The position numbers and the translations under genes are program-made. A stretch of DNA of 64,000 nucleotides from a virus: IMG/VR virus record IMGVR_UViG_3300003937_000343, positions 1 through 64,000 of that record; one strand, written 5' to 3'. This document shows positions 1 to 64,000 of this stretch, piece by piece. The notes beneath the pieces were generated by a model. It was not told the origin of the DNA. It worked only from the letters and a program-made list of their open reading frames with translations, and did no database searches. How positions within the stretch are numbered: the first letter of the stretch is position 1; each line of letters begins with the position of its first letter.

Positions 1-477
1 AATAGAATCATTATACCGAGTTATGATAGTGATGGAGTATTGAATTATTTCGTAGGGAGAGATTTTTATAAGGGTGGAATGAAATACAAAAATCCCCCTA
101 TACCTAAAGATATTATCGGATTCGACTTGTATATAGATTGGAGTCAACCGATTGTTCTTTGTGAGGGAGTATTTGATGCCATTGCTATTAAAAATAACTC
201 TATACCATTATTCGGTAAAACCATATTACCTAAACTTTATGAAAAGATAATAAAAAATCGGGTTAAACATATAATAATTTCTTTGGATGAAGACGCATTT
301 AAAGACTCTTTAAAAATGATAAAAAAATTCTTTAACTCTGGAATTTCCGTAAACTTTGTCAAACTTACGGAAACCGACCCAAGTGAATTGGGATATATAA
401 AAATGATTGACAAACTAAATACTTCAACCGAAGTAAACTTTAAAGAACTAATGAGAATGAAAATTTATGGAAAATAA
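1..477 (+). CDS. DnaG/TOPRIM-type DNA primase, C-terminal part (5' end outside window)
   Basis: The reading frame is open from base 1, so the gene starts upstream; about 158 residues are visible. A TOPRIM fold is indicated by the acidic turn LCEG near visible residue 53, followed about 40 residues later by SLDEDA, the pair that binds catalytic metal in DnaG-family primases. By family knowledge it would make RNA primers for lagging-strand replication. The stop overlaps the start of the SbcCD-like gene by 11 bases, placing it in a replication/recombination block. The N-terminal zinc-binding or helicase parts cannot be judged. A different TOPRIM protein is possible but less likely. Confidence 0.72.
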   Translation, partial: NRIIIPSYDSDGVLNYFVGRDFYKGGMKYKNPPIPKDIIGFDLYIDWSQPIVLCEGVFDAIAIKNNSIPLFGKTILPKLYEKIIKNRVKHIIISLDEDAFKDSLKMIKKFFNSGISVNFVKLTETDPSELGYIKMIDKLNTSTEVNFKELMRMKIYGK

Positions 478-3436
478 AATAAAAGTTCCGTTTCGGAAAC
501 TTAAACACATACACCACATATCAGATATACAAATTCGTAATCTGAAACGACATAGAGAATATGAAGAAGTATTCAATGGATTATATGAAGAAGTAAAAAA
601 GAATCCAGATAATGCCGTAGCATATATTGGTGGTGATATAGCTCATTCTAAGTGTGAGATGTCCCCAGAGTTAATTGACCAATTATCTCGATTATTCAAA
701 AATTTAGCAGATATAGTTCCTACAATTATTATTGCAGGAAATCACGATTGTAATCTAAATAATCTAAATAGAATGGATTGTTTAACACCTATCGTAGAAA
801 ACTTAAATCATCCAAACTTACACTATCTAAAACGAACAGGGATTTATACCTGTGCGGATACAGATTTTATAGTATGGGATGTGTGGGATAGTGAAAAAGA
901 TTATATTAAAGCAAAAGATGTTCCAGGTGATAGAAACAAAGTTGTATTGTTTCATGGAACGGTAGATAGAAGTGAAACTGATTTAGGATTTAAGCTACCA
1001 AGTAAAGTTAAGATGTCAATGTTCAAAGGATATGATTTAGGATTACTTGGTGATATACACAAAAGACAACATTTGAATAAAGAAGAAACCATTTCTTATT
1101 GTGGTTCATTAGTTCAACAAAATCATGGTGAAGATATTGGTAAAGGTTATTTACTATGGGATGTACCAAATAGAAAATCAGAATACATAGAAATACATAA
1201 TGATTTTGGTTATTATACAGTTGATATAGATAATGGTAAATTACCAGAACTTCCAAATCTACCTAATAAACCACGAGTTCGTATTAGAGTAAGTAATACC
1301 AAACCCGCTCAGTTAAAACGATTGTTAGCTAAACTACATAAAATGACTAATATTCAAGAATCAGTTGTTACGAGAGTAGATGGTTTGAGTACAGAAAAGA
1401 TTCGTGATAAGAAAATTAATCTTGGGGATATTAATAGTGTAGGTTATCAATATAAATTAATTAGTGAGTATTTAAGTAACAATTATATGGTTGATGATGA
1501 CACCATGATAAAGATAAAAAAAGTACTTACTGATTTAAATGCAGTTATACCAGAATCAGATGTTCAACGAAATGTACATTGGAAATTAAAGAAATTTGAA
1601 TTTAGTAATCTGTTTAGTTATGGTGAAGATAATGTAGTAGATTTTACAAAACTAAATGGTGTAGTTGGATTATTTGCACCTAATGCTGCAGGTAAATCAG
1701 GACTATTAGATGCTCTATGTTTTAACTTATTTGATATGAGTTCTCGAGCATATAAGGCAGATAAAATTATTAATAATTCAAAATCTAATTTACATTGTAG
1801 AGTTAATTTTGAGATAGATGGTACAGATTACTTTATTGAAAAAACAGGTAAAAAGAATTTACGAACAGGTCATGTAAAGGTAGATATAGAATTTTGGATG
1901 ATTGATGAAACTGGTGATAAGATTAGTTTAAATGGAGACCAACGAAGAACTACACAAAATAACATCAAACGAGTTATTGGTAGTTATGAAGATTTTATTT
2001 TAACATCTATGAGTTCACAAAATAACTCAACTGTATTTATTGATAAAACACAAAAAGAACGAAAAGAGTTATTATCTCAATTTATGGGATTGAATATATT
2101 TGATAGATTATACACACAAGCATCCGAAGATATTAAAGAAGTGAATACACTTTTAAAAGACTTTAAGAAATCAGATTATGATAGTGAGTTAGCATCAATA
2201 ACAAATGATTTGATTTTGTTAACATCAAAACAAAAAGATTTCAAAAAAGATGAACGAGTTTTAAAAAAATCAATTAAAGAAATAATATCAGAAATAAAAG
2301 AAGAGACTAAAAGATTAAAACCAGTTGATGATAGTTTACGAGATATTGATGATTTAAAAACTGAAGAAACAAAACTTAGAGGTATGTTTGGTAATGTAGA
2401 TTTAAAACTTGATGAGTTACAAGTAGAAGAATATGATTTACAAAAAGCAATAGAAGATATTACTAAGAAGATATCAAGTTATAAACGAGATGGTGTTCAA
2501 GACAAATATTATGAATTGGAAAAACTTGAAGAAGAACGAGATTTATTTCAAATAGAAATAGATAAGTTAAAACAAGATGTACGAGTTAAGTTAGATAAGA
2601 TTGAAAAACTTGGTGATTTGACTTATGATGAAGATTGTAATGATTGTATGAGTAATCCATTTACATTGGATGCCATAGAGACTAAAAAGAATCTCAATAA
2701 AGATAAATTACTTGCTCAAGATTATGTAAGTAAAAAACAACATATGGAAGATGAGATTCAGAAACGATTTAAGGTTCGTGCATTTAAAAAAGATTTAGAT
2801 GAATTAACAGAACAATATAATCAAAAAGAAATGTATGAATCACGAGTTAATTCAGATATCAAATTAATGAAAGAAAAGAAATCTAATATACAGAATCAGT
2901 TAAATTTAATCACAAGTGATATATCAAAATCACAATCACAAGAACAAGATGTAATGTTTAATTCACAAGTAGAAATAGAAATAGAAAAGTTACAAAGTAA
3001 TGATGATGATTTGGATTATCAATTAGATATGGTAAGTAAAAAATTAACTACATTACATGGTGATATACAAGTACTGAGAACCAATGAAAAACAAATCAAT
3101 GATAACATCAATAAAGTAGAAGAACTTGAAGATTCACATCAGGCATATCAATACTTACTTGAGGCAATAAAACGAGATGGTGTACCTTATGATTTGATTA
3201 GTAAATCATTACCTACAATTGAGGGAGCAGTAAATGATATCTTGGCTCAAATAGTTGACTTTAGTATTGTGTTTAATATGGATGGAAAAGTTATTGATAC
3301 TCATATCGTATATGATGATGATAGAGTATGGCCATTAGAATTATCAAGTGGTATGGAACGATTCATTAGTTCTCTTGCAATAAGAGTTGGTTTAATGAAT
3401 GTTAGTAATTTACCACGAAGTAACTTACTTTATTAG
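467..3436 (+). CDS. SbcD/Mre11-SbcC/Rad50-like fused recombination nuclease, truncated before Walker B
   Basis: The first ~330 residues are a calcineurin-like phosphoesterase (gp47/SbcD/Mre11 type): HISDIQ near the N-terminus, GGD, AGNHD, LFHG and LGDIHKR. In motif I the usual D-x-H reads D-I-Q. The rest is gp46/SbcC/Rad50-like: Walker A APNAAGKS (K410), long coiled-coil arms, a CNDC zinc hook near residue 723 and the ABC signature LELSSGM near residue 960. The protein then ends ...NLLY at 989 aa, just where Walker B, the D-loop and the H-loop should follow. In T4 this function is split into gp46 and gp47, which process DNA ends for recombination-dependent replication. Without Walker B the ATPase should be inactive unless completed by another polypeptide. 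Confidence 0.9.
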   Translation: MENKIKVPFRKLKHIHHISDIQIRNLKRHREYEEVFNGLYEEVKKNPDNAVAYIGGDIAHSKCEMSPELIDQLSRLFKNLADIVPTIIIAGNHDCNLNNLNRMDCLTPIVENLNHPNLHYLKRTGIYTCADTDFIVWDVWDSEKDYIKAKDVPGDRNKVVLFHGTVDRSETDLGFKLPSKVKMSMFKGYDLGLLGDIHKRQHLNKEETISYCGSLVQQNHGEDIGKGYLLWDVPNRKSEYIEIHNDFGYYTVDIDNGKLPELPNLPNKPRVRIRVSNTKPAQLKRLLAKLHKMTNIQESVVTRVDGLSTEKIRDKKINLGDINSVGYQYKLISEYLSNNYMVDDDTMIKIKKVLTDLNAVIPESDVQRNVHWKLKKFEFSNLFSYGEDNVVDFTKLNGVVGLFAPNAAGKSGLLDALCFNLFDMSSRAYKADKIINNSKSNLHCRVNFEIDGTDYFIEKTGKKNLRTGHVKVDIEFWMIDETGDKISLNGDQRRTTQNNIKRVIGSYEDFILTSMSSQNNSTVFIDKTQKERKELLSQFMGLNIFDRLYTQASEDIKEVNTLLKDFKKSDYDSELASITNDLILLTSKQKDFKKDERVLKKSIKEIISEIKEETKRLKPVDDSLRDIDDLKTEETKLRGMFGNVDLKLDELQVEEYDLQKAIEDITKKISSYKRDGVQDKYYELEKLEEERDLFQIEIDKLKQDVRVKLDKIEKLGDLTYDEDCNDCMSNPFTLDAIETKKNLNKDKLLAQDYVSKKQHMEDEIQKRFKVRAFKKDLDELTEQYNQKEMYESRVNSDIKLMKEKKSNIQNQLNLITSDISKSQSQEQDVMFNSQVEIEIEKLQSNDDDLDYQLDMVSKKLTTLHGDIQVLRTNEKQINDNINKVEELEDSHQAYQYLLEAIKRDGVPYDLISKSLPTIEGAVNDILAQIVDFSIVFNMDGKVIDTHIVYDDDRVWPLELSSGMERFISSLAIRVGLMNVSNLPRSNLLY

Positions 3437-3462
3437 AGATCAAAAAAGTTAATAGTTTGAGC

Positions 3463-3651
3463 TCAGTTCGATTTAGTAGAGACTGATGGCATCTTAGGAC
3501 GATTCTGAGTACTACTTGAATCGTTATACATCTTAAAAATCTGTTGATTTAAAACCGAAGATGCAGATACTCGGTTTTGTTTACACCAATATCTGAACCA
3601 ATCCATTAAATCTGTATCTAATGTAAAATTATATCTTTGTTTATTTTTCAT
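3463..3651 (-). CDS. Small ribbon-helix-helix-like protein (62 aa)
   Basis: This is the only convincing minus-strand gene. The start at 3651 is preceded on the minus strand by AAGGAAG at good spacing, so it is unlikely to be a shadow frame. The sequence begins basic, then has a short strand (RYNFTLDTDL) followed by two predicted helices (DWFRYWCKQN and VSASSVLNQQIFKM), the pattern of Arc/MetJ-type ribbon-helix-helix DNA-binding proteins; the tail is polar. It faces the 3' end of the truncated SbcC-like gene and diverges from the fibre operon, so it could be a small regulator. Family assignment is inferred from the pattern only. Confidence 0.6.
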   Translation of the reverse strand: MKNKQRYNFTLDTDLMDWFRYWCKQNRVSASSVLNQQIFKMYNDSSSTQNRPKMPSVSTKSN

Positions 3652-3709
3652 TTATACTTCCTTTATACACACTTCATATATATTAATAAGTATTAAATTT
3701 TAAAGTTTT

Positions 3710-3720
3710 GATATTTATTA
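3710..3720 (+). promoter_or_regulatory. Recurrent intergenic motif, candidate promoter for the fibre operon
   Basis: GATATTTATTA lies 27 bases before the fibre-gene start. The same 11-base element (consensus [G/T]ATATTTAT[A/T][A/T]) recurs in six other gaps of this window. A promoter role is inferred from position; no -35-like partner is evident. Confidence 0.45.
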
Positions 3721-3747
3721 ATGTAACCCAAACGGAGTTTTTCCAAC

Positions 3748-6700
3748 ATGGCAATATTAAAAAGAACCAATAAATATCAAGGATTGAAAGATATAGATGT
3801 ATTAGTTGAAGAAAGTGGATTGTCTTCACAATATTTTAATATCTATGATGTTCCTTCCAATATACCGCAAGGTAGGTCTTCATTCCTATTAGCTGGTTCG
3901 CCATTTCTTAAAAATTTTGTAGAACTAAAAGTAGAAATATTAGACTCTGCTGGCCAAACGGTTTATACTGAACCAGTATCAAATTATATTGAAGGAAATG
4001 CTCGTAGAGTATCAATTGAAGTATATGATGATACTGCTCCTGGTGATGCTTTTCTTTATATTGTAGGTGAGTTAAAAGATAACTTTAGAAGTGTTTCTGG
4101 CCAACAACGACAAAATTTAGAAGTAACAGATAAATTTTTAGACTCTGAAATTCTTAATAATCTTGGTGGAAATGATGTACCACATGATTTTCAAAATATA
4201 TATAATGTAAGATATATACGACCTATTTTTATAAATACGGTAATTCCAAATTCCGAACCAATATATTTTTATCAACAACCACGAGTTACCGTTACTGAAA
4301 TTTTAAAGGGATATGTTGTAGAAACAAGCGTTTCAAGTTCATATGAAATTACTGGTAGTGTAAGTGTAGACCCAATTCCAGATTTAAAACCAAAAGACCC
4401 TGAACCAGATCCAATAGATGGATTTAGTAAAGGAATGAATGATGGTGCTCGTGATGAAATTGGAAATGAATTAGAAATATTTAAAAATAGAAGAAGTTCC
4501 AAAATTGATCCATTGAGACATAGTAACTACTCATCTCGTGGTAGAGTAATGAGAAGAGAATCTCCTGAAATAGATAGGTTTACTATTACTGTTGGTTCTA
4601 TGGAAACTTCACCTGAGAATACCACAAGTGATGCTGTAACGAGTGCATTTGTTGGTGGTGAAATAACAATTAACAACCCAAGTGTGGATTCTACATTATA
4701 TCCACCAGATGAATATACAATTCCAACTCAATATAAATCATCAATTAAAAAAGTCAATAATGAGAAAACTCTTGTACCACTTGATGATTTTGTAATTACA
4801 AAAAAATCTACAGGCGAAAAAGTACCAGTTCAAATAGACGAGGCTAATAATAATGTTACGATGTCGGTTACACCAACACCGCCACAAATTATTAGTACAA
4901 CACACTATCGTTCATATGCGGATATTATTGTTGGTAATTTACATACATTTAGTGGAGATGTTTATAAAGCAAAAATTTATGCAAGAAGTAAAGGAACTCT
5001 TGGAGATTTTGAACCTGTATATGATGCTTCAATAGAAGCACCACAAGTATTAATAGATAGTTATAGTGAAACAGGATTTAAGAATACAGGTTATTTTTAT
5101 ACACAATCAATAGTTGATGATTATTGGGATGTAGTAAATGGTACGGCTACTCAAAACAATAGTAAGTTTATTGATGGTGTTTTAATTAGTGGTTCTAATG
5201 CGGGATTTACACCAGAACATTCAACTGTAAATACGGTAGAATTCAATACTTCACATAGTTATGATTTACAAACAGGAGTACCATATACTCTTGAGTTTAA
5301 TGCCTATTATTATAAAGAAGATAAATCAGATAAAGATGGAGTTAGTACTAAACAAGCAGAATTAGAAGTATTTCTAAGTGGTTCTGCCATGACGGGTGGT
5401 TCTGAAGAAAATCATAAATTGGGTAAAGTAGTTGTTAATGATAATACAACTGAAGGCCAAGTTCTTGGGGTTCACAATACATTTACATCTGCCATAACTG
5501 GTACACCATCTACACATCTAAAATTCAAAGCAACTTCAGGTCGTTGGATAATTCAAGATATTTTATTACGACCACATAGTGAAACAAATTTCAATCCTTC
5601 TTATTTTAGAACTATTGTTCCTATGACACATCCGCTACCTAAGAAACCAGATCAATATGATTTCTTGGTGGAGTTTTATGATTTAAATAATAATATTGCA
5701 GAAACAATTTCTGTTAAAGAGAATATAGATTTTGTAGGGGCACCACAAAATATAGATGGTGAGGATAACTTACTTAGTGGTTCTTTGTTTATAGGAAATG
5801 CACAAGGTAGTGGTTTTGAGATGGCAGGAGCATCTTCTGCATATATGAGGTCTCTTACCTACGAGGGATTCGATAAAACTATCGCAAGTAGTAGTGGTGG
5901 ATTTATGATATGGAGTGGTTCAGTCGGTGGACGATTATCTTCAAGTGAAGATTATGATGGTGTTGGATTAGAGATTGTAGATGCTCATGGTGCAACAGAT
6001 AGATATTTAAAGTTTAGAACAAATCCAAGTACATTCCAAGTTGTAACTGATGATTTCTTTTTAGGACAGACGGATTCAACATTTGTTAGTGGTTCAAATG
6101 GAAACTTACATATAAGTTCAAGTAATTTTGAAGTACAACCTGATGGTGATGTTATTATGTCAGGTACAATTACTGCAACTGCTGGTAACATTGGTGATTG
6201 GACAATATCAGGTGGGGATATCGTTGGTGCTAATATTACTATGGATGCTGATAGTTCAAGAATTTATAAGACGGATGATAATGCTGACCTAACTGGTTAT
6301 TATATGGACTTTACTCCAGGTTCAAATTATTATATACGATTTGGAACTAACTTTGCCGTATCTTCATCGGGTACACTTATTGCTGAAGGTGCAATAATTG
6401 AGGGTGTTTTAACATCATCAGAAGGTTTGATTGCTAATTGGACAATAGATTCAGATTCAATTTATAAACTTACTTCAGGTAAATATAGTGGACTATCTTC
6501 AACTGGAGATACTCGATTCTTTGGTGGAGCTTCATCATTAACAGCAACAGGAAGTGCACCATTTAATGTTAAGGCAACTGGAGATATAACGGGTTCAAGT
6601 GTATTATTTACTGGTGGTAAAATTGCTAACTTTACAATAGATGGACATAGTTTAACCACAACTGGTGTTGAGATTAATGATTCAACACAAACTCTTTTTA

Positions 6701-9700
6701 TAAGTTCAAGTGCATTTAAAGTAAAACACGATGGTGAAGTAAGCGGTTCAGATGTATTATTTACTGGTGGTAAAGTTGGTGGATTTGAAATTGTTAGTGA
6801 TGGATTAAGTTCTGTTAATGACTCATTTCAAGTTACAGGTTCAACAGGACAAGTTAGTGGTTCTCAAGTATATTTCGATGGTGGTAAAATTGGTGGATTT
6901 GTACTTACATCAACTGAATTATATAGTTTAGATAGTGGAACACCAGACTCTACTCCTGATACAGGTATCACAATAGATACAACAGGTGGTGGAAATAGTA
7001 AAGGTGTAATAAGAATTTATGACGGAACTACTGTAAATGCTGCTTTAGGTAATTGGACAAGTGGTAAATATGGTATTTATGCTCAAGAAGGTTTAATTGG
7101 TGGTTGGACTGTTACTTCAACCGAGTTATATAATTTAGCAAGTGGAACACCTGATTCATCCCCAGATACAGGTATGACAATAGATACAACAGGTGGTTCA
7201 AATAGTGCAGCAGTAGTACGAGTTTATGATGGAACTACTGTAAATGCCGCTTTAGGTAATTGGGCTAGTGGAAAATATGGTGTTTATGCAATTGAAGGAG
7301 ATATTGGTGGATGGGTAATAGATTCCAATAGTATATATAAAAATAATATAGTATTAAGTTCTAACAATTCTATAATTTCTATTGGTGGTACTACTTTCGG
7401 AAGTGCTGGAATACAACTTCAATATGCAGATTCACAAGGTAAGTTTTATGCTGGTGATGGTTCTAATAATCATATACGATATAATGAAACTGGTGTTGAT
7501 ATAAAAACTGCTAAATTTGAATTAGATACACCAACTCTTGATATTAGTTCTACAAATAGAAGAATAACAATTTCCGATACAGACGGATCAACAGAGTATG
7601 TGAGAATTGGTGAAGTCTCTACAGACGCAAGTGATAAATATGGTATAAAAGTTTGGGATGGAACAGGAACAAATGATACTACAGATTTAATTGCAATGTT
7701 TGGTGAACAAGGAAATAAAATTGCTGGTTGGGAGATTACAGGAACTCAAATTAGAACTATACCAACTGCAGGATTAGGTGGATTATTTGCAGAAGGTGAA
7801 AATGGATTAATTATACATTCAAGTGGTAGATTGGAAAGTGCAGATTTTGCAACTAACTTAAAAGGTTGGAGAATTGATACATTAGGTAATGGTACAGCAG
7901 AATTTGAAAACGCAAGAATTAGAGGAACACTAAGAACTGCCGTGTTTGAAAAAGAAAGTGTGAATGTTGTTGGTGGACAATTAATGGTTGCAAACGCAAC
8001 AACACTTGAACCATTGAGAAGTGGAAGTGTTATATTGGCTGGTAATTCAGGTTCTTCGGCTACCGATGTAACGATGAGTATGGCAAATATTAGTGGATTT
8101 GTTAAAGATGAAATTATAAAGGCTAAAAGGGTTGGACAAACTGGATTTAGTGTAGAGTATTTACAAGTAACGGGTTCTAAGAGATATTCCACAGACCCAG
8201 CATTAGCACATATTACTGGTTCACAAATAGACCCAGATGGATTAGCAGGAGAACTTTATGTTGGTAGGGGATATGGAACGATTACAAATATTTCATCATC
8301 AATTGGTACATTAGATGGTAATATATCTAATCCCGCTAAATATAGTACAAGTCAAAGTATTGTTTTGGATTTGGGTAGTAATACAGTTAATGTACAAGAT
8401 GTAATAAAAATTGGTACTGAGAAATTTAAAATTATTTCTGGTTCGGTTACTGGGAATACTGGGGCTGATCAAACAGTTGAAGTATTAAGAGATTTTCATA
8501 ATACAGACACAGGATCTCATTCTGATGGAGCAACTGTATTTAAAATAAATGGGGATAATGAATTCTTACAAGGATTGGTTTCAACTGCTGTATCATATAA
8601 TGAAGGACAAGTTTTTGTATCGACTGGTAAATATGATGCTTCGGCAGATTTATCAAGTGGTTATATACTGATGAATGCTAATCCAAATGATATCTCGACA
8701 CCATATATGGATATTGTTGAGAGAACTGGTAGTGGAGTTTATGATTTACAATTAAGAACAAGACTTGGTGATTTAAGTGGATTAAGTAGTGCTTATTTAT
8801 ATGGAGATGAAGAACCAGGATTTGGGTTATATACAGAAAATGGTTTCTTTAGAGGAACTCTACATGCAATGACAGGAAGTATTCATGGAATACTTAATGT
8901 GGCTACACAACAAGGTGGTATAGAAACTGGACAAAAAATTACTATTGGTAGAGGAGTAGATGGAACACACGATGGTTTTAGAATTAATAATAATAACTAT
9001 TGGTTTACAACTGGTGAATTTCGTGCAGGTGATGCAACAAATTATTTTCATGTAAGTGGCACGGAAGCAAATATAGCAAGTAATATATCAATTAAAACAG
9101 ATGACTTTAATATTGATACTTCAACATTTGATGTAAGTACAGATAATGGTGGTAAAGTTGCATTAGGAACTTTAACAGGTGTAAATCCATCAACAACTAA
9201 TCGTGGGTTGTTTGCAAGTGGCAGTGGAGAAGTTTTAATAAAAGGTGGTACTGATAGTAGTAAAGATTATTTATTATTTAATGAATCTGGTATGACGATA
9301 AGTGTTGATGATATTGATATTACGGCTACCGAGTTTGATTTATCAAGTACTGGTTTAAAAATTGATAATGATCATATTCATTTAGGAACAATAACAACCG
9401 ATACCGATGTAACTGGAGCTGGATTTTATGCAAGTAGTAGTGGAGTGTTTAGGGTTCAAGGTGATGCAGATAATTATCTAAGAATATCTGCAGGTGCAAT
9501 GGATATTAAATCCGAAACTTTTAATTTAGATGCAACTACAGTTGTAATAGATTCTGCAACCAATAGTGGTAAGATAGCACTTGGAGCATCACCAAATTCG
9601 AGTATTGCAGGAACTGGTAAGGGTGTTTATATGGATGGAACTGGTGATTTCTTACTTTATGGAAGTGCTACTAATTTATTTAAATTTGACGCAGCTGGTA

Positions 9701-12333
9701 CGGCTATTACTATGAAATCAGATACCTTTTCATTAACAGGAACTAATTTAGAATTATCAAATACCAAATTTAAAATGGGTACTGTAGCAGACGCAACTAC
9801 AACTGCCACCACCAATAGTGGTTTCTATGTAGATAGTAGTGGAAACTTTTTAGTAAAAGGTAATACAAGTGGTGCAAATTATTTTAAAGTAACTGCAGGT
9901 GGTGCTATTGATGTGAATGCAACAACATTTAATCTAACCGCAAACACAAACGATTTAATTATAGATAGTGCTGGACATTATATATCATTAGCAGATGGAA
10001 ATATAACACTTGATGGAACGAGTACTGGATTTTTTGAAATAGGTGGATTGACAAGTACTGCGGCCAGTCAAACTGCCAAAGGTGTATATTTTGAAGGTGA
10101 TGGAGATTTTATTATAAAATCAAATACTACTGCTAATGAAAATTACATTCAAGGTGTAGGTGGAGATTTAATAATAAAGGCAGATGATATTGATATTACA
10201 TCTACAACTTTTGATTTAAATGCAGGAAGTGGTAAACTTGTAATTGGAAGTTCAACACCAAGTATAGCATTAACTACCGCGGACGCTACATTTAGTGTCG
10301 GTTCAATCACATCCGATTCCGATACAACTGGTGCAGGTGTATTTATGGATGGAAATGGCCACTTTAGAGTTATTGGAGATGCTGATAATCAAATTATAGT
10401 TGATGGTGGGGATATGACTATTAAGTCGCAAGATTTAACTCTTTTATCAACATACTTTACTGCTTCATCAGATCATGGTGGATATATATCATTGCCCACT
10501 ACAGCAAGTAATGCTGGTTATCCAGGAGATGATACATGGACTACACAAAATGGTGTATGGTTAAGTGGTAGTGGAGAATTTAATTTAAAACAAGATGGAT
10601 CTAGATATATAAGACATATCAAGGGCCAAGGTATTGAAATGGCTTTTCCAAACTTCTCAGTTGATTCGGATGGAAATATGACTGCAAATAGTGCATCATT
10701 TATGGGAGATATACAAGCTAAATCAGGATTCTTTGGACAAAGTACTGGTTCGGGTTGGGTTATAGATGGTGCCACAATAAGAGATGATGATAGTCAAATT
10801 GTTATTGATGGTACATCTACTTCACCAAGTATTACGATTGTATCCCAAAGTTTTTCAGCAGAAATGGTACCAGATTTTACTCCTGGTTCAGTAATATTAG
10901 CAGGTGGTGGGTTAGCATATAATAGTGGAGTTCAAGGAATAGATTCAAGTCCAGAGGATACACAGACTGGAACAATTACCAATGGAAACAATTTTGCCAC
11001 GGCCAATACGGTATTTCAAGGATTTACAGCTGTAACTGGTGGTACTTCATCCCCAATGACGGGATCTACAGCTTATGGTGGTATGAATGGTGGTGATCTT
11101 ACTGGAGAGGCTACTGCAGCTTCATTAACAGGACCTGATAGAGTTTATAAGAGTTCGGTATCATTAGAACATAAAACTACAGTTTCAAGTAATGATATAA
11201 ATGATTCAGGTATTAATAATTGGATGACACTTGGTGGTGCATCATATACATTAATTTTAAAACTTAGAAAAACTAATGGAACACCGAGTACTGTGTATGA
11301 AGAAACAATAAGTGGTGTCTATTTTACCGATTTTATGGGTGAAAGCTTTACAAGTGCAGGAACTGGACCTTATACTCATGAAATGGTGAAGTCATTTACA
11401 AGAACTGTGAATCATACTGTTGAAACAAATATGGATACATTCCAATGGGAAATTTCAGCTGCAAATACAACAAATGATAATCTTCGTGGAACTTATACAA
11501 ATAGTAATATAGGTAATAAGCCTGGAACTGAATATTTAACACTTACAAGTTGTACAACAGGTATTACGGCGGCATCACACGCACCAAGTAATAAAAAGGT
11601 TGAGATTGCACCTTCTGGATTCCAAGCAGTATTTTTACAAGAATCCACTTTGGAACACGAGGACAATAGCTATTTCCGCGTAACACCAGCTGAAGATAAA
11701 ACGGTTGATATACTGGGTAGTGCTGTTGTAACGGGCTCGTTAAAAATAAAAGAAATAGGTAGTACTGATTATGTAACTATTGATCCAAATGCTGCAGACG
11801 GTATAGCAACCAACAAAGATATTTTAGCAGAAAACATTCAAGGTACAAGGATTGAAGTTGGTGATACAACAAATTATTTTGTAAATGCTACTACTGGAAC
11901 AAATGGAATATTGGTTACAACAGCTGGAACTCCTGATTTCTTATTTGCTGATAGTGGGGATTTCCATGCCGGCAGAGATATAATTGGATATTCAGCAGAT
12001 AGTAATGTATCAGATATAAAATTTAAAGAAAATATTTTACCAATCCATGATGCTCTATTTAAAGTTAAACAATTGAGAGGGGTGGAGTTTGATTGGAAAA
12101 AATCATTTAATGATAATGGGCATGATATAGGATTTGTTGCTCAAGAAGTAGAAAAAATTGATGGTTTGGGTGTATTGGTTAAAGACAAGAAGAATTTCAA
12201 AACTGAAGAAGATATGAAAACACTTTCATATACAAAGGTTGTACCATTATTAGTAGAAGCTATAAAAGAACAACAGATTCAGATAGAAGAATTGCAATCT
12301 AAATTGGAGAAGTTAGATGGCAGTATCGGGTAG
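3748..12333 (+). CDS. Giant tail fibre/adhesin with C-terminal Peptidase S74 chaperone (2861 aa)
   Basis: The N-terminal ~700 residues hold strand-rich, carbohydrate-binding-like modules that probably attach to the baseplate. The middle is built from repeats rich in G, S, T, D and N, of the types GGKIGGF/GGWTV and GxYxDGxGxFxxxG. The last ~110 residues match the S74 intramolecular chaperone: SDIKFKENI, GFVAQEVE, SYTKVVPLLVEAIKEQQ and a terminal coiled coil. In this family the C-terminal domain trimerises the fibre and then cuts itself off using a Ser-Lys pair. The ribosome site ACGGAG sits before the start. The 3' end overlaps the next fibre gene by 17 bases. The receptor is unknown. Confidence 0.88.
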   Translation: MAILKRTNKYQGLKDIDVLVEESGLSSQYFNIYDVPSNIPQGRSSFLLAGSPFLKNFVELKVEILDSAGQTVYTEPVSNYIEGNARRVSIEVYDDTAPGDAFLYIVGELKDNFRSVSGQQRQNLEVTDKFLDSEILNNLGGNDVPHDFQNIYNVRYIRPIFINTVIPNSEPIYFYQQPRVTVTEILKGYVVETSVSSSYEITGSVSVDPIPDLKPKDPEPDPIDGFSKGMNDGARDEIGNELEIFKNRRSSKIDPLRHSNYSSRGRVMRRESPEIDRFTITVGSMETSPENTTSDAVTSAFVGGEITINNPSVDSTLYPPDEYTIPTQYKSSIKKVNNEKTLVPLDDFVITKKSTGEKVPVQIDEANNNVTMSVTPTPPQIISTTHYRSYADIIVGNLHTFSGDVYKAKIYARSKGTLGDFEPVYDASIEAPQVLIDSYSETGFKNTGYFYTQSIVDDYWDVVNGTATQNNSKFIDGVLISGSNAGFTPEHSTVNTVEFNTSHSYDLQTGVPYTLEFNAYYYKEDKSDKDGVSTKQAELEVFLSGSAMTGGSEENHKLGKVVVNDNTTEGQVLGVHNTFTSAITGTPSTHLKFKATSGRWIIQDILLRPHSETNFNPSYFRTIVPMTHPLPKKPDQYDFLVEFYDLNNNIAETISVKENIDFVGAPQNIDGEDNLLSGSLFIGNAQGSGFEMAGASSAYMRSLTYEGFDKTIASSSGGFMIWSGSVGGRLSSSEDYDGVGLEIVDAHGATDRYLKFRTNPSTFQVVTDDFFLGQTDSTFVSGSNGNLHISSSNFEVQPDGDVIMSGTITATAGNIGDWTISGGDIVGANITMDADSSRIYKTDDNADLTGYYMDFTPGSNYYIRFGTNFAVSSSGTLIAEGAIIEGVLTSSEGLIANWTIDSDSIYKLTSGKYSGLSSTGDTRFFGGASSLTATGSAPFNVKATGDITGSSVLFTGGKIANFTIDGHSLTTTGVEINDSTQTLFISSSAFKVKHDGEVSGSDVLFTGGKVGGFEIVSDGLSSVNDSFQVTGSTGQVSGSQVYFDGGKIGGFVLTSTELYSLDSGTPDSTPDTGITIDTTGGGNSKGVIRIYDGTTVNAALGNWTSGKYGIYAQEGLIGGWTVTSTELYNLASGTPDSSPDTGMTIDTTGGSNSAAVVRVYDGTTVNAALGNWASGKYGVYAIEGDIGGWVIDSNSIYKNNIVLSSNNSIISIGGTTFGSAGIQLQYADSQGKFYAGDGSNNHIRYNETGVDIKTAKFELDTPTLDISSTNRRITISDTDGSTEYVRIGEVSTDASDKYGIKVWDGTGTNDTTDLIAMFGEQGNKIAGWEITGTQIRTIPTAGLGGLFAEGENGLIIHSSGRLESADFATNLKGWRIDTLGNGTAEFENARIRGTLRTAVFEKESVNVVGGQLMVANATTLEPLRSGSVILAGNSGSSATDVTMSMANISGFVKDEIIKAKRVGQTGFSVEYLQVTGSKRYSTDPALAHITGSQIDPDGLAGELYVGRGYGTITNISSSIGTLDGNISNPAKYSTSQSIVLDLGSNTVNVQDVIKIGTEKFKIISGSVTGNTGADQTVEVLRDFHNTDTGSHSDGATVFKINGDNEFLQGLVSTAVSYNEGQVFVSTGKYDASADLSSGYILMNANPNDISTPYMDIVERTGSGVYDLQLRTRLGDLSGLSSAYLYGDEEPGFGLYTENGFFRGTLHAMTGSIHGILNVATQQGGIETGQKITIGRGVDGTHDGFRINNNNYWFTTGEFRAGDATNYFHVSGTEANIASNISIKTDDFNIDTSTFDVSTDNGGKVALGTLTGVNPSTTNRGLFASGSGEVLIKGGTDSSKDYLLFNESGMTISVDDIDITATEFDLSSTGLKIDNDHIHLGTITTDTDVTGAGFYASSSGVFRVQGDADNYLRISAGAMDIKSETFNLDATTVVIDSATNSGKIALGASPNSSIAGTGKGVYMDGTGDFLLYGSATNLFKFDAAGTAITMKSDTFSLTGTNLELSNTKFKMGTVADATTTATTNSGFYVDSSGNFLVKGNTSGANYFKVTAGGAIDVNATTFNLTANTNDLIIDSAGHYISLADGNITLDGTSTGFFEIGGLTSTAASQTAKGVYFEGDGDFIIKSNTTANENYIQGVGGDLIIKADDIDITSTTFDLNAGSGKLVIGSSTPSIALTTADATFSVGSITSDSDTTGAGVFMDGNGHFRVIGDADNQIIVDGGDMTIKSQDLTLLSTYFTASSDHGGYISLPTTASNAGYPGDDTWTTQNGVWLSGSGEFNLKQDGSRYIRHIKGQGIEMAFPNFSVDSDGNMTANSASFMGDIQAKSGFFGQSTGSGWVIDGATIRDDDSQIVIDGTSTSPSITIVSQSFSAEMVPDFTPGSVILAGGGLAYNSGVQGIDSSPEDTQTGTITNGNNFATANTVFQGFTAVTGGTSSPMTGSTAYGGMNGGDLTGEATAASLTGPDRVYKSSVSLEHKTTVSSNDINDSGINNWMTLGGASYTLILKLRKTNGTPSTVYEETISGVYFTDFMGESFTSAGTGPYTHEMVKSFTRTVNHTVETNMDTFQWEISAANTTNDNLRGTYTNSNIGNKPGTEYLTLTSCTTGITAASHAPSNKKVEIAPSGFQAVFLQESTLEHEDNSYFRVTPAEDKTVDILGSAVVTGSLKIKEIGSTDYVTIDPNAADGIATNKDILAENIQGTRIEVGDTTNYFVNATTGTNGILVTTAGTPDFLFADSGDFHAGRDIIGYSADSNVSDIKFKENILPIHDALFKVKQLRGVEFDWKKSFNDNGHDIGFVAQEVEKIDGLGVLVKDKKNFKTEEDMKTLSYTKVVPLLVEAIKEQQIQIEELQSKLEKLDGSIG
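6889..7302 (+). repeat. Tandem 207-base (69-aa) duplication inside the tail fibre
   Basis: Two adjacent copies encode near-identical units running from GGF/GGW through T(S)TELY, SGTPDS, PDTG, TIDTTGG, YDGTTVNAALGNW and SGKYG. Equivalent codons (for example the ELY codons at 6916 and 7123) are 207 bases apart. The high DNA identity points to a recent in-frame duplication. Confidence 0.8.
9195..10600 (+). repeat. Seven diverged fibre-shaft modules (~65-85 aa each)
   Basis: The signature GxYxDGxGxFxxxG recurs near 9201, 9417, 9616, 9818, 10079, 10330 and 10549, each followed by a short IKSxxFxL-type strand. Copies are diverged at DNA level, unlike the 207-base duplication upstream. They probably form repeating beta-rich shaft segments. 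Confidence 0.65.
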
Positions 12334-15300
12334 CGGTGAGATAAAATTAAGAGATATTTATAATGAACAGCAAGAGGCTACAGGAGAACCAAGTGCTAAT
12401 ACAAATATCTCTATGGATAGTCTTGCTGATTCTTATGGAGCTAATGCGGCAAGTACCGTTACATCTCGTGCAACTTTAAGTGGAGATGAAGATAAAATAA
12501 CTGATTTTTATGGTGCAACTTTTCCAGGTACATTTGAAAATTTTGCATTATATCGAAATAGTTATGGTACAAATCAATTAGATGGTGTTGCAGCAGATGA
12601 TGATAATTCTGTTATAGTTGAGGGAGAAACAATTGTTCCATATGCATCAACTACACAAGCTTTAGTAGGTGCTGAAAATGCAACATTTGAAATAATGACT
12701 ATAGGTGGTTCATCACTTAGTTCAGTTCAATCTGATGATTCAACGGAATTTCCCGCCAATCAATACCGCGGTGCTGGAATCACACTTTCACCAGATAATG
12801 ATACATATGATGGTACGAGTATGAAATTTAGAGTTTATGATACGAATAATACATTCAATGGTAATTTCGGTGATCAAGTCTTTAGATTTTATGATAATAT
12901 AAATACCCATACTACTTCTCAAATCGGGCCATCAGGAAATACATCTGCTACTAAAGTAATGTATGTTGATGCTGCAGATGAAAGTGTTGGTGATATTGTT
13001 ACAGTTCATACAACTACAGTTGGTACTATTAGATCATCATCGTATTCAAATGTTATTAATGAGAACGGAGATGGTGATAATATTAATTATACAGAAGGTT
13101 TAGAGGGTGCTTTCACAATTGGAAATACACCAGGAAAAATGACATTTTCATATACTCATTGGAATTATCCATATAGTACAACTTCTGGTGGTTCTCGTAA
13201 TACAAGTACAAATACAGCAGTTCTTGATATACGATATAATAATGCAATTGATTCATTAGCAATAGATGACACAACAATAAATGTTTCATCGGTAGATGGT
13301 GCAAATAATGCTACTTTTACTTGTTATTCGGAAGGATATAGTGGAACACTTACGATTGGATATGATGATAATGCTACCGCAAGTGATACAACATATACTA
13401 ATACAACTGAAGCAGTTAGTACATTATATGTGAGAGAATCCATAAGTAAAAATTTCACTATAAGTTCTGCAGGTACATATTATCCAAAAGCACATCATGG
13501 TGGAAATGCTGTAGTGGGTTCTTCATTTATAGTAGCTCCAGCACTTGCGTATACAACAACTAACAATCAAACAATAAATGTAAGTACAACTCAAGCTTTT
13601 GCAGCTTCAGTTTCAGCTGGTACTAATGCAAGTGTGGCAGTTACTTCAAGTCCAGATATTGGTAGTGGAACGACTACTGCCACAATGACACCACTTTTAA
13701 AAACTGGTGATTTTACAATAAGTTACGCTGGTACTGCAGATTATTTACCCAATAATGTGAATAATCAAACTGATATTTTATCTGTAGACCCAACTCTTAG
13801 TGTGTCTCTTGCAGATAATCAAGGTGGAAATAATTTTCCTATAAATGATGCTCATAGTGATACCATTACATCTGGTACACATGGTGTAAGTCCAACTGTA
13901 TTCACACATACACCCACTGCGGTGGGAACTTTACAAAATGGAAATGCATTAGCTTATGCTTGGTCAGCAGCAAGTTCGAATTTTACTTATACGAGTGGCA
14001 CCGTTTCAACTGCTGGAGCAGTTTCTTTTAAGAAGAATAGTTCAGGTACACTTTCACACTCATTAACCGTTACGGGAGATGATGATAGAACTGCAACAGA
14101 TTCAAGTTCTGTAGTTTGTCAATCGGTAACAAAAACAGTTGCAGGGTCGACAAGTGATGTATTGAGAATAGGAACTACTTTTACGGTAACGAGTATTAGT
14201 ACAGCATATACACAAACGGTAGCACTTTATCGTCAAAATTCGTTGGACGGTTGGGATAAAATAGCTAATGGAGTATCTGTTGCTAGTACTATAAATTTTT
14301 CTTTGACTGGTGATGCTTGGATTCCTGATGCAACTGCACGGGCCGTTAGGTTAGTGGATGATGATAATACTGGTATTTATGCTGCTTTGGGTAATTTTGC
14401 TATCTTGAATGTATTGCCTGTTATTAATGACTTTACTGCAACAGCATCAACCGTAATAGGTAGAATTGATTTAGCATGGACTACAACTAGCGCAACTACT
14501 GTAAGTATAAATCAAAGTGTGGGTTCACAAGGAAGTATGGATGGAAGTACTTCTAAAACTGGAATAGCTAATAATACATCAATGACATTTACTATAACGG
14601 CAGGAAATGCCAATAGTGAAACGGTAACGGCTACAGCTAGCGCAACAACTCTTAATCCAACTATAACTCTTGGTGCTCCTGATATTAGTTCATGGACTTG
14701 GGGAGATTCAGGAAATGTTACTTTAGTTGCACAGAAAAACTTTTCCAATGCACTTGATTGCCATATGGGTTATGATTTAACAACCGCTAGTGGAACAAGT
14801 GGTACTGAATTACAAACTATAACTGCAGGTAGTGGTACGGTTTCTACTAATTTTAATGTGGTTTTCGAAAAAAATAATTGGACTTATGCGAGTAGTTTAG
14901 GTAGTGCAATAACTGATTTTAGAGTAGGAAATTCATCTGCCGCATGGGTTGTACGAGAGAGTGCCGCAACCGTTAGTGATTTTGCTACACCAAATGATGC
15001 AACTAATCTTTCAGCAACAGGAACTTCTGGAACTGCAATATTCGTCAATTGGGATGATCCAAGCGGTACATTTACAGGAGTACAAGTTTATGGTGCACCA
15101 GAGAGTATTGGAGCTTCCCAACTGGGTTCAAATATTACTAATGGCCAAGCATCACAATATTCACATACGGGATTAAATGATTCTCAACCTTATGTTTATT
15201 ATATAAGAGCATATTATAGTAGAACTGCTAATGGTGTAACAAGAACAAATTATAATAGTTCTGGTACTGTAACGGGTAATGTAATAGGTTGGACAACTGA

Positions 15301-16528
15301 AGTAGTTTATGGAAGTACAATGTCTCCAACGGGAGGAACTGGTTGGAGTGATAGTGGAGTAAGTTCAGCACAAGAAGATGCATACAACGGACAAGGTGGT
15401 AATAGCTCAACATTACATCATTTAACTTCACAAGTTTTAGGTACACATGATGTTACACTACACAGGACAGAAGATGGAACAATATGGGATGGTAATGATA
15501 CATGGTTTAGTACAGGAGAAACCCCTGATGTACTTTATATAACTTCAGCTGGAGTGGCAACTGCAGCAACCTATATTGCAGGAGCAAATGCAAAACCAGA
15601 TGCTCCAGCAAATGGTACGGCAACTGCAAATAGTACTTCACAAATCACATTAGGTTGGACTTGTGGTTCATCAATAGAAGATAGTTTTAAAATTTTTAGA
15701 AGTACATCAAGCTATCCAAGTACTTCTGGTACACTTATAGCAACAACAGCTGCAAATGCAACTTCATATGTTAATGCATCATTGGATGATAATGAACAAT
15801 ATTATTATTCAATATATTCTTATAATGGTACGACTTATTCAAGTGTTAGAGCAACTGCAACCGCAACAACACCAATATCACCAACAGTAGATAGTTTCTC
15901 AGCAGCTGCATCAGTTACTAATGGACAAATAGATATAACCTGGACAACATCAAATATTGGTCAAGTAACATTATATTCTTCAGCAAATAATGGAATGACG
16001 AGCGCATCCACCTTATTTGATTCTACAGCTTCATCAAAATATGATTGGACACATAATGATACAGGTTTGGGTAATAGTACAACACGATATTATCAATTAC
16101 GAGTAATAGGTAATGGTGAAACTGTATATAGTTCCGTTATAAATGCTACTACAAATGCAGGAACCACAGCTTGGAGTAGTGTACCACCGGATTTTTCTAT
16201 GGAGCATATTCCCTTTGCAACAGAATATTCAGCTGTAAAAACAATTACTTTAGCTAATGGAAGTGGAAATACAACTGTGAGTCAAACTGGTGGTGTACAA
16301 GTAGCATTGAGTACATCTGGAGATCCTGGAACAAGTGGTACTGGTAATAGTGGTACTGGGTTTGCAACCAGTAAGTCCATATCTCATACAACAGGAACAC
16401 TTTATATGAGATTTAAATTCGAACATCCAAAAGCTGAAGGTAATTTTAATTCAGATGTAACAATTACAAATAATAGTGTAAGTAATACAGCTCTTGATAT
16501 TGATGTTACTACTGCAGGTGGTTCGTAG
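12317..16528 (+). CDS. Large fibre/adhesin with fibronectin-III/Ig-like domains (1403 aa)
   Basis: The N-terminus (SGSGEIKLRDIYNE) resembles the short attachment segment seen in marine phage structural proteins. The rest is T/S/N/G-rich and beta-strand-like. At least three segments fit fibronectin type III or Ig-like folds: roughly residues 695-780 (INDFTATAS to ATASATT), 890-985 (NATNLSATGTSG to YYIRAYY) and 1095-1280 (DAPANGTATA to YYQLRVI). Such domains on phage tails usually help bind host surface glycans. The ATG overlaps the previous gene by 17 bases and has GGAGAAG upstream. Very few Cys and Lys residues fit an exposed structural protein. Exact domain count is uncertain. Confidence 0.75.
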   Translation: MAVSGSGEIKLRDIYNEQQEATGEPSANTNISMDSLADSYGANAASTVTSRATLSGDEDKITDFYGATFPGTFENFALYRNSYGTNQLDGVAADDDNSVIVEGETIVPYASTTQALVGAENATFEIMTIGGSSLSSVQSDDSTEFPANQYRGAGITLSPDNDTYDGTSMKFRVYDTNNTFNGNFGDQVFRFYDNINTHTTSQIGPSGNTSATKVMYVDAADESVGDIVTVHTTTVGTIRSSSYSNVINENGDGDNINYTEGLEGAFTIGNTPGKMTFSYTHWNYPYSTTSGGSRNTSTNTAVLDIRYNNAIDSLAIDDTTINVSSVDGANNATFTCYSEGYSGTLTIGYDDNATASDTTYTNTTEAVSTLYVRESISKNFTISSAGTYYPKAHHGGNAVVGSSFIVAPALAYTTTNNQTINVSTTQAFAASVSAGTNASVAVTSSPDIGSGTTTATMTPLLKTGDFTISYAGTADYLPNNVNNQTDILSVDPTLSVSLADNQGGNNFPINDAHSDTITSGTHGVSPTVFTHTPTAVGTLQNGNALAYAWSAASSNFTYTSGTVSTAGAVSFKKNSSGTLSHSLTVTGDDDRTATDSSSVVCQSVTKTVAGSTSDVLRIGTTFTVTSISTAYTQTVALYRQNSLDGWDKIANGVSVASTINFSLTGDAWIPDATARAVRLVDDDNTGIYAALGNFAILNVLPVINDFTATASTVIGRIDLAWTTTSATTVSINQSVGSQGSMDGSTSKTGIANNTSMTFTITAGNANSETVTATASATTLNPTITLGAPDISSWTWGDSGNVTLVAQKNFSNALDCHMGYDLTTASGTSGTELQTITAGSGTVSTNFNVVFEKNNWTYASSLGSAITDFRVGNSSAAWVVRESAATVSDFATPNDATNLSATGTSGTAIFVNWDDPSGTFTGVQVYGAPESIGASQLGSNITNGQASQYSHTGLNDSQPYVYYIRAYYSRTANGVTRTNYNSSGTVTGNVIGWTTEVVYGSTMSPTGGTGWSDSGVSSAQEDAYNGQGGNSSTLHHLTSQVLGTHDVTLHRTEDGTIWDGNDTWFSTGETPDVLYITSAGVATAATYIAGANAKPDAPANGTATANSTSQITLGWTCGSSIEDSFKIFRSTSSYPSTSGTLIATTAANATSYVNASLDDNEQYYYSIYSYNGTTYSSVRATATATTPISPTVDSFSAAASVTNGQIDITWTTSNIGQVTLYSSANNGMTSASTLFDSTASSKYDWTHNDTGLGNSTTRYYQLRVIGNGETVYSSVINATTNAGTTAWSSVPPDFSMEHIPFATEYSAVKTITLANGSGNTTVSQTGGVQVALSTSGDPGTSGTGNSGTGFATSKSISHTTGTLYMRFKFEHPKAEGNFNSDVTITNNSVSNTALDIDVTTAGGS

Positions 16529-16529
16529 G

Positions 16530-17708
16530 ATGACTAATAAAGAAATATATGATGTTTATTATTCCACAGGTGGTGGTGATTTAGTTTATGGTGGTGCCGA
16601 TTTATGGGTGAATCATTGGATTGAAAATGTTGCACCAAAATTAAAAGTAAAACCAGTGTTGGCAATTCATCGAAAGGCCCCAACAAATCCATTATCAATA
16701 GAACAAAAACGAGCATTTAAAAGTAGTGTTAAAAAAGGAACTGGTGGTAATGAGGGTAGAAAAATAAATGTATCGTTGAGAACTAATTTTAAAAAATCTT
16801 TAGAGAAAAGAGATAAGGTTTATAAAGAATTAGAAAAAACTAAATCTTGGGAAGAAGTAGTAGAGGATGATTTACAAGTAATTTATCAACCCGATGATGT
16901 GAAAAAATTTCGTGAAGTATTACGAGGAGCAAGACGAATAAATATTCTTCATGGATATTATACAAATAATCCAGATTTTATTGAGATGAAAGATAAAATA
17001 TTTAGTAATGTGGTTCATGTTTGTATTGAGAATACATTTAAAGCACACACCATAATAGAAACAGAATCACAAATGACTTTTGGTATGGATAGAGAATGGG
17101 AAAATGAAATTAATAGTTATGCAAAACATCCTATATGGATTGGATTTAGTAAAACACCATTACATGATAAATTCAATATGAAAGATATTACTAACTTTTA
17201 TGAATTTAAACATAATTTAGATGTGAGTGATGACAATACTATTGGATTTGCATCAAGAGTAGAGGCAAGAAAGTGTGTACACTATTTAACAGATTTAAAA
17301 TCAGAAATCTGTACACGAACTGATGATTTATTTTGGTATAGAAAAAATTTAAATATGACATTTCCAAAATCAAAAGTATTTAAATACTCAAATGATACCA
17401 TTGAGTTATTTTATAAGAAAAAGTGGGGAGTTGCACATGTTGCTCACTTATTAGAACCATTTGGATATGGGATATTTCAGGCATTAGATTTTGGAAAAAT
17501 CCCTATTATTGCAAGTGATTGGTTGCCTGAATATAATTATCCATTTCGATGTCATGATAAAAAAGGATTTGAAAAGTGTTATAAAGAAATATGTGAACTT
17601 ACAATTGAACAAAGACGAAAATATGTATTTGATTTCCGTGATTATTTAAGAAAATACGATAATAAAAAGAGATGGGCAAAAAATTTCACGGATTTATACA
17701 ACTCATGA
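16530..17708 (+). CDS. GT-B glycosyltransferase, GT4-like (392 aa)
   Basis: The C-terminal half carries EPFGYGIFQALDFG, the donor-binding E-x7-E-like signature of GT4-type retaining glycosyltransferases, followed by KIPIIASDW. The N-terminal part (GGADLWVNHWIE and an HG-rich loop) fits the acceptor domain. An alternative upstream ATG at 16494 lies inside the preceding fibre gene; the start at 16530 is preferred because AGGTGG lies at normal spacing and the two genes then touch. It follows the two fibre genes directly, so the fibres or another virion glycoprotein are natural substrates, but the acceptor is unknown. The gene ends inside the next promoter-like motif. Confidence 0.72.
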   Translation: MTNKEIYDVYYSTGGGDLVYGGADLWVNHWIENVAPKLKVKPVLAIHRKAPTNPLSIEQKRAFKSSVKKGTGGNEGRKINVSLRTNFKKSLEKRDKVYKELEKTKSWEEVVEDDLQVIYQPDDVKKFREVLRGARRINILHGYYTNNPDFIEMKDKIFSNVVHVCIENTFKAHTIIETESQMTFGMDREWENEINSYAKHPIWIGFSKTPLHDKFNMKDITNFYEFKHNLDVSDDNTIGFASRVEARKCVHYLTDLKSEICTRTDDLFWYRKNLNMTFPKSKVFKYSNDTIELFYKKKWGVAHVAHLLEPFGYGIFQALDFGKIPIIASDWLPEYNYPFRCHDKKGFEKCYKEICELTIEQRRKYVFDFRDYLRKYDNKKRWAKNFTDLYNS

Positions 17709-17717
17709 TATTTATTA
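17707..17717 (+). promoter_or_regulatory. Recurrent intergenic motif before the Hint-protein gene
   Basis: GATATTTATTA, identical to the copies at 3710 and 21905, overlaps the stop codon of the upstream glycosyltransferase gene and lies 24 bases before the next start. Inferred promoter. Confidence 0.45.
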
Positions 17718-17741
17718 TTGAATTAATTTAGGGAAAAAATA

Positions 17742-18776
17742 ATGTCAACAGCAGCAGGACAAAACTTATCATTAGGAAAATTAAGACGAGCAATCGATGG
17801 AAACGATTCGTATACCGCCGAATTTGCTATGTCTACTGCCAAAGGTTCTTCAGCTACTGTTCAAATGAGTGAATTTTCTATTAGTTCAGTAGATAGTGTT
17901 AGTGGATATGCTTATTTATGGGAATCAACTGCAGAAACCTATACAATGAACTTTAGTAATGCAGGTGCTTTATTTTTATCAAAAATAGCAAGTAGAGATG
18001 AAAATTTTACTTGGTCGGATAATAGTTCGATTTTAAGTGTTGCAGGTGATTATACTGCTACAGTAACAGCGGGTGCAATTTCAAATGCAAATACTGGTAC
18101 TGGAGCAGATGATGATTGGTATGCAGCGGGAACTAATAATGCAGCTGTAGCAGTTACAGGTTCATTTAATGAAGATGGACAAAGTAATGGATTTAATGAT
18201 CATGCTACAAATTATAATACTAATTTATACAAAACACTTACCATTGTGGATAGTTATGGTGGTTCACCAAGTTGTTTATTAATTGGAACACCAATAGATA
18301 TGGCAGATGGAACTATTAAAAATGTAGAAGATTTAGAAATTGGTGATGAAGTTTTATCAATGAATATGCCAGGTCAACTTGATGAGGATAATGATGATTG
18401 GAGAAGTTGTAGATTTTCTGATGAGAAAACAGAAACATTTACACAACATTCTGCAAGTGTTCAAGATATTAATTTTGATTTTGCTTACAATTATTGGGAT
18501 ATAAATGATGGAATGGAAAAAATTACAGGTGAACATGAAATGTTATATAAACCATTAAATGAAAATACTTGGATGTGGCAATTAGTTCCAAATATGAGAG
18601 TTGGTGCAAATGTAATGGATAAAAATGGAAATGAAGTTGAGATTACTTCTTTAGAAAATGTTGTAGATAATGATGAGGGGTTTGAAGTAGTTCAGATTGA
18701 TGTTGAACCATTGGATGTATATTTTGGTCAAACATTCTTAGTACACAATAAAGGAAGTGATTCGAATCCATTCTAA
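17742..18776 (+). CDS. Virion-type protein with C-terminal Hint (intein-like) domain (344 aa)
   Basis: Residues 1-~175 look like a phage structural module (SLGKLRRAI, then S/T/G-rich strands). C178 opens a Hint domain: CLLIGTPIDMADGTI with EIGDEVLS (block A), TGEHEML (block B, the T-x-x-H motif) and a closing VDVYF...FLVHN that ends at N336. Hint domains of inteins, hedgehog proteins and bacterial intein-like proteins rearrange the peptide bond before the Cys and can cleave or transfer the upstream part. Only eight residues (KGSDSNPF) follow the Asn, and the +1 residue is Lys, so ordinary splicing is unlikely. Self-cleavage or attachment of the N-part to a nucleophile is more plausible. AGGGA lies upstream of the ATG. 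Confidence 0.82.
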   Translation: MSTAAGQNLSLGKLRRAIDGNDSYTAEFAMSTAKGSSATVQMSEFSISSVDSVSGYAYLWESTAETYTMNFSNAGALFLSKIASRDENFTWSDNSSILSVAGDYTATVTAGAISNANTGTGADDDWYAAGTNNAAVAVTGSFNEDGQSNGFNDHATNYNTNLYKTLTIVDSYGGSPSCLLIGTPIDMADGTIKNVEDLEIGDEVLSMNMPGQLDEDNDDWRSCRFSDEKTETFTQHSASVQDINFDFAYNYWDINDGMEKITGEHEMLYKPLNENTWMWQLVPNMRVGANVMDKNGNEVEITSLENVVDNDEGFEVVQIDVEPLDVYFGQTFLVHNKGSDSNPF

Positions 18777-18809
18777 TAGTATAAAGGTTAATAACTAATA
18801 AAAGGTTTT

Positions 18810-19448
18810 ATGAAAAATTCAATATTAAATTATGATTATATAATGAATTATATCACAACGAATGAAGGAGAAGAAGTTCCTTATCGTTGGAGTCATGGTG
18901 CAGATGATATGCATCTTGGAGATGGTATGATTGTTTATTCATTAATATACTTTCACAAATTTAAAAATTTAGTTTGTTTAGGTAGTGGTGGTGGATATAT
19001 TCCACGAATAATGACACAAGCAAGGTATGATTTATCACAAGAGGGATTTTACAAAGAAGTAAGTATGGAATGGGGAGATAATGGAAGTACTTATATTGTA
19101 GATGCTTGTAATGGTTTTAACGGAGAGGTTGATTGGGCAGAAGAAGATAGTTTATTTAGAAGACATTTCCATCCAAAGTTTATAAAAGAAACTACAGAGA
19201 ATGCATATCATAATTTTTTTGTAAAACAAGATATTAAAATAGATTATTTACATATAGATGCTGACCACACATTTGAGGGAGATAATTTTATAGAATTAGA
19301 AGGACATACGGGAGATGATTTATCAGGCCCAAGTGAATTTATTAAAACAATAGATAAAAGAAAATTTGAAGTATTTAATTTATTTAATCACGGAATTAGA
19401 AAAGATTTCCCAAGTTCTACAGGAATAACAATAGTGAGGAAAAAATGA
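18810..19448 (+). CDS. Class I SAM-dependent methyltransferase-like protein (212 aa)
   Basis: A Rossmann-type motif I (NLVCLGSGGGYIPRI) near residue 50 is followed by acidic motifs, and IDYLHIDADHTFEGD near residue 150 fits the D-rich motif of Methyltransf_24-type enzymes. The fold is well supported; the substrate is not. AAAGG precedes the start. The 3' end overlaps the next gene, a cobalamin-binding-type radical SAM enzyme, by four bases (ATGA), so the two are translationally coupled and may act on one product. The closest paralogue in the window is at 42464-43261. Confidence 0.65.
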   Translation: MKNSILNYDYIMNYITTNEGEEVPYRWSHGADDMHLGDGMIVYSLIYFHKFKNLVCLGSGGGYIPRIMTQARYDLSQEGFYKEVSMEWGDNGSTYIVDACNGFNGEVDWAEEDSLFRRHFHPKFIKETTENAYHNFFVKQDIKIDYLHIDADHTFEGDNFIELEGHTGDDLSGPSEFIKTIDKRKFEVFNLFNHGIRKDFPSSTGITIVRKK

Positions 19449-21049
19449 ATAAAAATAAACAGATAAATTTAGCATGGCTTCCATTTGGATATTCTTATTC
19501 TATGCCATTGTCTTTGGGATATGTGAAGGCTATTTTAAATAAGAATGATTATACAAATGTAAAAGTTTATGATATGAATCAAGACTTTTGGGTTAAGAAC
19601 AATATGAAAGTTGGAAATACTCATTTCTATGATAGATATCAAACATTATTACAGAATGTAACAAGTTGGAATAATCCTGAAAATTATTATTCTAAAATAC
19701 ATACATTGAGTGGGGTTAAAGAATTAATAGATGAATATGCAGATATATTACTTACAGATAATCCAAAGATTGTAGGTTTTTGTTTATTCAATACAAATAT
19801 ATGGTTTACAATAGAAGTATGTAAAGTATTAAAAGTAAAGAATCCTGATGTAAAAATTATAGTTGGTGGGCCAGAAGCAACTGTAACATATCATGATAAA
19901 AATCATAAATTAAGAGAAGTTTTACAGGATGATATAATTGATGTAGTAGTATTTGGTGAAGGAGATATTACTGTTGTTGAAGTTTGTGATACTATTATGA
20001 AAGATGAATATGATTATGAAAATATTTTAGGAATTTTTTACAGAGGAAAGGATGGTGAAATTAAAAATACAATATGGCGACCATTTATTTCAGATATAGA
20101 TACAGTTCCAATTCCAGATTATAGTGATATTGATTTTAGTAAGTATGAACAACCTGAAATACCAATAGTGATGAGTAGGGGTTGTAATTATGGTTGTATT
20201 TATTGTGGTGTGAAATTATATTGGGGGAAGGCTAAAGATTTTAGAAAAAGGTCAGCTCAAAATATAATGGATGAAATAATAAAATTGGAAAAAGATGGAT
20301 GTTTCCCACCTGATAAATTTAATTTTGTTTCATTTAAGGCCGCATATATTAATACTGGTATGTCATTTAACGATGATACAATTTTAAATGATTTATGTGA
20401 TTTATTAATTGAAAGATACGGTAAAAATGAAGTTCCATTTCAATGGGCTGGATATGCGAGAGTAGATAAGAATCTTACTCCAGAATTATGTAAAAAAATG
20501 TATTTAGCAGGATGTCATCATTTGACATTTGGTTTTGAAAGTGGTAGTGCACGAATAAATAAAGAAATGAGAAAAGGTTATAATTTTAAAGATTATAATA
20601 ATGATTATGCAGTAAGTGTATTTAAAAATTGTATGGAAAATGGAGTTATGCCAGTATTGTTTTTAATTATTGGATATCCTACTGAAACAGAAGAAGATTT
20701 TCAAAAAACAATGAAATTTTTGAAAGATAGTAGAAAGTATATTGATGCAGTTTATTGTATGAGTACATTTATTTTAAGTAAGGAAATGATGAGTGAGGAT
20801 CCAAAGTGGGGTAAAGAAAGATTTCATCTTCGGTCTGCAAGAGGTGGTGGTGGAGATATGGTAGAAGATTTACATGCCGTAGAATGGGAAAGTGAAGTTA
20901 ATACTTATGAAGAAAGAGTACGAAGATTAGAAGAATTTAAAAAGTATTCAGAAGAAGTAGGTTTAACATCAATAACACCGAGATTGCCTGACGATGCTAT
21001 TGCACAATCTACTCCAGATGGAACTCCATTACAAGTATTAGAAGAATAA
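19445..21049 (+). CDS. B12-binding-type radical SAM enzyme (534 aa)
   Basis: The first ~190 residues resemble a cobalamin-binding Rossmann domain (PKIVGFCLFNTN, IIVGGPEATV, VFGEGD). The radical SAM core follows, with the cluster motif CNYGCIYC (C247, C251, C254) and FGFESGS plus a GYPTETEEDF loop typical of class B radical SAM proteins. Members methylate unreactive carbons or build modified sugars and natural products. GAGGA lies before the start, which overlaps the methyltransferase gene. The substrate is unknown. Neighbouring transferases suggest a sugar or a virion component. Confidence 0.85.
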   Translation: MNKNKQINLAWLPFGYSYSMPLSLGYVKAILNKNDYTNVKVYDMNQDFWVKNNMKVGNTHFYDRYQTLLQNVTSWNNPENYYSKIHTLSGVKELIDEYADILLTDNPKIVGFCLFNTNIWFTIEVCKVLKVKNPDVKIIVGGPEATVTYHDKNHKLREVLQDDIIDVVVFGEGDITVVEVCDTIMKDEYDYENILGIFYRGKDGEIKNTIWRPFISDIDTVPIPDYSDIDFSKYEQPEIPIVMSRGCNYGCIYCGVKLYWGKAKDFRKRSAQNIMDEIIKLEKDGCFPPDKFNFVSFKAAYINTGMSFNDDTILNDLCDLLIERYGKNEVPFQWAGYARVDKNLTPELCKKMYLAGCHHLTFGFESGSARINKEMRKGYNFKDYNNDYAVSVFKNCMENGVMPVLFLIIGYPTETEEDFQKTMKFLKDSRKYIDAVYCMSTFILSKEMMSEDPKWGKERFHLRSARGGGGDMVEDLHAVEWESEVNTYEERVRRLEEFKKYSEEVGLTSITPRLPDDAIAQSTPDGTPLQVLEE

Positions 21050-21056
21050 GTATGGT

Positions 21057-21185
21057 ATGAATATAAATTTAGTTACAGTATGTGGCCATAACACGACAAT
21101 GTTATACCATATGTTACGACATTATAAACCAATTGTCAAGAACTTTTTTGTAAATATTTATGCAAGAAGACCCAATTATAAATGA
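21057..21185 (+). pseudogene. N-terminal fragment of a GT2-like glycosyltransferase, out of frame with its remainder
   Basis: This 42-residue frame (INLVTVCGHNTTMLYHMLRH...) has the typical first beta strand and helix of a GT2-like fold and ends ...FFVNIYARRPNYK. The next gene, one frame over, continues as if from the same protein (QEDPIINEA...). Removing one base between about 21154 and 21182 would join them into about 281 residues. It looks like a one-base frame break, whether natural or an assembly error. Confidence 0.6.
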
Positions 21186-21903
21186 GGCAACTTCTATATG
21201 TAATGAGTTAGATATAGAACCACACAAAGTTTGGATTGAAAAACCATTTAATTGGAAACGAGTTACAGAGATTTATAATGAAACCACATCATTAAAACCT
21301 GATGAGTGGTGGATAGTTGCGGATGATGATGAATTACAATTATATTCTAAACCAATAGAAGAAATTATAGATGAGTGTGAAGAAACTGGATATGAATTTG
21401 TAACTGGAGGATTTATAGATAGAATTGGAGAAAATGGAACATTTCCAAAAATTACTATGGAATCAAATATATGGAAAGAAATGCCAAATGCTGGATTCTT
21501 TCGTTATCCATTGAGTAAGGCAGAAGCAAATAAGGTTACATTATTAAAAGGTAAGCATAATGTAGTACCAGGTCAACATTTTATTGATTTTGGAAATGGA
21601 GAAACTTCGTGGGGAGATACACACCCATTAAGATATCCTACAAAAAAGAATTTTACACAAGTACACCATTTTAAATGGGATTACACAGTATTAGAACGAT
21701 TAAAACAAGTAAGTACTTCTAAACTATCAGAGGCATTTTCAAATGAATATGCACTAATGTTAAAATCAATTCAAGATAGAGATTTCACAATTGATTTAAA
21801 TGAACGAGAGTTTATGTTTGAAAGAATAGAAACACCAAATTATTCACAGTATAGAAAATGGAAAATTCTTACTGAAAAAATATTGAAGATTAAGGATTTA
21901 TAA
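21160..21903 (+). CDS. GT2-like glycosyltransferase, main part (247 aa), lacking its N-terminus in frame
   Basis: The sequence WWIVADDDELQLY supplies the D-x-D metal/nucleotide-sugar motif of GT-A transferases, and the later W- and H-rich part (GDTHPLRYP, VHHFKWD) fits the C-terminal half of short GT2/GT92-like enzymes. The first beta strand expected in this fold lies upstream in another frame (21057-21185). The ATG at 21160 has no ribosome binding site and sits in an AT-rich stretch, which supports a broken gene rather than a true start. If the break is real the enzyme is probably inactive. The acceptor is unknown. Confidence 0.62.
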   Translation: MQEDPIINEATSICNELDIEPHKVWIEKPFNWKRVTEIYNETTSLKPDEWWIVADDDELQLYSKPIEEIIDECEETGYEFVTGGFIDRIGENGTFPKITMESNIWKEMPNAGFFRYPLSKAEANKVTLLKGKHNVVPGQHFIDFGNGETSWGDTHPLRYPTKKNFTQVHHFKWDYTVLERLKQVSTSKLSEAFSNEYALMLKSIQDRDFTIDLNEREFMFERIETPNYSQYRKWKILTEKILKIKDL

Positions 21904-21904
21904 T

Positions 21905-21915
21905 GATATTTATTA
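21905..21915 (+). promoter_or_regulatory. Recurrent intergenic motif before the 70-aa gene
   Basis: GATATTTATTA, the same 11 bases as at 3710 and 17707, lies directly after the glycosyltransferase stop and 30 bases before the next start. Inferred promoter for the 21946-29821 unit. Confidence 0.45.
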
Positions 21916-21945
21916 TAAAGTTATAAGACTATAAGGAGTTATAAA

Positions 21946-22158
21946 ATGGCTGAAAAATCAAAAACACCAGATGATTCACTACTCTTAGAAGAGAGAAAAG
22001 TAAAAGCATTAGAAAAGATTGCTAATGTTTTAGATGCTCTAACGATTTGGTTCGAAGAAATCGAGAAAAGTGAGTGGAGTGATAGATTACAATGGTATTT
22101 AGCAGAATACTATACTAAGTTTGTAGATGGTGAAAAACCAAAAGAAGAGAAAAAATAA
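21946..22158 (+). CDS. Small charged hypothetical protein (70 aa)
   Basis: A perfect AAGGAG at good spacing precedes the ATG. The protein is highly charged: acidic and basic helices (LEERKVKALEKIANVLDALTIWFEEIE) with a lysine-rich tail, predicted helical and soluble. No family was recognised. The stop overlaps the next start as TAATG, which couples it to the first GT7-LamG gene, and it is the first gene after a promoter-like motif. A chaperone-like or adaptor role for the transferases is possible but unsupported. Confidence 0.7.
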   Translation: MAEKSKTPDDSLLLEERKVKALEKIANVLDALTIWFEEIEKSEWSDRLQWYLAEYYTKFVDGEKPKEEKK

Positions 22159-23591
22159 TGAAACTTGGTGTAATCGTTCCGTATAGAAAACGACCATCAC
22201 ATCTTCGTAAGTTTCAATTTGAAATTAAACAATATCTTAAAGATTATGATTATGAACTAATCGTGGTTGAACAAAATGATGATTTACCATTTAATCGTGG
22301 TAAGTTATTAAATATAGGTTTTAAAGTAGCATTAAGAAAACAATGTGATTATGTAGTGTTTCACGATGTAGATATGTTACCAGTTGATGTAGATTATTCT
22401 TATTCAGATGTTCCAATTCATCTTGCTACAAATTTCACAAATTCCAAAAGAGAAATATTTAAAACTTACTTCGGTGGAGTAACAATGTTTCCAAGTGGAT
22501 TATTTAAAAAAGTCAATGGCTTTTCAAATGAATATTGGGGTTGGGGATTTGAAGATGATGATTTGTTAATGCGATTAACAGAACAAAATGTATTTACAGA
22601 CTTTGAAATCTATGATGTTCCAAAGGAATCAACATCTGGCATTTATCTACACGGGGACGAAAGTTATGTTGAGTGTAATAATACAATAGACACAACAAAA
22701 GATTTCACATTTCACATTACATTTAAACCAGACGACATTATACCCGACTACGATAAAGACTTTGATGAATATTGCGTATTTAGTATTCCAGGTTGGGATA
22801 CAACCATATCATACAATTCTTTCAATAGATATAAATTTGAATGTTGGGATATTGGAAAAGAGTGTTATCAAATTACATCAGGTTATGATTATCCAAAATT
22901 AACAAGGATTAGTGTAACTTACGATAAATCAAATAGATTATTGACTATGTATCAAGACGGAAAAGAAGTTGGATATAAAATTATATCAAGAAAATTATTA
23001 AATACTAAAAAAGAAAAATTTTATATCGGTATCGCTGATACAAGAGAAGATGATAGAAAAAGTTTTCGTGGGTTTGTAAGTGATTTTTGTTATTGGGATA
23101 CTACTTTAGCTCAAAATGAAATAGATGAATTTGTTGAAAATCCAGGTATGGGTTATTTAACTGATATTGGACAATACAGTTCTTCAAGAAAATTAAAAGT
23201 ATATTATGATTTTAAACATATTAAATTAAATAATCAATTTCAATATGAAAAGGGTAAAGTTATGAATTTAGTTAATGTGAGAAATTATGCTACCACATAT
23301 AATTGTATTCCTAAATCACAACTTGAATTAGACCGTAAAAGAATAGCAATACCTGCTAGAAGAAAATCCACATTTGAAATGGTTTCTCATAAACCTGAGG
23401 GATATTTTGAAGGTGGATGGAAATCTAAATCAACTCGTTTAAATCAAATCAAATTTTATAATGAGGTGTTACAAAATAAAACTAATTTAGAAGAAGATGG
23501 ATTGTCTACTTTGATATATAAAACCATTTCTAAAACAGAAGATAAAAAGTATACATTTTTATCAATTGAGAATTTAGAAGGTTATAAATAA
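22158..23591 (+). CDS. GT7-like (beta-1,4-galactosyltransferase type) glycosyltransferase fused to a LamG-like lectin domain
   Basis: Residues 1-160 form a GT-A fold with the hallmark order of beta-1,4-galactosyltransferases: VPYRKR, FNRGKLLNIGF, FHDVDMLP (D-x-D), YFGGVTMF, VNGFSNEYWGWGFEDDD. From about residue 165 to 400 a concanavalin A/LamG-like jellyroll follows (GIYLHGDESYVECN, FTFHITFKPDD, RISVTYDKSNRLLTMYQDG, FYIGIADT, FRGFVSDFCYWDTTL). The transferase would add a sugar and the lectin would bind a glycan acceptor. The start overlaps the 70-aa gene by TAATG. The neighbour at 23594 is a full-length paralogue. Activity with galactose is only inferred from the family. Confidence 0.82.
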   Translation: MKLGVIVPYRKRPSHLRKFQFEIKQYLKDYDYELIVVEQNDDLPFNRGKLLNIGFKVALRKQCDYVVFHDVDMLPVDVDYSYSDVPIHLATNFTNSKREIFKTYFGGVTMFPSGLFKKVNGFSNEYWGWGFEDDDLLMRLTEQNVFTDFEIYDVPKESTSGIYLHGDESYVECNNTIDTTKDFTFHITFKPDDIIPDYDKDFDEYCVFSIPGWDTTISYNSFNRYKFECWDIGKECYQITSGYDYPKLTRISVTYDKSNRLLTMYQDGKEVGYKIISRKLLNTKKEKFYIGIADTREDDRKSFRGFVSDFCYWDTTLAQNEIDEFVENPGMGYLTDIGQYSSSRKLKVYYDFKHIKLNNQFQYEKGKVMNLVNVRNYATTYNCIPKSQLELDRKRIAIPARRKSTFEMVSHKPEGYFEGGWKSKSTRLNQIKFYNEVLQNKTNLEEDGLSTLIYKTISKTEDKKYTFLSIENLEGYK

Positions 23592-23593
23592 AT

Positions 23594-25018
23594 ATGAAGT
23601 TAGGAATTTGTATTCCATATCGAGACATCGGTGATGGTGTTCGTAAACAACACTTGGACAAGTTAGTACCGCATTTAGAAAAGTTCCTTGGCGATAGGAA
23701 TATAGACTTCAGATGTTACATTGGACACCAAGTTGACGAAAAGAAGTTTAATCGTAGTGGTACGAAGAATGTTGCATTCCTTGCTGCTAAAGAAGATGGG
23801 TGTGATTATGTAGCATTTCATGATGTGGATATGTTACCAAAAGATGATTGTGATTACTCACATCCTGGTGATACACCTAAACATATTGCAACTTATTTAT
23901 CTCAATGGGATAATACATTAAGAGATATTCATTATTTTGGTGGAGTAGTGATATTCACTATAGAACAATTTGAAAAAGTAAATGGATATCAAACAGATTA
24001 TTGGGGATGGGGATTTGAAGATGATGATTTATTTTGGAGATGTATTCAGAAAGGATATTTTAAACCAAGTTATATTGAATCTCCAGGTAATACTAAAGTT
24101 TTACAATTTGATGGAGAGGAAACTTATATAAAAATACCAATAACTAATAGTATAATGAATATTCCAAATAAAAGTTGTGAAATAGAAGCTATAGTTTATT
24201 CAGAAATAGAAAGTGAAGATAAAGAATTTTTAATTGGAAATGATATAGGACATTTAAAATATCCAATAGTATCAAGGAAAGGTTGGGATTTTGACATATC
24301 GTATAATAATTCTAAAGCATTTTCTTATTGTTTGTGGGGAGTTAAAAATGAATTAAATTATGGTTGGATGATGAGATATCCAAATCAATGGAGTAAAGTT
24401 AATTTTAAAGTAGATACATATGAGAGAAGTAGAACGATTACTATTAATGATGAGATATATAGTGAGAAATTTGGCCCACAAAAGTCAGTCTTACCATTTG
24501 AAGGTGATTTGAAAAGATATGGTACAACACCATTTTATATTGGAAAGAATCCACCAAATAAGTATGATCCAATGAGAGATAGAAATCGTCCATTTAAAGG
24601 TAAGATGTATTCGATAAAGATGTGGAATGATAAAAAAGAATTAGTATTACATTATGACATGAGTAAGTCTTGGAGAAGAGATAAATTATTAGATTTGAGT
24701 GGAAATGAAAATCATGGTGAGTTGGTAATTGGAAATGGAAAAATAACTAAAGATAATGTTCAGTTAGGAAAAACAATCACACCTGATAGAAGATGGGGAA
24801 CAATGGAATGTATGTATCATGATGATGAGGGAATAGTGGACAATAAGTTTAAAGGAGACCCCGAACAAACTTATAAAAATGAAGTGGTTTATAAAAAAAG
24901 AATGCAAAAAGAAAAAATTAATATAGATAATAATGGATTAAGTGATATGAAATATAAGGTAGTTTCAACGGAAGTTGATATTTATAATAGACATAAGTTA
25001 ATCAATGTGAGGTTTTAA
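23594..25018 (+). CDS. Second GT7-like glycosyltransferase with LamG-like domain (474 aa)
   Basis: This is a paralogue of the preceding gene in the same arrangement: IPYRD, FNRSGTKNVAFLAA, FHDVDMLP, YFGGVVIF, VNGYQTDYWGWGFEDDD in residues 1-155, then a LamG-like jellyroll (VLQFDGEETYIKIP through FKGKMYSIKMWN) to about residue 380. The C-terminal ~60 residues are shared with the first copy (RRWGTMECM / RRKSTFEMV, then KIN..NNGLSDMKYKVVS). Both catalytic acidic motifs are intact. Only two bases separate it from its twin and no clear ribosome site is seen. It overlaps the radical SAM gene by one base at TAATG. Confidence 0.82.
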   Translation: MKLGICIPYRDIGDGVRKQHLDKLVPHLEKFLGDRNIDFRCYIGHQVDEKKFNRSGTKNVAFLAAKEDGCDYVAFHDVDMLPKDDCDYSHPGDTPKHIATYLSQWDNTLRDIHYFGGVVIFTIEQFEKVNGYQTDYWGWGFEDDDLFWRCIQKGYFKPSYIESPGNTKVLQFDGEETYIKIPITNSIMNIPNKSCEIEAIVYSEIESEDKEFLIGNDIGHLKYPIVSRKGWDFDISYNNSKAFSYCLWGVKNELNYGWMMRYPNQWSKVNFKVDTYERSRTITINDEIYSEKFGPQKSVLPFEGDLKRYGTTPFYIGKNPPNKYDPMRDRNRPFKGKMYSIKMWNDKKELVLHYDMSKSWRRDKLLDLSGNENHGELVIGNGKITKDNVQLGKTITPDRRWGTMECMYHDDEGIVDNKFKGDPEQTYKNEVVYKKRMQKEKINIDNNGLSDMKYKVVSTEVDIYNRHKLINVRF

Positions 25019-26454
25019 TGTCTGACGCAGTAAAAGAAAAAAATGAACTTTCAATTGAAAATGAACATTTCGTAAAAACAAAAAAGAAACTTGATAATAT
25101 AGGTAAGGGTATGTGTTTAGCAAAATGGACACAAACAACCATACAATTACAAACAGGGCATACTCATAGTTGCCATCACCCTAAAACACATAAAGTTCCT
25201 TTAAAGGAATTAGATAGAAATCCGAGTGCTCTACACAACACTAAATTTAAAAAACAAAGACGAAAAGAGATGTTGAATGGTGCAAGACCTAAAGAGTGTG
25301 ATTATTGTTGGAATGTCGAGGATACTTCAGATAGATTTTCAGATAGAGTTTTTAAATCACAAGAGAGTTGGTCATTGCCACACTTTGATGAGATAGCAAA
25401 TTCTGATTGGAGAGAAGATTTTAATCCAAGATATGTAGAGGTTGCTTTTTCAAATGCTTGTAATTTTAAGTGTAGTTACTGTGCTCCCGCATACTCAACA
25501 AAGTGGTTTGAAGAAATAGAGACTCACGGTGCATATCCAACAACCGATGAGTTTAATTCTTTTAAGTATAATCAATTAGAAGATAAAATGCCCATCCCAG
25601 TTCGAGATGCAAATCCATATAAAGACGCATTTTGGAAATGGTGGCCCGAGTTATATCAAGATTTACATACATTTAGAATAACAGGTGGAGAACCATTATT
25701 AGCACCAGATACTTTTAAAGTATTGGATTACATTATAGATCATCCTAATCCAAATAAAAATTTACAATTTGCTGTAAATACTAATTTGGGTGGCCCTAAA
25801 CAATTGATTGATAAATTTATTGAGAAGATAAAAAGAATAGAAGATGAAGAACGAGTTCGTGAACTTATTGTCTTTACTTCAGTTGAATCCTGGGGAAACC
25901 AAGCAGAATATATTAGACATGGTATGGATTTTAATTATTTTTGGGATAATGTAAATAGAATTCTGGAAAGTTCTTCAAAAGTAAATGTAACTAACATGGC
26001 AACTTACAATGCACTTTCAGTTCCTAATTATCATAAATTGATTAAAGGTATGTATGATTTAAAAATAAAGTTTGGTTCATCAGAGAGATATTGGAAATCT
26101 GCAGTATTTTTGGATTCAAGTTATTTACGATATCCAACACACCAAACCGTTCAAGTATTACCCGATGAATGGAATCAATATATATTGAAACATGCTCAGT
26201 TAGTTGATTACTATGGTGTTCCTTTATTTGATCATAATTATATCGGTTATTCTGATATAGAGATTCAAAAAATAAAAAGAATTTATGATTGGAAAATTGC
26301 AGACTGGGATGGTAAAGCAAAACAAGTAAAGGAACAACGATATAACTTCGGTAAATTCTTTAAAGAACATGACAAAAGAAGAGGAACTGATTTTTGTAAA
26401 ACTTTTCCAGAGTTAGCTGATTTTTATCGTAAATGTTTGGAGATTAGATTATGA
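25018..26454 (+). CDS. Twitch-domain-type radical SAM protein (478 aa)
   Basis: The iron-sulfur motif is CNFKCSYC (C148, C152, C155), and FRITGGEPLL is the GGE motif that binds SAM. Upstream, CDYCW and a pattern of Cys/His residues (SCHHPKTH) could hold a second cluster or zinc, as in the twitch/SPASM-like radical SAM proteins common in marine T4-like phages. Family members modify peptides or sugars by radical chemistry. GAGG precedes the start (TAATG overlap) and it overlaps the next gene by four bases. The substrate is unknown; linkage to two lectin-fused transferases suggests a glycan or glycopeptide. Confidence 0.82.
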   Translation: MSDAVKEKNELSIENEHFVKTKKKLDNIGKGMCLAKWTQTTIQLQTGHTHSCHHPKTHKVPLKELDRNPSALHNTKFKKQRRKEMLNGARPKECDYCWNVEDTSDRFSDRVFKSQESWSLPHFDEIANSDWREDFNPRYVEVAFSNACNFKCSYCAPAYSTKWFEEIETHGAYPTTDEFNSFKYNQLEDKMPIPVRDANPYKDAFWKWWPELYQDLHTFRITGGEPLLAPDTFKVLDYIIDHPNPNKNLQFAVNTNLGGPKQLIDKFIEKIKRIEDEERVRELIVFTSVESWGNQAEYIRHGMDFNYFWDNVNRILESSSKVNVTNMATYNALSVPNYHKLIKGMYDLKIKFGSSERYWKSAVFLDSSYLRYPTHQTVQVLPDEWNQYILKHAQLVDYYGVPLFDHNYIGYSDIEIQKIKRIYDWKIADWDGKAKQVKEQRYNFGKFFKEHDKRRGTDFCKTFPELADFYRKCLEIRL

Positions 26455-27245
26455 TTACATTAGATGGTACACACGGTTGGGTTATAAGTTACACTAATAA
26501 GCATAACATTAGTGGTAAAGTAGTTGAGGATATTAATACTGGTAATTGGACATTTTGTACAAGTATTAAACCAGAATGGAATAAAGATAATCTTTTGATG
26601 AACATTGATGGTATAAATTATCGTGGTGGTGTATTATGTAGAAATGGAATGCATTCTGGTATATTTAATGTATTGTGGCAAACAGAAGATAAAAGTAAAT
26701 GGTTAAAATCAATTAAAGGCGAAATTTGGTACGATACTCCTGGGGGAGAAACTGAGGTTGCTATCATGGAGTATAAAGTTAGAAATGAAGAATGGATTGA
26801 TATTATATTAAGTTATGATAGAAAAAGTTCAAAATTAAAATTACAAGCTAGAGAAGAGGGCGAAATAAACTGGGATATTCAAGAAATTGACATTGATGGT
26901 GAGATAATAGATTATAGTGGTTCTCATGTTTGGATTGGGTGTGCGAATGGATTTGAGTCTTGTCCTGAACCACAATTTTATCAAGGACATATTAGATGTC
27001 TTGGAGTTTTTAATTCTGTATTGACAGAATCCGATAGAGATAAGTTTTATAACGAGTATCAAGATTTTAAGGGCATTCCAAAATATTTTAGGTCAAATGC
27101 ACATAAACGACAAGTTTATAATTTTGAAAAGATGAATCCATTAGCCCTTACAAACTTTAAAACTACAACACCATATAAAGCATTTGATTTTAGTGGAAAT
27201 GGAAACCATCCAATAATTTATAAAAGAGAGTGGGGAGTTTATTAA
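26451..27245 (+). CDS. Stand-alone LamG/concanavalin A-like lectin domain protein (264 aa)
   Basis: The protein consists almost only of a jellyroll like those fused to the GT7 enzymes upstream: ITLDGTHGWVISY, NWTFCTSIKPEW, EWIDIILSYDRKSSKLKLQ, HVWIGCANG and a C-terminal FQGHIRCLGVFNSVLTESD-like strand, then FDFSGNGNHPII. No catalytic motif is visible. It is predicted to bind carbohydrate. GGAG precedes the start, and both neighbours overlap (ATGA, TAATG). It may be a glycan-binding partner of the transferases or a virion decoration. Confidence 0.7.
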   Translation: MITLDGTHGWVISYTNKHNISGKVVEDINTGNWTFCTSIKPEWNKDNLLMNIDGINYRGGVLCRNGMHSGIFNVLWQTEDKSKWLKSIKGEIWYDTPGGETEVAIMEYKVRNEEWIDIILSYDRKSSKLKLQAREEGEINWDIQEIDIDGEIIDYSGSHVWIGCANGFESCPEPQFYQGHIRCLGVFNSVLTESDRDKFYNEYQDFKGIPKYFRSNAHKRQVYNFEKMNPLALTNFKTTTPYKAFDFSGNGNHPIIYKREWGVY

Positions 27246-27862
27246 TGAATCATATTGAAATTCATGTTAGAAGAAAGATAAATAGTAAAGATGTTTATCC
27301 GTATACTCATAATGAGGATAAAAGGACTTCTTTTTGGTTTGCTGTTGACCAATTTTTCCAAACGGTTCCCGAAAAAGTCGTTAACAATGATTGGTATGTC
27401 AAAAAAACATATAAAAATGAAGAATGCTGGAGAAATGAAAAAGAAATTTTAACCAAAATACAAAATTATTGGTGGGATAAATATGGAGATCTAAATCATA
27501 GTTTTAATACTCCATTTACTCCTGTTATTTTTAATAGTGATGAGAAGTCTCTTACGAATTATTTAACTTTTGTTGGTGTACCACTTAACCAAGTTAATAG
27601 GATTGAGGGTACAAATATTGATTTTGAAGTACAAATTGATAAAATTTTTAAATGTTTAAATAATTTACAGATATCTCCAACAGATGTATTAAAAGAACAA
27701 GAATTTTTATATAATTTAAATTTTAAAAGATTACATTTTTGTGATGCAGAATCATGGAAACAATATCCATCACAAACCGATAGTTTACTACAAAAGAATT
27801 TTGAATTAAAAGAGGGAATCGTAGAGTATCATAAGAGGTATTTTTCATATGATTATAAATAA
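27245..27862 (+). CDS. Hypothetical protein (205 aa)
   Basis: The start at 27245 is chosen over the upstream in-frame 27230 because it forms a TAATG overlap with the previous gene and gives the natural N-terminus MNHIEIHVRRK. The sequence is rich in W, F, Y, N and K, with no signal peptide or membrane segment. Middle part PFTPVIFNSDEKSLTNYLTFV and the C-terminal HFCDAESWKQYP are notable but match nothing I recognise. It overlaps the SGNH gene by 14 bases. Coupling within the island suggests a role in the same pathway. Confidence 0.65.
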   Translation: MNHIEIHVRRKINSKDVYPYTHNEDKRTSFWFAVDQFFQTVPEKVVNNDWYVKKTYKNEECWRNEKEILTKIQNYWWDKYGDLNHSFNTPFTPVIFNSDEKSLTNYLTFVGVPLNQVNRIEGTNIDFEVQIDKIFKCLNNLQISPTDVLKEQEFLYNLNFKRLHFCDAESWKQYPSQTDSLLQKNFELKEGIVEYHKRYFSYDYK

Positions 27863-28742
27863 AGTAATAGGTTTTGGAGATAGTTTTACTGCAGGTGAGG
27901 GGTGGAATTCAAACGAGGAATTAAGAATTATTAATAAAGATGATTCTATGTGGATAGACACAAGAATATCAACACCATCTGGAAAAGAGTGGTTAGTTTC
28001 TATTAAAGAACAACGAGATAAGTATAAGGAGTGGGAATTACCATTTCATTTAGCTAATGTTAAACATCCAAAAAATTTCCAATTAAATTTACCAAAACTT
28101 TTAGAATTAAGTAGAAGACATTCTTGGGTAAGACATTTAGCAGATAGTTTTGGAGTAGAATGGGAAAACTTTGGTTTGAGTGGTGAAAACAATTATAATA
28201 TACTCAATACTATTTTTAAAAATAAATTACTTCTTAATGAAAATAGTTTAGTTGTTATAATGTGGAGTTCTTCATTAAGAGAGAAACTTCATTTTTTTCC
28301 TAAAGAAGAACAAGATTTTTTATTTTGGAGTAAAGATTTATTAGAAAAACAACCAGAAAGATTTATTGATAGTGGTGATGGATTTTGGAAAGAATATAGA
28401 AAATATTTTTTAGTTAATTTATACGATGAAGATTATTTTGAATATTTACAGTTAAATTATATTGAATTACTTTCAAAGTGGTTCGAGTGGAATAACATAC
28501 CTTATGTTATGTGTAATGCATTTGAATCAATTATACCAAATAAAAGAAAATTTAAAAATTACTACAAACAAAATAGTTCTTTGTTTGAAGACTTGAGAAA
28601 AACAAATAAAACAGATATATGGCAAGATGAAACAACAGAAGTTCCTAAATATCATTCTTATTCACACCATCCTAATGAAAAGGGATATATGATAATATCT
28701 GATTTATTGAAAAACTTTATAGAAGAGAATAATATTTTATGA
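27849..28742 (+). CDS. SGNH hydrolase/acyltransferase-like protein 1 (297 aa)
   Basis: Block I is GFGDSFTAGEG with the nucleophile Ser in GDS; a G-x-N-like FGLSGENNYNIL and a late HSYSHHPNEKGY (the H-x-x-H/GY block V pattern) complete the SGNH set. Such enzymes cleave or move acyl groups, often acetyl groups on glycans. AGAGG precedes the start. It is one of six SGNH-like genes in this island (also 32049, 35625, 36470, 45414, 46195). The next gene starts in its ATGA overlap. The acyl substrate is unknown. Confidence 0.72.
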   Translation: MIINKVIGFGDSFTAGEGWNSNEELRIINKDDSMWIDTRISTPSGKEWLVSIKEQRDKYKEWELPFHLANVKHPKNFQLNLPKLLELSRRHSWVRHLADSFGVEWENFGLSGENNYNILNTIFKNKLLLNENSLVVIMWSSSLREKLHFFPKEEQDFLFWSKDLLEKQPERFIDSGDGFWKEYRKYFLVNLYDEDYFEYLQLNYIELLSKWFEWNNIPYVMCNAFESIIPNKRKFKNYYKQNSSLFEDLRKTNKTDIWQDETTEVPKYHSYSHHPNEKGYMIISDLLKNFIEENNIL

Positions 28743-29821
28743 TAGAAACATATCTTTATAATGAAGAAGATCCAAAATTTACATTGAAAAGATATTTTCA
28801 TCGCGGATATCATATTCATGAGGATAATCGATATGATAATATACATAGGTATTTAAAAAAGTATAAAGACACTAAACAGAAAGTTTGTTTAATTATAAAT
28901 GATTCTTATATTTTACCTTGTATGGAGTTGATTTTTAGAGAAAAATTAACATCTAAATATGAGCATATTATCGTTTATATGCCTGAGGCCTATTGGGATA
29001 CTTTTAATGATTCTAAAACCTTACAGAATAAAATTGATAAAATAGATGATAGCGAAAAAATAACAATTATATTTAATTTTTTTTGTGATAGTCCATTTGA
29101 TTTAAAAAATATAAATTATATAACAACAGTTGGGTGTTTTGGTTCAATAACAAAACTTTATTTAAATAGGTATAAATTTAAGTCTTTAAAAGAGAATTAT
29201 AATAATATAAAATATAATGTTATATCTAAATTTGGTAGACCAAGTGGAGAAAAATTATTCGTATATGAAAAAGTTAAAGATTTTGATAACTTTATTTATA
29301 GTATAAATTCTGCAGATAAAGTTAGTTATTCGGATGTAGGTAATAATGTAGTAGTAAAAAAATTCCCATCAGAAATAAATGCTAAGAGAAATTTTAGATC
29401 AACAACATTACCAATGGAAGATTTTCAATCTGCATCTGAAATTGTAGTTGAGACAAGATTTTCAACATTTGAAGATGGTAAAAGGTTAGTTACCAATACA
29501 GAAAAAACTTTAAAGGGATTTATGTTTAAACGGCCTTTATTTTTATTTGCACAACCAGAATCATATCCATATTTAAAACAATATGGATTTAAATTTCCTA
29601 AATTCTTCGGATATGATAGTGGTAATGCAACACTATATAGGGGAGAATTAAAAACGGAACTTTTTAATATGATTGAAAAAGTTTGTAATATGAATACATC
29701 AGATTTATTAGATATGTTTATTGCGGAAGAAGATGTGTGGGAACATAATTATGATAATTTACATTCTTTTATAGAGTTACATGATAGTAGGATAGAAAAT
29801 GTTTTTAAAAAAGTGGTATAA
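28739..29821 (+). CDS. Glycosyltransferase-like protein of the TEKxxKP family, member 1 (360 aa)
   Basis: The C-terminal third carries the window's recurring signature TEKTLKGFMF..P.FLFAQPESYPYLKQYGFKFP, then a HN-containing helix. The same arrangement occurs at 33366, 41158 and 44073, where it reads TEKxxKPF. The pattern resembles the C-terminal donor-binding half of GT-B inverting transferases such as the GT10 fucosyltransferases (TEKxxxAL), but that is my inference. Here KP is changed to KG. The N-terminal ~200 residues are K/N/Y/I-rich and unrecognised. It is the last gene before the leader RNA at 29850. Confidence 0.5.
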   Translation: MIETYLYNEEDPKFTLKRYFHRGYHIHEDNRYDNIHRYLKKYKDTKQKVCLIINDSYILPCMELIFREKLTSKYEHIIVYMPEAYWDTFNDSKTLQNKIDKIDDSEKITIIFNFFCDSPFDLKNINYITTVGCFGSITKLYLNRYKFKSLKENYNNIKYNVISKFGRPSGEKLFVYEKVKDFDNFIYSINSADKVSYSDVGNNVVVKKFPSEINAKRNFRSTTLPMEDFQSASEIVVETRFSTFEDGKRLVTNTEKTLKGFMFKRPLFLFAQPESYPYLKQYGFKFPKFFGYDSGNATLYRGELKTELFNMIEKVCNMNTSDLLDMFIAEEDVWEHNYDNLHSFIELHDSRIENVFKKVV

Positions 29822-29835
29822 AATGTGTAGTATAG

Positions 29836-29846
29836 TATATTTATAT
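29836..29846 (+). promoter_or_regulatory. Recurrent intergenic motif, candidate promoter for the leader RNA and sugar operon
   Basis: TATATTTATAT lies after the stop at 29821 and just before the structured leader. If it works as a -10-type element, the transcript would begin close to 29850, exactly at the foot of the first stem. Inferred. Confidence 0.5.
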
Positions 29847-29849
29847 ATG

Positions 29850-29983
29850 AAGTCTTGTAGAGATAACACGGGTAACCAATCCTGAAAGTCCAAACCCTCT
29901 ACAATGTAGACTATAAACATGGGTGGCATTTAAGTAGTTTTATTATACTAAATGCCTCTAATTAACTTGGAGGCTTTTTTTTT
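29850..29983 (+). ncRNA. Structured leader RNA, candidate riboswitch or attenuator, upstream of rmlC
   Basis: Three elements are visible. Stem 1: bases 29855-29862 (TTGTAGAG) pair perfectly with 29897-29904 (CTCTACAA), extended by GTC/GAC outside (29852-29854 with 29909-29911), enclosing a C/A/G-rich unpaired core. Stem 2: GCATTTA (29926-29932) pairs with TAAATGC (29949-29955), extended by GTA/TAC. Stem 3 is the terminator at 29954-29974. Stems 2 and 3 share two bases, so they may compete. No open reading frame fills this gap, and the G+C of the core is higher than the flanks. The layout matches transcription-attenuating riboswitches. The ligand and family are not known to me. Confidence 0.6.
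29954..29983 (+). terminator. Intrinsic terminator abutting the rmlC start codon
   Basis: GCCTC (29954-29958) pairs with GAGGC (29970-29974) around an 11-base loop, followed by nine T residues that run straight into the ATG at 29984. The GGAGG ribosome binding site of rmlC (29969-29973) is part of the 3' arm, so forming the hairpin would both stop transcription and hide the ribosome site. Confidence 0.8.
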
Positions 29984-30487
29984 ATGTTCAAAAGTAACAT
30001 AACACAGTCAGATATATTACCAGAGGTAAGGGTTTTTGAACCAAAACCATTTCACGACTATCGTGGTGAGATGTGGTCATTTTGGGAATCAACATACGAC
30101 ACTCCAAAAGAAAAAATATCTAAATTTACTCGTTCTCGTAAGAATGTACTACGAGGATTACATGGCGATGATGTAACATGGAAACATATTAGTTGTGTGT
30201 GGGGTGAAATATATTTAGTTGTTGTGGATTATAGAGAAGATAGCCCAAATTATTTAAAGTGGGATAGTTTTTTAATATCAGATAGAAATCATAAAAGTGT
30301 TTTAGTTCCACCAAGTTTTTTAAATGGACATTTATGTTTATCAGACGAATGTTTATTTCATTATACACAATCTTATCCAAAAAAATATATTGATGCACCA
30401 GAGCAAATTTCAGTCAAATGGAACGACCCAATGTTAAAAATAGATTGGCCAATAGATAATCCAATATTAAGTGGGAGAGACAAATGA
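29984..30487 (+). CDS. rmlC: dTDP-4-dehydrorhamnose 3,5-epimerase-like (RmlC family)
   Basis: The cupin sequence follows RmlC closely: FHDYRGEMWSFWE, SRKNVLRGLHGD with the catalytic-type His at 60, KHISCVWGEIYLVVVDYREDSPNY, SVLVPPSFLNGHLCLS, Y-rich core, and the closing VKWNDPMLKIDWP and LSGRD. The enzyme converts dTDP-4-keto-6-deoxyglucose to its 3,5-epimer, as in rhamnose and related deoxysugars. At 167 aa it is slightly shorter than typical (about 180). Its ribosome site lies inside the terminator stem described above, implying RNA-level control. It overlaps the next gene by four bases. Confidence 0.85.
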   Translation: MFKSNITQSDILPEVRVFEPKPFHDYRGEMWSFWESTYDTPKEKISKFTRSRKNVLRGLHGDDVTWKHISCVWGEIYLVVVDYREDSPNYLKWDSFLISDRNHKSVLVPPSFLNGHLCLSDECLFHYTQSYPKKYIDAPEQISVKWNDPMLKIDWPIDNPILSGRDK

Positions 30488-30903
30488 GTAAAGAAAGAAA
30501 ATATTTACCAACAATAGAAGATTTAATTGATAGATTATCAATTTTTCAATTGAAAGAAGTTAAGATACCAGAACATAAAGAAAAGTATGCAAAAGATATA
30601 CATGATATATTGAATGATATTGATATAATCTTAGATGAGAGTCCTGGTAAAGTTGATGCTAAATTACTTAGAGCAGTAATTGTATTAGCACAAATGAATG
30701 CACACATTTGGTATAATGAATCAGATGTAAGAAATGGTGTAAAGGGTAGTGATAATTTATTATTAACTCATGGGTTAAATGGAATTAGAAATACAGCAAA
30801 GAATTTTATTACTGATATCTTGGGTGGTAGAAAAGACCACAAGATAGATTGTTTAGCATCAGATTTCAAAGATTGGGAAGTAAGTTGGGAAGATGAAGTT
30901 TAA
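30484..30903 (+). CDS. Hypothetical helical protein (139 aa)
   Basis: GGGAGAG precedes the ATGA-overlapping start. The protein is helical and acidic, beginning KYLPTIEDLIDRLSIFQLKEVKIPEHKEKY, with a long middle helix (IDIILDESPG..AKLLRAVIVLAQMNAHIWYNE) and an acidic end. I associate this pattern with conserved small proteins of T4-like cyanophages but cannot name a function. It overlaps the DUF2061-type membrane protein by 11 bases. Confidence 0.65.
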   Translation: MSKERKYLPTIEDLIDRLSIFQLKEVKIPEHKEKYAKDIHDILNDIDIILDESPGKVDAKLLRAVIVLAQMNAHIWYNESDVRNGVKGSDNLLLTHGLNGIRNTAKNFITDILGGRKDHKIDCLASDFKDWEVSWEDEV

Positions 30904-31105
30904 AGAAACAAGAGCTCGTTCTATACGAAAATCAATTGGTTGGAGAGTGATAGCATTCAGTAATTCTTGGGTGGTTTTATCATTTGGATTAACAGAAAAA
31001 GCATTTTGGAATGCTGTAATAATGAATCTTACAGGTATAGTTTTTTTCTATCTATACGAAAGATTTTGGAATAAAATAGATAGTGGGAAGTATAATGAAA
31101 TATAA
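30893..31105 (+). CDS. DUF2061-type small membrane protein (70 aa)
   Basis: The N-terminal ETRARSIRKSIGWRVIAFSNSWVVLSF and C-terminal YERFWNKI pattern match DUF2061, a family of two-helix inner-membrane proteins. Two hydrophobic stretches are visible (residues ~16-32 and ~37-55). In bacteria these genes often sit beside sulfate or nucleotide-sugar metabolism genes, here beside rmlC and a PLP enzyme. The function is unknown. Confidence 0.72.
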   Translation: MKFKETRARSIRKSIGWRVIAFSNSWVVLSFGLTEKAFWNAVIMNLTGIVFFYLYERFWNKIDSGKYNEI

Positions 31106-31116
31106 TAAAATTTGGA

Positions 31117-32052
31117 ATGAGTTCTATGAGGGTTATGGAAAAATATGATATTCAAAAAGGTTTTGATAAAGAGGGTTATATGATGAAAGGTTCGAGACCA
31201 ATACCAGACAAACAATCTTATGAATTCATTAGAGATAATATAAATGGTAATTGTTTATATAAACCAAATTTAATTCAAGATTATTGTAATATATATTCAG
31301 AGTGGATACTATCATCTAAATTAAATAAGTTACATAATCTTGATAAATTTAAATCTAAAAAATTTGTACATGGTACTTCACAATCATTTGATTTTTTTTA
31401 TTTAATGAATCACAAGAAAAGATTTAGAATATTTAAAGGTGATTTTATGTATCATCAAATTATGTTTAGAAGTGGGTATGATTGGAAATATATTGATGAG
31501 GAAGAAATTAAAAAAGATGATGTTGTAATATTTTCAGTTCCATTTTCAGATTTTGGTGATTTACATCCACAAACAGATATAGTATTAGATAGGTGTGATG
31601 AGTTAGGAGTTCCTGTTTTTATAGATTGTGCTTATATGGTTATGTCTCGTGATATAGAATTTGATTTTGATAGGAAATGTATTGTGGGAATTGCTTTTAG
31701 TTTAAGTAAAGGATTTTATGGAGCAGAACATTTACGAGTAGGTATACGATTTACAAGAGAAGATATAGATGATCCCGTAGATGTTTTTAATAGTTATGAA
31801 ATGGTAAGCTATATTTCGTGTGATATTGGAATAAAATTATTTCAGAATTTTGAAACAGATTATATACAAAATAAATACCATGAAAAACAAATACAAGTAT
31901 GTAGTGATTTGTTTATAGAACCAACCAATTGTGTAATATTTGGGATAACAGATGAAACACATTTAAAATTTGGTGATTATGATAGAGGAACAAGACGGCG
32001 AAGAGTTTGTATATCTAATTTAATAGGTGATATGAACCCATTAAAGATATGA
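31117..32052 (+). CDS. PLP-dependent aminotransferase-like (fold type I) protein (311 aa)
   Basis: VPVFIDCAYMVMSRDI contains the Asp-x-Ala-Tyr motif that holds the cofactor ring nitrogen, and VGIAFSLSKGFYGAEHLRVGI holds the candidate Schiff-base lysine (SLSKGF). This is the core of fold-type I aminotransferases; the full family has ~370-400 residues, so it is short at both ends. Sugar aminotransferases of this fold would fit the adjacent RmlC-type gene, but the substrate is not shown. The start is uncertain: later in-frame ATGs at 31126 and 31135 are possible, the last following GAGGG. Confidence 0.68.
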   Translation: MSSMRVMEKYDIQKGFDKEGYMMKGSRPIPDKQSYEFIRDNINGNCLYKPNLIQDYCNIYSEWILSSKLNKLHNLDKFKSKKFVHGTSQSFDFFYLMNHKKRFRIFKGDFMYHQIMFRSGYDWKYIDEEEIKKDDVVIFSVPFSDFGDLHPQTDIVLDRCDELGVPVFIDCAYMVMSRDIEFDFDRKCIVGIAFSLSKGFYGAEHLRVGIRFTREDIDDPVDVFNSYEMVSYISCDIGIKLFQNFETDYIQNKYHEKQIQVCSDLFIEPTNCVIFGITDETHLKFGDYDRGTRRRRVCISNLIGDMNPLKI

Positions 32053-32771
32053 GTAAATTACATATATTTGGTTGTTCACATTGTTACCCATCATGCGGCA
32101 GTAACAATTTTTGGGGAACTTTGTTAGCAGAAAAATTAAATTTGACTTTATGTTATAAAGTTGGAATTGTGTCTCGTGGGGCTAATTCTATTTTATTGGA
32201 TTTACAAAAAAGAATTTTACTTGGAGAAATAAATAGGGGAGATGTGGCTATATGGAATACATCTTATTGTTTAAGAACAGATATTGTTGAACTTAATGGA
32301 GAAATACATGGAGAACAGTATCCAGTAAAGTATATTCCGAAAAGATTTTGGAAACCTACTAACTTACTTTTTAATAAATGGTATTTACAAACTGCTATGG
32401 GATATGAATTATTAAAATTAAAAGGAATAGAAACATATCAATGGGTTTTAGACCCTTTAAAAACTTTACAAAATATGCAACATAGGTTTGGATCCTCAAA
32501 TATAAATGGGTCGTATACAACTGATTCAATATCAAAATTGGAAACGACAATACCAGCGGAACAAAAGTATATTAATAAATGGGAAAATTTAATACAACTT
32601 CCACTTTCTGAACATAAAGAAATTGATTGTTGGTCAAAATGGATTGAAGCACATAGTCTTAATCCAGATGATTTGCATTTAGATAAAAGTGGGCATTTAA
32701 AATTTACAAATATATTTTATGATCAGATAGTGAAATATAGAGAGAAAAATAATGATAAAAAATTTAGATAA
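32049..32771 (+). CDS. SGNH-like hydrolase protein 2 (240 aa)
   Basis: The opening IFGCSHCYPSCGSNNFWG replaces GDS by GCSH but keeps the family's Gly-Cys/Asp-Ser geometry; VSRGANSIL supplies the G-x-N block and LNPDDLHLDKSGHLKF is the C-terminal D-x-H block. Of the six SGNH paralogues this is one of the shortest. Overlaps by four bases with the PLP gene and by 20 with the thiamine-enzyme gene. Confidence 0.66.
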   Translation: MSKLHIFGCSHCYPSCGSNNFWGTLLAEKLNLTLCYKVGIVSRGANSILLDLQKRILLGEINRGDVAIWNTSYCLRTDIVELNGEIHGEQYPVKYIPKRFWKPTNLLFNKWYLQTAMGYELLKLKGIETYQWVLDPLKTLQNMQHRFGSSNINGSYTTDSISKLETTIPAEQKYINKWENLIQLPLSEHKEIDCWSKWIEAHSLNPDDLHLDKSGHLKFTNIFYDQIVKYREKNNDKKFR

Positions 32772-33381
32772 ATATAAAAAGGTACGAGATGTTAACTTAA
32801 CTATTGATAATTTAATTGATTTTGAAAGTGATATAGTTAAACATTGGGAAGGTGGAGATATTCATGCTCCAGTACATCTATCAAATGGAAATGAAGAACA
32901 AGTGATTGAAATATTTTCTCGTATTAGTTATGATGATCATATTTTTTCAACCTGGCGTTCACATTATCATGCATTGTGTCATGGTATATCTCCTGTTTGG
33001 GTGAAGAATGAAGTTTTAGAGGGAAGGTCTATTACAATTTGTAATCTTGACCACAATTTTTATTCATCAGCAATCGTTACGGGTATATTACCAATCGCTC
33101 TCGGAACTGCCATTGGATTAAAGAAACAAAAATCAAAACAAAAAGTGTGGTGTTTTGTTGGTGATATGACTTTTGAAACAGGTATTTTTTATGAGTGTCA
33201 TAAATATGCACGAAATTTTGATTTACCTTTATATTTTGTGGTTGAGGATAACGGAGTTTCCACACAAACACCAACGAAGGCAACTTGGAATAAAAAAAGA
33301 GATATACCAGATGATGTAATTTATTATAATTATGAATCTAAATATCCACACTACGGGACGGGCAAATGGGTAATATTTTAA
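32752..33381 (+). CDS. Thiamine-diphosphate enzyme, E1-alpha-type PP domain only (209 aa)
   Basis: The sequence follows the E1-alpha subunit of 2-oxo acid dehydrogenases: GGDIHAPVHLSNGNEE, DHIFSTWRSHYHALCHG, GITPIALGTAIGLKK-like core and the thiamine-binding motif from GD (D138) to VVEDN (N167). It ends at about residue 209, where normal E1-alpha proteins continue to 320 or more. The partner Pyr-domain subunit is at 40635. Together they form a minimal two-chain enzyme like sulfopyruvate or phosphonopyruvate decarboxylase subunits. The reaction is not determined. Confidence 0.8.
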   Translation: MIKNLDKYKKVRDVNLTIDNLIDFESDIVKHWEGGDIHAPVHLSNGNEEQVIEIFSRISYDDHIFSTWRSHYHALCHGISPVWVKNEVLEGRSITICNLDHNFYSSAIVTGILPIALGTAIGLKKQKSKQKVWCFVGDMTFETGIFYECHKYARNFDLPLYFVVEDNGVSTQTPTKATWNKKRDIPDDVIYYNYESKYPHYGTGKWVIF

Positions 33382-34694
33382 ATTTTATTTTTGAAGATAT
33401 AAAAAATCCGAATGGATATGGTACACGCGAATGGCAAGCTTCCGCTATATACAATTGGATTAAAGATAGATTAATTCATCACAATTTATCTATAAATAAT
33501 AATATTGCATGTACATCAAATTATGAAATAAGAGAAGATTGTAATAATATATTTTTATTGGAATGCACTCATGAATTGAGAGATTTGTGGTGTACAGAAA
33601 GAGTTTCAACTTCTAAAACAATATATAATACTTTTCCTGATAAGTTTAAAAAATTAATACAAAGTGGTAAAGTAAAATTATTAATAGCTTGCGTATCAGA
33701 AGCAACTACAAATTTGGATCACTTTGAGGTTGAAGTTGAAAAATTTTGTAAAGTTCATTCTATTCCAATTGATTCTTTACTTTTTACTGATGGAAATATG
33801 TTAATTGAAAAATGTAAAAAAATAAAAGGATTTTATACACCACATTTTATTTATGATTGTTCTGCTAATATATCACAGTTAATTAAAAAGAGAATTAAGT
33901 TTTATGAATTTAGTCCAACACTTCCAACTATTAGTGAATCTGAAAATAAATTAGATAGGGATTATTACTTTTTAAGTTTGAATAAAAATTGGAGAGATCA
34001 TAGAGCTTTATTAGGATGTTATTTTATAGAAAAAAATGATGATAGAATTTTGTGGAGTTTTTGTTGTAGACAAGGTGAACATATTGATACTCAATTATTA
34101 CCCAGACATAAATTATTATATAATAATAATGTGAGAGAGTTGAATAGACTGATACCAAAATTAATAATACCACGAGAAATAGAGAAATTGGAAGAGTTGA
34201 AGAAAATTCCAGATGTTACTCAAAGGTATCTTATAGATAAAGTATCTGATTTTGCACATTCATATCTTGGTTCACATGATAGGGAATTATATTTAAATTC
34301 TTATTTTCAAATTGTAACAGAAACCGAATTCCCAAATAGTGGTACTATTTTCTTTACAGAAAAAATTATGAAACCATTAATGAATTTACAACCATTTATA
34401 GTTATAACTTCAAGTGGATTTATAAAATCACTTAAATCATTGGGATTCAAAACATATGATGGATTATTTGATGAAAGTTATGATGATATTGAAAATAGGT
34501 GGGAGAGATTTGATTTTATAATAAAAGAGATTGATAAAATTTTATCAAAATCTCCAGAAGAAGTGCGAGATTTATATGAAAAATATTTTGAAATTTGTGT
34601 TTATAATAGAAATCATTTAATACAAAATTTTAATTTAGGTCATTCAAAACATTATGATAAATTATGTGAAGAAATTTTAGGAGAAATACAATGA
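33366..34694 (+). CDS. Glycosyltransferase-like protein of the TEKxxKP family, member 2 (442 aa)
   Basis: Near residue 330 FFTEKIMKPLMNLQPFIVITSSGFIKSLKSLGFKTYDGLFDESYD gives the fullest version of the family signature. A mid-protein LSLNKNWRDHRALLGCYF matches the N-R/K-x-x-R-x-HR element also seen at 41158 and 44073. N-terminal ~190 residues are variable. The pattern suggests an inverting GT-B enzyme; GT10-type is possible. Overlaps E1-alpha by 16 bases and the next SDR by four. Confidence 0.55.
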   Translation: MGNILNFIFEDIKNPNGYGTREWQASAIYNWIKDRLIHHNLSINNNIACTSNYEIREDCNNIFLLECTHELRDLWCTERVSTSKTIYNTFPDKFKKLIQSGKVKLLIACVSEATTNLDHFEVEVEKFCKVHSIPIDSLLFTDGNMLIEKCKKIKGFYTPHFIYDCSANISQLIKKRIKFYEFSPTLPTISESENKLDRDYYFLSLNKNWRDHRALLGCYFIEKNDDRILWSFCCRQGEHIDTQLLPRHKLLYNNNVRELNRLIPKLIIPREIEKLEELKKIPDVTQRYLIDKVSDFAHSYLGSHDRELYLNSYFQIVTETEFPNSGTIFFTEKIMKPLMNLQPFIVITSSGFIKSLKSLGFKTYDGLFDESYDDIENRWERFDFIIKEIDKILSKSPEEVRDLYEKYFEICVYNRNHLIQNFNLGHSKHYDKLCEEILGEIQ

Positions 34695-35635
34695 GTAAAA
34701 AAGTATTAATTACAGGTGCAGTTGGTATGGTAGGACAGTATCTTGTTAAGAAATGTGTTGATAGGGGATATTTTGTTAGAGCAACTGATATTAGAGATAA
34801 TGATGTATTTGCAAATATTTGTAAAAGTCATCACGGACAATTTGAGTTTGTAAAAGCAGACTTGAGAAATTTTAGTGAGAGTAAAGAAGTAGTAAAGGAT
34901 ATGGATGTAGTATTTCATGTTGCAGGAGTTAAAGGTTCACCAAAAAGAGCTATGGAACAACCAAATGATTACTTCACACCAATTTTACAATTTAATACTA
35001 ATATGATGGAAGCTGCAAGGTTAGAAGAAGTTGAGTGGTATGTTTATACAAGTACAAATGGAGTTTATGCACCAGCGGATAGAATGAGAGAAGATGATGT
35101 GTGGAAATCATTTCCATCCGATAATGATAAATTTGCAGGATGGGCAAAGAGGATAGGAGAACTACAGGCAGAATGTTATAAAGTACATTATGGATTAGAA
35201 AATATTTCTATTGTTAGGCCCGCTAATATTTATGGTAGAGGTGATAACTTTGGTAAAGATTCTATGGTAATTCCATCAATCATAAAAAGAATATGTGATG
35301 GGGAGAATCCATTAGTATGTTGGGGTGATGGTACACCAACAAGAGATTTTATTCATGCAAGTGATATTGCCGATGGAATGTTATTATGTTATGATAAAAA
35401 AATAACAGAACCTATTAATTTAGGAAGTGGTAATGGATTTACAATTAAAAAATTAGTAGAAACTATTGCAGAAGTTTATGGAAAAGATGTTCCAATTGAA
35501 TGGGATTCAACTAAACCAAATGGTGATCCTATTAGATTGATGGATACTACAAGAGCTAATGGTTATGGGTTTTATACAAAAGTAAAATTGCGAGATGGAA
35601 TTAAAGAAGTTATGGAGTATTATAATGAAAAATAA
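34691..35635 (+). CDS. Extended SDR NAD-dependent epimerase/dehydratase, non-canonical active site (314 aa)
   Basis: Rossmann motif TGAVGMVGQ, then FVKADLRN, DVVFHVAG, YTSTNGVYAP, RPANIYGRGDN and RDFIHASDIADGM mark an extended SDR nucleotide-sugar epimerase/dehydratase. The usual Tyr-x-x-x-Lys reads AGWAK: the lysine is kept but the tyrosine position is Ala (a Phe precedes it). Related enzymes with a GWAKR motif exist, so it may use a different catalytic base. AGGAG precedes the start and it overlaps the next gene by 11 bases. Confidence 0.8.
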   Translation: MSKKVLITGAVGMVGQYLVKKCVDRGYFVRATDIRDNDVFANICKSHHGQFEFVKADLRNFSESKEVVKDMDVVFHVAGVKGSPKRAMEQPNDYFTPILQFNTNMMEAARLEEVEWYVYTSTNGVYAPADRMREDDVWKSFPSDNDKFAGWAKRIGELQAECYKVHYGLENISIVRPANIYGRGDNFGKDSMVIPSIIKRICDGENPLVCWGDGTPTRDFIHASDIADGMLLCYDKKITEPINLGSGNGFTIKKLVETIAEVYGKDVPIEWDSTKPNGDPIRLMDTTRANGYGFYTKVKLRDGIKEVMEYYNEK

Positions 35636-36467
35636 GGCTTATTTTTATGGAAGTTCATTTACTTGGGGGCATGGATTATGGTTATTTGATTTTGATGGAT
35701 ATCATAAAGAAATTTTTAATAGACCCGATTTTGATTGGAATAACATATTATTGCCTCGTTTGGATATATGGGAATCTGATATAAAACACTTCGATCCCCG
35801 CGGTGGAGAACGGGGACATTCGAGAGAATGGAAATCAAGAAAGTTTGGCAGGGAGAATAGAGTTTCTAAATTACTTTCTAATCATTATGGGTTAGAGGAA
35901 GTAAATAGGGCTAAATCTGGAGGACTCATAGCAGAAACCGTAATAATGATGAATGAAGAAAAAAATTGGGAAAATGTAGGACTTCTATCTATTGAGTTTT
36001 ATGGAGTTGGAAGATATAAATCTGTAACAACATCCGCTAGCGAAACGGTAACACTAACACCTACAGAGATTGAGGATTATATCGAGAATTCAGAGGATGA
36101 TTATTGGCCAGAAATATTAAAAAATTGGGTGATTAATTTTGATTATGATTTTGAACTTAAAACTCAATTACAAAAATTAGAAGAACAATTAGAGAAAATG
36201 GAAAAATTTAATATACCAACTGTTATACATTTTTGGGAGTCTTATGATATAGTAGATATAAAAAATATAATATTAGATTATCCATTAGTAGATAAATATA
36301 CTATGAATAAAGATGAGAGCATTAAAGAATGGGCAAAAAATAGATATCAAATTCATGATGAACATCCATACTATAATAAAAGTATAGGTAAAAGAGATGA
36401 ACACTTGGGAGTAAAAGGACATAAAGAATTATTTAAAAGAATTAAAAATTATTTAGGAGAAATTTGA
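35625..36467 (+). CDS. SGNH-like hydrolase protein 3 (280 aa)
   Basis: The start at 35625 is chosen because GGAG precedes it; the upstream 35595 ATG lies inside the SDR gene. Block I is FYGSSFTWGHG, a middle RAKSGGLIAET matches the oxyanion block, and DEHLGVKGHKELF is the C-terminal D-x-H-x-x-x-x-GH block. Charged W/E-rich middle. Same family as the next gene. The ATGA-overlap with the SDR gene shows translational coupling. Confidence 0.66.
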   Translation: MKNKAYFYGSSFTWGHGLWLFDFDGYHKEIFNRPDFDWNNILLPRLDIWESDIKHFDPRGGERGHSREWKSRKFGRENRVSKLLSNHYGLEEVNRAKSGGLIAETVIMMNEEKNWENVGLLSIEFYGVGRYKSVTTSASETVTLTPTEIEDYIENSEDDYWPEILKNWVINFDYDFELKTQLQKLEEQLEKMEKFNIPTVIHFWESYDIVDIKNIILDYPLVDKYTMNKDESIKEWAKNRYQIHDEHPYYNKSIGKRDEHLGVKGHKELFKRIKNYLGEI

Positions 36468-36469
36468 AG

Positions 36470-37420
36470 ATGAAAAAAATATTATTGGGAGAAGGATGTA
36501 GTTGGACTGCTGGTTCTATTATTGATCCAAAATTAGAAGGAATTACTTCTGATGTTATGGATAGAAGGAATACAGATTACAGACTACCAAAAATGTGGCC
36601 TGATAAATTGGGGAAGTTATTAAATGTGAGAGTTAAAAATGATGGTCATGCTGGATCATCAAATGATTCTATAGTTAGGCGTACAATAGAAAATGTTTTA
36701 ATTCTTTTAGAAGAATATAAACCTGAAAATATATTTGTTATAATAGGATGGACATCACCCGAAAGAAAAGATTTTTATTTTAAAGATTTGTTGAATACAA
36801 GAGATAGGGGCCATTGGAAGTCATTATACCCTGCCCAATTAATAGAAGATATTGAAAATATGGAGCATGTGGATTTGAAAAAATTTTTCACTCTATATAC
36901 ACAGTATTTTTGGAATGAGGAAGAATATTTAAGTCGGTATATTAATCAAAATATATTTTTACATTATTTTTTAGAACAACATAATGTAAGTCATATATTT
37001 TATAATGGATTTTATGATAGGTTGGAGAATATCGAGTCTGAATTTAGTTTTGATGCTTCAAAAGGAGATTTAACTAAAAGACACATTCTTAAAGCTTTAA
37101 CTACAGGTATTCATGGTGGGAATTCTCAGACTCCATATATGAAAAAAGCTGCAGAAGAATTTTTTAGAATTGAAAATAAAGTTTTTAAGGATATTACATT
37201 TAGGAAATTTATAATGGATATTGATATTAGAGAACTTGAAAAGAAGAAGGGGTTGAAACCTTTCGAGATGAGAAGAGAAGATCATAATGTTAGTAATTAT
37301 GCAGAACAAAGTGATGATGATAAATTTTTATATGATGGCCATCCAAGTTCACTTGGGCATCAACTTTGGGCAGAAGAATTATATAAGGATATTCCAGATG
37401 AATGGAAACAGGAGAAATAA
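36470..37420 (+). CDS. SGNH-like hydrolase protein 4 (316 aa)
   Basis: AGGAG precedes the ATG at 36470; a TTG six bases earlier is also in frame but less likely. The blocks are GEGCSWTAGS, DGHAGSSNDSIV, and YDGHPSSLGHQLWAEEL. In the middle, ENIFVIIGWTSPERKDFYF is the typical beta-strand/loop of SGNH enzymes. It is tandem to the previous paralogue, so a recent duplication is plausible, although the two are well diverged. Confidence 0.68.
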   Translation: MKKILLGEGCSWTAGSIIDPKLEGITSDVMDRRNTDYRLPKMWPDKLGKLLNVRVKNDGHAGSSNDSIVRRTIENVLILLEEYKPENIFVIIGWTSPERKDFYFKDLLNTRDRGHWKSLYPAQLIEDIENMEHVDLKKFFTLYTQYFWNEEEYLSRYINQNIFLHYFLEQHNVSHIFYNGFYDRLENIESEFSFDASKGDLTKRHILKALTTGIHGGNSQTPYMKKAAEEFFRIENKVFKDITFRKFIMDIDIRELEKKKGLKPFEMRREDHNVSNYAEQSDDDKFLYDGHPSSLGHQLWAEELYKDIPDEWKQEK

Positions 37421-37422
37421 TA

Positions 37423-37923
37423 ATGTATGAATTTTTAGGTAATTGGGATTTTGATTTTGAGATAAAGTATGATAATTTTAAGGAATGGAGAAATCATAAT
37501 GCCTCAAAAAATAGAGTGATTGATAAATACTCTCAAAAACAAATTGACTTAAAAATGCCAACAGAAATTATAAAGGCATTTAGGGAAGATTTTCCAGATT
37601 ATATTGAAGAATATTTAGGAAAGTTTAATATGGATATAGTAAATTCTAATTTTCATATACAACGACCAGGAAATTTTGTTCCACCGCATGTTGACAATTA
37701 TTTGTATTTAAAAGAGAATAAGGATACTAAAGGAGAACCGAATCGTATAATGGTGTTTATGAGTGATTGGAGTTTTGGACAAGTTTTTATGGTAGGAGAT
37801 TCAATTATTACAAATTGGAAAAAAGGTGATGCATATATGATGGATGATTCAATATTACATATGACATCAAATGGTTCATATGAGGATAAATTAACTTTAA
37901 TTATGACTGGATATAAGAAGTAA
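37423..37923 (+). CDS. 2OG-Fe(II) oxygenase-like protein A (166 aa)
   Basis: AGGAG before the start at 37423 decides it over an upstream ATG at 37402. The facial triad is visible as PPHVDNY (H89, D91) and DDSILHMTSNG (H146), in a jellyroll context (NRIMVFMSDWSFGQVFMVGD, WKKGDAYMMDD) that recalls aspartyl/asparaginyl hydroxylases. Such enzymes hydroxylate side chains or small molecules using 2-oxoglutarate. Substrate unknown. One base separates it from a second oxygenase. Confidence 0.7.
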   Translation: MYEFLGNWDFDFEIKYDNFKEWRNHNASKNRVIDKYSQKQIDLKMPTEIIKAFREDFPDYIEEYLGKFNMDIVNSNFHIQRPGNFVPPHVDNYLYLKENKDTKGEPNRIMVFMSDWSFGQVFMVGDSIITNWKKGDAYMMDDSILHMTSNGSYEDKLTLIMTGYKK

Positions 37924-37924
37924 G

Positions 37925-38581
37925 ATGGATCATAATAGAATAAATTATTATAAAAACGGAGTTGTTGTGATTGATGATTTTTTACCTACTGATGTTTATA
38001 ATGAGATGGTAGATATTTTTTATAAAGGGGAATATGTAGAAATTGCACAATCATTTGATGATAGATATGAGTTGTGGAAAACTGATGATAAGAATTTCCC
38101 ATCGACAGATGAAGTATATACAAATCATTTTTGGGGAAGTCCAGAAATTTCTCATAATCCAAATGTTTTGGATATGTATGGAGATTATATAAAACCTGTA
38201 ATACAATCTATAACAATGGGAGAATCTGGAAAAGGTAGACACCAATCAACAAAGTATCATAATAATTCTAAAGATTTTTTAAGAACACATATAGATGATT
38301 ATATGGGTTATATTGGATATGTGATGCATTTTCAAAAAGAAACATGGAAATATGATTGGGGTGGATTATTACAGATGGTTAAAGATGGTGAAATTAAAAC
38401 TATTTTACCACAACCAAATAGGTTGGTAGTTCATAATCATTCACTTGGAATGCCACATTGGGTTACTCCAGTTAATTCTTGGGCAAAAGAAGATAGATAT
38501 ACTCTTACTGGATTTTGTATTAAGAAAGATGATGAGATACCTAAAACTTGGGAGAGTAGAAATGATTATTCTATATATTAA
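37925..38581 (+). CDS. 2OG-Fe(II) oxygenase-like protein B, prolyl-4-hydroxylase type (218 aa)
   Basis: VVVIDDFLPTDVYNEM is the typical opening of P4Hc-type oxygenases. The triad is RTHIDDY (H122, D124) and MPHWVTPV (H178), with KEDRYTLTGF holding the Arg that binds 2-oxoglutarate. GLLQMVKDGEIKTILPQPNRLVVHN is the core jellyroll. It belongs to a family frequent in marine T4-like phages; substrates there are unknown but a peptide or sugar is likely. Forms a tandem pair with the previous gene. Confidence 0.78.
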   Translation: MDHNRINYYKNGVVVIDDFLPTDVYNEMVDIFYKGEYVEIAQSFDDRYELWKTDDKNFPSTDEVYTNHFWGSPEISHNPNVLDMYGDYIKPVIQSITMGESGKGRHQSTKYHNNSKDFLRTHIDDYMGYIGYVMHFQKETWKYDWGGLLQMVKDGEIKTILPQPNRLVVHNHSLGMPHWVTPVNSWAKEDRYTLTGFCIKKDDEIPKTWESRNDYSIY

Positions 38582-38592
38582 GGAGATGAAAA

Positions 38593-39609
38593 ATGTTTAA
38601 AGATAAAAAAGTAGTAGTAACAGGGGGAAGTGGTTTTATTGGAACACACTTTATAGAGGAGTTATTAGATAGAGGTGCGTTAGTAAAAACTCATACTCAC
38701 GAATCACCTTTAAAAATAAAAGATAGTAGAATTGAAGTATTAGAAAATATTAATTTAGAAAAGTTAGAGGATGCACTTATATTAATTGAGGGGGCTGATT
38801 ATGTAATACACGCTGCTGGATACATTGGACACCCATCGGACATTGCTACAGATTTTCAAATAGCATTGAATCAGATAACTGTAATTACAAATGTTTTAGA
38901 GGCTTCTTATAAATCAAATGTTAAGGGATTTTTAGATTTAAATAGTTCTACAGGTTATCCTGATAGACGATATCCAATTACAGAAGATGAATATTGGGAT
39001 GGAGAACCATATATTTCTTATTATGGATATGGTTGGATGAGAAGATATAGAGAAAAAGTTATGGAACACGCTTCACATTTATCTGATATGAAAATTGGTA
39101 TTGCAAGAGGAACTGCAATATTTGGGCCACATGATAACTTTAATTTAAAAACTTGTCATGTTGTACCAGCATTGATAAAAAGAGTATTAAGTGGAGAGAA
39201 TCCTTTTGTGGTTTGGGGAAGTCCTGATGTAGTTAGAGATTTTCTTTATGTAAAAGATGTAATTAAAGGTTGTTTATTGGTATTAGAAAAGGGGGAATCT
39301 ATGAAACCATATAATGTTGGTTATGGTTCTACTGTAACTATTGGGGAAATTGTGGATGTTATTTTAAAGACAACTGGTAAAACACCAAATGTAGAATGGG
39401 ATAATTCTAAACCTACTACTATTCCATTTAGAATGGTAAGTACTGAAAGAATTACGAAAGAACTTGGATTTAAACCAGATTATACTTTCGAAGAGGGTAT
39501 GAAAGAAACAGTTGAATGGTATAAAGAGAATGATGATGATTATGTAGAAGATTACAGTTATAGTTGTTATCCATCATGGGAAAGATCACTCAAGGAAAAC
39601 AAAAAATGA
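38593..39609 (+). CDS. Extended SDR NAD-dependent epimerase/dehydratase, Lys replaced (338 aa)
   Basis: AAGGAG precedes the start. TGGSGFIGTHF is the nucleotide-binding motif, then DYVIHAAGYIG, LNSSTGYP, RGTAIFGPHDNF and RDFLYVKDVIKG of nucleotide-sugar SDRs. The active-site motif reads YGWMR, so the usual catalytic Lys is Arg. This is the opposite change to the paralogue at 34691. Overlaps the next SDR gene by four bases. Confidence 0.8.
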   Translation: MFKDKKVVVTGGSGFIGTHFIEELLDRGALVKTHTHESPLKIKDSRIEVLENINLEKLEDALILIEGADYVIHAAGYIGHPSDIATDFQIALNQITVITNVLEASYKSNVKGFLDLNSSTGYPDRRYPITEDEYWDGEPYISYYGYGWMRRYREKVMEHASHLSDMKIGIARGTAIFGPHDNFNLKTCHVVPALIKRVLSGENPFVVWGSPDVVRDFLYVKDVIKGCLLVLEKGESMKPYNVGYGSTVTIGEIVDVILKTTGKTPNVEWDNSKPTTIPFRMVSTERITKELGFKPDYTFEEGMKETVEWYKENDDDYVEDYSYSCYPSWERSLKENKK

Positions 39610-40568
39610 AAATACTAATAACAGGTGGAGCAGGATATTTAGGTTCAGTAATAACAAGAAACTTATTAAAAAATCATGAAGTAATAGTATATGATAATTT
39701 GATGTATAATCAAACATCATTAGTTGATTTATGTCATCACAAAAATTTTATATACCATTATGGAGATGTTCGTGAGTGGAGTAAATTAAAATATATAATG
39801 GAAGAAGTTGATGTTATTATTCCATTAGCAGCATTGGTTGGATTTCCAAGTTGTGAAAAGGATAAAGAATTAGCAACAAGTATCAATACAACTCAAATAA
39901 AAAATATAGTTGATATGTTAACACCAGATCAAAGGATTTTATATCCAAATACGAATAGTGGTTATGGAAGTAGAGTAGATGGTATGGTAGATGAAACAAA
40001 TTCATTAACACCAATTACACATTATGGAGTAACTAAATGTGAAGCAGAAGATTATATTATGAAAGAAAGTAATGGAATAGTTTTCAGATTAGCAACTGTA
40101 TTTGGTGTGTCGAGTCGTATGAGATTAGATTTATTGGTAAATGAATTTGTATATAAATTATTAACCGATAGATATATTACATTATTTGAACACGAATTTG
40201 TTAGAAACTTTATTCATATACAAGATGTAAGTTCTGCGTTTGAGTTTATGATTGATAATTATGATAAATATCAAGGGCAGATATTCAATGTAGGATTATC
40301 AGATACTAATATTAATAAGAAAGAATTAGTTGAAAGAATTCAAAAACAAATATCAAATACTTCTGTTACTTATTCTGATTATTATGAAGATCCAGATAAA
40401 AGAAATTATATTGTTAGTAATAAAAAAATAGAATTAACAGGTTGGAAACCACAATATAGTATTGATGATGGAATTACAGAATTGATACAAGCATACAAAA
40501 TGATAGTTCCACAAGAGAGTTCAAGATATAGAAATGCATTTCCATTAACTTATGGAATCGGAACATAA
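39606..40568 (+). CDS. Extended SDR NAD-dependent epimerase, canonical active site (320 aa)
   Basis: The start at 39606 (MKILITGGAGYLGS, with AAGGA upstream) is preferred over 39564, which lies within the preceding gene. Motifs: TGGAGYLGS, VDVIIPLAALVG, NTNSGYG, HYGVTKCEAE with the YxxxK active site intact, and VRNFIHIQDVSSAF. UDP-glucose 4-epimerase-like or related. The sole SDR of the three with all expected catalytic residues, so it may do the redox step for the others' substrate. Confidence 0.84.
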   Translation: MKILITGGAGYLGSVITRNLLKNHEVIVYDNLMYNQTSLVDLCHHKNFIYHYGDVREWSKLKYIMEEVDVIIPLAALVGFPSCEKDKELATSINTTQIKNIVDMLTPDQRILYPNTNSGYGSRVDGMVDETNSLTPITHYGVTKCEAEDYIMKESNGIVFRLATVFGVSSRMRLDLLVNEFVYKLLTDRYITLFEHEFVRNFIHIQDVSSAFEFMIDNYDKYQGQIFNVGLSDTNINKKELVERIQKQISNTSVTYSDYYEDPDKRNYIVSNKKIELTGWKPQYSIDDGITELIQAYKMIVPQESSRYRNAFPLTYGIGT

Positions 40569-40634
40569 TGAAACCAGATTTAAAATCTACTTTACCATCA
40601 GAATATGTAAGATTATAATATAAGGAGATTATAG

Positions 40635-41165
40635 ATGGAAAATACAATTTATAAAGATGAATTAACAAAGTCAATGAATTATTTGGCATCACAAGATAAT
40701 ACAATATTTGTAGGACAACAAATTGTATATAAGGGAAATCCAATGTCAACAACGATTGAAGAAGTTCCAAAAGAAAGAATGATAGAAACACCTGTACTCG
40801 AAGAAGTACAGTTAGGAATGTCAACGGGACTTTCAATAACAGGAATGTGTGTTGTTAGTTTTTATCCAAGATGGGATTTTTTACTTTGTGCCAGTAATCA
40901 ATTAGCTACACACTTGGATAATTTTAAAGAAATGACTAATCAAGATGCTCATGTAATTATTAGAGTAGGTAAAGGCAGTGATGATCCACTGGATCCAGGT
41001 GTACAGCATAAAGGAGATTATAGTGAGGCTTTTAGAAAAATTTTAAAAAATATAGAAATTATTAATTTTGATTCACATGAAAATATTTATGAAACTTATG
41101 TTAATGCTTATAAAAATGGAAAACCAATTATTTTGGTAGAATATCCTGAAAAATATTATGAATAA
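40635..41165 (+). CDS. Thiamine-diphosphate enzyme, E1-beta-type Pyr domain only (176 aa)
   Basis: AAGGAG precedes the start. The chain matches only the transketolase/E1-beta pyrimidine-binding domain: FVGQQIVYKGNPMSTTIEEVP, RMIETPVLEEVQLGMSTGLS, SFYPRWDFLLCASNQLATHLD, with the conserved Glu (ETPVLEE) that activates the cofactor. The C-terminal half of a normal E1-beta (about 325 aa) is absent. It pairs logically with the PP-domain protein at 32752. Overlaps the next gene by eight bases. Confidence 0.8.
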   Translation: MENTIYKDELTKSMNYLASQDNTIFVGQQIVYKGNPMSTTIEEVPKERMIETPVLEEVQLGMSTGLSITGMCVVSFYPRWDFLLCASNQLATHLDNFKEMTNQDAHVIIRVGKGSDDPLDPGVQHKGDYSEAFRKILKNIEIINFDSHENIYETYVNAYKNGKPIILVEYPEKYYE

Positions 41166-42471
41166 AATTATTTTATTATATGATAAAGTAAACAAACCAA
41201 ATTTAAATGATATTGGATATAGGAATAGACGACATAAATGCGAATGTTCTTCTGCTCCATTGGACTGTGAAAGACATACTCAAGTATTTCAGTCTGGTAT
41301 ATCCGATAAATTTCTATGTAATATAATAGATAAAGTTAAAGATTTTGATTCAGATACTCTCTATTGTTATCCATTAGAACATTTTGGAACTTTATCGAAA
41401 GCTGTTTCAATAAAAAGATATTCTTTAATAAAAAATTTATCTGATGATATTGTAAATAAACTTAATACTATAGATAATTTTGTTTTATTTATTGTTAATT
41501 TATATGAATGTTCGATAAATAAGAGAAATTTTAGAATATTACATAAACATTTAGAAGAACGGGGTATTAATCCAGAAAAGGTAGTATGTGGACAATATAG
41601 TAATGGTCATATTTTAGATTGGTATGATGAGATATGTAGAAATAAACAAATTAAAAAGAAAATAAAATTTGCATTTTGTGATTATCCATTGGTTAGGAAA
41701 GCAAAAGAGGCGGTTGAAAATAATTTTTATAACAATATTGATTTTTTAACTGTGAAGAGAAAGAAAAAAGTATTATGTTATAATAGAAGAGTAACGAAAC
41801 CACATAGGATGTTATTTTTAATATTAGTGGAACGAGATAAGTTATTTGATGATAATTTAATATCATTTAATTTTAAATTTCAGGAGGAGAGACATCAACT
41901 TTATTCTAAAAAAAGTGGATTTGAACCATATGGTGAGTGGGATCAAAAATTATTTATAGATAAAAGAAAGTATAGTAATATTTTTGAAAAATTATTAAAG
42001 AGGGAAAAAAATATTATTGATTGTGAAAATTTTGATGAGGTTAATGGATTTGGGTATGAATATCCAGAAACTTATAAAAATTCTTATGTTAGTTTTGTTA
42101 CTGAAAGTTCAAACTTTGATCCATATTCTTATATAACTGAAAAATCATTTAAACCATTTTGTCATTTTCATCCTTTTATTGTTTCGGGAAGTTATTTGAC
42201 ACTTAGTAAATTAAGAAAGTTTGGATTTAAAACTTTTGATAAGTGGTGGGATGAGAGTTATGATGAAGAGCCAAATCATAATATTAGATTTAAAAAAGCA
42301 TATGATATTTTTTTACAATTGAATAAAATGACATTAGATGAATTGCATAATATGTATTTGGAAATGATTCCTATTTTGAAACATAATTATAATTTAATGC
42401 TAGATTATGGAAAAAGTGAAGAAAACTTTTGGATTGATTATAAAAAAAGGATTATTAATAATTATGTATGA
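41158..42471 (+). CDS. Glycosyltransferase-like protein of the TEKxxKP family, member 3 (437 aa)
   Basis: The C-terminal signature is TEKSFKPFCHFHPFIVSGSYLTLSKLRKFGFKTFDKWWDESYD. Mid-protein VLCYNRRVTKPHRMLFLI is the N-R-x-R-x-HR element. N-terminal third has several Cys (HKCECSSAPLDCERH) that are not present in the paralogues and might bind a metal. Function as a glycosyltransferase is inferred. Overlaps both neighbours by eight bases. Confidence 0.55.
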   Translation: MNKIILLYDKVNKPNLNDIGYRNRRHKCECSSAPLDCERHTQVFQSGISDKFLCNIIDKVKDFDSDTLYCYPLEHFGTLSKAVSIKRYSLIKNLSDDIVNKLNTIDNFVLFIVNLYECSINKRNFRILHKHLEERGINPEKVVCGQYSNGHILDWYDEICRNKQIKKKIKFAFCDYPLVRKAKEAVENNFYNNIDFLTVKRKKKVLCYNRRVTKPHRMLFLILVERDKLFDDNLISFNFKFQEERHQLYSKKSGFEPYGEWDQKLFIDKRKYSNIFEKLLKREKNIIDCENFDEVNGFGYEYPETYKNSYVSFVTESSNFDPYSYITEKSFKPFCHFHPFIVSGSYLTLSKLRKFGFKTFDKWWDESYDEEPNHNIRFKKAYDIFLQLNKMTLDELHNMYLEMIPILKHNYNLMLDYGKSEENFWIDYKKRIINNYV

Positions 42472-43261
42472 TGAAGTAACAGCTGAACCTTGTTCATTTT
42501 GTAATTTTTGGTTATATAACGAGGAAGTTTTAAAATTAAATGAACCAGATAATATAAAAAAATTATTAATGGATATATTCTCTCATCCACTTATAACTGG
42601 TAATAATGAATATTGGCTGAAGAGGCCACTATTTTTCCAAAGTGAAGGTCGCGAATTACGAATCTATGATGGTGGATGTATTGTTCATCCAAGCGACTAC
42701 CAGCCTGGTTCAGGAGATAGTGGTGATAAGTTGGAAGATTGTGTTAATGGAGTTTTATACATAATAAAATTTTTACAAAAATACAAACCCAAACGAATTT
42801 TAGAAATTGGTATGAATGCAGGTGCATTTTCAATTATAGCAAAAGTAGTTTTGGACGATGTAAAAATATTTACTGTAGAACGAGTTGAAGGATTTTTAAT
42901 ACGAAGAGATCAAATAAATGAATATTTTGGAGAAGAGTTGATAACTTTATATCATGGTGATAGCAGTGATCCAGAATTTAAAAAATGGGTAAGTGAACAT
43001 GCACCATATGAATTAGCTTGGATAGATGGTTGTCATGATGAATTTCATTCTACAAATGATATAGAAACGGCTATAAATAATAATATTGATATTATTGCTT
43101 GTGATGACTGTGGTAAAGATTTACATACTGAAGTTTGGAAAAGTGTAGAAAAACTTCAAAATGTAATAAAAGTTATAGGAGAAAATAAGAGAAGAAGTAG
43201 GGATGATGGGATTCCCTATACTTCACAAGGGGCAATTACACTCTGTGAGATTATAAAATGA
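42464..43261 (+). CDS. Class I SAM-dependent methyltransferase-like protein (265 aa)
   Basis: The ATG at 42464 (MYDEVTAEPCSF) overlaps the previous stop by eight bases and is chosen over 42407, which is buried. RILEIGMNAGAFSIIAK is motif I, IFTVERVEGF motif II and YELAWIDGCHDEFHSTNDI the D-rich motif of Methyltransf_24-like enzymes. The N-terminal CSFCNFWLY and a ~70-residue lid are unassigned. It is followed in ATGA overlap by a radical SAM/SPASM gene. Confidence 0.72.
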   Translation: MYDEVTAEPCSFCNFWLYNEEVLKLNEPDNIKKLLMDIFSHPLITGNNEYWLKRPLFFQSEGRELRIYDGGCIVHPSDYQPGSGDSGDKLEDCVNGVLYIIKFLQKYKPKRILEIGMNAGAFSIIAKVVLDDVKIFTVERVEGFLIRRDQINEYFGEELITLYHGDSSDPEFKKWVSEHAPYELAWIDGCHDEFHSTNDIETAINNNIDIIACDDCGKDLHTEVWKSVEKLQNVIKVIGENKRRSRDDGIPYTSQGAITLCEIIK

Positions 43262-44076
43262 TTGATGATTTTACTTTTATTGAGATTGAAATATTTTCTT
43301 ACTGTAACAGAAAGTGTTGGTTTTGTCCAAACTCCTTTATAGATAGGAAAAGTGAAAATCTAATAATGTCTGAGGAAAAATATTTAAGTATCTTACAACA
43401 ATTAAAAGATATGAATTTTGAAGGTGAGATAGCTTATAGTAGATATAACGAACCTTTATCTCATAAAGATATTTTTATAAAAAGATTAGAGCAAGCTAGA
43501 GAATACTTACCAAAAGCAAAATTAAGAACCAACTCAAATGGTGATTATGTTACAAAAGATTACATAATTGATTTAGAAAGAGCAGGATTAGATGAATTAT
43601 TTATTCAACAATATTTAAAAAATAATGAAATCTATAATCACACCAGAGTTAAAAAAGAAATAAAAAGAAAATTAGATAAAGTTGGATTACCTTATAAATT
43701 ACTATACGATTATGAAGATAGAAAAATTGAATATGATTTATCTTATAAAGATATGACTGTTCATATTAGGGGGAGAAACTTTACATATGATGGAAGTAGT
43801 AGAGGTGAAACAGTACCTTTAGCAGTAGATTATGTTAGAACTGAAAGATGTTTAAAACCATTTACTTCAATGTATATTGATTACAATGGTAGCGTAATGA
43901 TATGTTGTAATCTCCGCTCAGATATAAAACAACATGATATCGGATATATGGGTAACTCATTTGAAACACCAATAAAAGAAATTTGGAATGGTGATAGATA
44001 TTTAAGTTGGAGAAACCACCACCAGTCCAATGGATCAAAAGAAGGTGCATGTAGAAGTTGTAAAATAGGATTATGA
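43258..44076 (+). CDS. Radical SAM protein with SPASM-like C-terminus (272 aa)
   Basis: IEIEIFSYCNRKCWFC (C16, C20, C23) binds the SAM cluster. The C-terminal Cys set (ERCLKPF, MICCNLR, ACRSCKIG) fits a SPASM-type auxiliary cluster, and YIDYNGSVMICC is the standard SPASM opening. Family members modify peptides or act as sugar dehydrogenases. It is short for the class but looks complete. Four-base overlaps with both neighbours. Confidence 0.82.
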   Translation: MIDDFTFIEIEIFSYCNRKCWFCPNSFIDRKSENLIMSEEKYLSILQQLKDMNFEGEIAYSRYNEPLSHKDIFIKRLEQAREYLPKAKLRTNSNGDYVTKDYIIDLERAGLDELFIQQYLKNNEIYNHTRVKKEIKRKLDKVGLPYKLLYDYEDRKIEYDLSYKDMTVHIRGRNFTYDGSSRGETVPLAVDYVRTERCLKPFTSMYIDYNGSVMICCNLRSDIKQHDIGYMGNSFETPIKEIWNGDRYLSWRNHHQSNGSKEGACRSCKIGL

Positions 44077-45266
44077 AAACAGTAAAGTTTTATAAATTAG
44101 AAAATAAAGTAAGTATATTATTACCAACGGACTGGCTTTTGGGTAATTCTGGGTTTCCTATAATAAGAACCGAAGAACATTGTAACAATTACGGACCACT
44201 ACATATTACCAATAACAGTTTAGAGTTACTTAATGTTAAAGATGCCGATAAAGACCGTACATATGATTATTTAATTATAAGTGGGTATGATGAAGAGCTT
44301 ATACATAGTGTAAAATCGGAAGCATATGAAAATATAAAAGTAAAAGAGATATTGGTATCTCATCCAGGTGAATATACTACAGCTAAAGAGTTAGAAAGAT
44401 TTGGAAATTGGTTAGTTAACAACAACATACAATATAATAGAAAAAAAGTAATACTATCTGTTGATGAGTATATAGAAGAAACATATGGTTGGGAAATATT
44501 CAAATATCCATTTTCAGCATTAAGATTTTTTTGTGGAAAACACAACTCTACATTCCAACCATTTGGTGCGGATAATCATGTGTATATGGGTGTACCATTT
44601 AGTCAAAAGCGTAAACCAAAGCTATTTAATTGTTTGATGAATGCTAGTAGGCGGGGTAGACTACATTTAGCTCAAGCATTAGTAGATGCAGAAATCTTAA
44701 AACATGGTACTGCATTTTGGCATAATATGGAATGGGAAGATGAAACAATACAAACATATGGTGAACATTGGATTGACCCATATTGGGCTAATGATGGTGA
44801 TAGGTTTAGATTCCACCCAGCTCATGCAAATAACGCATACATAGAAGTACAATGTGAATCTCACATATATCCAAACTCTAAATTTGTTACTGAAAAATCT
44901 TCTAAACCTTTTATGGGATTACAATTTCCATTCTTTTTTGCACAACCAAATTATTATCAGTATTTTAGAGATTGGGGATTTGATATGTTTGATGATATAT
45001 TTGACCATTCATACGATACGCTGGAAATAAACACAAATGAACAATTACACTATAAAGCAAAAGTATTTGTTAATGAATTAAAAAAGACAGCTGAATTAGA
45101 TATGCATGAATTATATATTGAAAATAGAGATAGATTACTACACAATCAAAAGAGATTATTTCAATTAGTTCACATTGATAATGATAGAGAATTTGCTTTG
45201 GGTAAATTTATATTTGAGGATAATATAAATAAAAATAATACTTTCACAAAAAAAGTTCCTCAATAA
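44073..45266 (+). CDS. Glycosyltransferase-like protein of the TEKxxKP family, member 4 (397 aa)
   Basis: Signature VTEKSSKPFMGLQFPFFFAQPNYYQYFRDWGFDMFDDIFDHSYD near residue 272; upstream LFNCLMNASRRGRLHLAQAL corresponds to the N-R-x-x-R-x-H element. N-terminal ~130 residues give an alpha/beta Rossmann-like pattern (KVSILLPTDW, DYLIISGYDEE, VKEILVSHPGE). The acceptor is unknown. It ends the tightly overlapping part of the island. Confidence 0.56.
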   Translation: MKTVKFYKLENKVSILLPTDWLLGNSGFPIIRTEEHCNNYGPLHITNNSLELLNVKDADKDRTYDYLIISGYDEELIHSVKSEAYENIKVKEILVSHPGEYTTAKELERFGNWLVNNNIQYNRKKVILSVDEYIEETYGWEIFKYPFSALRFFCGKHNSTFQPFGADNHVYMGVPFSQKRKPKLFNCLMNASRRGRLHLAQALVDAEILKHGTAFWHNMEWEDETIQTYGEHWIDPYWANDGDRFRFHPAHANNAYIEVQCESHIYPNSKFVTEKSSKPFMGLQFPFFFAQPNYYQYFRDWGFDMFDDIFDHSYDTLEINTNEQLHYKAKVFVNELKKTAELDMHELYIENRDRLLHNQKRLFQLVHIDNDREFALGKFIFEDNINKNNTFTKKVPQ

Positions 45267-45299
45267 TTTTGTTTGTGAAGAAATATAAAGGAGATATAA

Positions 45300-45410
45300 A
45301 TGAACATATTTAAATTGTTAAAAGAGAAATTAAGACAATTTCGATTAAATAGAAAATATAAAGAGAAGATTAAGGAACTTAAAAAACGAGATCCTTTTAT
45401 CTATAAATAA
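45300..45410 (+). CDS. Small basic protein (36 aa)
   Basis: AAAGGAG sits at ideal spacing before the ATG at 45300. The 36 residues are almost entirely basic helix (LLKEKLRQFRLNRKYKEKI) ending KKRDPFIYK. I have the impression of similar very short peptides in T4-like cyanophages but cannot name it. It is followed three bases later by the next gene. Its position between a GT and an SGNH gene gives no function. Confidence 0.6.
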   Translation: MNIFKLLKEKLRQFRLNRKYKEKIKELKKRDPFIYK

Positions 45411-45413
45411 AAA

Positions 45414-46208
45414 ATGAAAAAACTTTATATAAATGGAAGTAGTATAACTTCAGGATGGCCATTAAATAGAAAAAGTATAATTGATTTATATCATGAACAC
45501 TATAAAATAGAAAAGTGGGCAGATGGAGATTCAGATGATGTAATGGAATCTGAATCAAATAGGTTAGTTAATTGGCCAACAAGATTATCTAAACTTTTGA
45601 ATGTAGATTTAGTAGATGAAAGTAGGCATGGTGGTTCTGTAAATAGAGTTATACGAATGACATATGAATATATAGAAGATAATAATATAGATGATACCTT
45701 ATTTATATTAGAGTTTCCATCAGGGTATAGAGATGAGTTATTTTCAATTAAACTTGATAGGTTATTTAACATAACAATTGGTAATGTACAAGACATTGGG
45801 GATGGAACAGAATTAAGGAGTGATAATAAAAAAGTATTTAATGAACTGAATAGCTATTTTAAAAATTTTGTTGATCAAGAAACACATTTTAAAAAAGAAT
45901 TTTTGTCATTTGTTGGATTAATTAGTTATATGAAATCAATGAATGTAAATTTTTTAATCATCAATCAATCAATTACTGATGAGTATAGTGAATACTATCC
46001 ACAAATTTTTAAAAGTTTAGATATAGAAGATAGAATAGTTAAATGGGATGGTGGAGACTGTATAGTTAAGTGGTATTGGAATGATAATAATTTACATTTA
46101 GGTGGAGACTTTAAACATATAACTGGATATGATGATTATCATCCTGGTTATTTTGGACATATAAAAATAGCTGAATATTTATATGAATATTTAAATGAAA
46201 AAAAATAA
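45414..46208 (+). CDS. SGNH-like hydrolase protein 5 (264 aa)
   Basis: Block I YINGSSITSGW, block for the oxyanion ESRHGGSVNRVIRM and block V YDDYHPGYFGHIKIAEYL are all visible, the last with a D-x-x-H-x-x-x-x-GH spacing. In the middle, DTLFILEFPSGYRDELF matches the strand-loop also seen in protein 4. Overlaps protein 6 by 14 bases. Confidence 0.67.
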   Translation: MKKLYINGSSITSGWPLNRKSIIDLYHEHYKIEKWADGDSDDVMESESNRLVNWPTRLSKLLNVDLVDESRHGGSVNRVIRMTYEYIEDNNIDDTLFILEFPSGYRDELFSIKLDRLFNITIGNVQDIGDGTELRSDNKKVFNELNSYFKNFVDQETHFKKEFLSFVGLISYMKSMNVNFLIINQSITDEYSEYYPQIFKSLDIEDRIVKWDGGDCIVKWYWNDNNLHLGGDFKHITGYDDYHPGYFGHIKIAEYLYEYLNEKK

Positions 46209-47052
46209 AATATTATTTGCTGGAACATCACATACTTTTGGACTTGGGCTGGAAATTGAGTTTAGGCCAAAGTATAATGATGATGAATGGTTAAAGAAAA
46301 ATGGTTTAATTTTACCTTTACCACGAGAGCCCGAGGATGAATATTATTGGAAAAATTACCGCTGGCCAAAATTAGTTTGTGATGAGTTTAATATGATAGA
46401 GTTTAATACATTTGATTTAGATAGTGAACCGCGGATAAGTTGTAATGGAATAGAATTTTTATATTTTATGCATTCAGATAAGGAATTGGGTAAGTATTTG
46501 CTGGATGTAAAGTATGTTGTGATAGAATTTCCTGGATATCTTCGTTGGTGGGATAAAGAATTACATGGAAAAGATGAAAAAAAATACCCAAATACTATCA
46601 GGGAAGTAGTTAATTTTATTGAAAATTCTAATGAAGATTTTCAAGAAAGAATTAAAGCAATACAATGGTTAGATGAGGCCGATTATCCCAGGTATATATC
46701 AATTGCATTAAAGAAATACTTTGAATTGAAATCCGAGTATAAAGATGTAATTTTTATGTTATTGCCCTGGAGTCTTCCATTTGATCAAAAAAATGATTTG
46801 GGAAAATATTATGTAGAAGAAGAACTGGTTGATTTAAATGGATTTCAATCAGTATCAGATTATTTGAGTGTAAATAAATGTCATATTTATGATAGTTGTA
46901 AGGCATTTAATGGAAATTATAAATATACACTTAAAGATGATCATGCAAATTCTGAAGGTCATAAATGGGTAGCATCTAAAGTAGTAAATCATATTAGAAA
47001 TAAATTTTATACAGAAGAAAATTCAAAATTTAAGGGGATGGATTTATTGTGA
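46195..47052 (+). CDS. SGNH-like hydrolase protein 6 (285 aa)
   Basis: Block I is LFAGTSHTFGLG; the C-terminal block is LKDDHANSEGHKWVASKV. A W/E/Y-rich region between (YVVIEFPGYLRWWDKELHG) matches the strand that precedes the oxyanion loop in the other members. No ribosome site is obvious; translation is coupled to the previous gene. The last four bases overlap the next start, a GTG codon. Confidence 0.66.
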   Translation: MKKNKILFAGTSHTFGLGLEIEFRPKYNDDEWLKKNGLILPLPREPEDEYYWKNYRWPKLVCDEFNMIEFNTFDLDSEPRISCNGIEFLYFMHSDKELGKYLLDVKYVVIEFPGYLRWWDKELHGKDEKKYPNTIREVVNFIENSNEDFQERIKAIQWLDEADYPRYISIALKKYFELKSEYKDVIFMLLPWSLPFDQKNDLGKYYVEEELVDLNGFQSVSDYLSVNKCHIYDSCKAFNGNYKYTLKDDHANSEGHKWVASKVVNHIRNKFYTEENSKFKGMDLL

Positions 47053-47453
47053 ATGAGAATCAGTTTTTTTTAGAATTATTTCCACAAGATTATGAACTTC
47101 TTGATATAAAAAACTTCAAAGATTTTGATGGGAGTTCATTTCATTTTGTAAAAGATTTGGAAGAATTAAATCAGCGAGATGAAGAAGAGGGTCCAGTTTG
47201 TGAGTGTGTGGGTGAGAATACTAATAAATCATTAACATTATATTTCCAATCAATCATCAATCAAGGTATTGAATTACCTATTTTTGTCAATTCAAAGAAT
47301 CAAGTTATGGATGGGCATCATAGAATACAGGCATATCATTTACTTGGAAGAACTGAAATACCTGTCTATCGAAATAGATTATGGAGAAATCATGGATTCT
47401 GTTGGAAACAAGGATTATTAGGTAAAAGGAGATTAAGAACACGACCATGGTAA
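47049..47453 (+). CDS. ParB-like (ParB/sulfiredoxin fold) protein (134 aa)
   Basis: Starts with GTG in four-base overlap with the SGNH gene; no in-frame ATG is better. LPIFVNSKNQVMDGHHRIQAYHLLGRTEIPV is the core ParB-like signature (DGHHR) that binds a nucleotide or catalyses phosphotransfer in some relatives. A basic tail (GKRRLRTRPW) follows. It lacks the helix-turn-helix and dimer domains of true ParB. Role here unknown. Confidence 0.7.
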   Translation: MNENQFFLELFPQDYELLDIKNFKDFDGSSFHFVKDLEELNQRDEEEGPVCECVGENTNKSLTLYFQSIINQGIELPIFVNSKNQVMDGHHRIQAYHLLGRTEIPVYRNRLWRNHGFCWKQGLLGKRRLRTRPW

Positions 47454-48013
47454 AGAGAACAAGACCACTAAGTAGTAAACGAGACCAAATAGCAGCAATA
47501 GCTGCATTAGAGTTGGATAATTACTTCACTACTAAAAAAGATGAAGTTTACTTAAATTTTAAACAAGAAGTATTAAACAATCCTATTAAATGGTGTATAT
47601 CAGAAGATAAACGAGATTGTGGAAAATCATATGAAGAGATTTCACCTGAAGTACATGAAGTAATGATTGCAGTTTTTCGTCAAGATGCACCTTTAGATGT
47701 AAAGTATTTGATAGATTTTTTAGATATGGATGCATTTGTACATGAAAAAACTTATATAAATCAATCAGCAACACATGGTATGGGATTGTTTGCTAAAGAA
47801 GATATACCTGCAAAAACAACAATGCATAGTATAACGATACAATGGGGGTTGTGGAATCATGCAGCTAAACCAAATGATAATTGTATTGCAATAAAGAGTA
47901 AAGGAGTTAATGAGGAGAGAGTTTGGAGTTTGTTAACAATACGAGATATTGAAAAAGATGAAGAATTGTTGATTGATTTTGAACATTCTGGCCCAAACTT
48001 TCCCTTTTGGTAA
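47447..48013 (+). CDS. SET-domain protein, putative lysine methyltransferase (188 aa)
   Basis: A SET core occupies residues ~110-185: THGMGLFAKEDIPAKT (the G-x-G start of SAM binding), WNHAAKPNDNC (N137-H138, the NHxxxPN element) and TIRDIEKDEELLIDF (the GEEL-like end with the catalytic aromatic replaced by Phe in DF). Residues 1-105 are helical and unassigned. SET enzymes methylate lysines in proteins; a phage copy could modify host or virion proteins. It is the last gene before a promoter-like motif. Confidence 0.75.
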   Translation: MVKRTRPLSSKRDQIAAIAALELDNYFTTKKDEVYLNFKQEVLNNPIKWCISEDKRDCGKSYEEISPEVHEVMIAVFRQDAPLDVKYLIDFLDMDAFVHEKTYINQSATHGMGLFAKEDIPAKTTMHSITIQWGLWNHAAKPNDNCIAIKSKGVNEERVWSLLTIRDIEKDEELLIDFEHSGPNFPFW

Positions 48014-48033
48014 ACAAGTAAATTTAGTTTCTT

Positions 48034-48044
48034 TATATTTATAA
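48034..48044 (+). promoter_or_regulatory. Recurrent intergenic motif before the kinase/lysis unit
   Basis: TATATTTATAA lies in the 55-base gap after the SET gene and 24 bases before the start at 48069. Same element as at 3710, 17707, 21905, 29836, 55014 and 58859. Inferred promoter. Confidence 0.45.
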
Positions 48045-48068
48045 GTGTAAAACTACATAGGAAATTCA

Positions 48069-48836
48069 ATGATTAAATTACAAAATATTATTGAGGGTGT
48101 ACAAGATAAAGGTATTTTTAAAGCCGTATTTCTTGCAGGGGGCCCTGGAAGTGGAAAAACAAGGTCAGCAAGATGGATATTTGGTATTCCAGACAAGTTC
48201 AATATCAGTATGAGTGGTATGAAAATGGTGAATTCCGATAAAGACTTGAAACATTTATTAAAGAAATTCGGATTCGGTACTGATTTGGATAAAATGCCAG
48301 ATGAATTATTTTCACATTTGACTGGACAATCAAAGGATATGGTTAGTAAACCACAAGATGTAGATAGTGGACTGCGAAAGTATGCTAAAGAACTTACTGC
48401 CCAAAGAATGAAATTGTATAAACAGGGTAAAATAGGAATGATTATTGATGGTACAGGACACGACTTTCAAAAATTACATTCAATGAAAAGCGAATTAGAA
48501 TCAGAAGGATATGATACCTATATGGTATTGGTAAATACTTCGTTAGAGGTAGCACAGAAAAGAAACCAATTAAGAGATAGAATTTTACCACCACAATTAT
48601 TAGAGAAGAGTTGGAAAGATGTTCAAAAGAATATAGGAGCTTTTCAGAATTTATTTAAACAAAATTTCGTGATAGTTGATAATTCAAAACATCTATCCGA
48701 TAAAGAAGCGGAGGCTAAATTTGTACCATTGGTTACTAAGGTTGTTAGAAAATTTGCTAACATACCTATCAAAAACCCACTCGGAAGAAAGTGGATTGAA
48801 AAACAAGTCATACTTAGAGCAAAAGGGAGAAAATAA
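48069..48836 (+). CDS. Zeta-toxin/AAA-like P-loop kinase (255 aa)
   Basis: Walker A GGPGSGKTRSAR at residues ~24-35 follows AVFLA; later MIIDGTGHDF and YDTYMVLVNTSLEVAQKRN with RDRILPP give the lid and Walker-B-like Asp of Zeta-type and shikimate-like kinases. The family phosphorylates small molecules or sugar nucleotides. The N-terminus MIKLQNIIEG ends in IIE|G, which matches the T4 prohead-protease cut rule, so the protein may be packaged in the head. AGGA precedes the start. Confidence 0.75.
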   Translation: MIKLQNIIEGVQDKGIFKAVFLAGGPGSGKTRSARWIFGIPDKFNISMSGMKMVNSDKDLKHLLKKFGFGTDLDKMPDELFSHLTGQSKDMVSKPQDVDSGLRKYAKELTAQRMKLYKQGKIGMIIDGTGHDFQKLHSMKSELESEGYDTYMVLVNTSLEVAQKRNQLRDRILPPQLLEKSWKDVQKNIGAFQNLFKQNFVIVDNSKHLSDKEAEAKFVPLVTKVVRKFANIPIKNPLGRKWIEKQVILRAKGRK

Positions 48837-48837
48837 A

Positions 48838-49320
48838 ATGTTAACTACCTTTGATGAAATAATCGAAGTAACTTTAGAACACGAAGGTGGATATGTTCAT
48901 GACCCGAAAGACTTGGGTGGTGAAACTAATTTCGGCATTACGGGTAGATTCTATCCTGATGTGGATATAAAAAATCTTACAAAAGAAGGTGCTAAAGAAA
49001 TTTATAAAAAAGATTATTGGGATAAGAATAAGGTAGATGATTTATCTGATGATTTAAAACATATCTATTTTGATATGTGTGTAAATCAAGGTAGAGGAAC
49101 TGCCGTAAAGATTTTACAACGAGCTTGTAATGCAAAAGGTGCAGACTTGGCAATTGATGGTGGGTTTGGTCCAGGTACAAAAGGAGCAATCAGTACATAC
49201 AAACCATCAGTAGAAAGAGTTCGTTGTTATAGATTAAAACATTACTATGATTTAGTTAATAAAAAACCAGAACAAGAAAGATTTTTGTTTGGGTGGTTTA
49301 AGAGAGCATTGTCAGTCTAA
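48838..49320 (+). CDS. Endolysin, GH108-type N-acetylmuramidase (160 aa)
   Basis: The ATG at 48838 follows GGGAG and is preferred over an in-frame ATG at 48676 buried in the kinase gene. EHEGGYVHDPKDLGGETNFGIT is the GH108 signature with the catalytic Glu (EGGY), IYKKDYWDK and the C-terminal peptidoglycan-binding-type half (IDGGFGPGTKGAI, PSVERVRCYRLKHYYDLV, ERFLFGWFKR) complete the fold. No signal peptide; a holin would release it. Kills the host by cutting peptidoglycan glycan strands. Confidence 0.9.
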   Translation: MLTTFDEIIEVTLEHEGGYVHDPKDLGGETNFGITGRFYPDVDIKNLTKEGAKEIYKKDYWDKNKVDDLSDDLKHIYFDMCVNQGRGTAVKILQRACNAKGADLAIDGGFGPGTKGAISTYKPSVERVRCYRLKHYYDLVNKKPEQERFLFGWFKRALSV

Positions 49321-49631
49321 TGGCTGGAGATTGTTACGCGGCAAATGGTAGGTGGATGATTGGTAAGGATGATTCCTATCGATTAGTTCATGGTGTTGCA
49401 ATTTTAGCATCCGATGGGAAACCATTTGGACATTGTTGGATTGAAAAGGGTGGTACGGTATTGGATTTCAGTAATGGAAAAGATATTAAAATTTCTAAAA
49501 AGAAATATTATGATTTAGGTGAGATACCAGTTAAACCATATAAACTTTATAAATACAAATATTTAGAGGCTGCAAAATTAATGGTAAAATTAGGACATTG
49601 GGGGCCGTGGGAATTAAAACCACCGAGATAA
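49320..49631 (+). CDS. Small Cys/His protein, possibly papain-like fold (103 aa)
   Basis: Coupled to the endolysin by a TAATG overlap. DCYAANGRW (early Cys), FGHCWIEKGGTVLDFSNG (His followed by Asp) give a Cys-His-Asp order like small papain-like or transglutaminase-like folds. The rest is K/Y-rich, ending GHWGPWELKPPR. It may assist lysis or be an internal head protein; neither is shown. Confidence 0.5.
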   Translation: MAGDCYAANGRWMIGKDDSYRLVHGVAILASDGKPFGHCWIEKGGTVLDFSNGKDIKISKKKYYDLGEIPVKPYKLYKYKYLEAAKLMVKLGHWGPWELKPPR

Positions 49632-49634
49632 ATT

Positions 49635-50021
49635 ATGATTAAGTTAAAGAATATATTTAAAAATAGAAATCATTTTATGAATGAAATTTCATCTCGAGCT
49701 ATGGCAAGTAATGATGAGGGAGAAAAGGATACAGGATTTCTACCAAAAAAAGGAATGAAGAGAGAATTGGGTGTGAATCAAAATAAACCTGAGCCTTGGT
49801 ATGAAAAGGGTGGATATAAACAAATGGACTTTCCAGAATCAACTCAAATTTATGATAAGAAAGATAAGAAGACACCTATCGTACAGGTAATAAAAAAGAT
49901 TACAAATACTGGTGATAAGTACGAGGGATTCCAATCAGATGCTGGGAGTTGGGATAAGTATGGAGATAAAGATTTTTCAACAGATTTTGATTTTGAAGAT
50001 TTATTGAGGATGTATAAATGA
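49635..50021 (+). CDS. Hypothetical protein with MIKLK N-terminus (128 aa)
   Basis: Begins MIKLKNIFK, the same N-terminal sequence as head-region proteins at 62658 and 63915, which suggests a shared targeting signal. Otherwise K/D/G-rich and probably disordered (NDEGEKDTGFLPKKGM), ending in an acidic DFDFEDLLRMYK. No catalytic motif. Overlaps the 50-aa gene by four bases. Confidence 0.62.
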   Translation: MIKLKNIFKNRNHFMNEISSRAMASNDEGEKDTGFLPKKGMKRELGVNQNKPEPWYEKGGYKQMDFPESTQIYDKKDKKTPIVQVIKKITNTGDKYEGFQSDAGSWDKYGDKDFSTDFDFEDLLRMYK

Positions 50022-50170
50022 AAACATTTCACATAGATGAACCGAGAGAAATCGGAAAGAAAAGATTAAAAATATCTTCAAGGGATAAGATGGAACTTAA
50101 AGATGATTTAACTGAAAGACTTGTAGTAAAGAAAATTAGAGAAATAATTAAACAAGAGTTAAAAAAATGA
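50018..50170 (+). CDS. Small basic helical protein (50 aa)
   Basis: The ATG at 50018 overlaps the previous stop and is preceded by GAGGA. The chain is basic with two helices (DDLTERLVVKKIREIIKQELKK at the C-terminus). That C-terminal helix resembles the LLRTLIKKEIKEA helix at the start of the 59754 protein. It overlaps the next start by ATGA. Function unknown. Confidence 0.6.
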   Translation: MKTFHIDEPREIGKKRLKISSRDKMELKDDLTERLVVKKIREIIKQELKK

Positions 50171-51816
50171 CCCAATTAACAGAATGGTTAACCAAACCAC
50201 TATTAGAAGGTATAGACTTACCAATTGAAATAGGTGATACCGTTAAAATGGGTAGATTTAAGAATAAAAAAGTTGTTGTTAAATCTATTGATTGGAATGA
50301 AAAGGGTGATTTACTTATCAATGGGAGACCTGCGTTAAAATTTAGAGTTGTTCAAAAACAACAAGAGAATATAAGTGAAAATAAAATAGTACTTAGAGTT
50401 CCAGGTGATATTAAAGGGTTGTATAGATTATTTAAGAAAAATAAAAAACAATTATATATCGTGGGTGGTGCAGTTCGTGATGCAATACTTGGTACGAGTC
50501 CAAAAGATTTTGATTTAGCAACTGATGCTAAACCAGATGAAGTATTGAAGATAGCAAAACAAGGTGGATTCAAAACATATGAGGTTGGTAAATCGTTTGG
50601 TGTAGTGGTAGTGGGTGGACATGAGATTGCAACCTTTAGAAAGGACATAGGTGGTGGTAGGAGACCCTCAGCCGTAGACTTTTCAGATATACAGGGTGAT
50701 GTTAACCGTAGAGACTTAACAATTAATTCTTTATTTTATGATATAGAAAGAAATGAAGTAGTAGATTTAACTGGCGGATTAAAAGATTTAAAGGCAAAAA
50801 TTGTAAAAACTGTTGGGAATCCAAAAAGAAGATTTGATGAAGACCCATTGAGAAAATTAAGAGCATTAAGATTTCAAGCAGTTATTGGTGGTAAGATGGA
50901 TAAAGAAACAGAAATTGCTCTAATGAAGAATCCAAATTTAAAGGGTGTTAGTTATGAAAGAATTAGAGAAGAATTTGTAAAGGCTATCCAAAAAGGAAAA
51001 TCATCAAAACAATTTATGGAATCGTGTGATAAGTTTGGATTTACAAAACAAATTTTTCCACGATTAAATATAACAAAACCTTATCCAAATGTCAAGGATC
51101 ATATTTTATTTTTATCATTAATTTTAAGAAAGAATGATGTAACTAAGTTAGGTAAACTTTTAAATTCATTAAAGTATAGTGCTAAAGAAAGTAATAACAT
51201 TCAGTTCTTAGTTTATCTGAATAACTTTAAACCAGAAAATATTTATATGGTTAAAAAAGCACAAGAGAAAACTTCCTTATCAGCGAAACAAATTATAGAG
51301 TATGGTAAGATGATTGGAAAAGATTTGAAGAAGTTGGCTAGTTTTAAGTTATCCGTAAAGGGTGGTGGACAAGAATTTGTTGGATTGAAAGGTAAACAAA
51401 TTGGTGATAGGATTAGAGATTTAGAAAAGAAAAAGTTTTTAGGTGAGATAGCAGTACCATCACCAAGTAGGGCAGGTATAAATAAAAACAAAACTGATAG
51501 AATGAGTGGTTATAAAAAAGTAGAAGAAATTTTAACAGAAGTGGATATTACACCACATCACATACAAATGTTAAGAACAATGTATGCATCTGTTAAAATG
51601 ATAAATCCATCAGGAAGTGCATATAAAAATTTAATTTCTTATTTAGACAATATGACAAGAAGAAATTTACAAAAAATATCAAGAGCTAAAATAAAATGGT
51701 TATCACCATTAGCAAAAAATAGGTTAAAATTTGCAGAAAATCTTGAAAAAACGCTTGACTTATATAGTAAAAATGTTGTATATTCCAGTATGGAACTAAA
51801 AATAAGATTGTTTTAG
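50167..51816 (+). CDS. CCA-adding/poly(A) polymerase-type nucleotidyltransferase, 5' part of a probable longer gene
   Basis: An N-terminal ~65-residue module (VKMGRFKNKKVVVK, INGRPALKFRVV) precedes a class II nucleotidyltransferase head: YIVGGAVRDAILGTSPKDFDLATDA with D114-D116, RKDIGGGRRP, DVNRRDLTINSLFYD, and RRFDEDPLRKLRALRFQA. This is the CCA-adding enzyme family, which repairs or matures tRNA 3' ends. The later ~150 residues (LTEVDITPHHIQMLRTMYASVKM, SGSAYKNLISYLDNM) are unassigned. It ends out of frame with a following open frame; adding one base in the A5 run at 51798-51802 fuses both into 1255 aa. Confidence 0.82.
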   Translation: MTQLTEWLTKPLLEGIDLPIEIGDTVKMGRFKNKKVVVKSIDWNEKGDLLINGRPALKFRVVQKQQENISENKIVLRVPGDIKGLYRLFKKNKKQLYIVGGAVRDAILGTSPKDFDLATDAKPDEVLKIAKQGGFKTYEVGKSFGVVVVGGHEIATFRKDIGGGRRPSAVDFSDIQGDVNRRDLTINSLFYDIERNEVVDLTGGLKDLKAKIVKTVGNPKRRFDEDPLRKLRALRFQAVIGGKMDKETEIALMKNPNLKGVSYERIREEFVKAIQKGKSSKQFMESCDKFGFTKQIFPRLNITKPYPNVKDHILFLSLILRKNDVTKLGKLLNSLKYSAKESNNIQFLVYLNNFKPENIYMVKKAQEKTSLSAKQIIEYGKMIGKDLKKLASFKLSVKGGGQEFVGLKGKQIGDRIRDLEKKKFLGEIAVPSPSRAGINKNKTDRMSGYKKVEEILTEVDITPHHIQMLRTMYASVKMINPSGSAYKNLISYLDNMTRRNLQKISRAKIKWLSPLAKNRLKFAENLEKTLDLYSKNVVYSSMELKIRLF

Positions 51817-52031
51817 AGAGAATACCATTAGTTGCAAAAAACATACTTAAAAAGTATGACCCTGAAACTACTGCTGTTGTTTATATTTTTGGTAAAAAAG
51901 ATGCAGGTAGATTAAAAGGTGGAAAGAAAACAGATGGTGGTTTAACTTATTTCCAAGATTTTAAAAAGAATAAACGAAATCTAAAAGGGCATGAGGAACA
52001 TGGTTATTATTTAGTTGCACCGCATGTTAGT
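51771..52031 (+). other. Open in-frame extension joining the two RNA-processing genes across a frame break
   Basis: This stretch is open in the frame of the downstream gene from 51771, but has no ATG, GTG or TTG before 52032. It encodes KNKIVLERIPLVAK, VVYIFGKKDAGRLKGG and EEHGYYLVAPHVS, the strand order of a cytidylyltransferase-fold C-half, so it is protein-coding. Its missing start supports a frame break. Confidence 0.65.
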
Positions 52032-53933
52032 ATGAGTGTTGGTGGGAAAGAGGTTTCAGGTACTTCAATGAGAAATGTTTTAGGTAGTCCTAAACTCGAT
52101 GATAAGATAAGACCAAAAGTATTTAAAAAGTTATTTGGATACTTCAATCAAGGTACTTATAATATGATGACAAATAAATTCTCTAAGTTGTTTGAATTTT
52201 ATAATAAACCATCAGTAAAAGATATAATAAAAGAAGTAAGTGCACTTGGAGCACATTTTGATGCGGGTATATTAGATGATGAGGGATTGTATGATTTCTT
52301 TAATTCATTTGATGATTATAAAAGAGTATCACCAAAACATGCAGAAATTTTAGGATGGGAAGTAATTGGTGATATTGTAGATTATAAAAGAGCAACCGAC
52401 CCAGCTTATGATTTTCAATATGTACAAGATAGAGTGGGTACTGTAACATTTGGAAAAACAATAAACCAAAATACAAGAAATACTGATAGTGTGAGTAATC
52501 CATTTCCAAAGTATAAAAAACACATGCAACAAATGGCAGATAAAATGGGTTGGGAAATAATTAAATTCTTTGGTAATAATAAACACAATAAGATGAAAGA
52601 TTCACATACCTTTGATATGAAAGATGTCAAAAAAGGTGTGGAAAAAATTAAAAAATTACAAGACCAAATAGATATAACAAACGATACAAAGGAGTTACTA
52701 CTTATGGGCGGAGCCTATGGACACATGAGTCATCCATTCGATGATAATAATCTTACATTTTCAGACTTGAAACAGATAGTTATTAATGGGTTAGGTGGAA
52801 CACTTGATAGAGAAGATGGAGTTACAGAGAAACTTGATGGACAAAACTTAATGGTAAGTTGGGTTGATGGTAAGTTAAGAGCAGCTCGTAATAAAGGGCA
52901 TTTAAAAAACTTCGGTAAAACTGCACCAACCACGAGTGGAATAAAATCTATGTTTAGTGGTAGAGGTGAGATTGAAAAGGCTTTTGTGGGGGCAATGAAA
53001 AATTTAGAAAAAGCCATTGGAAGTTTAAATGATAAACAAAAAGATAAAGTTTTTGGAAATGGTAGTAAATGGATGAATTTAGAGGTTATGTATCCTAAAA
53101 CTGCAAATGTAGTTGATTATGATATTGCAGAAATAGTATTTCATGGTACATTAGAATATGATGAAAGTGGAAAACCCATTGGACAACCAAAAGATAGTGC
53201 TAGAATGTTACAAGGTATGATTAAACAAATGAATCAACATATACAATCAATGTTTAGAATAGGAAAACCAAATTTTCTTACTGTACCCAAACATCAAGAT
53301 TTTGGTAGAATGAAAAATAAATTTTTAGGACAATTGAAGAAATTACAATCACAATATGCATTGAAAGATAACAGTAGGTTGGGTGAATATCACGAAGCAT
53401 GGTGGAGAGAATATGTATTCAATGCATCTAAACAATTTAAGGTTAGTTTGAAACCAAATCAATTTGTTAGTTTGGTTAATAGGTGGGCATTCTTTGATAA
53501 GTCATATAAGATAAGAGATATTAAAAAAGATTATAAAGATAATCCTAAATTTTTAGATTGGATATTAAGTACGGATAAGATGGATCACCAAAATATTTTT
53601 AAACAAAATATAAAACCATTTGAAATATTATTCTTTGGTGTTGGTGCGGAAATATTAAAAAATATTAGTGGGTGGATGGCAGCTTCACCAAGCGCTACCA
53701 CACAAAAATTGAGAAAAGATGTTATCAAAGCATTCAAGGATTTACAGAGTGGTGGTAATGTAAATAAATTAAAGAAATTAAAAATACAAATTGAGAAACT
53801 ACAGGCAATCGGTGGATTAGATGCGATAGTTCCAAGTGAAGGTATTGTTTTCAAGTATAAAGGAAAGATATATAAGTTCACAGGAGCATTTGCACCAATC
53901 AATCAGATACTCGGTAGTTTGAAATTTGGATAG
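52032..53933 (+). CDS. Nucleotidyltransferase C-half plus ATP-dependent polynucleotide (RNA/DNA) ligase-like protein (633 aa)
   Basis: VSGTSMRN at the N-terminus is the S-x-T-x-x-R element of the HxGH cytidylyltransferase superfamily, belonging to a domain that begins upstream. From residue ~255, TEKLDGQNLMVSW is the K-x-D-G motif I (K267) of nucleotidyltransferase-type ligases, then AARNKGHLKN, WMNLEVMYP, and SEGIVFKYKGKIYKFTG (motif IV) with FAPINQI. By family knowledge Lys is adenylated by ATP and the enzyme seals nicks or RNA breaks. The ATG has no ribosome binding site. It probably forms one protein with the 50167 gene. Confidence 0.78.
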   Translation: MSVGGKEVSGTSMRNVLGSPKLDDKIRPKVFKKLFGYFNQGTYNMMTNKFSKLFEFYNKPSVKDIIKEVSALGAHFDAGILDDEGLYDFFNSFDDYKRVSPKHAEILGWEVIGDIVDYKRATDPAYDFQYVQDRVGTVTFGKTINQNTRNTDSVSNPFPKYKKHMQQMADKMGWEIIKFFGNNKHNKMKDSHTFDMKDVKKGVEKIKKLQDQIDITNDTKELLLMGGAYGHMSHPFDDNNLTFSDLKQIVINGLGGTLDREDGVTEKLDGQNLMVSWVDGKLRAARNKGHLKNFGKTAPTTSGIKSMFSGRGEIEKAFVGAMKNLEKAIGSLNDKQKDKVFGNGSKWMNLEVMYPKTANVVDYDIAEIVFHGTLEYDESGKPIGQPKDSARMLQGMIKQMNQHIQSMFRIGKPNFLTVPKHQDFGRMKNKFLGQLKKLQSQYALKDNSRLGEYHEAWWREYVFNASKQFKVSLKPNQFVSLVNRWAFFDKSYKIRDIKKDYKDNPKFLDWILSTDKMDHQNIFKQNIKPFEILFFGVGAEILKNISGWMAASPSATTQKLRKDVIKAFKDLQSGGNVNKLKKLKIQIEKLQAIGGLDAIVPSEGIVFKYKGKIYKFTGAFAPINQILGSLKFG

Positions 53934-53941
53934 GAGTTACG

Positions 53942-54505
53942 ATGGCAGGATATAGTAAAGAGGCAGTAAGACAGAATGAAGTATTAAAAGATTTATTATC
54001 AGGTAAGGAACATAAAAAATCTTATGTACAAGTAGGTTACGAGGGCAAGGTAGAAGATAAAGGTGGAGAAACTCGTCAAGGAAAATTAACAGACATCATG
54101 AAAGATGTTAGAATGCCTTGGTTTTGTCCATCATGTAAAAAGGCAATGAAGAAAAAACTTGATAACAAGTTTTGGGCAATTGCAGGACATTGTTTTGATT
54201 GTCATGTCGAGATGGAAAACAAACTTCGTATGAAGGGGGATTATGAACAATATGCTAAGAAGAAAATTAATGAGAATAAAAAAGCTTATTTAACAGATTT
54301 AAAACAGAGTATTGATGAGTTTGAAAAAACAGGTGGTAAAGCAGAGTTTTTCAATAGTGTTGGTGTAGTTGATATCGAACTTGAAAAAGAAAAATGGGAA
54401 ATGGGAGAAGACCAATTCAATACAGTTATTGAAGAGGCCCGAGCATATATAAATAAATTAGAAAAGGCTATAGATGAAGAAACAACGGAACTTGATCCTG
54501 CCTGA
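53942..54505 (+). CDS. Zinc-ribbon hypothetical protein (187 aa)
   Basis: A four-Cys zinc ribbon: CPSC (C62, C65) and CFDC (C84, C87) around a basic loop. The rest is charged helix (residues ~100-187, coiled-coil prone). AGGAG precedes the start. I recognise it as the type of conserved small protein found near gp17 in marine T4-like phages. A role in terminase assembly or transcription is possible but unproven. It overlaps the next gene by 32 bases. Confidence 0.7.
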   Translation: MAGYSKEAVRQNEVLKDLLSGKEHKKSYVQVGYEGKVEDKGGETRQGKLTDIMKDVRMPWFCPSCKKAMKKKLDNKFWAIAGHCFDCHVEMENKLRMKGDYEQYAKKKINENKKAYLTDLKQSIDEFEKTGGKAEFFNSVGVVDIELEKEKWEMGEDQFNTVIEEARAYINKLEKAIDEETTELDPA

Positions 54506-54743
54506 GGATTTAATTATTGAGATAATGGGAATGGTTTCCCAGTTAGGTAATGTTGCTGCAGAGTATCATATGAAAATTAATAATAATGAGACTGAAGAAG
54601 TAACGAGAGTATATAGAAAGATTTTAAAAAAGTTGATGGATTTAACAGAACACGATAAAACTGGATATTTATCATTAGAAGAAATTTGTAATGAATATGG
54701 CATAATACTACCAAGTAAAGGAGAACACAATGGGAATCATTAA
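54474..54743 (+). CDS. Hypothetical protein (89 aa)
   Basis: The start at 54474 has AAGG upstream and lies 32 bases inside the previous gene. Helical, mixed charge (LILPEDLIIEIMGMVSQLGNVAAEYHMKI, EVTRVYRKILKKLMDLTEHDK). No family recognised. It overlaps the next gene by 14 bases. Confidence 0.55.
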   Translation: MKKQRNLILPEDLIIEIMGMVSQLGNVAAEYHMKINNNETEEVTRVYRKILKKLMDLTEHDKTGYLSLEEICNEYGIILPSKGEHNGNH

Positions 54744-55011
54744 TTGGATTCTTGAATTTCTTTTTGGCGGAAAGAAAAAAGAAGAAGTCAAAAAGTTAGA
54801 CAAGGCAATAAAGGTAAAAGAGACTGAAAATAAAGAACTTGAAAAACAAGTTACAGTACTTGAATCTAAGAAAAAAGTTAACAAAAAAGAAGTGGCAACA
54901 CTTAAACGGAAGGTAACTACTACAAAGAAACATATTGTTGAAGCTAAGAAAGCTGTTGAATTTGATGACAGCGACGAAGCTTTAAAATATTTGAAGAAAT
55001 TTTCCAAGTAG
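54730..55011 (+). CDS. Coiled-coil protein with hydrophobic N-terminus (93 aa)
   Basis: AAGGAG precedes the ATG. The N-terminus (IINWILEFLFGG) is hydrophobic and may touch a membrane. The rest is a long lysine/glutamate coiled coil (residues 18-85). Might be a spanin-like or internal head protein; no motif decides. It ends three bases before a promoter-like motif. Confidence 0.55.
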   Translation: MGIINWILEFLFGGKKKEEVKKLDKAIKVKETENKELEKQVTVLESKKKVNKKEVATLKRKVTTTKKHIVEAKKAVEFDDSDEALKYLKKFSK

Positions 55012-55013
55012 TA

Positions 55014-55024
55014 TATATTTATAT
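55014..55024 (+). promoter_or_regulatory. Recurrent intergenic motif before the terminase unit
   Basis: TATATTTATAT lies between the stop at 55011 and the ATG at 55027. With only two bases left before that ATG, transcription from here would more naturally serve the terminase gene at 55413, with 55027 read from upstream. Inferred. Confidence 0.4.
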
Positions 55025-55026
55025 AT

Positions 55027-55413
55027 ATGAGATATATTATATACATATTACTATTAGTTGGGTTTCTTTATGGACAATCTGAAGAAAAAACTATATCTGT
55101 ACCTAAATCGGATGTAATTGAGTGGGCAAACAAACTCAAACAATACGAAACATCGGATAGTTTACAAACAAGTTTAATTTCAGATTTAGAACTTCAAGTT
55201 AAAAAGTTAGAAGAAAATTCTACTTTAGATTCTTTGATAATTTCAACGAGAGTACATCAAATTGATTTATTAAAAGAAACTACTGAACTTTATAAAGAGA
55301 AAGTAAAAGTTGTCAAACCTAAATGGCATGAGAACAAATGGTTATGGTTTACTTATGGAGTAGTGGCCACTTCAACATCAGTCTGGTTAACAGGTCAGCT
55401 AGTAGGCGAATAA
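55027..55413 (+). CDS. Signal-peptide and C-terminal transmembrane protein (128 aa)
   Basis: Starts with a classical hydrophobic signal or anchor (MRYIIYILLLVGFLYG), continues with a coiled-coil middle (residues ~30-95) and ends with a second hydrophobic helix (WLWFTYGVVATSTSVWLTG). The two-anchor, coiled-coil layout recalls spanin-like envelope proteins, but there is no lipobox and no family hit is recognisable. No ribosome site is evident, since the promoter-like motif occupies the space. Confidence 0.55.
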   Translation: MRYIIYILLLVGFLYGQSEEKTISVPKSDVIEWANKLKQYETSDSLQTSLISDLELQVKKLEENSTLDSLIISTRVHQIDLLKETTELYKEKVKVVKPKWHENKWLWFTYGVVATSTSVWLTGQLVGE

Positions 55414-56987
55414 TGGCACAACAAATAAAAGAAGTAATTAAACAAGAGTATGTAAAATGTGCTCAAGATCCTGCATATTTTATGAAGAAGTATTGTGTGA
55501 TACAACATCCAATACAAGGTAAAATACCATTTTCTTTATATGATTTTCAGGAAAAGACTGTAAATGAATTTCAAGAAAATAGATTTAATATTATCTTGAA
55601 GGCAAGACAACTTGGTATCAGTACATTAACTGCTGGATATTCTTTATGGTTGATGACATTTCATCAAGACAAGAATGTGTTGGTTATTGCTACAAAACAA
55701 GAAGTTGCTAAAAACTTAGTAACAAAAGTTAGAGTGATGCACGCAAATCTACCGAGTTGGTTGAAACAAAAATGTGTAGAGGATAACAAGTTGAATCTAC
55801 GATATATGAATGGTTCACAGATTAAGGCAGTTTCTTCAGGACCCGAAGCAGCTCGTTCAGAAGCATTATCATTATTGATATTGGACGAGGCAGCATTTAT
55901 TGATAAGATTGATGAGATATGGACTGCTTCACAACAGACATTGACAACGGGTGGTAGTTGTATTGCACTCTCTACACCTAATGGTGTTGGTAATTGGTTT
56001 CATAAACATTGGGTTGAGGCAGAAGAAGGCAGTGGAATGTTTAATTTTATTAAATTACATTGGACGGTTCATCCAGACAGAGAACAAGAGTGGAGAGATG
56101 AACAAGATACACTATTAGGAATACAGAGTGCAGCACAAGAATGTGATTGTGATTTTATAACTTCTGGTACTTCTGTTATTGATGCATTGATATTAGATAA
56201 ATGTAGAGAAACTCAAGTGAAAGAACCAATTGAAAAACGAGGGATTGATAGTAATTGTTGGATATGGGAACCGCCTAATTATACAAAAACTTATGTGGTA
56301 ACGGCAGATGTTGGTCGTGGTGATGCAGCAGACTATAGTGCATTTCATGTTATGGATGTAGAAAAAGTAGAACAAGTGGCAGAGTATAAAGGTAGGATTC
56401 CTACAAAAGATTTTGGTAATATGTTGGTTAGTATTGCAACAGAATATAACGATGCTTTACTAATTATAGAAAACAATAACATTGGTTGGGCAACCATCCA
56501 ACAAGTAATAGATAGGGATTATCCTAATCTATTTTATACGAGTAAAGATTTAAGATATATCGATATTGCTCATCAAATGAACAATCGATTTAGAAGTGAA
56601 GAAAAGAAAATGGTGGCTGGATTTTCAACCACTATGAAAACTCGACCTTTGATTATTGCAAAGTTAGAGGAATATTTTAGGGATGAATCAGTAGTGGTTC
56701 GTTCCAGTAGATTAATAGATGAATTATTTACATTTATTTATTTAAATAATAGAGCAGAAGCAATGAGAGGTTACAATGATGACTTGGTAATGTCTTTTGC
56801 TATAGGTTTATGGGTTCGTGATACTGCATTGAGATTACGAACAGAAGGAATTGAGTTAACAAAAAAAACACTTGATAGATTTCAAGATGTTGATGGACTA
56901 TACACTCCCGAAGACAATGATAATGGTGAATGGGAATGGGAAGTAGGCCACGAAAGAAAAAAAGAGTCTTTAAAATGGCTCTTATAA
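55413..56987 (+). CDS. Terminase large subunit (gp17-like ATPase/nuclease)
   Basis: The start at 55413 forms TAATG with the previous stop and is preferred over 55338. The ATPase has KARQLGIST at residue ~62, a variant Walker A in which the P-loop Lys is not at the usual place (an upstream Arg may serve), and LLILDEAAFI as Walker B near residue 155. The RNase H-like nuclease has VTADVGRGD (~297), IENNNIGW and YNDDLVMS with the conserved Asp residues. It packages DNA and cuts concatemers. At 524 aa it is shorter than T4 gp17 (610 aa). Confidence 0.94.
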   Translation: MAQQIKEVIKQEYVKCAQDPAYFMKKYCVIQHPIQGKIPFSLYDFQEKTVNEFQENRFNIILKARQLGISTLTAGYSLWLMTFHQDKNVLVIATKQEVAKNLVTKVRVMHANLPSWLKQKCVEDNKLNLRYMNGSQIKAVSSGPEAARSEALSLLILDEAAFIDKIDEIWTASQQTLTTGGSCIALSTPNGVGNWFHKHWVEAEEGSGMFNFIKLHWTVHPDREQEWRDEQDTLLGIQSAAQECDCDFITSGTSVIDALILDKCRETQVKEPIEKRGIDSNCWIWEPPNYTKTYVVTADVGRGDAADYSAFHVMDVEKVEQVAEYKGRIPTKDFGNMLVSIATEYNDALLIIENNNIGWATIQQVIDRDYPNLFYTSKDLRYIDIAHQMNNRFRSEEKKMVAGFSTTMKTRPLIIAKLEEYFRDESVVVRSSRLIDELFTFIYLNNRAEAMRGYNDDLVMSFAIGLWVRDTALRLRTEGIELTKKTLDRFQDVDGLYTPEDNDNGEWEWEVGHERKKESLKWLL

Positions 56988-57005
56988 CTAACAAAGAGGT
57001 AAAAA

Positions 57006-58841
57006 ATGGCAGATAAATCATTATTTAGTAGATTACAACGATTATTTAGTACAAATGTAATTGTAAGAAATGTTGGTGGTAAGAAACTAAAAATAGCCGA
57101 TACAGAACAAGTTCAATCACAAGTGAAATCACATTTGGTTGATAGATATTCAAAACTACATAGTGGATTGGATATGGCGAATAGTGGATATTCCACATTT
57201 GCACAAATACAGGCTGCACGATTGGGTTTATTTAAAGATTATGAAACGATGGAGTCAGATTCAATTATTGCATCTGCACTCGATACTTATGCAGATGAAT
57301 CAACAATGAAAAGTGCGTATGGAGAATCGTTAGAAATACAAAGTGATAATGATCAAATAAAACAAATACTACATAACTTATTCTATGACATTATGAACAT
57401 AGAATTTAATCTATGGCCGTGGGTAAGAAATATGTGTAAGTATGGAGACTTCTTTTTGTACTTAGATATTAGTGATAAGTATGGAATACACAATGTAGTT
57501 CCAATGTCAGCTTATGAAATTCTTCGAGTAGAAGGCGAAGACCCAGAGAATCCTTATTATACTAAATTCTATTTAGAAGCAATGGAACAAGCACATCCTT
57601 ATTTTGCTCGTTCAACTACAAATAAAAAGATTGAATTTGAGAATTTCCAAATTGCTCACTTCAGATTAGCCAATGATAGTAATATGTTACCGTATGGTAA
57701 GTCAATGGTAGAAAGTGCTCGTAAAGTTTGGAAACAAATTACATTGATGGAAGATGCTATGTTGATTCACAGAATCATGAGAGCACCAGAGAAGAGAGTA
57801 TTTAAAGTTGATATTGGAAACATTCCACCAAATGAAGTTGATAATTATATGCAACGAATAATCAACAAGATGAAGAAGACACCTTTTATGGATGACAATA
57901 CTGGTGATTATAATTTGAAATTTAACATACAGAATCTAACAGAAGATTTCTTTATGCCAGTTCGTGGTGGTGATAGTGGAACATCAATTGAATCATTACC
58001 AGGAATGCAATATGAAACTACAGAAGACATTGAGTATTTAAAAAATCGTATGTTAGCAGCTTTAAGAATACCAAAAGCATTCTTAGGATATGAAGAAAGT
58101 CTTGGTAGTAAAGCAACACTTGCCGCAGAAGATGTTAGATTTGCAAGAACAATTGAGAGAATTCAAAGAATTGTAACAAGTGAATTGACGAAGATTGCAG
58201 TTGTTCATTTATACGCACAAGGATATACAGATGAAGAATTAGTAAACTTTGAATTGAAATTAACTAATCCATCTACAATTTATGAACAAGAGAAGATTGA
58301 ATTGTGGAGTAATAAAGTTAATTTAGCTCGTGATGTAAAAGACAATAGTTTAATGTCAAGTGATTGGGTGTATAAAAATATTTTCAATTTTACATCAAAA
58401 GAACAAGAACAACTTGAAAAAGAATTAGTGGATGATCAAAAAACTAAATTTAGATATTCACAAATAGAACAAGAAGGTAATGATCCTGCAGCTAGTGGTG
58501 ATTCAGTTGGAACACCAAGTGATATGGCTGCAATTGGATTGGGAGCCGATGATGAGGCAGAACCACCTGAAACATTAGCAGGTTCTATCTTTGATGATGA
58601 AGGTGGGGCACCTGAAGGTGGATTTGAGGGTGCAGGAAGACCAAAAGAAGTAACTAAATATGGTAAAGATGGTAGTGCAAGAGGACGAGATCCACTTGGT
58701 AGACCAAAAATACCTATGGCTTTAGCTCATTTTGATAGATTAAAAAAATCTTTTGGGAGTAAAGCGAGAGAAATATTAAAAGAAACAATTGAAAGTGAAG
58801 AAATAGATAAAGAATATAAAGATTTTACGGAAGATAAATAA
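57006..58841 (+). CDS. Portal vertex protein (gp20-like)
   Basis: AGAGGT precedes the start. The portal core is clear: YSKLHSGLDMANSGYSTFAQIQ, MESDSIIASALDTYADEST, ILHNLFYDIMNIEFNLWPWVRNMCKYGDFFLYLDIS, MVESARKVWKQITLMEDAMLIHRIMRAPEKRVFKVDIGNIPPNEVDNYM and the wing/stem WHK-like helices. It forms the dodecameric portal at the head vertex that gp17 docks on. The C-terminal ~110 residues are G/D/E-rich and flexible. A cut site for the head protease is likely in this tail. Confidence 0.94.
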   Translation: MADKSLFSRLQRLFSTNVIVRNVGGKKLKIADTEQVQSQVKSHLVDRYSKLHSGLDMANSGYSTFAQIQAARLGLFKDYETMESDSIIASALDTYADESTMKSAYGESLEIQSDNDQIKQILHNLFYDIMNIEFNLWPWVRNMCKYGDFFLYLDISDKYGIHNVVPMSAYEILRVEGEDPENPYYTKFYLEAMEQAHPYFARSTTNKKIEFENFQIAHFRLANDSNMLPYGKSMVESARKVWKQITLMEDAMLIHRIMRAPEKRVFKVDIGNIPPNEVDNYMQRIINKMKKTPFMDDNTGDYNLKFNIQNLTEDFFMPVRGGDSGTSIESLPGMQYETTEDIEYLKNRMLAALRIPKAFLGYEESLGSKATLAAEDVRFARTIERIQRIVTSELTKIAVVHLYAQGYTDEELVNFELKLTNPSTIYEQEKIELWSNKVNLARDVKDNSLMSSDWVYKNIFNFTSKEQEQLEKELVDDQKTKFRYSQIEQEGNDPAASGDSVGTPSDMAAIGLGADDEAEPPETLAGSIFDDEGGAPEGGFEGAGRPKEVTKYGKDGSARGRDPLGRPKIPMALAHFDRLKKSFGSKAREILKETIESEEIDKEYKDFTEDK

Positions 58842-58858
58842 CGATTATTTGAAGTTTT

Positions 58859-58869
58859 TATATTTATTT
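58859..58869 (+). promoter_or_regulatory. Recurrent intergenic motif after the portal gene
   Basis: TATATTTATTT lies 31 bases before the start at 58901. Seventh copy of the element. Inferred promoter for the head-core genes. Confidence 0.42.
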
Positions 58870-58900
58870 ATGTATAAACTTATCATGAATGGAGTGTTTG

Positions 58901-59773
58901 ATGAATTATAACAAGAAGCACAGTAAAATAAAAAATACTGGAATTCTTTTCGAATTGCTGACTCGCCAAATAACTGTTGATGTACTAAATGATACAAAAG
59001 ACAGTAAGGCAGTTAGTATTTTAAAAGAAACATTTAAACCAAATACAGAACTTGGTAAAGAGTATGAACTTTACAAGATTTTGTCAGAAAAGACATATAA
59101 AACTACTGAGCAAGCAAATATTTTGCTTTCAGCAGTAATAAAAAGTCGTAGGCATTTATCAAATCGTAAATTACGAAATGAAAAATATAATTTGATTAAA
59201 ACGGTTAAAGAAAGTTATAACGCTGCTGACTTTTTCAATACACGAATACCAGGATATAAACTTTTGGCTTCAATTTACAATGTATTTGAAGGTGAATCTT
59301 TAAAAGAGAAAATATCTCCTGTAGAAGAAACTGATAGTAAAGTAACAATTATAGAGAACATCACTAAAGTCAGACGCACTAAGAGGGTTAAAGATGGTGT
59401 TCAAGAGGACTTAAATAAACAAGATAAAGATTTAAGGTTGTTAACTTATCAACTATTGGTTGATAAATTCAACAAAAAGTACAGCACTCTAAATGAAAAT
59501 CAGAGAAATTTGCTTAAAGAGTATATAAATAATTTATCAAACACTAACTCTTTGCGCGAATTCATAGATACTGAAGTTATTAAAATTAAAAAAACCTTAA
59601 AATCACACTTACGAAAAGTTGATGATAAGATTACTAAAATTAAATTAACCGAAGCAATAACTCATACAGATACTGCAACAAAAGGAATTCATGTAAAAGA
59701 TTCTAATGTTGTTTCATTGATGAGATATTATGAATTGGTAGGGGAGTTAGATAATGTCCATAAAAATAAATAG
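58901..59773 (+). CDS. Conserved head-core protein (290 aa)
   Basis: GGAG before ATG 58901 decides it over an ATG at 58889. The protein is almost all helix, starting YNKKHSKIKNTGILFELLTRQITVDVLND. It occupies the place taken in T4 by gp67/gp68 after gp20. It contains KLTE|A (residue ~250), a site fitting the T4 protease rule (I/L)xE|(A/G/S). A scaffold-core or internal role is likely. It overlaps the next gene by 20 bases. Confidence 0.7.
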   Translation: MNYNKKHSKIKNTGILFELLTRQITVDVLNDTKDSKAVSILKETFKPNTELGKEYELYKILSEKTYKTTEQANILLSAVIKSRRHLSNRKLRNEKYNLIKTVKESYNAADFFNTRIPGYKLLASIYNVFEGESLKEKISPVEETDSKVTIIENITKVRRTKRVKDGVQEDLNKQDKDLRLLTYQLLVDKFNKKYSTLNENQRNLLKEYINNLSNTNSLREFIDTEVIKIKKTLKSHLRKVDDKITKIKLTEAITHTDTATKGIHVKDSNVVSLMRYYELVGELDNVHKNK

Positions 59774-60362
59774 AAAAAAGTTTACGGAATTACTTCGTAC
59801 TTTAATTAAAAAAGAAATAAAAGAAGCCTCAACAACTGCAACCGCTGGTGGAGAATATGATACACCAAACGCATTTCAATCTAAAGGTAATGAAAAAAGA
59901 AAAAAGATTGCAAAGACAGGAACAGATTTTAAAGTTGTAGAGGGAAAGTGGGCAGTTACTGTTGATGGTGTAGGTAAAATTATTGTAGATGCACAAGGTA
60001 AAGGACAAGCAAAAACAGTTGTTGCTAGAAGTTTGAAAAAAGGTATGAAGGGTATTACAAAAGTATCACGAGTACAAACTGCATTCGGTAAACAACTTGA
60101 TAAGAAAACCGAAATAAAAGAAGCTCGGTATACAAAATATCGTAACGATGAATCCTTAACACCAAAACAAAAGATTGGCCGTTCAATGAGAGAAGTTCGT
60201 AATTCATTAAGTGGATTAAGTAAGTTAATCGATATGAATGTTAAATTAAAAAATGAGTTAAAGATAGATTCAAAATCATATTGGAAGAACACACATAAAG
60301 CAATGAGTAAAATTTCAGAACGATTGGTTAAATTAGCTAATAAAGTTGGGAAATTACAATGA
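59754..60362 (+). CDS. Conserved head-core protein (202 aa)
   Basis: GGGGAG precedes the start. The N-terminus KKFTELLRTLIKKEIKEAST contains IKE|A, then ATAGGEYDTPNAF, a string I recognise from T4-like marine phages in this gene position. The C-terminal half is basic and helical. It is likely an internal or scaffold protein trimmed by the gp21-type protease; binding of DNA is possible because of its many Lys and Arg. Overlaps the next gene by four bases. Confidence 0.7.
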   Translation: MSIKINRKKFTELLRTLIKKEIKEASTTATAGGEYDTPNAFQSKGNEKRKKIAKTGTDFKVVEGKWAVTVDGVGKIIVDAQGKGQAKTVVARSLKKGMKGITKVSRVQTAFGKQLDKKTEIKEARYTKYRNDESLTPKQKIGRSMREVRNSLSGLSKLIDMNVKLKNELKIDSKSYWKNTHKAMSKISERLVKLANKVGKLQ

Positions 60363-60862
60363 AACAAAACGACAAATATTTAAAAGAAGGACTTGATATT
60401 CTGAATAGAGACTTTGGTTCACCATTAGTTACTCTTGAAGATACAATGAAAGCTCACAAATTAAAAAAAGAAGGTGGGCCAGGAAGTGGACGACCAACCA
60501 AAGATGGTTCAGCAAAAGATATCGAAAAGAAAGCTATGAAAGCTGCTGATGATGCAAACGCTAAAATGGACAGAGATGAAAAAGAAATGGAACGAAAAGC
60601 TAAAGAACAGGCGTTCAAAGATATGGAAAACGAATCTATAACAGAAGGCCCCGATGATGTAAAATTTGCAAAAAGAGCTTTATCAAAAATAGTAAAAACT
60701 GAACAAAAATTTAGAAAACAAATGTATGATTTAGAACAAGTATTTCTTCAAGACCCCAATTCAACAAATAAGGCATTGGCTAAAGAAATAAAAAAGTCTT
60801 ATAAATCTGGGGTAACAGCATATATGAGAGATAGTGTTCTAATGGTCAAGAGGATGAAATAA
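60359..60862 (+). CDS. Conserved charged head protein (167 aa)
   Basis: Contains LKE|G near the N-terminus and ITE|G near residue 95, both fitting the T4 prohead protease rule. A glycine-rich spacer GGPGSGRPTKDGS divides two helical parts. The middle (KKAMKAADDANAKMDRDEKEMERKAKEQ) is highly charged. It fits a scaffold-core or internal protein. It precedes the protease gene by one base. Confidence 0.62.
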   Translation: MKQNDKYLKEGLDILNRDFGSPLVTLEDTMKAHKLKKEGGPGSGRPTKDGSAKDIEKKAMKAADDANAKMDRDEKEMERKAKEQAFKDMENESITEGPDDVKFAKRALSKIVKTEQKFRKQMYDLEQVFLQDPNSTNKALAKEIKKSYKSGVTAYMRDSVLMVKRMK

Positions 60863-60863
60863 A

Positions 60864-61481
60864 ATGAGAGAACTATTAGTAGATTACATTCCGTTTGAAG
60901 TATCAAAGCACCAAGTTAACGAATCATTAAAAGAAAATGATGGTAAGTTGGTAGTTAAAGGAGTATTACAAAGGGCAGATGCAAAGAACCAAAATGGTAG
61001 AGTGTATCCGAAAGATATTTTAACAAGAGAAGCAAAGAATTACTCTGAGGGATATGTTAAACAAAAAAGAGCACTTGGTGAATTAGACCACCCAGATAGT
61101 TCAGTAGTAAATTTACAGAATGTATCTCACAATATTACTGAGATGCATTTTGAAGGTGATAATCTATTGGGAACAGTAGAAATATTAACTACACCAAGTG
61201 GAAATATTTTAAGAGAATTATTTAAAAATGGAATAAAATTAGGAATCAGTTCTCGTGGAATGGGTTCTGTAGAGGCAGTGCATGAAGATGATAATGACCA
61301 ACCAATGTTAAAGGTAGGGAAAGATTTTGAATTAATAGCATTTGACTTCGTATCAAATCCATCTACACACGGTGCATTTATGTATCCATTGAGTGAGAAT
61401 GTTGATAAAACTCAAGGTAGAACTTGTGGTTCGTATTGTAAAGCTGAAGATATAATTAATAAAATAATCCGAGGCGAATAA
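60864..61481 (+). CDS. Prohead protease (gp21-like)
   Basis: GAGG precedes the start. Motifs: NGRVYPKDILTREAKNY, RALGELDHPDSSVVNLQNVSH (catalytic-type His) and LGISSRGMGS (catalytic-type Ser), with ELIAFDFVSNPSTHGAF, which characterise the T4 gp21-like serine protease. T4 gp21 has 212 residues and this one has 205. It matures the prohead by cutting scaffold and internal proteins after (I/L)xE. Several neighbours contain such sites. Confidence 0.92.
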   Translation: MRELLVDYIPFEVSKHQVNESLKENDGKLVVKGVLQRADAKNQNGRVYPKDILTREAKNYSEGYVKQKRALGELDHPDSSVVNLQNVSHNITEMHFEGDNLLGTVEILTTPSGNILRELFKNGIKLGISSRGMGSVEAVHEDDNDQPMLKVGKDFELIAFDFVSNPSTHGAFMYPLSENVDKTQGRTCGSYCKAEDIINKIIRGE

Positions 61482-61482
61482 C

Positions 61483-61662
61483 ATGCCTGCCAAATCTAAA
61501 GCCCAACAACGATTCATGGGAATGGTTCATGCGGTTCAGAAAGGTGAACTCTCACCATCCAAAGTTTCTGATAAAGTTAAAGATGTTGCCGATAATATGT
61601 CTGATTCAGATGCAGAAGATTTTGCATCTACTAAACAAGGCAGCAAAAGAATTGGCAGATGA
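61483..61662 (+). CDS. DUF3008-type small protein (59 aa)
   Basis: GAGG precedes the ATG. PAKSKAQQRFMGMVHAVQKGELSPSKVSDKVKDVADNMSDSDAEDFAST is a standard DUF3008 chain. Family members often end TKHKGLP, while here the last residues are TKQGSKRIGR, possibly altered by a one-base change near 61634. It overlaps the next frame by about 50 bases. Confidence 0.75.
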   Translation: MPAKSKAQQRFMGMVHAVQKGELSPSKVSDKVKDVADNMSDSDAEDFASTKQGSKRIGR

Positions 61663-62566
61663 ATATGATATCGGTAAAGTATTGTATGTATTTAGAACAA
61701 ATCCAAGAGCGTTTGATAAAGCAATTAAAGATAAAATGAAAGAAATGAAAACATTTAATAAGGCTAAAAAATTAAAAGAAGCAGTCAAAGACCCGAAACT
61801 TAAAGTTGGACAAAAGATTAGACACAAGAATGACCCACGAAAATTATATACATTGAAAAAAATTACACATGGTAATCGTGGAATACCTGAAGACCCAGCA
61901 GGAACAAGTTATATGTTTGTTGCACCAGGTAATAGAAAAGAATTTCATACAAAGAAAACTTGGGCTCAAGCATTAAAGAAGAAATGGATTATACCTGAAG
62001 GTAAAAGAGCAACTAAAGGTTTTCAAAAAGCATTTAAAACTCGTAAATCATTTCTTGAAGCAATGTCAGACTTCAGAAAGAAGTTGGGTGATATGGGAAC
62101 AGACCCAAAGATATTTAAATTAGAGGGTGAACTATATAAATTTGAAGTAGAGTTTCAAAAGAAATCAGCAAAACTATTTGATTTTATGAATAAACTTTCA
62201 AAGAGTCCTATAACTGAAGGTAAGATAAACGAAATAGATTATGAAAATGTATTTGCTGATATTGGTGATAAGTTACATTCTTTTCAAACAAAAGTTGTTA
62301 AACCAGGTATGAGAGTTTATAATAAAGGTAAAGCAAAATTTTATATGAGAGACCTTTATAAGAGTCTTGAAAAGTGTGTTGATTTATGTGATATGATGAA
62401 TTTAGCGGCAAACGAATCAGTAAAAGAAGCTAAAATCTTTTCCGATGATTGGAATTTAACTAAAAGAGTAACATCAAATTTTATTAAACAGAATCTTAAA
62501 TCAGTAGACAATTCTATAAAAAAGAAAGATGGAGAAGGATTGATGATAAAGCACCAGATAATATAA
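61610..62566 (+). CDS. Conserved head-region protein, both ends affected by frame breaks (~318 aa as read)
   Basis: The start is uncertain: the earliest natural one is the ATG at 61610, without ribosome site; the sequence KAAKELADEYDIGKVLYVFRTNPRAFDKAI suggests fusion to the DUF3008 frame if one A in 61631-61636 is removed. The middle has KLKVGQKIRHKNDPRKLYTLKKI and PITE|GKINE (a protease-type site). The 3' end at 62566 is followed, in another frame, by a further 30-40 coherent residues up to 62661. The function is unknown; likely an internal head protein. Confidence 0.55.
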   Translation: MQKILHLLNKAAKELADEYDIGKVLYVFRTNPRAFDKAIKDKMKEMKTFNKAKKLKEAVKDPKLKVGQKIRHKNDPRKLYTLKKITHGNRGIPEDPAGTSYMFVAPGNRKEFHTKKTWAQALKKKWIIPEGKRATKGFQKAFKTRKSFLEAMSDFRKKLGDMGTDPKIFKLEGELYKFEVEFQKKSAKLFDFMNKLSKSPITEGKINEIDYENVFADIGDKLHSFQTKVVKPGMRVYNKGKAKFYMRDLYKSLEKCVDLCDMMNLAANESVKEAKIFSDDWNLTKRVTSNFIKQNLKSVDNSIKKKDGEGLMIKHQII

Positions 62567-62661
62567 AAGAAAAAATGAACAAAATGAATGAAAAAAGACT
62601 TTACATTGTAATTGGTAAAATGTGGAATAAGTTCGGTAAAAATGTGAGGTTAAGTTCATGA
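62542..62661 (+). pseudogene. Out-of-frame C-terminal remainder of the 61610 gene
   Basis: In frame 1 this reads DDKAPDNIKEKMNKMNEKR then LYIVIGKMWNKFGKNVRLSS, and its stop overlaps the start of the next gene as ATGA, the usual spacing here. Adding one base near 62541 restores continuity (GEGLDDKAP). It is more likely the true end of the 61610 protein than a separate gene. Confidence 0.55.
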
Positions 62662-63647
62662 TAAAATTAAAAGATATAATTAAAGAATCAAAGGTATCGT
62701 ATTTAACTGAAGCTTTTAAAAGTAAACTATTAAGAAAATTTTCTATGAATAATAGAGGTTCGTTGGACAGAGATTTATATAGTTACTTAGCAAAACAAGG
62801 TTTACAAGCAAGTAAGATTGAAGATAACCAAATTACAAAACAATCTAACTTACCTGGTAAGGGTGTTGCAATTGCAGTAGCAAGTAAGAAAGTAACTCTT
62901 CGAGCAAAAGGTAATAGATATTGGGAATCTAATTTAGAAATAGATAAGGGAACAATCGTAAGTGTATTCAAAGATGGTAAATCATTATGGTATACAAAAT
63001 CTTGGAGAAGTAAAGATATTCAAGTAAAAAATCCTACAGCTTGGGGTTCTGAAGATATGAAAACATTCGGTTTAAATAAATACGGATGGCAAAGTCCAGC
63101 ATCAGTTAAAAAAATAGATGGTATTCAATTTTATAAAATTTCACTTGAAGAAGATTTACCTTACATGGGTGCTTCAAAATTAAGAAAATTAAGAGCAGAT
63201 GTTAAAGATGGTTCTTGGACATGGAGAACTGATAAAGATTTTAAACAAGAAAATGAAAGAAGATATGAAGATGCATTAAAAAATATCTACAATGACCCAG
63301 CAAAAGTAAAAAGTGTAATTATGAAAACAAAAGATTATGCTAATAAACTAATTGTTGGATTAGTGGGTGGTAAACCAAATGCACATTCTGATAAAATAAT
63401 GGCTGGTAAAAAGTTAGACCCTAAAGATGAGGGTGATGTAATGAGAGCATTAAGTGATATCACAACTGCTATGAATAAGTTTTATGAAAAGATAGATTCT
63501 TATCATATGGATTTAAAAAGAGATATAGCAGATAAAAAGAGAGATCCTGATAATGAATATGTAGGATTCAACGCACAAAGCGTAGGAAAACAAATTGGTA
63601 GTATGTCCAATACTATTACTTCAGGTGCTTTCGCAAGGATTTGGTAA
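62658..63647 (+). CDS. Hypothetical head-region protein with MIKLK N-terminus (329 aa)
   Basis: GAGG precedes the start. The N-terminus MIKLKDIIKE|SKVSYLTE|AF contains two sites matching the T4 prohead-protease rule, so the first ~22 residues may be a removable capsid-targeting peptide. The rest is mixed alpha/beta (VAIAVASKKVTLRAKGNRYWES, LWYTKSWRSKDIQ) with a C-terminal helical part. Probably packaged inside the head. It is of unknown activity. Confidence 0.62.
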   Translation: MIKLKDIIKESKVSYLTEAFKSKLLRKFSMNNRGSLDRDLYSYLAKQGLQASKIEDNQITKQSNLPGKGVAIAVASKKVTLRAKGNRYWESNLEIDKGTIVSVFKDGKSLWYTKSWRSKDIQVKNPTAWGSEDMKTFGLNKYGWQSPASVKKIDGIQFYKISLEEDLPYMGASKLRKLRADVKDGSWTWRTDKDFKQENERRYEDALKNIYNDPAKVKSVIMKTKDYANKLIVGLVGGKPNAHSDKIMAGKKLDPKDEGDVMRALSDITTAMNKFYEKIDSYHMDLKRDIADKKRDPDNEYVGFNAQSVGKQIGSMSNTITSGAFARIW

Positions 63648-63660
63648 AGAGGAAAATACA

Positions 63661-63915
63661 ATGAATTTAAAAGAAGAATTTAAACGAATAGGTGGTGGTA
63701 AAATAAATACCAAATCTCTCAACGAAGGTAGTACAGGCTGGAAACTTTATCGTGCAGCTAATATTGATTCTAAGTTGTGGAGAGAAATGAAATATGATTT
63801 GAGAGACCAGTTTAATGAGTTAGTAAAGATTGGCCAAGATTATGGAGTGTTTCAAAACGCTCAAGGTACTTCAAAAGTGTTAAAACAAATTAAAAAACTA
63901 ATGGATAAAATCTAA
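63661..63915 (+). CDS. Small head-region protein (84 aa)
   Basis: GAGG before ATG 63661 decides it over an ATG at 63595. The N-terminus NLKEEFKRIGGGKINTKSLNE|GST has a protease-type cut site near residue 20. The rest is helical (LYRAANIDSKLWREMKYDLRDQFNELVKIGQ). Probably an internal or targeting-tagged protein. It overlaps the next start by TAATG. Confidence 0.6.
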   Translation: MNLKEEFKRIGGGKINTKSLNEGSTGWKLYRAANIDSKLWREMKYDLRDQFNELVKIGQDYGVFQNAQGTSKVLKQIKKLMDKI

Positions 63916-64000
63916 TGATTAAATTAAAAAACATATTACAAGAAAAGAAAGAAGCTAGTAAAGTTAATATTGATAAACTTGCAAAGTTTACTGATAGGAA
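63915..64000 (+). CDS. Start of another MIKLK-type head-region protein (3' end outside window)
   Basis: The first 28 residues begin MIKLKNILQEKKEASKVN, again the shared N-terminal sequence. Nothing can be said about the rest. In T4-like order the scaffold (gp22) and major capsid (gp23) genes would follow nearby. Confidence 0.55.
   Translation, partial: MIKLKNILQEKKEASKVNIDKLAKFTDR

Follow-up and report, generated by a model that had tools for sequence, protein, structure and literature searches.

The leader of the sugar operon in this viral genome contains a compact RNA of about 76 nt (29851-29926), in which the stacked helices P1, P2 and P3 are combined with a pseudoknot. This RNA is probably a riboswitch-like cis-regulatory element of marine phages and is predicted, from modelling of its folds, to act as an OFF switch for sugar operons. 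It recurs before the nucleotide-sugar operons of marine phages and is absent from Rfam 15, and its helices, its pseudoknot, the overlap with alternative hairpins and the association with sugar genes are supported by comparative evidence and folding. An initial annotation had proposed that the leader is a riboswitch or an attenuator; the covariation, the folding of the expression platform and the lack of a conserved leader ORF indicate that this was the right category. That annotation includes neither P1 and P3 nor the pseudoknot, and it does not mention that antiterminator and pseudoknot are mutually exclusive.

The window, that is, the whole 64,000-nt stretch that was analysed, covers the greater part of a viral record (70.7 kb) from a tailed phage, with terminase and portal present. 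The leader gap of 162 nt lies between an unannotated gene (28739-29821) and the first gene of the operon (29984-30487, + strand), which encodes an RmlC-like protein of the dTDP-4-dehydrorhamnose 3,5-epimerase family (Pfam PF00908, E 2e-33) that scores under the NCBIfam rmlC equivalog cutoff. Gene calls and domain searches showed that the tightly packed + strand genes that follow (30484-48013) encode SDR epimerase/dehydratases, TPP-enzyme halves, an aminotransferase-like protein, 2OG oxygenases, and DUF6071, methyltransferase-like, radical SAM/SPASM and SET domain proteins. Because these genes are closely spaced, control of the whole 18 kb operon by the leader RNA is plausible.

Several features of the gene content were also recorded. 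The thiamine-enzyme halves are encoded separately in the same operon, as an E1-alpha-like and a transketolase-pyrimidine-domain-like protein (32752-33381 and 40635-41165), and the first gene 3′ of the motif in member L025 likewise encodes a transketolase half. DUF6071 (PF19547) proteins are recurrent in these sugar operons; they are found in the window at 36464-37420 and 45414-46208 and as the first controlled gene in L011, L013 and L016, with the matches of L011 and of window 45414-46208 falling under the Pfam cutoff. Genes for radical SAM proteins, one of which has a SPASM domain, lie inside and just before the operon (43258-44076 and 25018-26454), and a P-loop protein with a match to the zeta toxin/kinase family is encoded 3′ of it (48069-48836).

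The positions that the initial annotation gave for the stems, the terminator with its T tract and the Shine-Dalgarno sequence were confirmed to within 1-2 bases. Stem 1 is formed by TTGTAGAG (29855-29862) and CTCTACAA (29897-29904), and stem 2 by GCATTTAAGTA (29926-29936) and a strand with its last base at 29955. Nine T (29975-29983) separate the terminator GCCTCTAATTAACTTGGAGGC (29954-29974), which is stem 3, from the ATG at 29984; the 3′ arm of the terminator contains the ribosome site GGAGG (29969-29973), and 29954-29956 are common to stems 2 and 3. In the minimum-energy fold of the platform with the pseudoknot strand free, stem 2 is part of an antiterminator hairpin, GGCATTTA.GTA / TAC.TAAATGCC (29925-29956, + strand), in which 29925-29936 pair with 29946-29956. 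The intrinsic terminator GCCTC..GAGGC with its nine T (29954-29983, + strand) was identified by sequence, fold and pattern scan. Terminator-like sites are not enriched in number (6 in 19 kb compared to 4.0 +/- 2.3 in shuffles), and 29954-29983 is the only scanned site with an unbroken long T run. The folding energy of this single leader was unremarkable relative to shuffled sequence (z = -0.86); since the lone leader folds no better than shuffles, the significance of the RNA rests on its homologues.

With the window counted, 22 viral records carry the motif, and they comprise 18 distinct sequences with one confident match per record. The first set was obtained by an RmlC protein search and with DNA patterns taken from the motif core, and a covariance model built from seven sequences was then used to recover further members; several of these were reached by way of RmlC protein similarity rather than the motif. 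The motif is carried by 17 of the 20 contigs having an RmlC relative, and two of the three contigs that do not carry it may lack the start of the operon because they begin approximately 4.6 and 8.6 kb before rmlC. The first gene varies between RmlC, GDP-mannose dehydratase-like, SDR epimerase, transketolase half and DUF6071, and nucleotide-sugar operons are the gene setting that the members share. When the window was compared to L018, identity was 99% across the motif but fell to the shuffled baseline in the 200 upstream bases (59% versus 58%), and the genes differed.

All members are phages that are kin through their sugar genes, and no bacterial member was found in a pattern scan of genome contigs or in 369 genomes of the class of L096. 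The one true match of the pattern scan, L096 (NZZP01000015.1), is binned in a gammaproteobacterial MAG; it was taken as viral because it shares 97.7% identity with the viral contig L081 across 5.8 kb, and its binning may be either a hint at the host or an artefact. The only two additional matches in the 369 genomes (L109 and L110) scored 25-27 bits, which is chance level. Pattern matches L030-L036, L078, L080 and L097-L107 were rejected since the surrounding motif was absent or the model gave no match, and the bacterial pattern matches L087-L095 were attributed to chance; L087 gave a weak match of 25.6 bits, but it lies antisense within a coding gene and has no P2 or P3. A blastn search of the motif against annotated phages returned chance matches only, and RmlC relatives in isolate phages are less than 60% identical (about 33-35% among the matches listed).

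The consensus of the conserved RNA can be written as AGTC-N2-[P2]-NTAAC-N-[P3]-AAAGWCCWAACY-[P2']-N2-8-GACTATAAA-N-RGWGG-CAY, from which individual positions occasionally deviate. In P1, AGTC (29851-29854) pairs with GACT (29909-29912) in 98.6% of cells, and the near-invariant ATAA (29913-29916) comes next; because P1 is almost invariant, covariation gives no support for or against it. In P2, which corresponds to stem 1, GTAGAG (29857-29862) pairs with CTCTAC (29897-29902) in 94% of cells, and all six pairs have changed on both sides in the model-fitted alignment A5. In P3, CGGG (29869-29872) pairs with CCTG (29881-29884), all four pairs covary in A5, and the helix is switched to CTC-TTCG-GAG in L002 and L006. 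Two unpaired segments of the internal loop, AAC (29865-29867) and AAAG (29885-29888), are invariant in 18 of 18 members, and the AAAG residues are candidates for a binding pocket on the basis of this sequence conservation; A29893 and 29914-29916 are further invariant unpaired bases.

Compensatory changes, which the initial annotation had proposed to look for in stems 1 and 2, were present in stem 1 (P2), P3 and the pseudoknot. Pairing holds in 95.9% of the cells of A5, and both partners have changed in 12 of the 19 pairs. The covariation in A5 was 0.41 compared to 0.14 in shuffled alignments (0 of 500 shuffles reached it) and at most 0.09 when the partners were slid, values to be read with the caution that the P1-P3 model guided the fitting of the alignments A3 and A5 and that related sequences can beat shuffles without structure. 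In a hand alignment of 17 sequences 98% of cells were paired, and P2 and P3 emerged from RNAalifold without prior structure when ten sequences aligned with plain MAFFT were used as input.

The pseudoknot, which was left out of the covariance models, is formed by CCA-AA-CC (29890-29896, with 29890-29892 and 29895-29896 paired) and GGTGG (29922-29926), the last two G of which are the first two of the antiterminator; the consensus is CCW..CY with RGWGG. Pair 29892-29924 is U-A in 9 members, A-U in 5, U.U in 3 and C-G in 1. This third pair type occurs in L130, a later member that was detected by RmlC protein similarity alone and that carries CCC/GGG at the W-W position. Pair 29896-29922 is C-G in 17 members and U-A in one (L009). 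An alternative register, ACCC/GGGW, fitted fewer members than CCW/WGG as judged by eye.

A promoter-like element, TAYTTATATA (29838-29847, + strand), has a conserved spacing to P1. TAYTTAT is located 11-15 nt upstream of P1 in 16 of 16 aligned members, and no copy of TAYTTATA was found in 6080 nt of sequence farther upstream. This placement and the absence farther upstream suggest, at the level of sequence, that transcripts begin at or near P1. Within the window as a whole, motifs of this type are not enriched (TAYTTATATA, 4 found compared to 2.8 expected), nor is the T4-type late promoter TATAAATA.

The expression platforms were folded from GGWGG through the start codon with the GGWGG strand either free or blocked. 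With the strand free, an antiterminator starting at GGC was the minimum-energy form in most members and often reached into the pseudoknot strand. With the strand blocked, a hairpin formed with the purine-rich Shine-Dalgarno stretch directly before the T tract, and only in this condition was the terminator of the window complete. Blocking of GGWGG increased in silico the pairing of the 3′ arm of the terminator or Shine-Dalgarno hairpin in 14 of 14 platforms, which are partly non-independent sequences, with a mean rise of +0.33 compared to at most +0.13 for shuffled platform sets. The two states were only about 0-4 kcal/mol apart in these folds. Taken together, the sequence and the controlled folding predict that the aptamer and the expression platform overlap and exclude each other.

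Three layouts appear to follow one logic: a terminator in most members, a Shine-Dalgarno hairpin lacking a T tract in L025, and a Shine-Dalgarno sequence inside the pseudoknot strand in L017, where the strand GGAGG is the Shine-Dalgarno sequence itself, three bases before the ATG. The sequence varies, yet a terminator, or a Shine-Dalgarno hairpin equivalent to it, is retained, which agrees with the conservation expected by the initial annotation. The platform of L130 shifted like the others, although a further, alternative hairpin appears downstream in its strand-free fold. In L008 the leader is longer and includes a second terminator farther downstream, and local hairpins dominate the folds; between motif and rmlC (L008:2825-3000) this leader carries the tandem terminator-like hairpins CCCTCCG..CGGGGGG-TTTT and TCTCTCATAA..TTATGGGAGA-T9.

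From these observations we infer a promoter, a ligand, a direction of switching and a span of control. Transcription would start close to P1, and the P1-P2-P3 aptamer, whose internal loop contains the invariant AAC and AAAG, would bind the putative ligand. In the bound state the loop side CCW..CY would capture the downstream GGWGG as a pseudoknot, which would remove the base of the antiterminator (GGCAY..RUGCC) and free GCC; the freed GCC would allow GCCTCC..GGAGGC to form, so that transcription would end at the T tract and the Shine-Dalgarno sequence would be hidden. Without ligand, the antiterminator would win and the operon would be expressed. Formation of the pseudoknot is assigned to the OFF state because its 3′ strand overlaps the antiterminator or the Shine-Dalgarno sequence in each readable layout. 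Such a switch would plausibly serve in the feedback control of phage nucleotide-sugar synthesis. The genes (RmlC-like, GDP-mannose dehydratase-like, SDR epimerases and the paired thiamine-enzyme halves) suggest a nucleotide sugar or a relative of one as the ligand, a protein or another metabolite being possible. The more specific proposal, that the RNA is a natural riboswitch which senses a nucleotide sugar or an intermediate of RmlC or SDR enzymes and provides feedback on a phage glycan-making operon, is put forward tentatively.

The same RNA switch may instead be worked by an RNA-binding protein of phage or host, comparable to autoregulatory leader RNAs. The conserved unpaired AAC and AAAG could be a protein site, and sequence cannot tell such a site from a metabolite pocket. 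However, the first genes differ among members (RmlC, GMD-like, epimerase, DUF6071 and transketolase half), which makes autoregulation by the first gene product unlikely, and the motif tracks a pathway, as is typical of metabolite control; a protein-operated switch is accordingly considered rather unlikely. It is still more doubtful that the output is fixed without ligand sensing by a constitutive pseudoknot/terminator module or by an element of co-transcriptional timing or temperature. Although a phage could make use of passive attenuation, and the folds place the antiterminator and terminator states at almost the same energy, passive attenuation does not need unpaired nucleotides conserved in 18 of 18 members far from the platform, nor does it need the swapping between terminator, Shine-Dalgarno hairpin and direct Shine-Dalgarno overlap.

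An RNA of the EAR/epsC or put type, which would act by processive antitermination and modify RNA polymerase for the 18 kb operon, would suit a long polysaccharide-type operon with a structured RNA near its start. This reading is very improbable, as there is no Rfam match to epsC, JUMPstart or others, terminator-like sites are few on the + strand within the operon, and L017 and L025 have no terminator and involve the Shine-Dalgarno sequence instead. The least credible explanation, for which we see hardly any chance, is a leader-peptide attenuator. The window does contain ATG AAG TCT..TGA (MKSCRDNTGNQS) overlapping P1-P3, but this ATG is absent in many members (e.g. L002, L006, L007, L011, L018, L019, L040 and L130), and neither a conserved short ORF nor a peptide common to the members was found.

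A ligand-responsive OFF switch of this kind would suggest that phages use RNA to meter the synthesis of their own sugars. As a riboswitch candidate it is specific and directly testable, with few plausible ligands, and simple translational reporters would suit the search for the ligand in L025 and L017, which use the Shine-Dalgarno sequence and not a terminator.

The initial annotation could not match the leader to the wcaG or manA motifs, and a covariance search likewise gave no match to either. The whole window had no match at the gathering threshold among 4227 Rfam families, including epsC, JUMPstart and glnA; the weak matches of its leader fall mainly on the terminator hairpin, and several members searched at E<=10 were not placed in any known family, wcaG and manA included. 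As a positive control, cyanophage S-CREM1 scored 92.7 bits for wcaG and 96.6 bits for manA at positions taken from PMC9964418, and the new model did not match either of these elements. The literature searched contained no description of the motif, which could still be listed in a large catalogue of candidate phage RNAs.

In pseudoknotted riboswitches such as SAM-II and preQ1-II, a strand overlapping the Shine-Dalgarno sequence or an antiterminator is captured by a loop that lies upstream of it. The loop of the new RNA is predicted to capture a downstream 3′ strand in a similar manner, and the new RNA differs from both in its core (AAC / AAAGWCCWAACC / ATAA) and in matching no Rfam riboswitch family. 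The epsC/EAR element of Bacillus is likewise a structured, pseudoknot-bearing RNA of exopolysaccharide operons (PMC2864571); in contrast, the pseudoknot strand of the new RNA overlaps the antiterminator or Shine-Dalgarno sequence, and Rfam gives no match. The nearest parallels are the cyanophage riboswitch candidates wcaG and manA (PMC2864571). Like the new RNA, wcaG (RF01761) is a leader RNA of marine phages, usually located before exopolysaccharide genes and regarded as a riboswitch candidate (PMC2864571), but its sequence and fold are different. Similarly, manA (RF01745) is a marine and cyanophage leader RNA of sugar and other genes with a possible pseudoknot (PMC2864571), but it spans 192 model positions and has another sequence. 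The new RNA is therefore of the same kind as wcaG and manA and lies outside those families.
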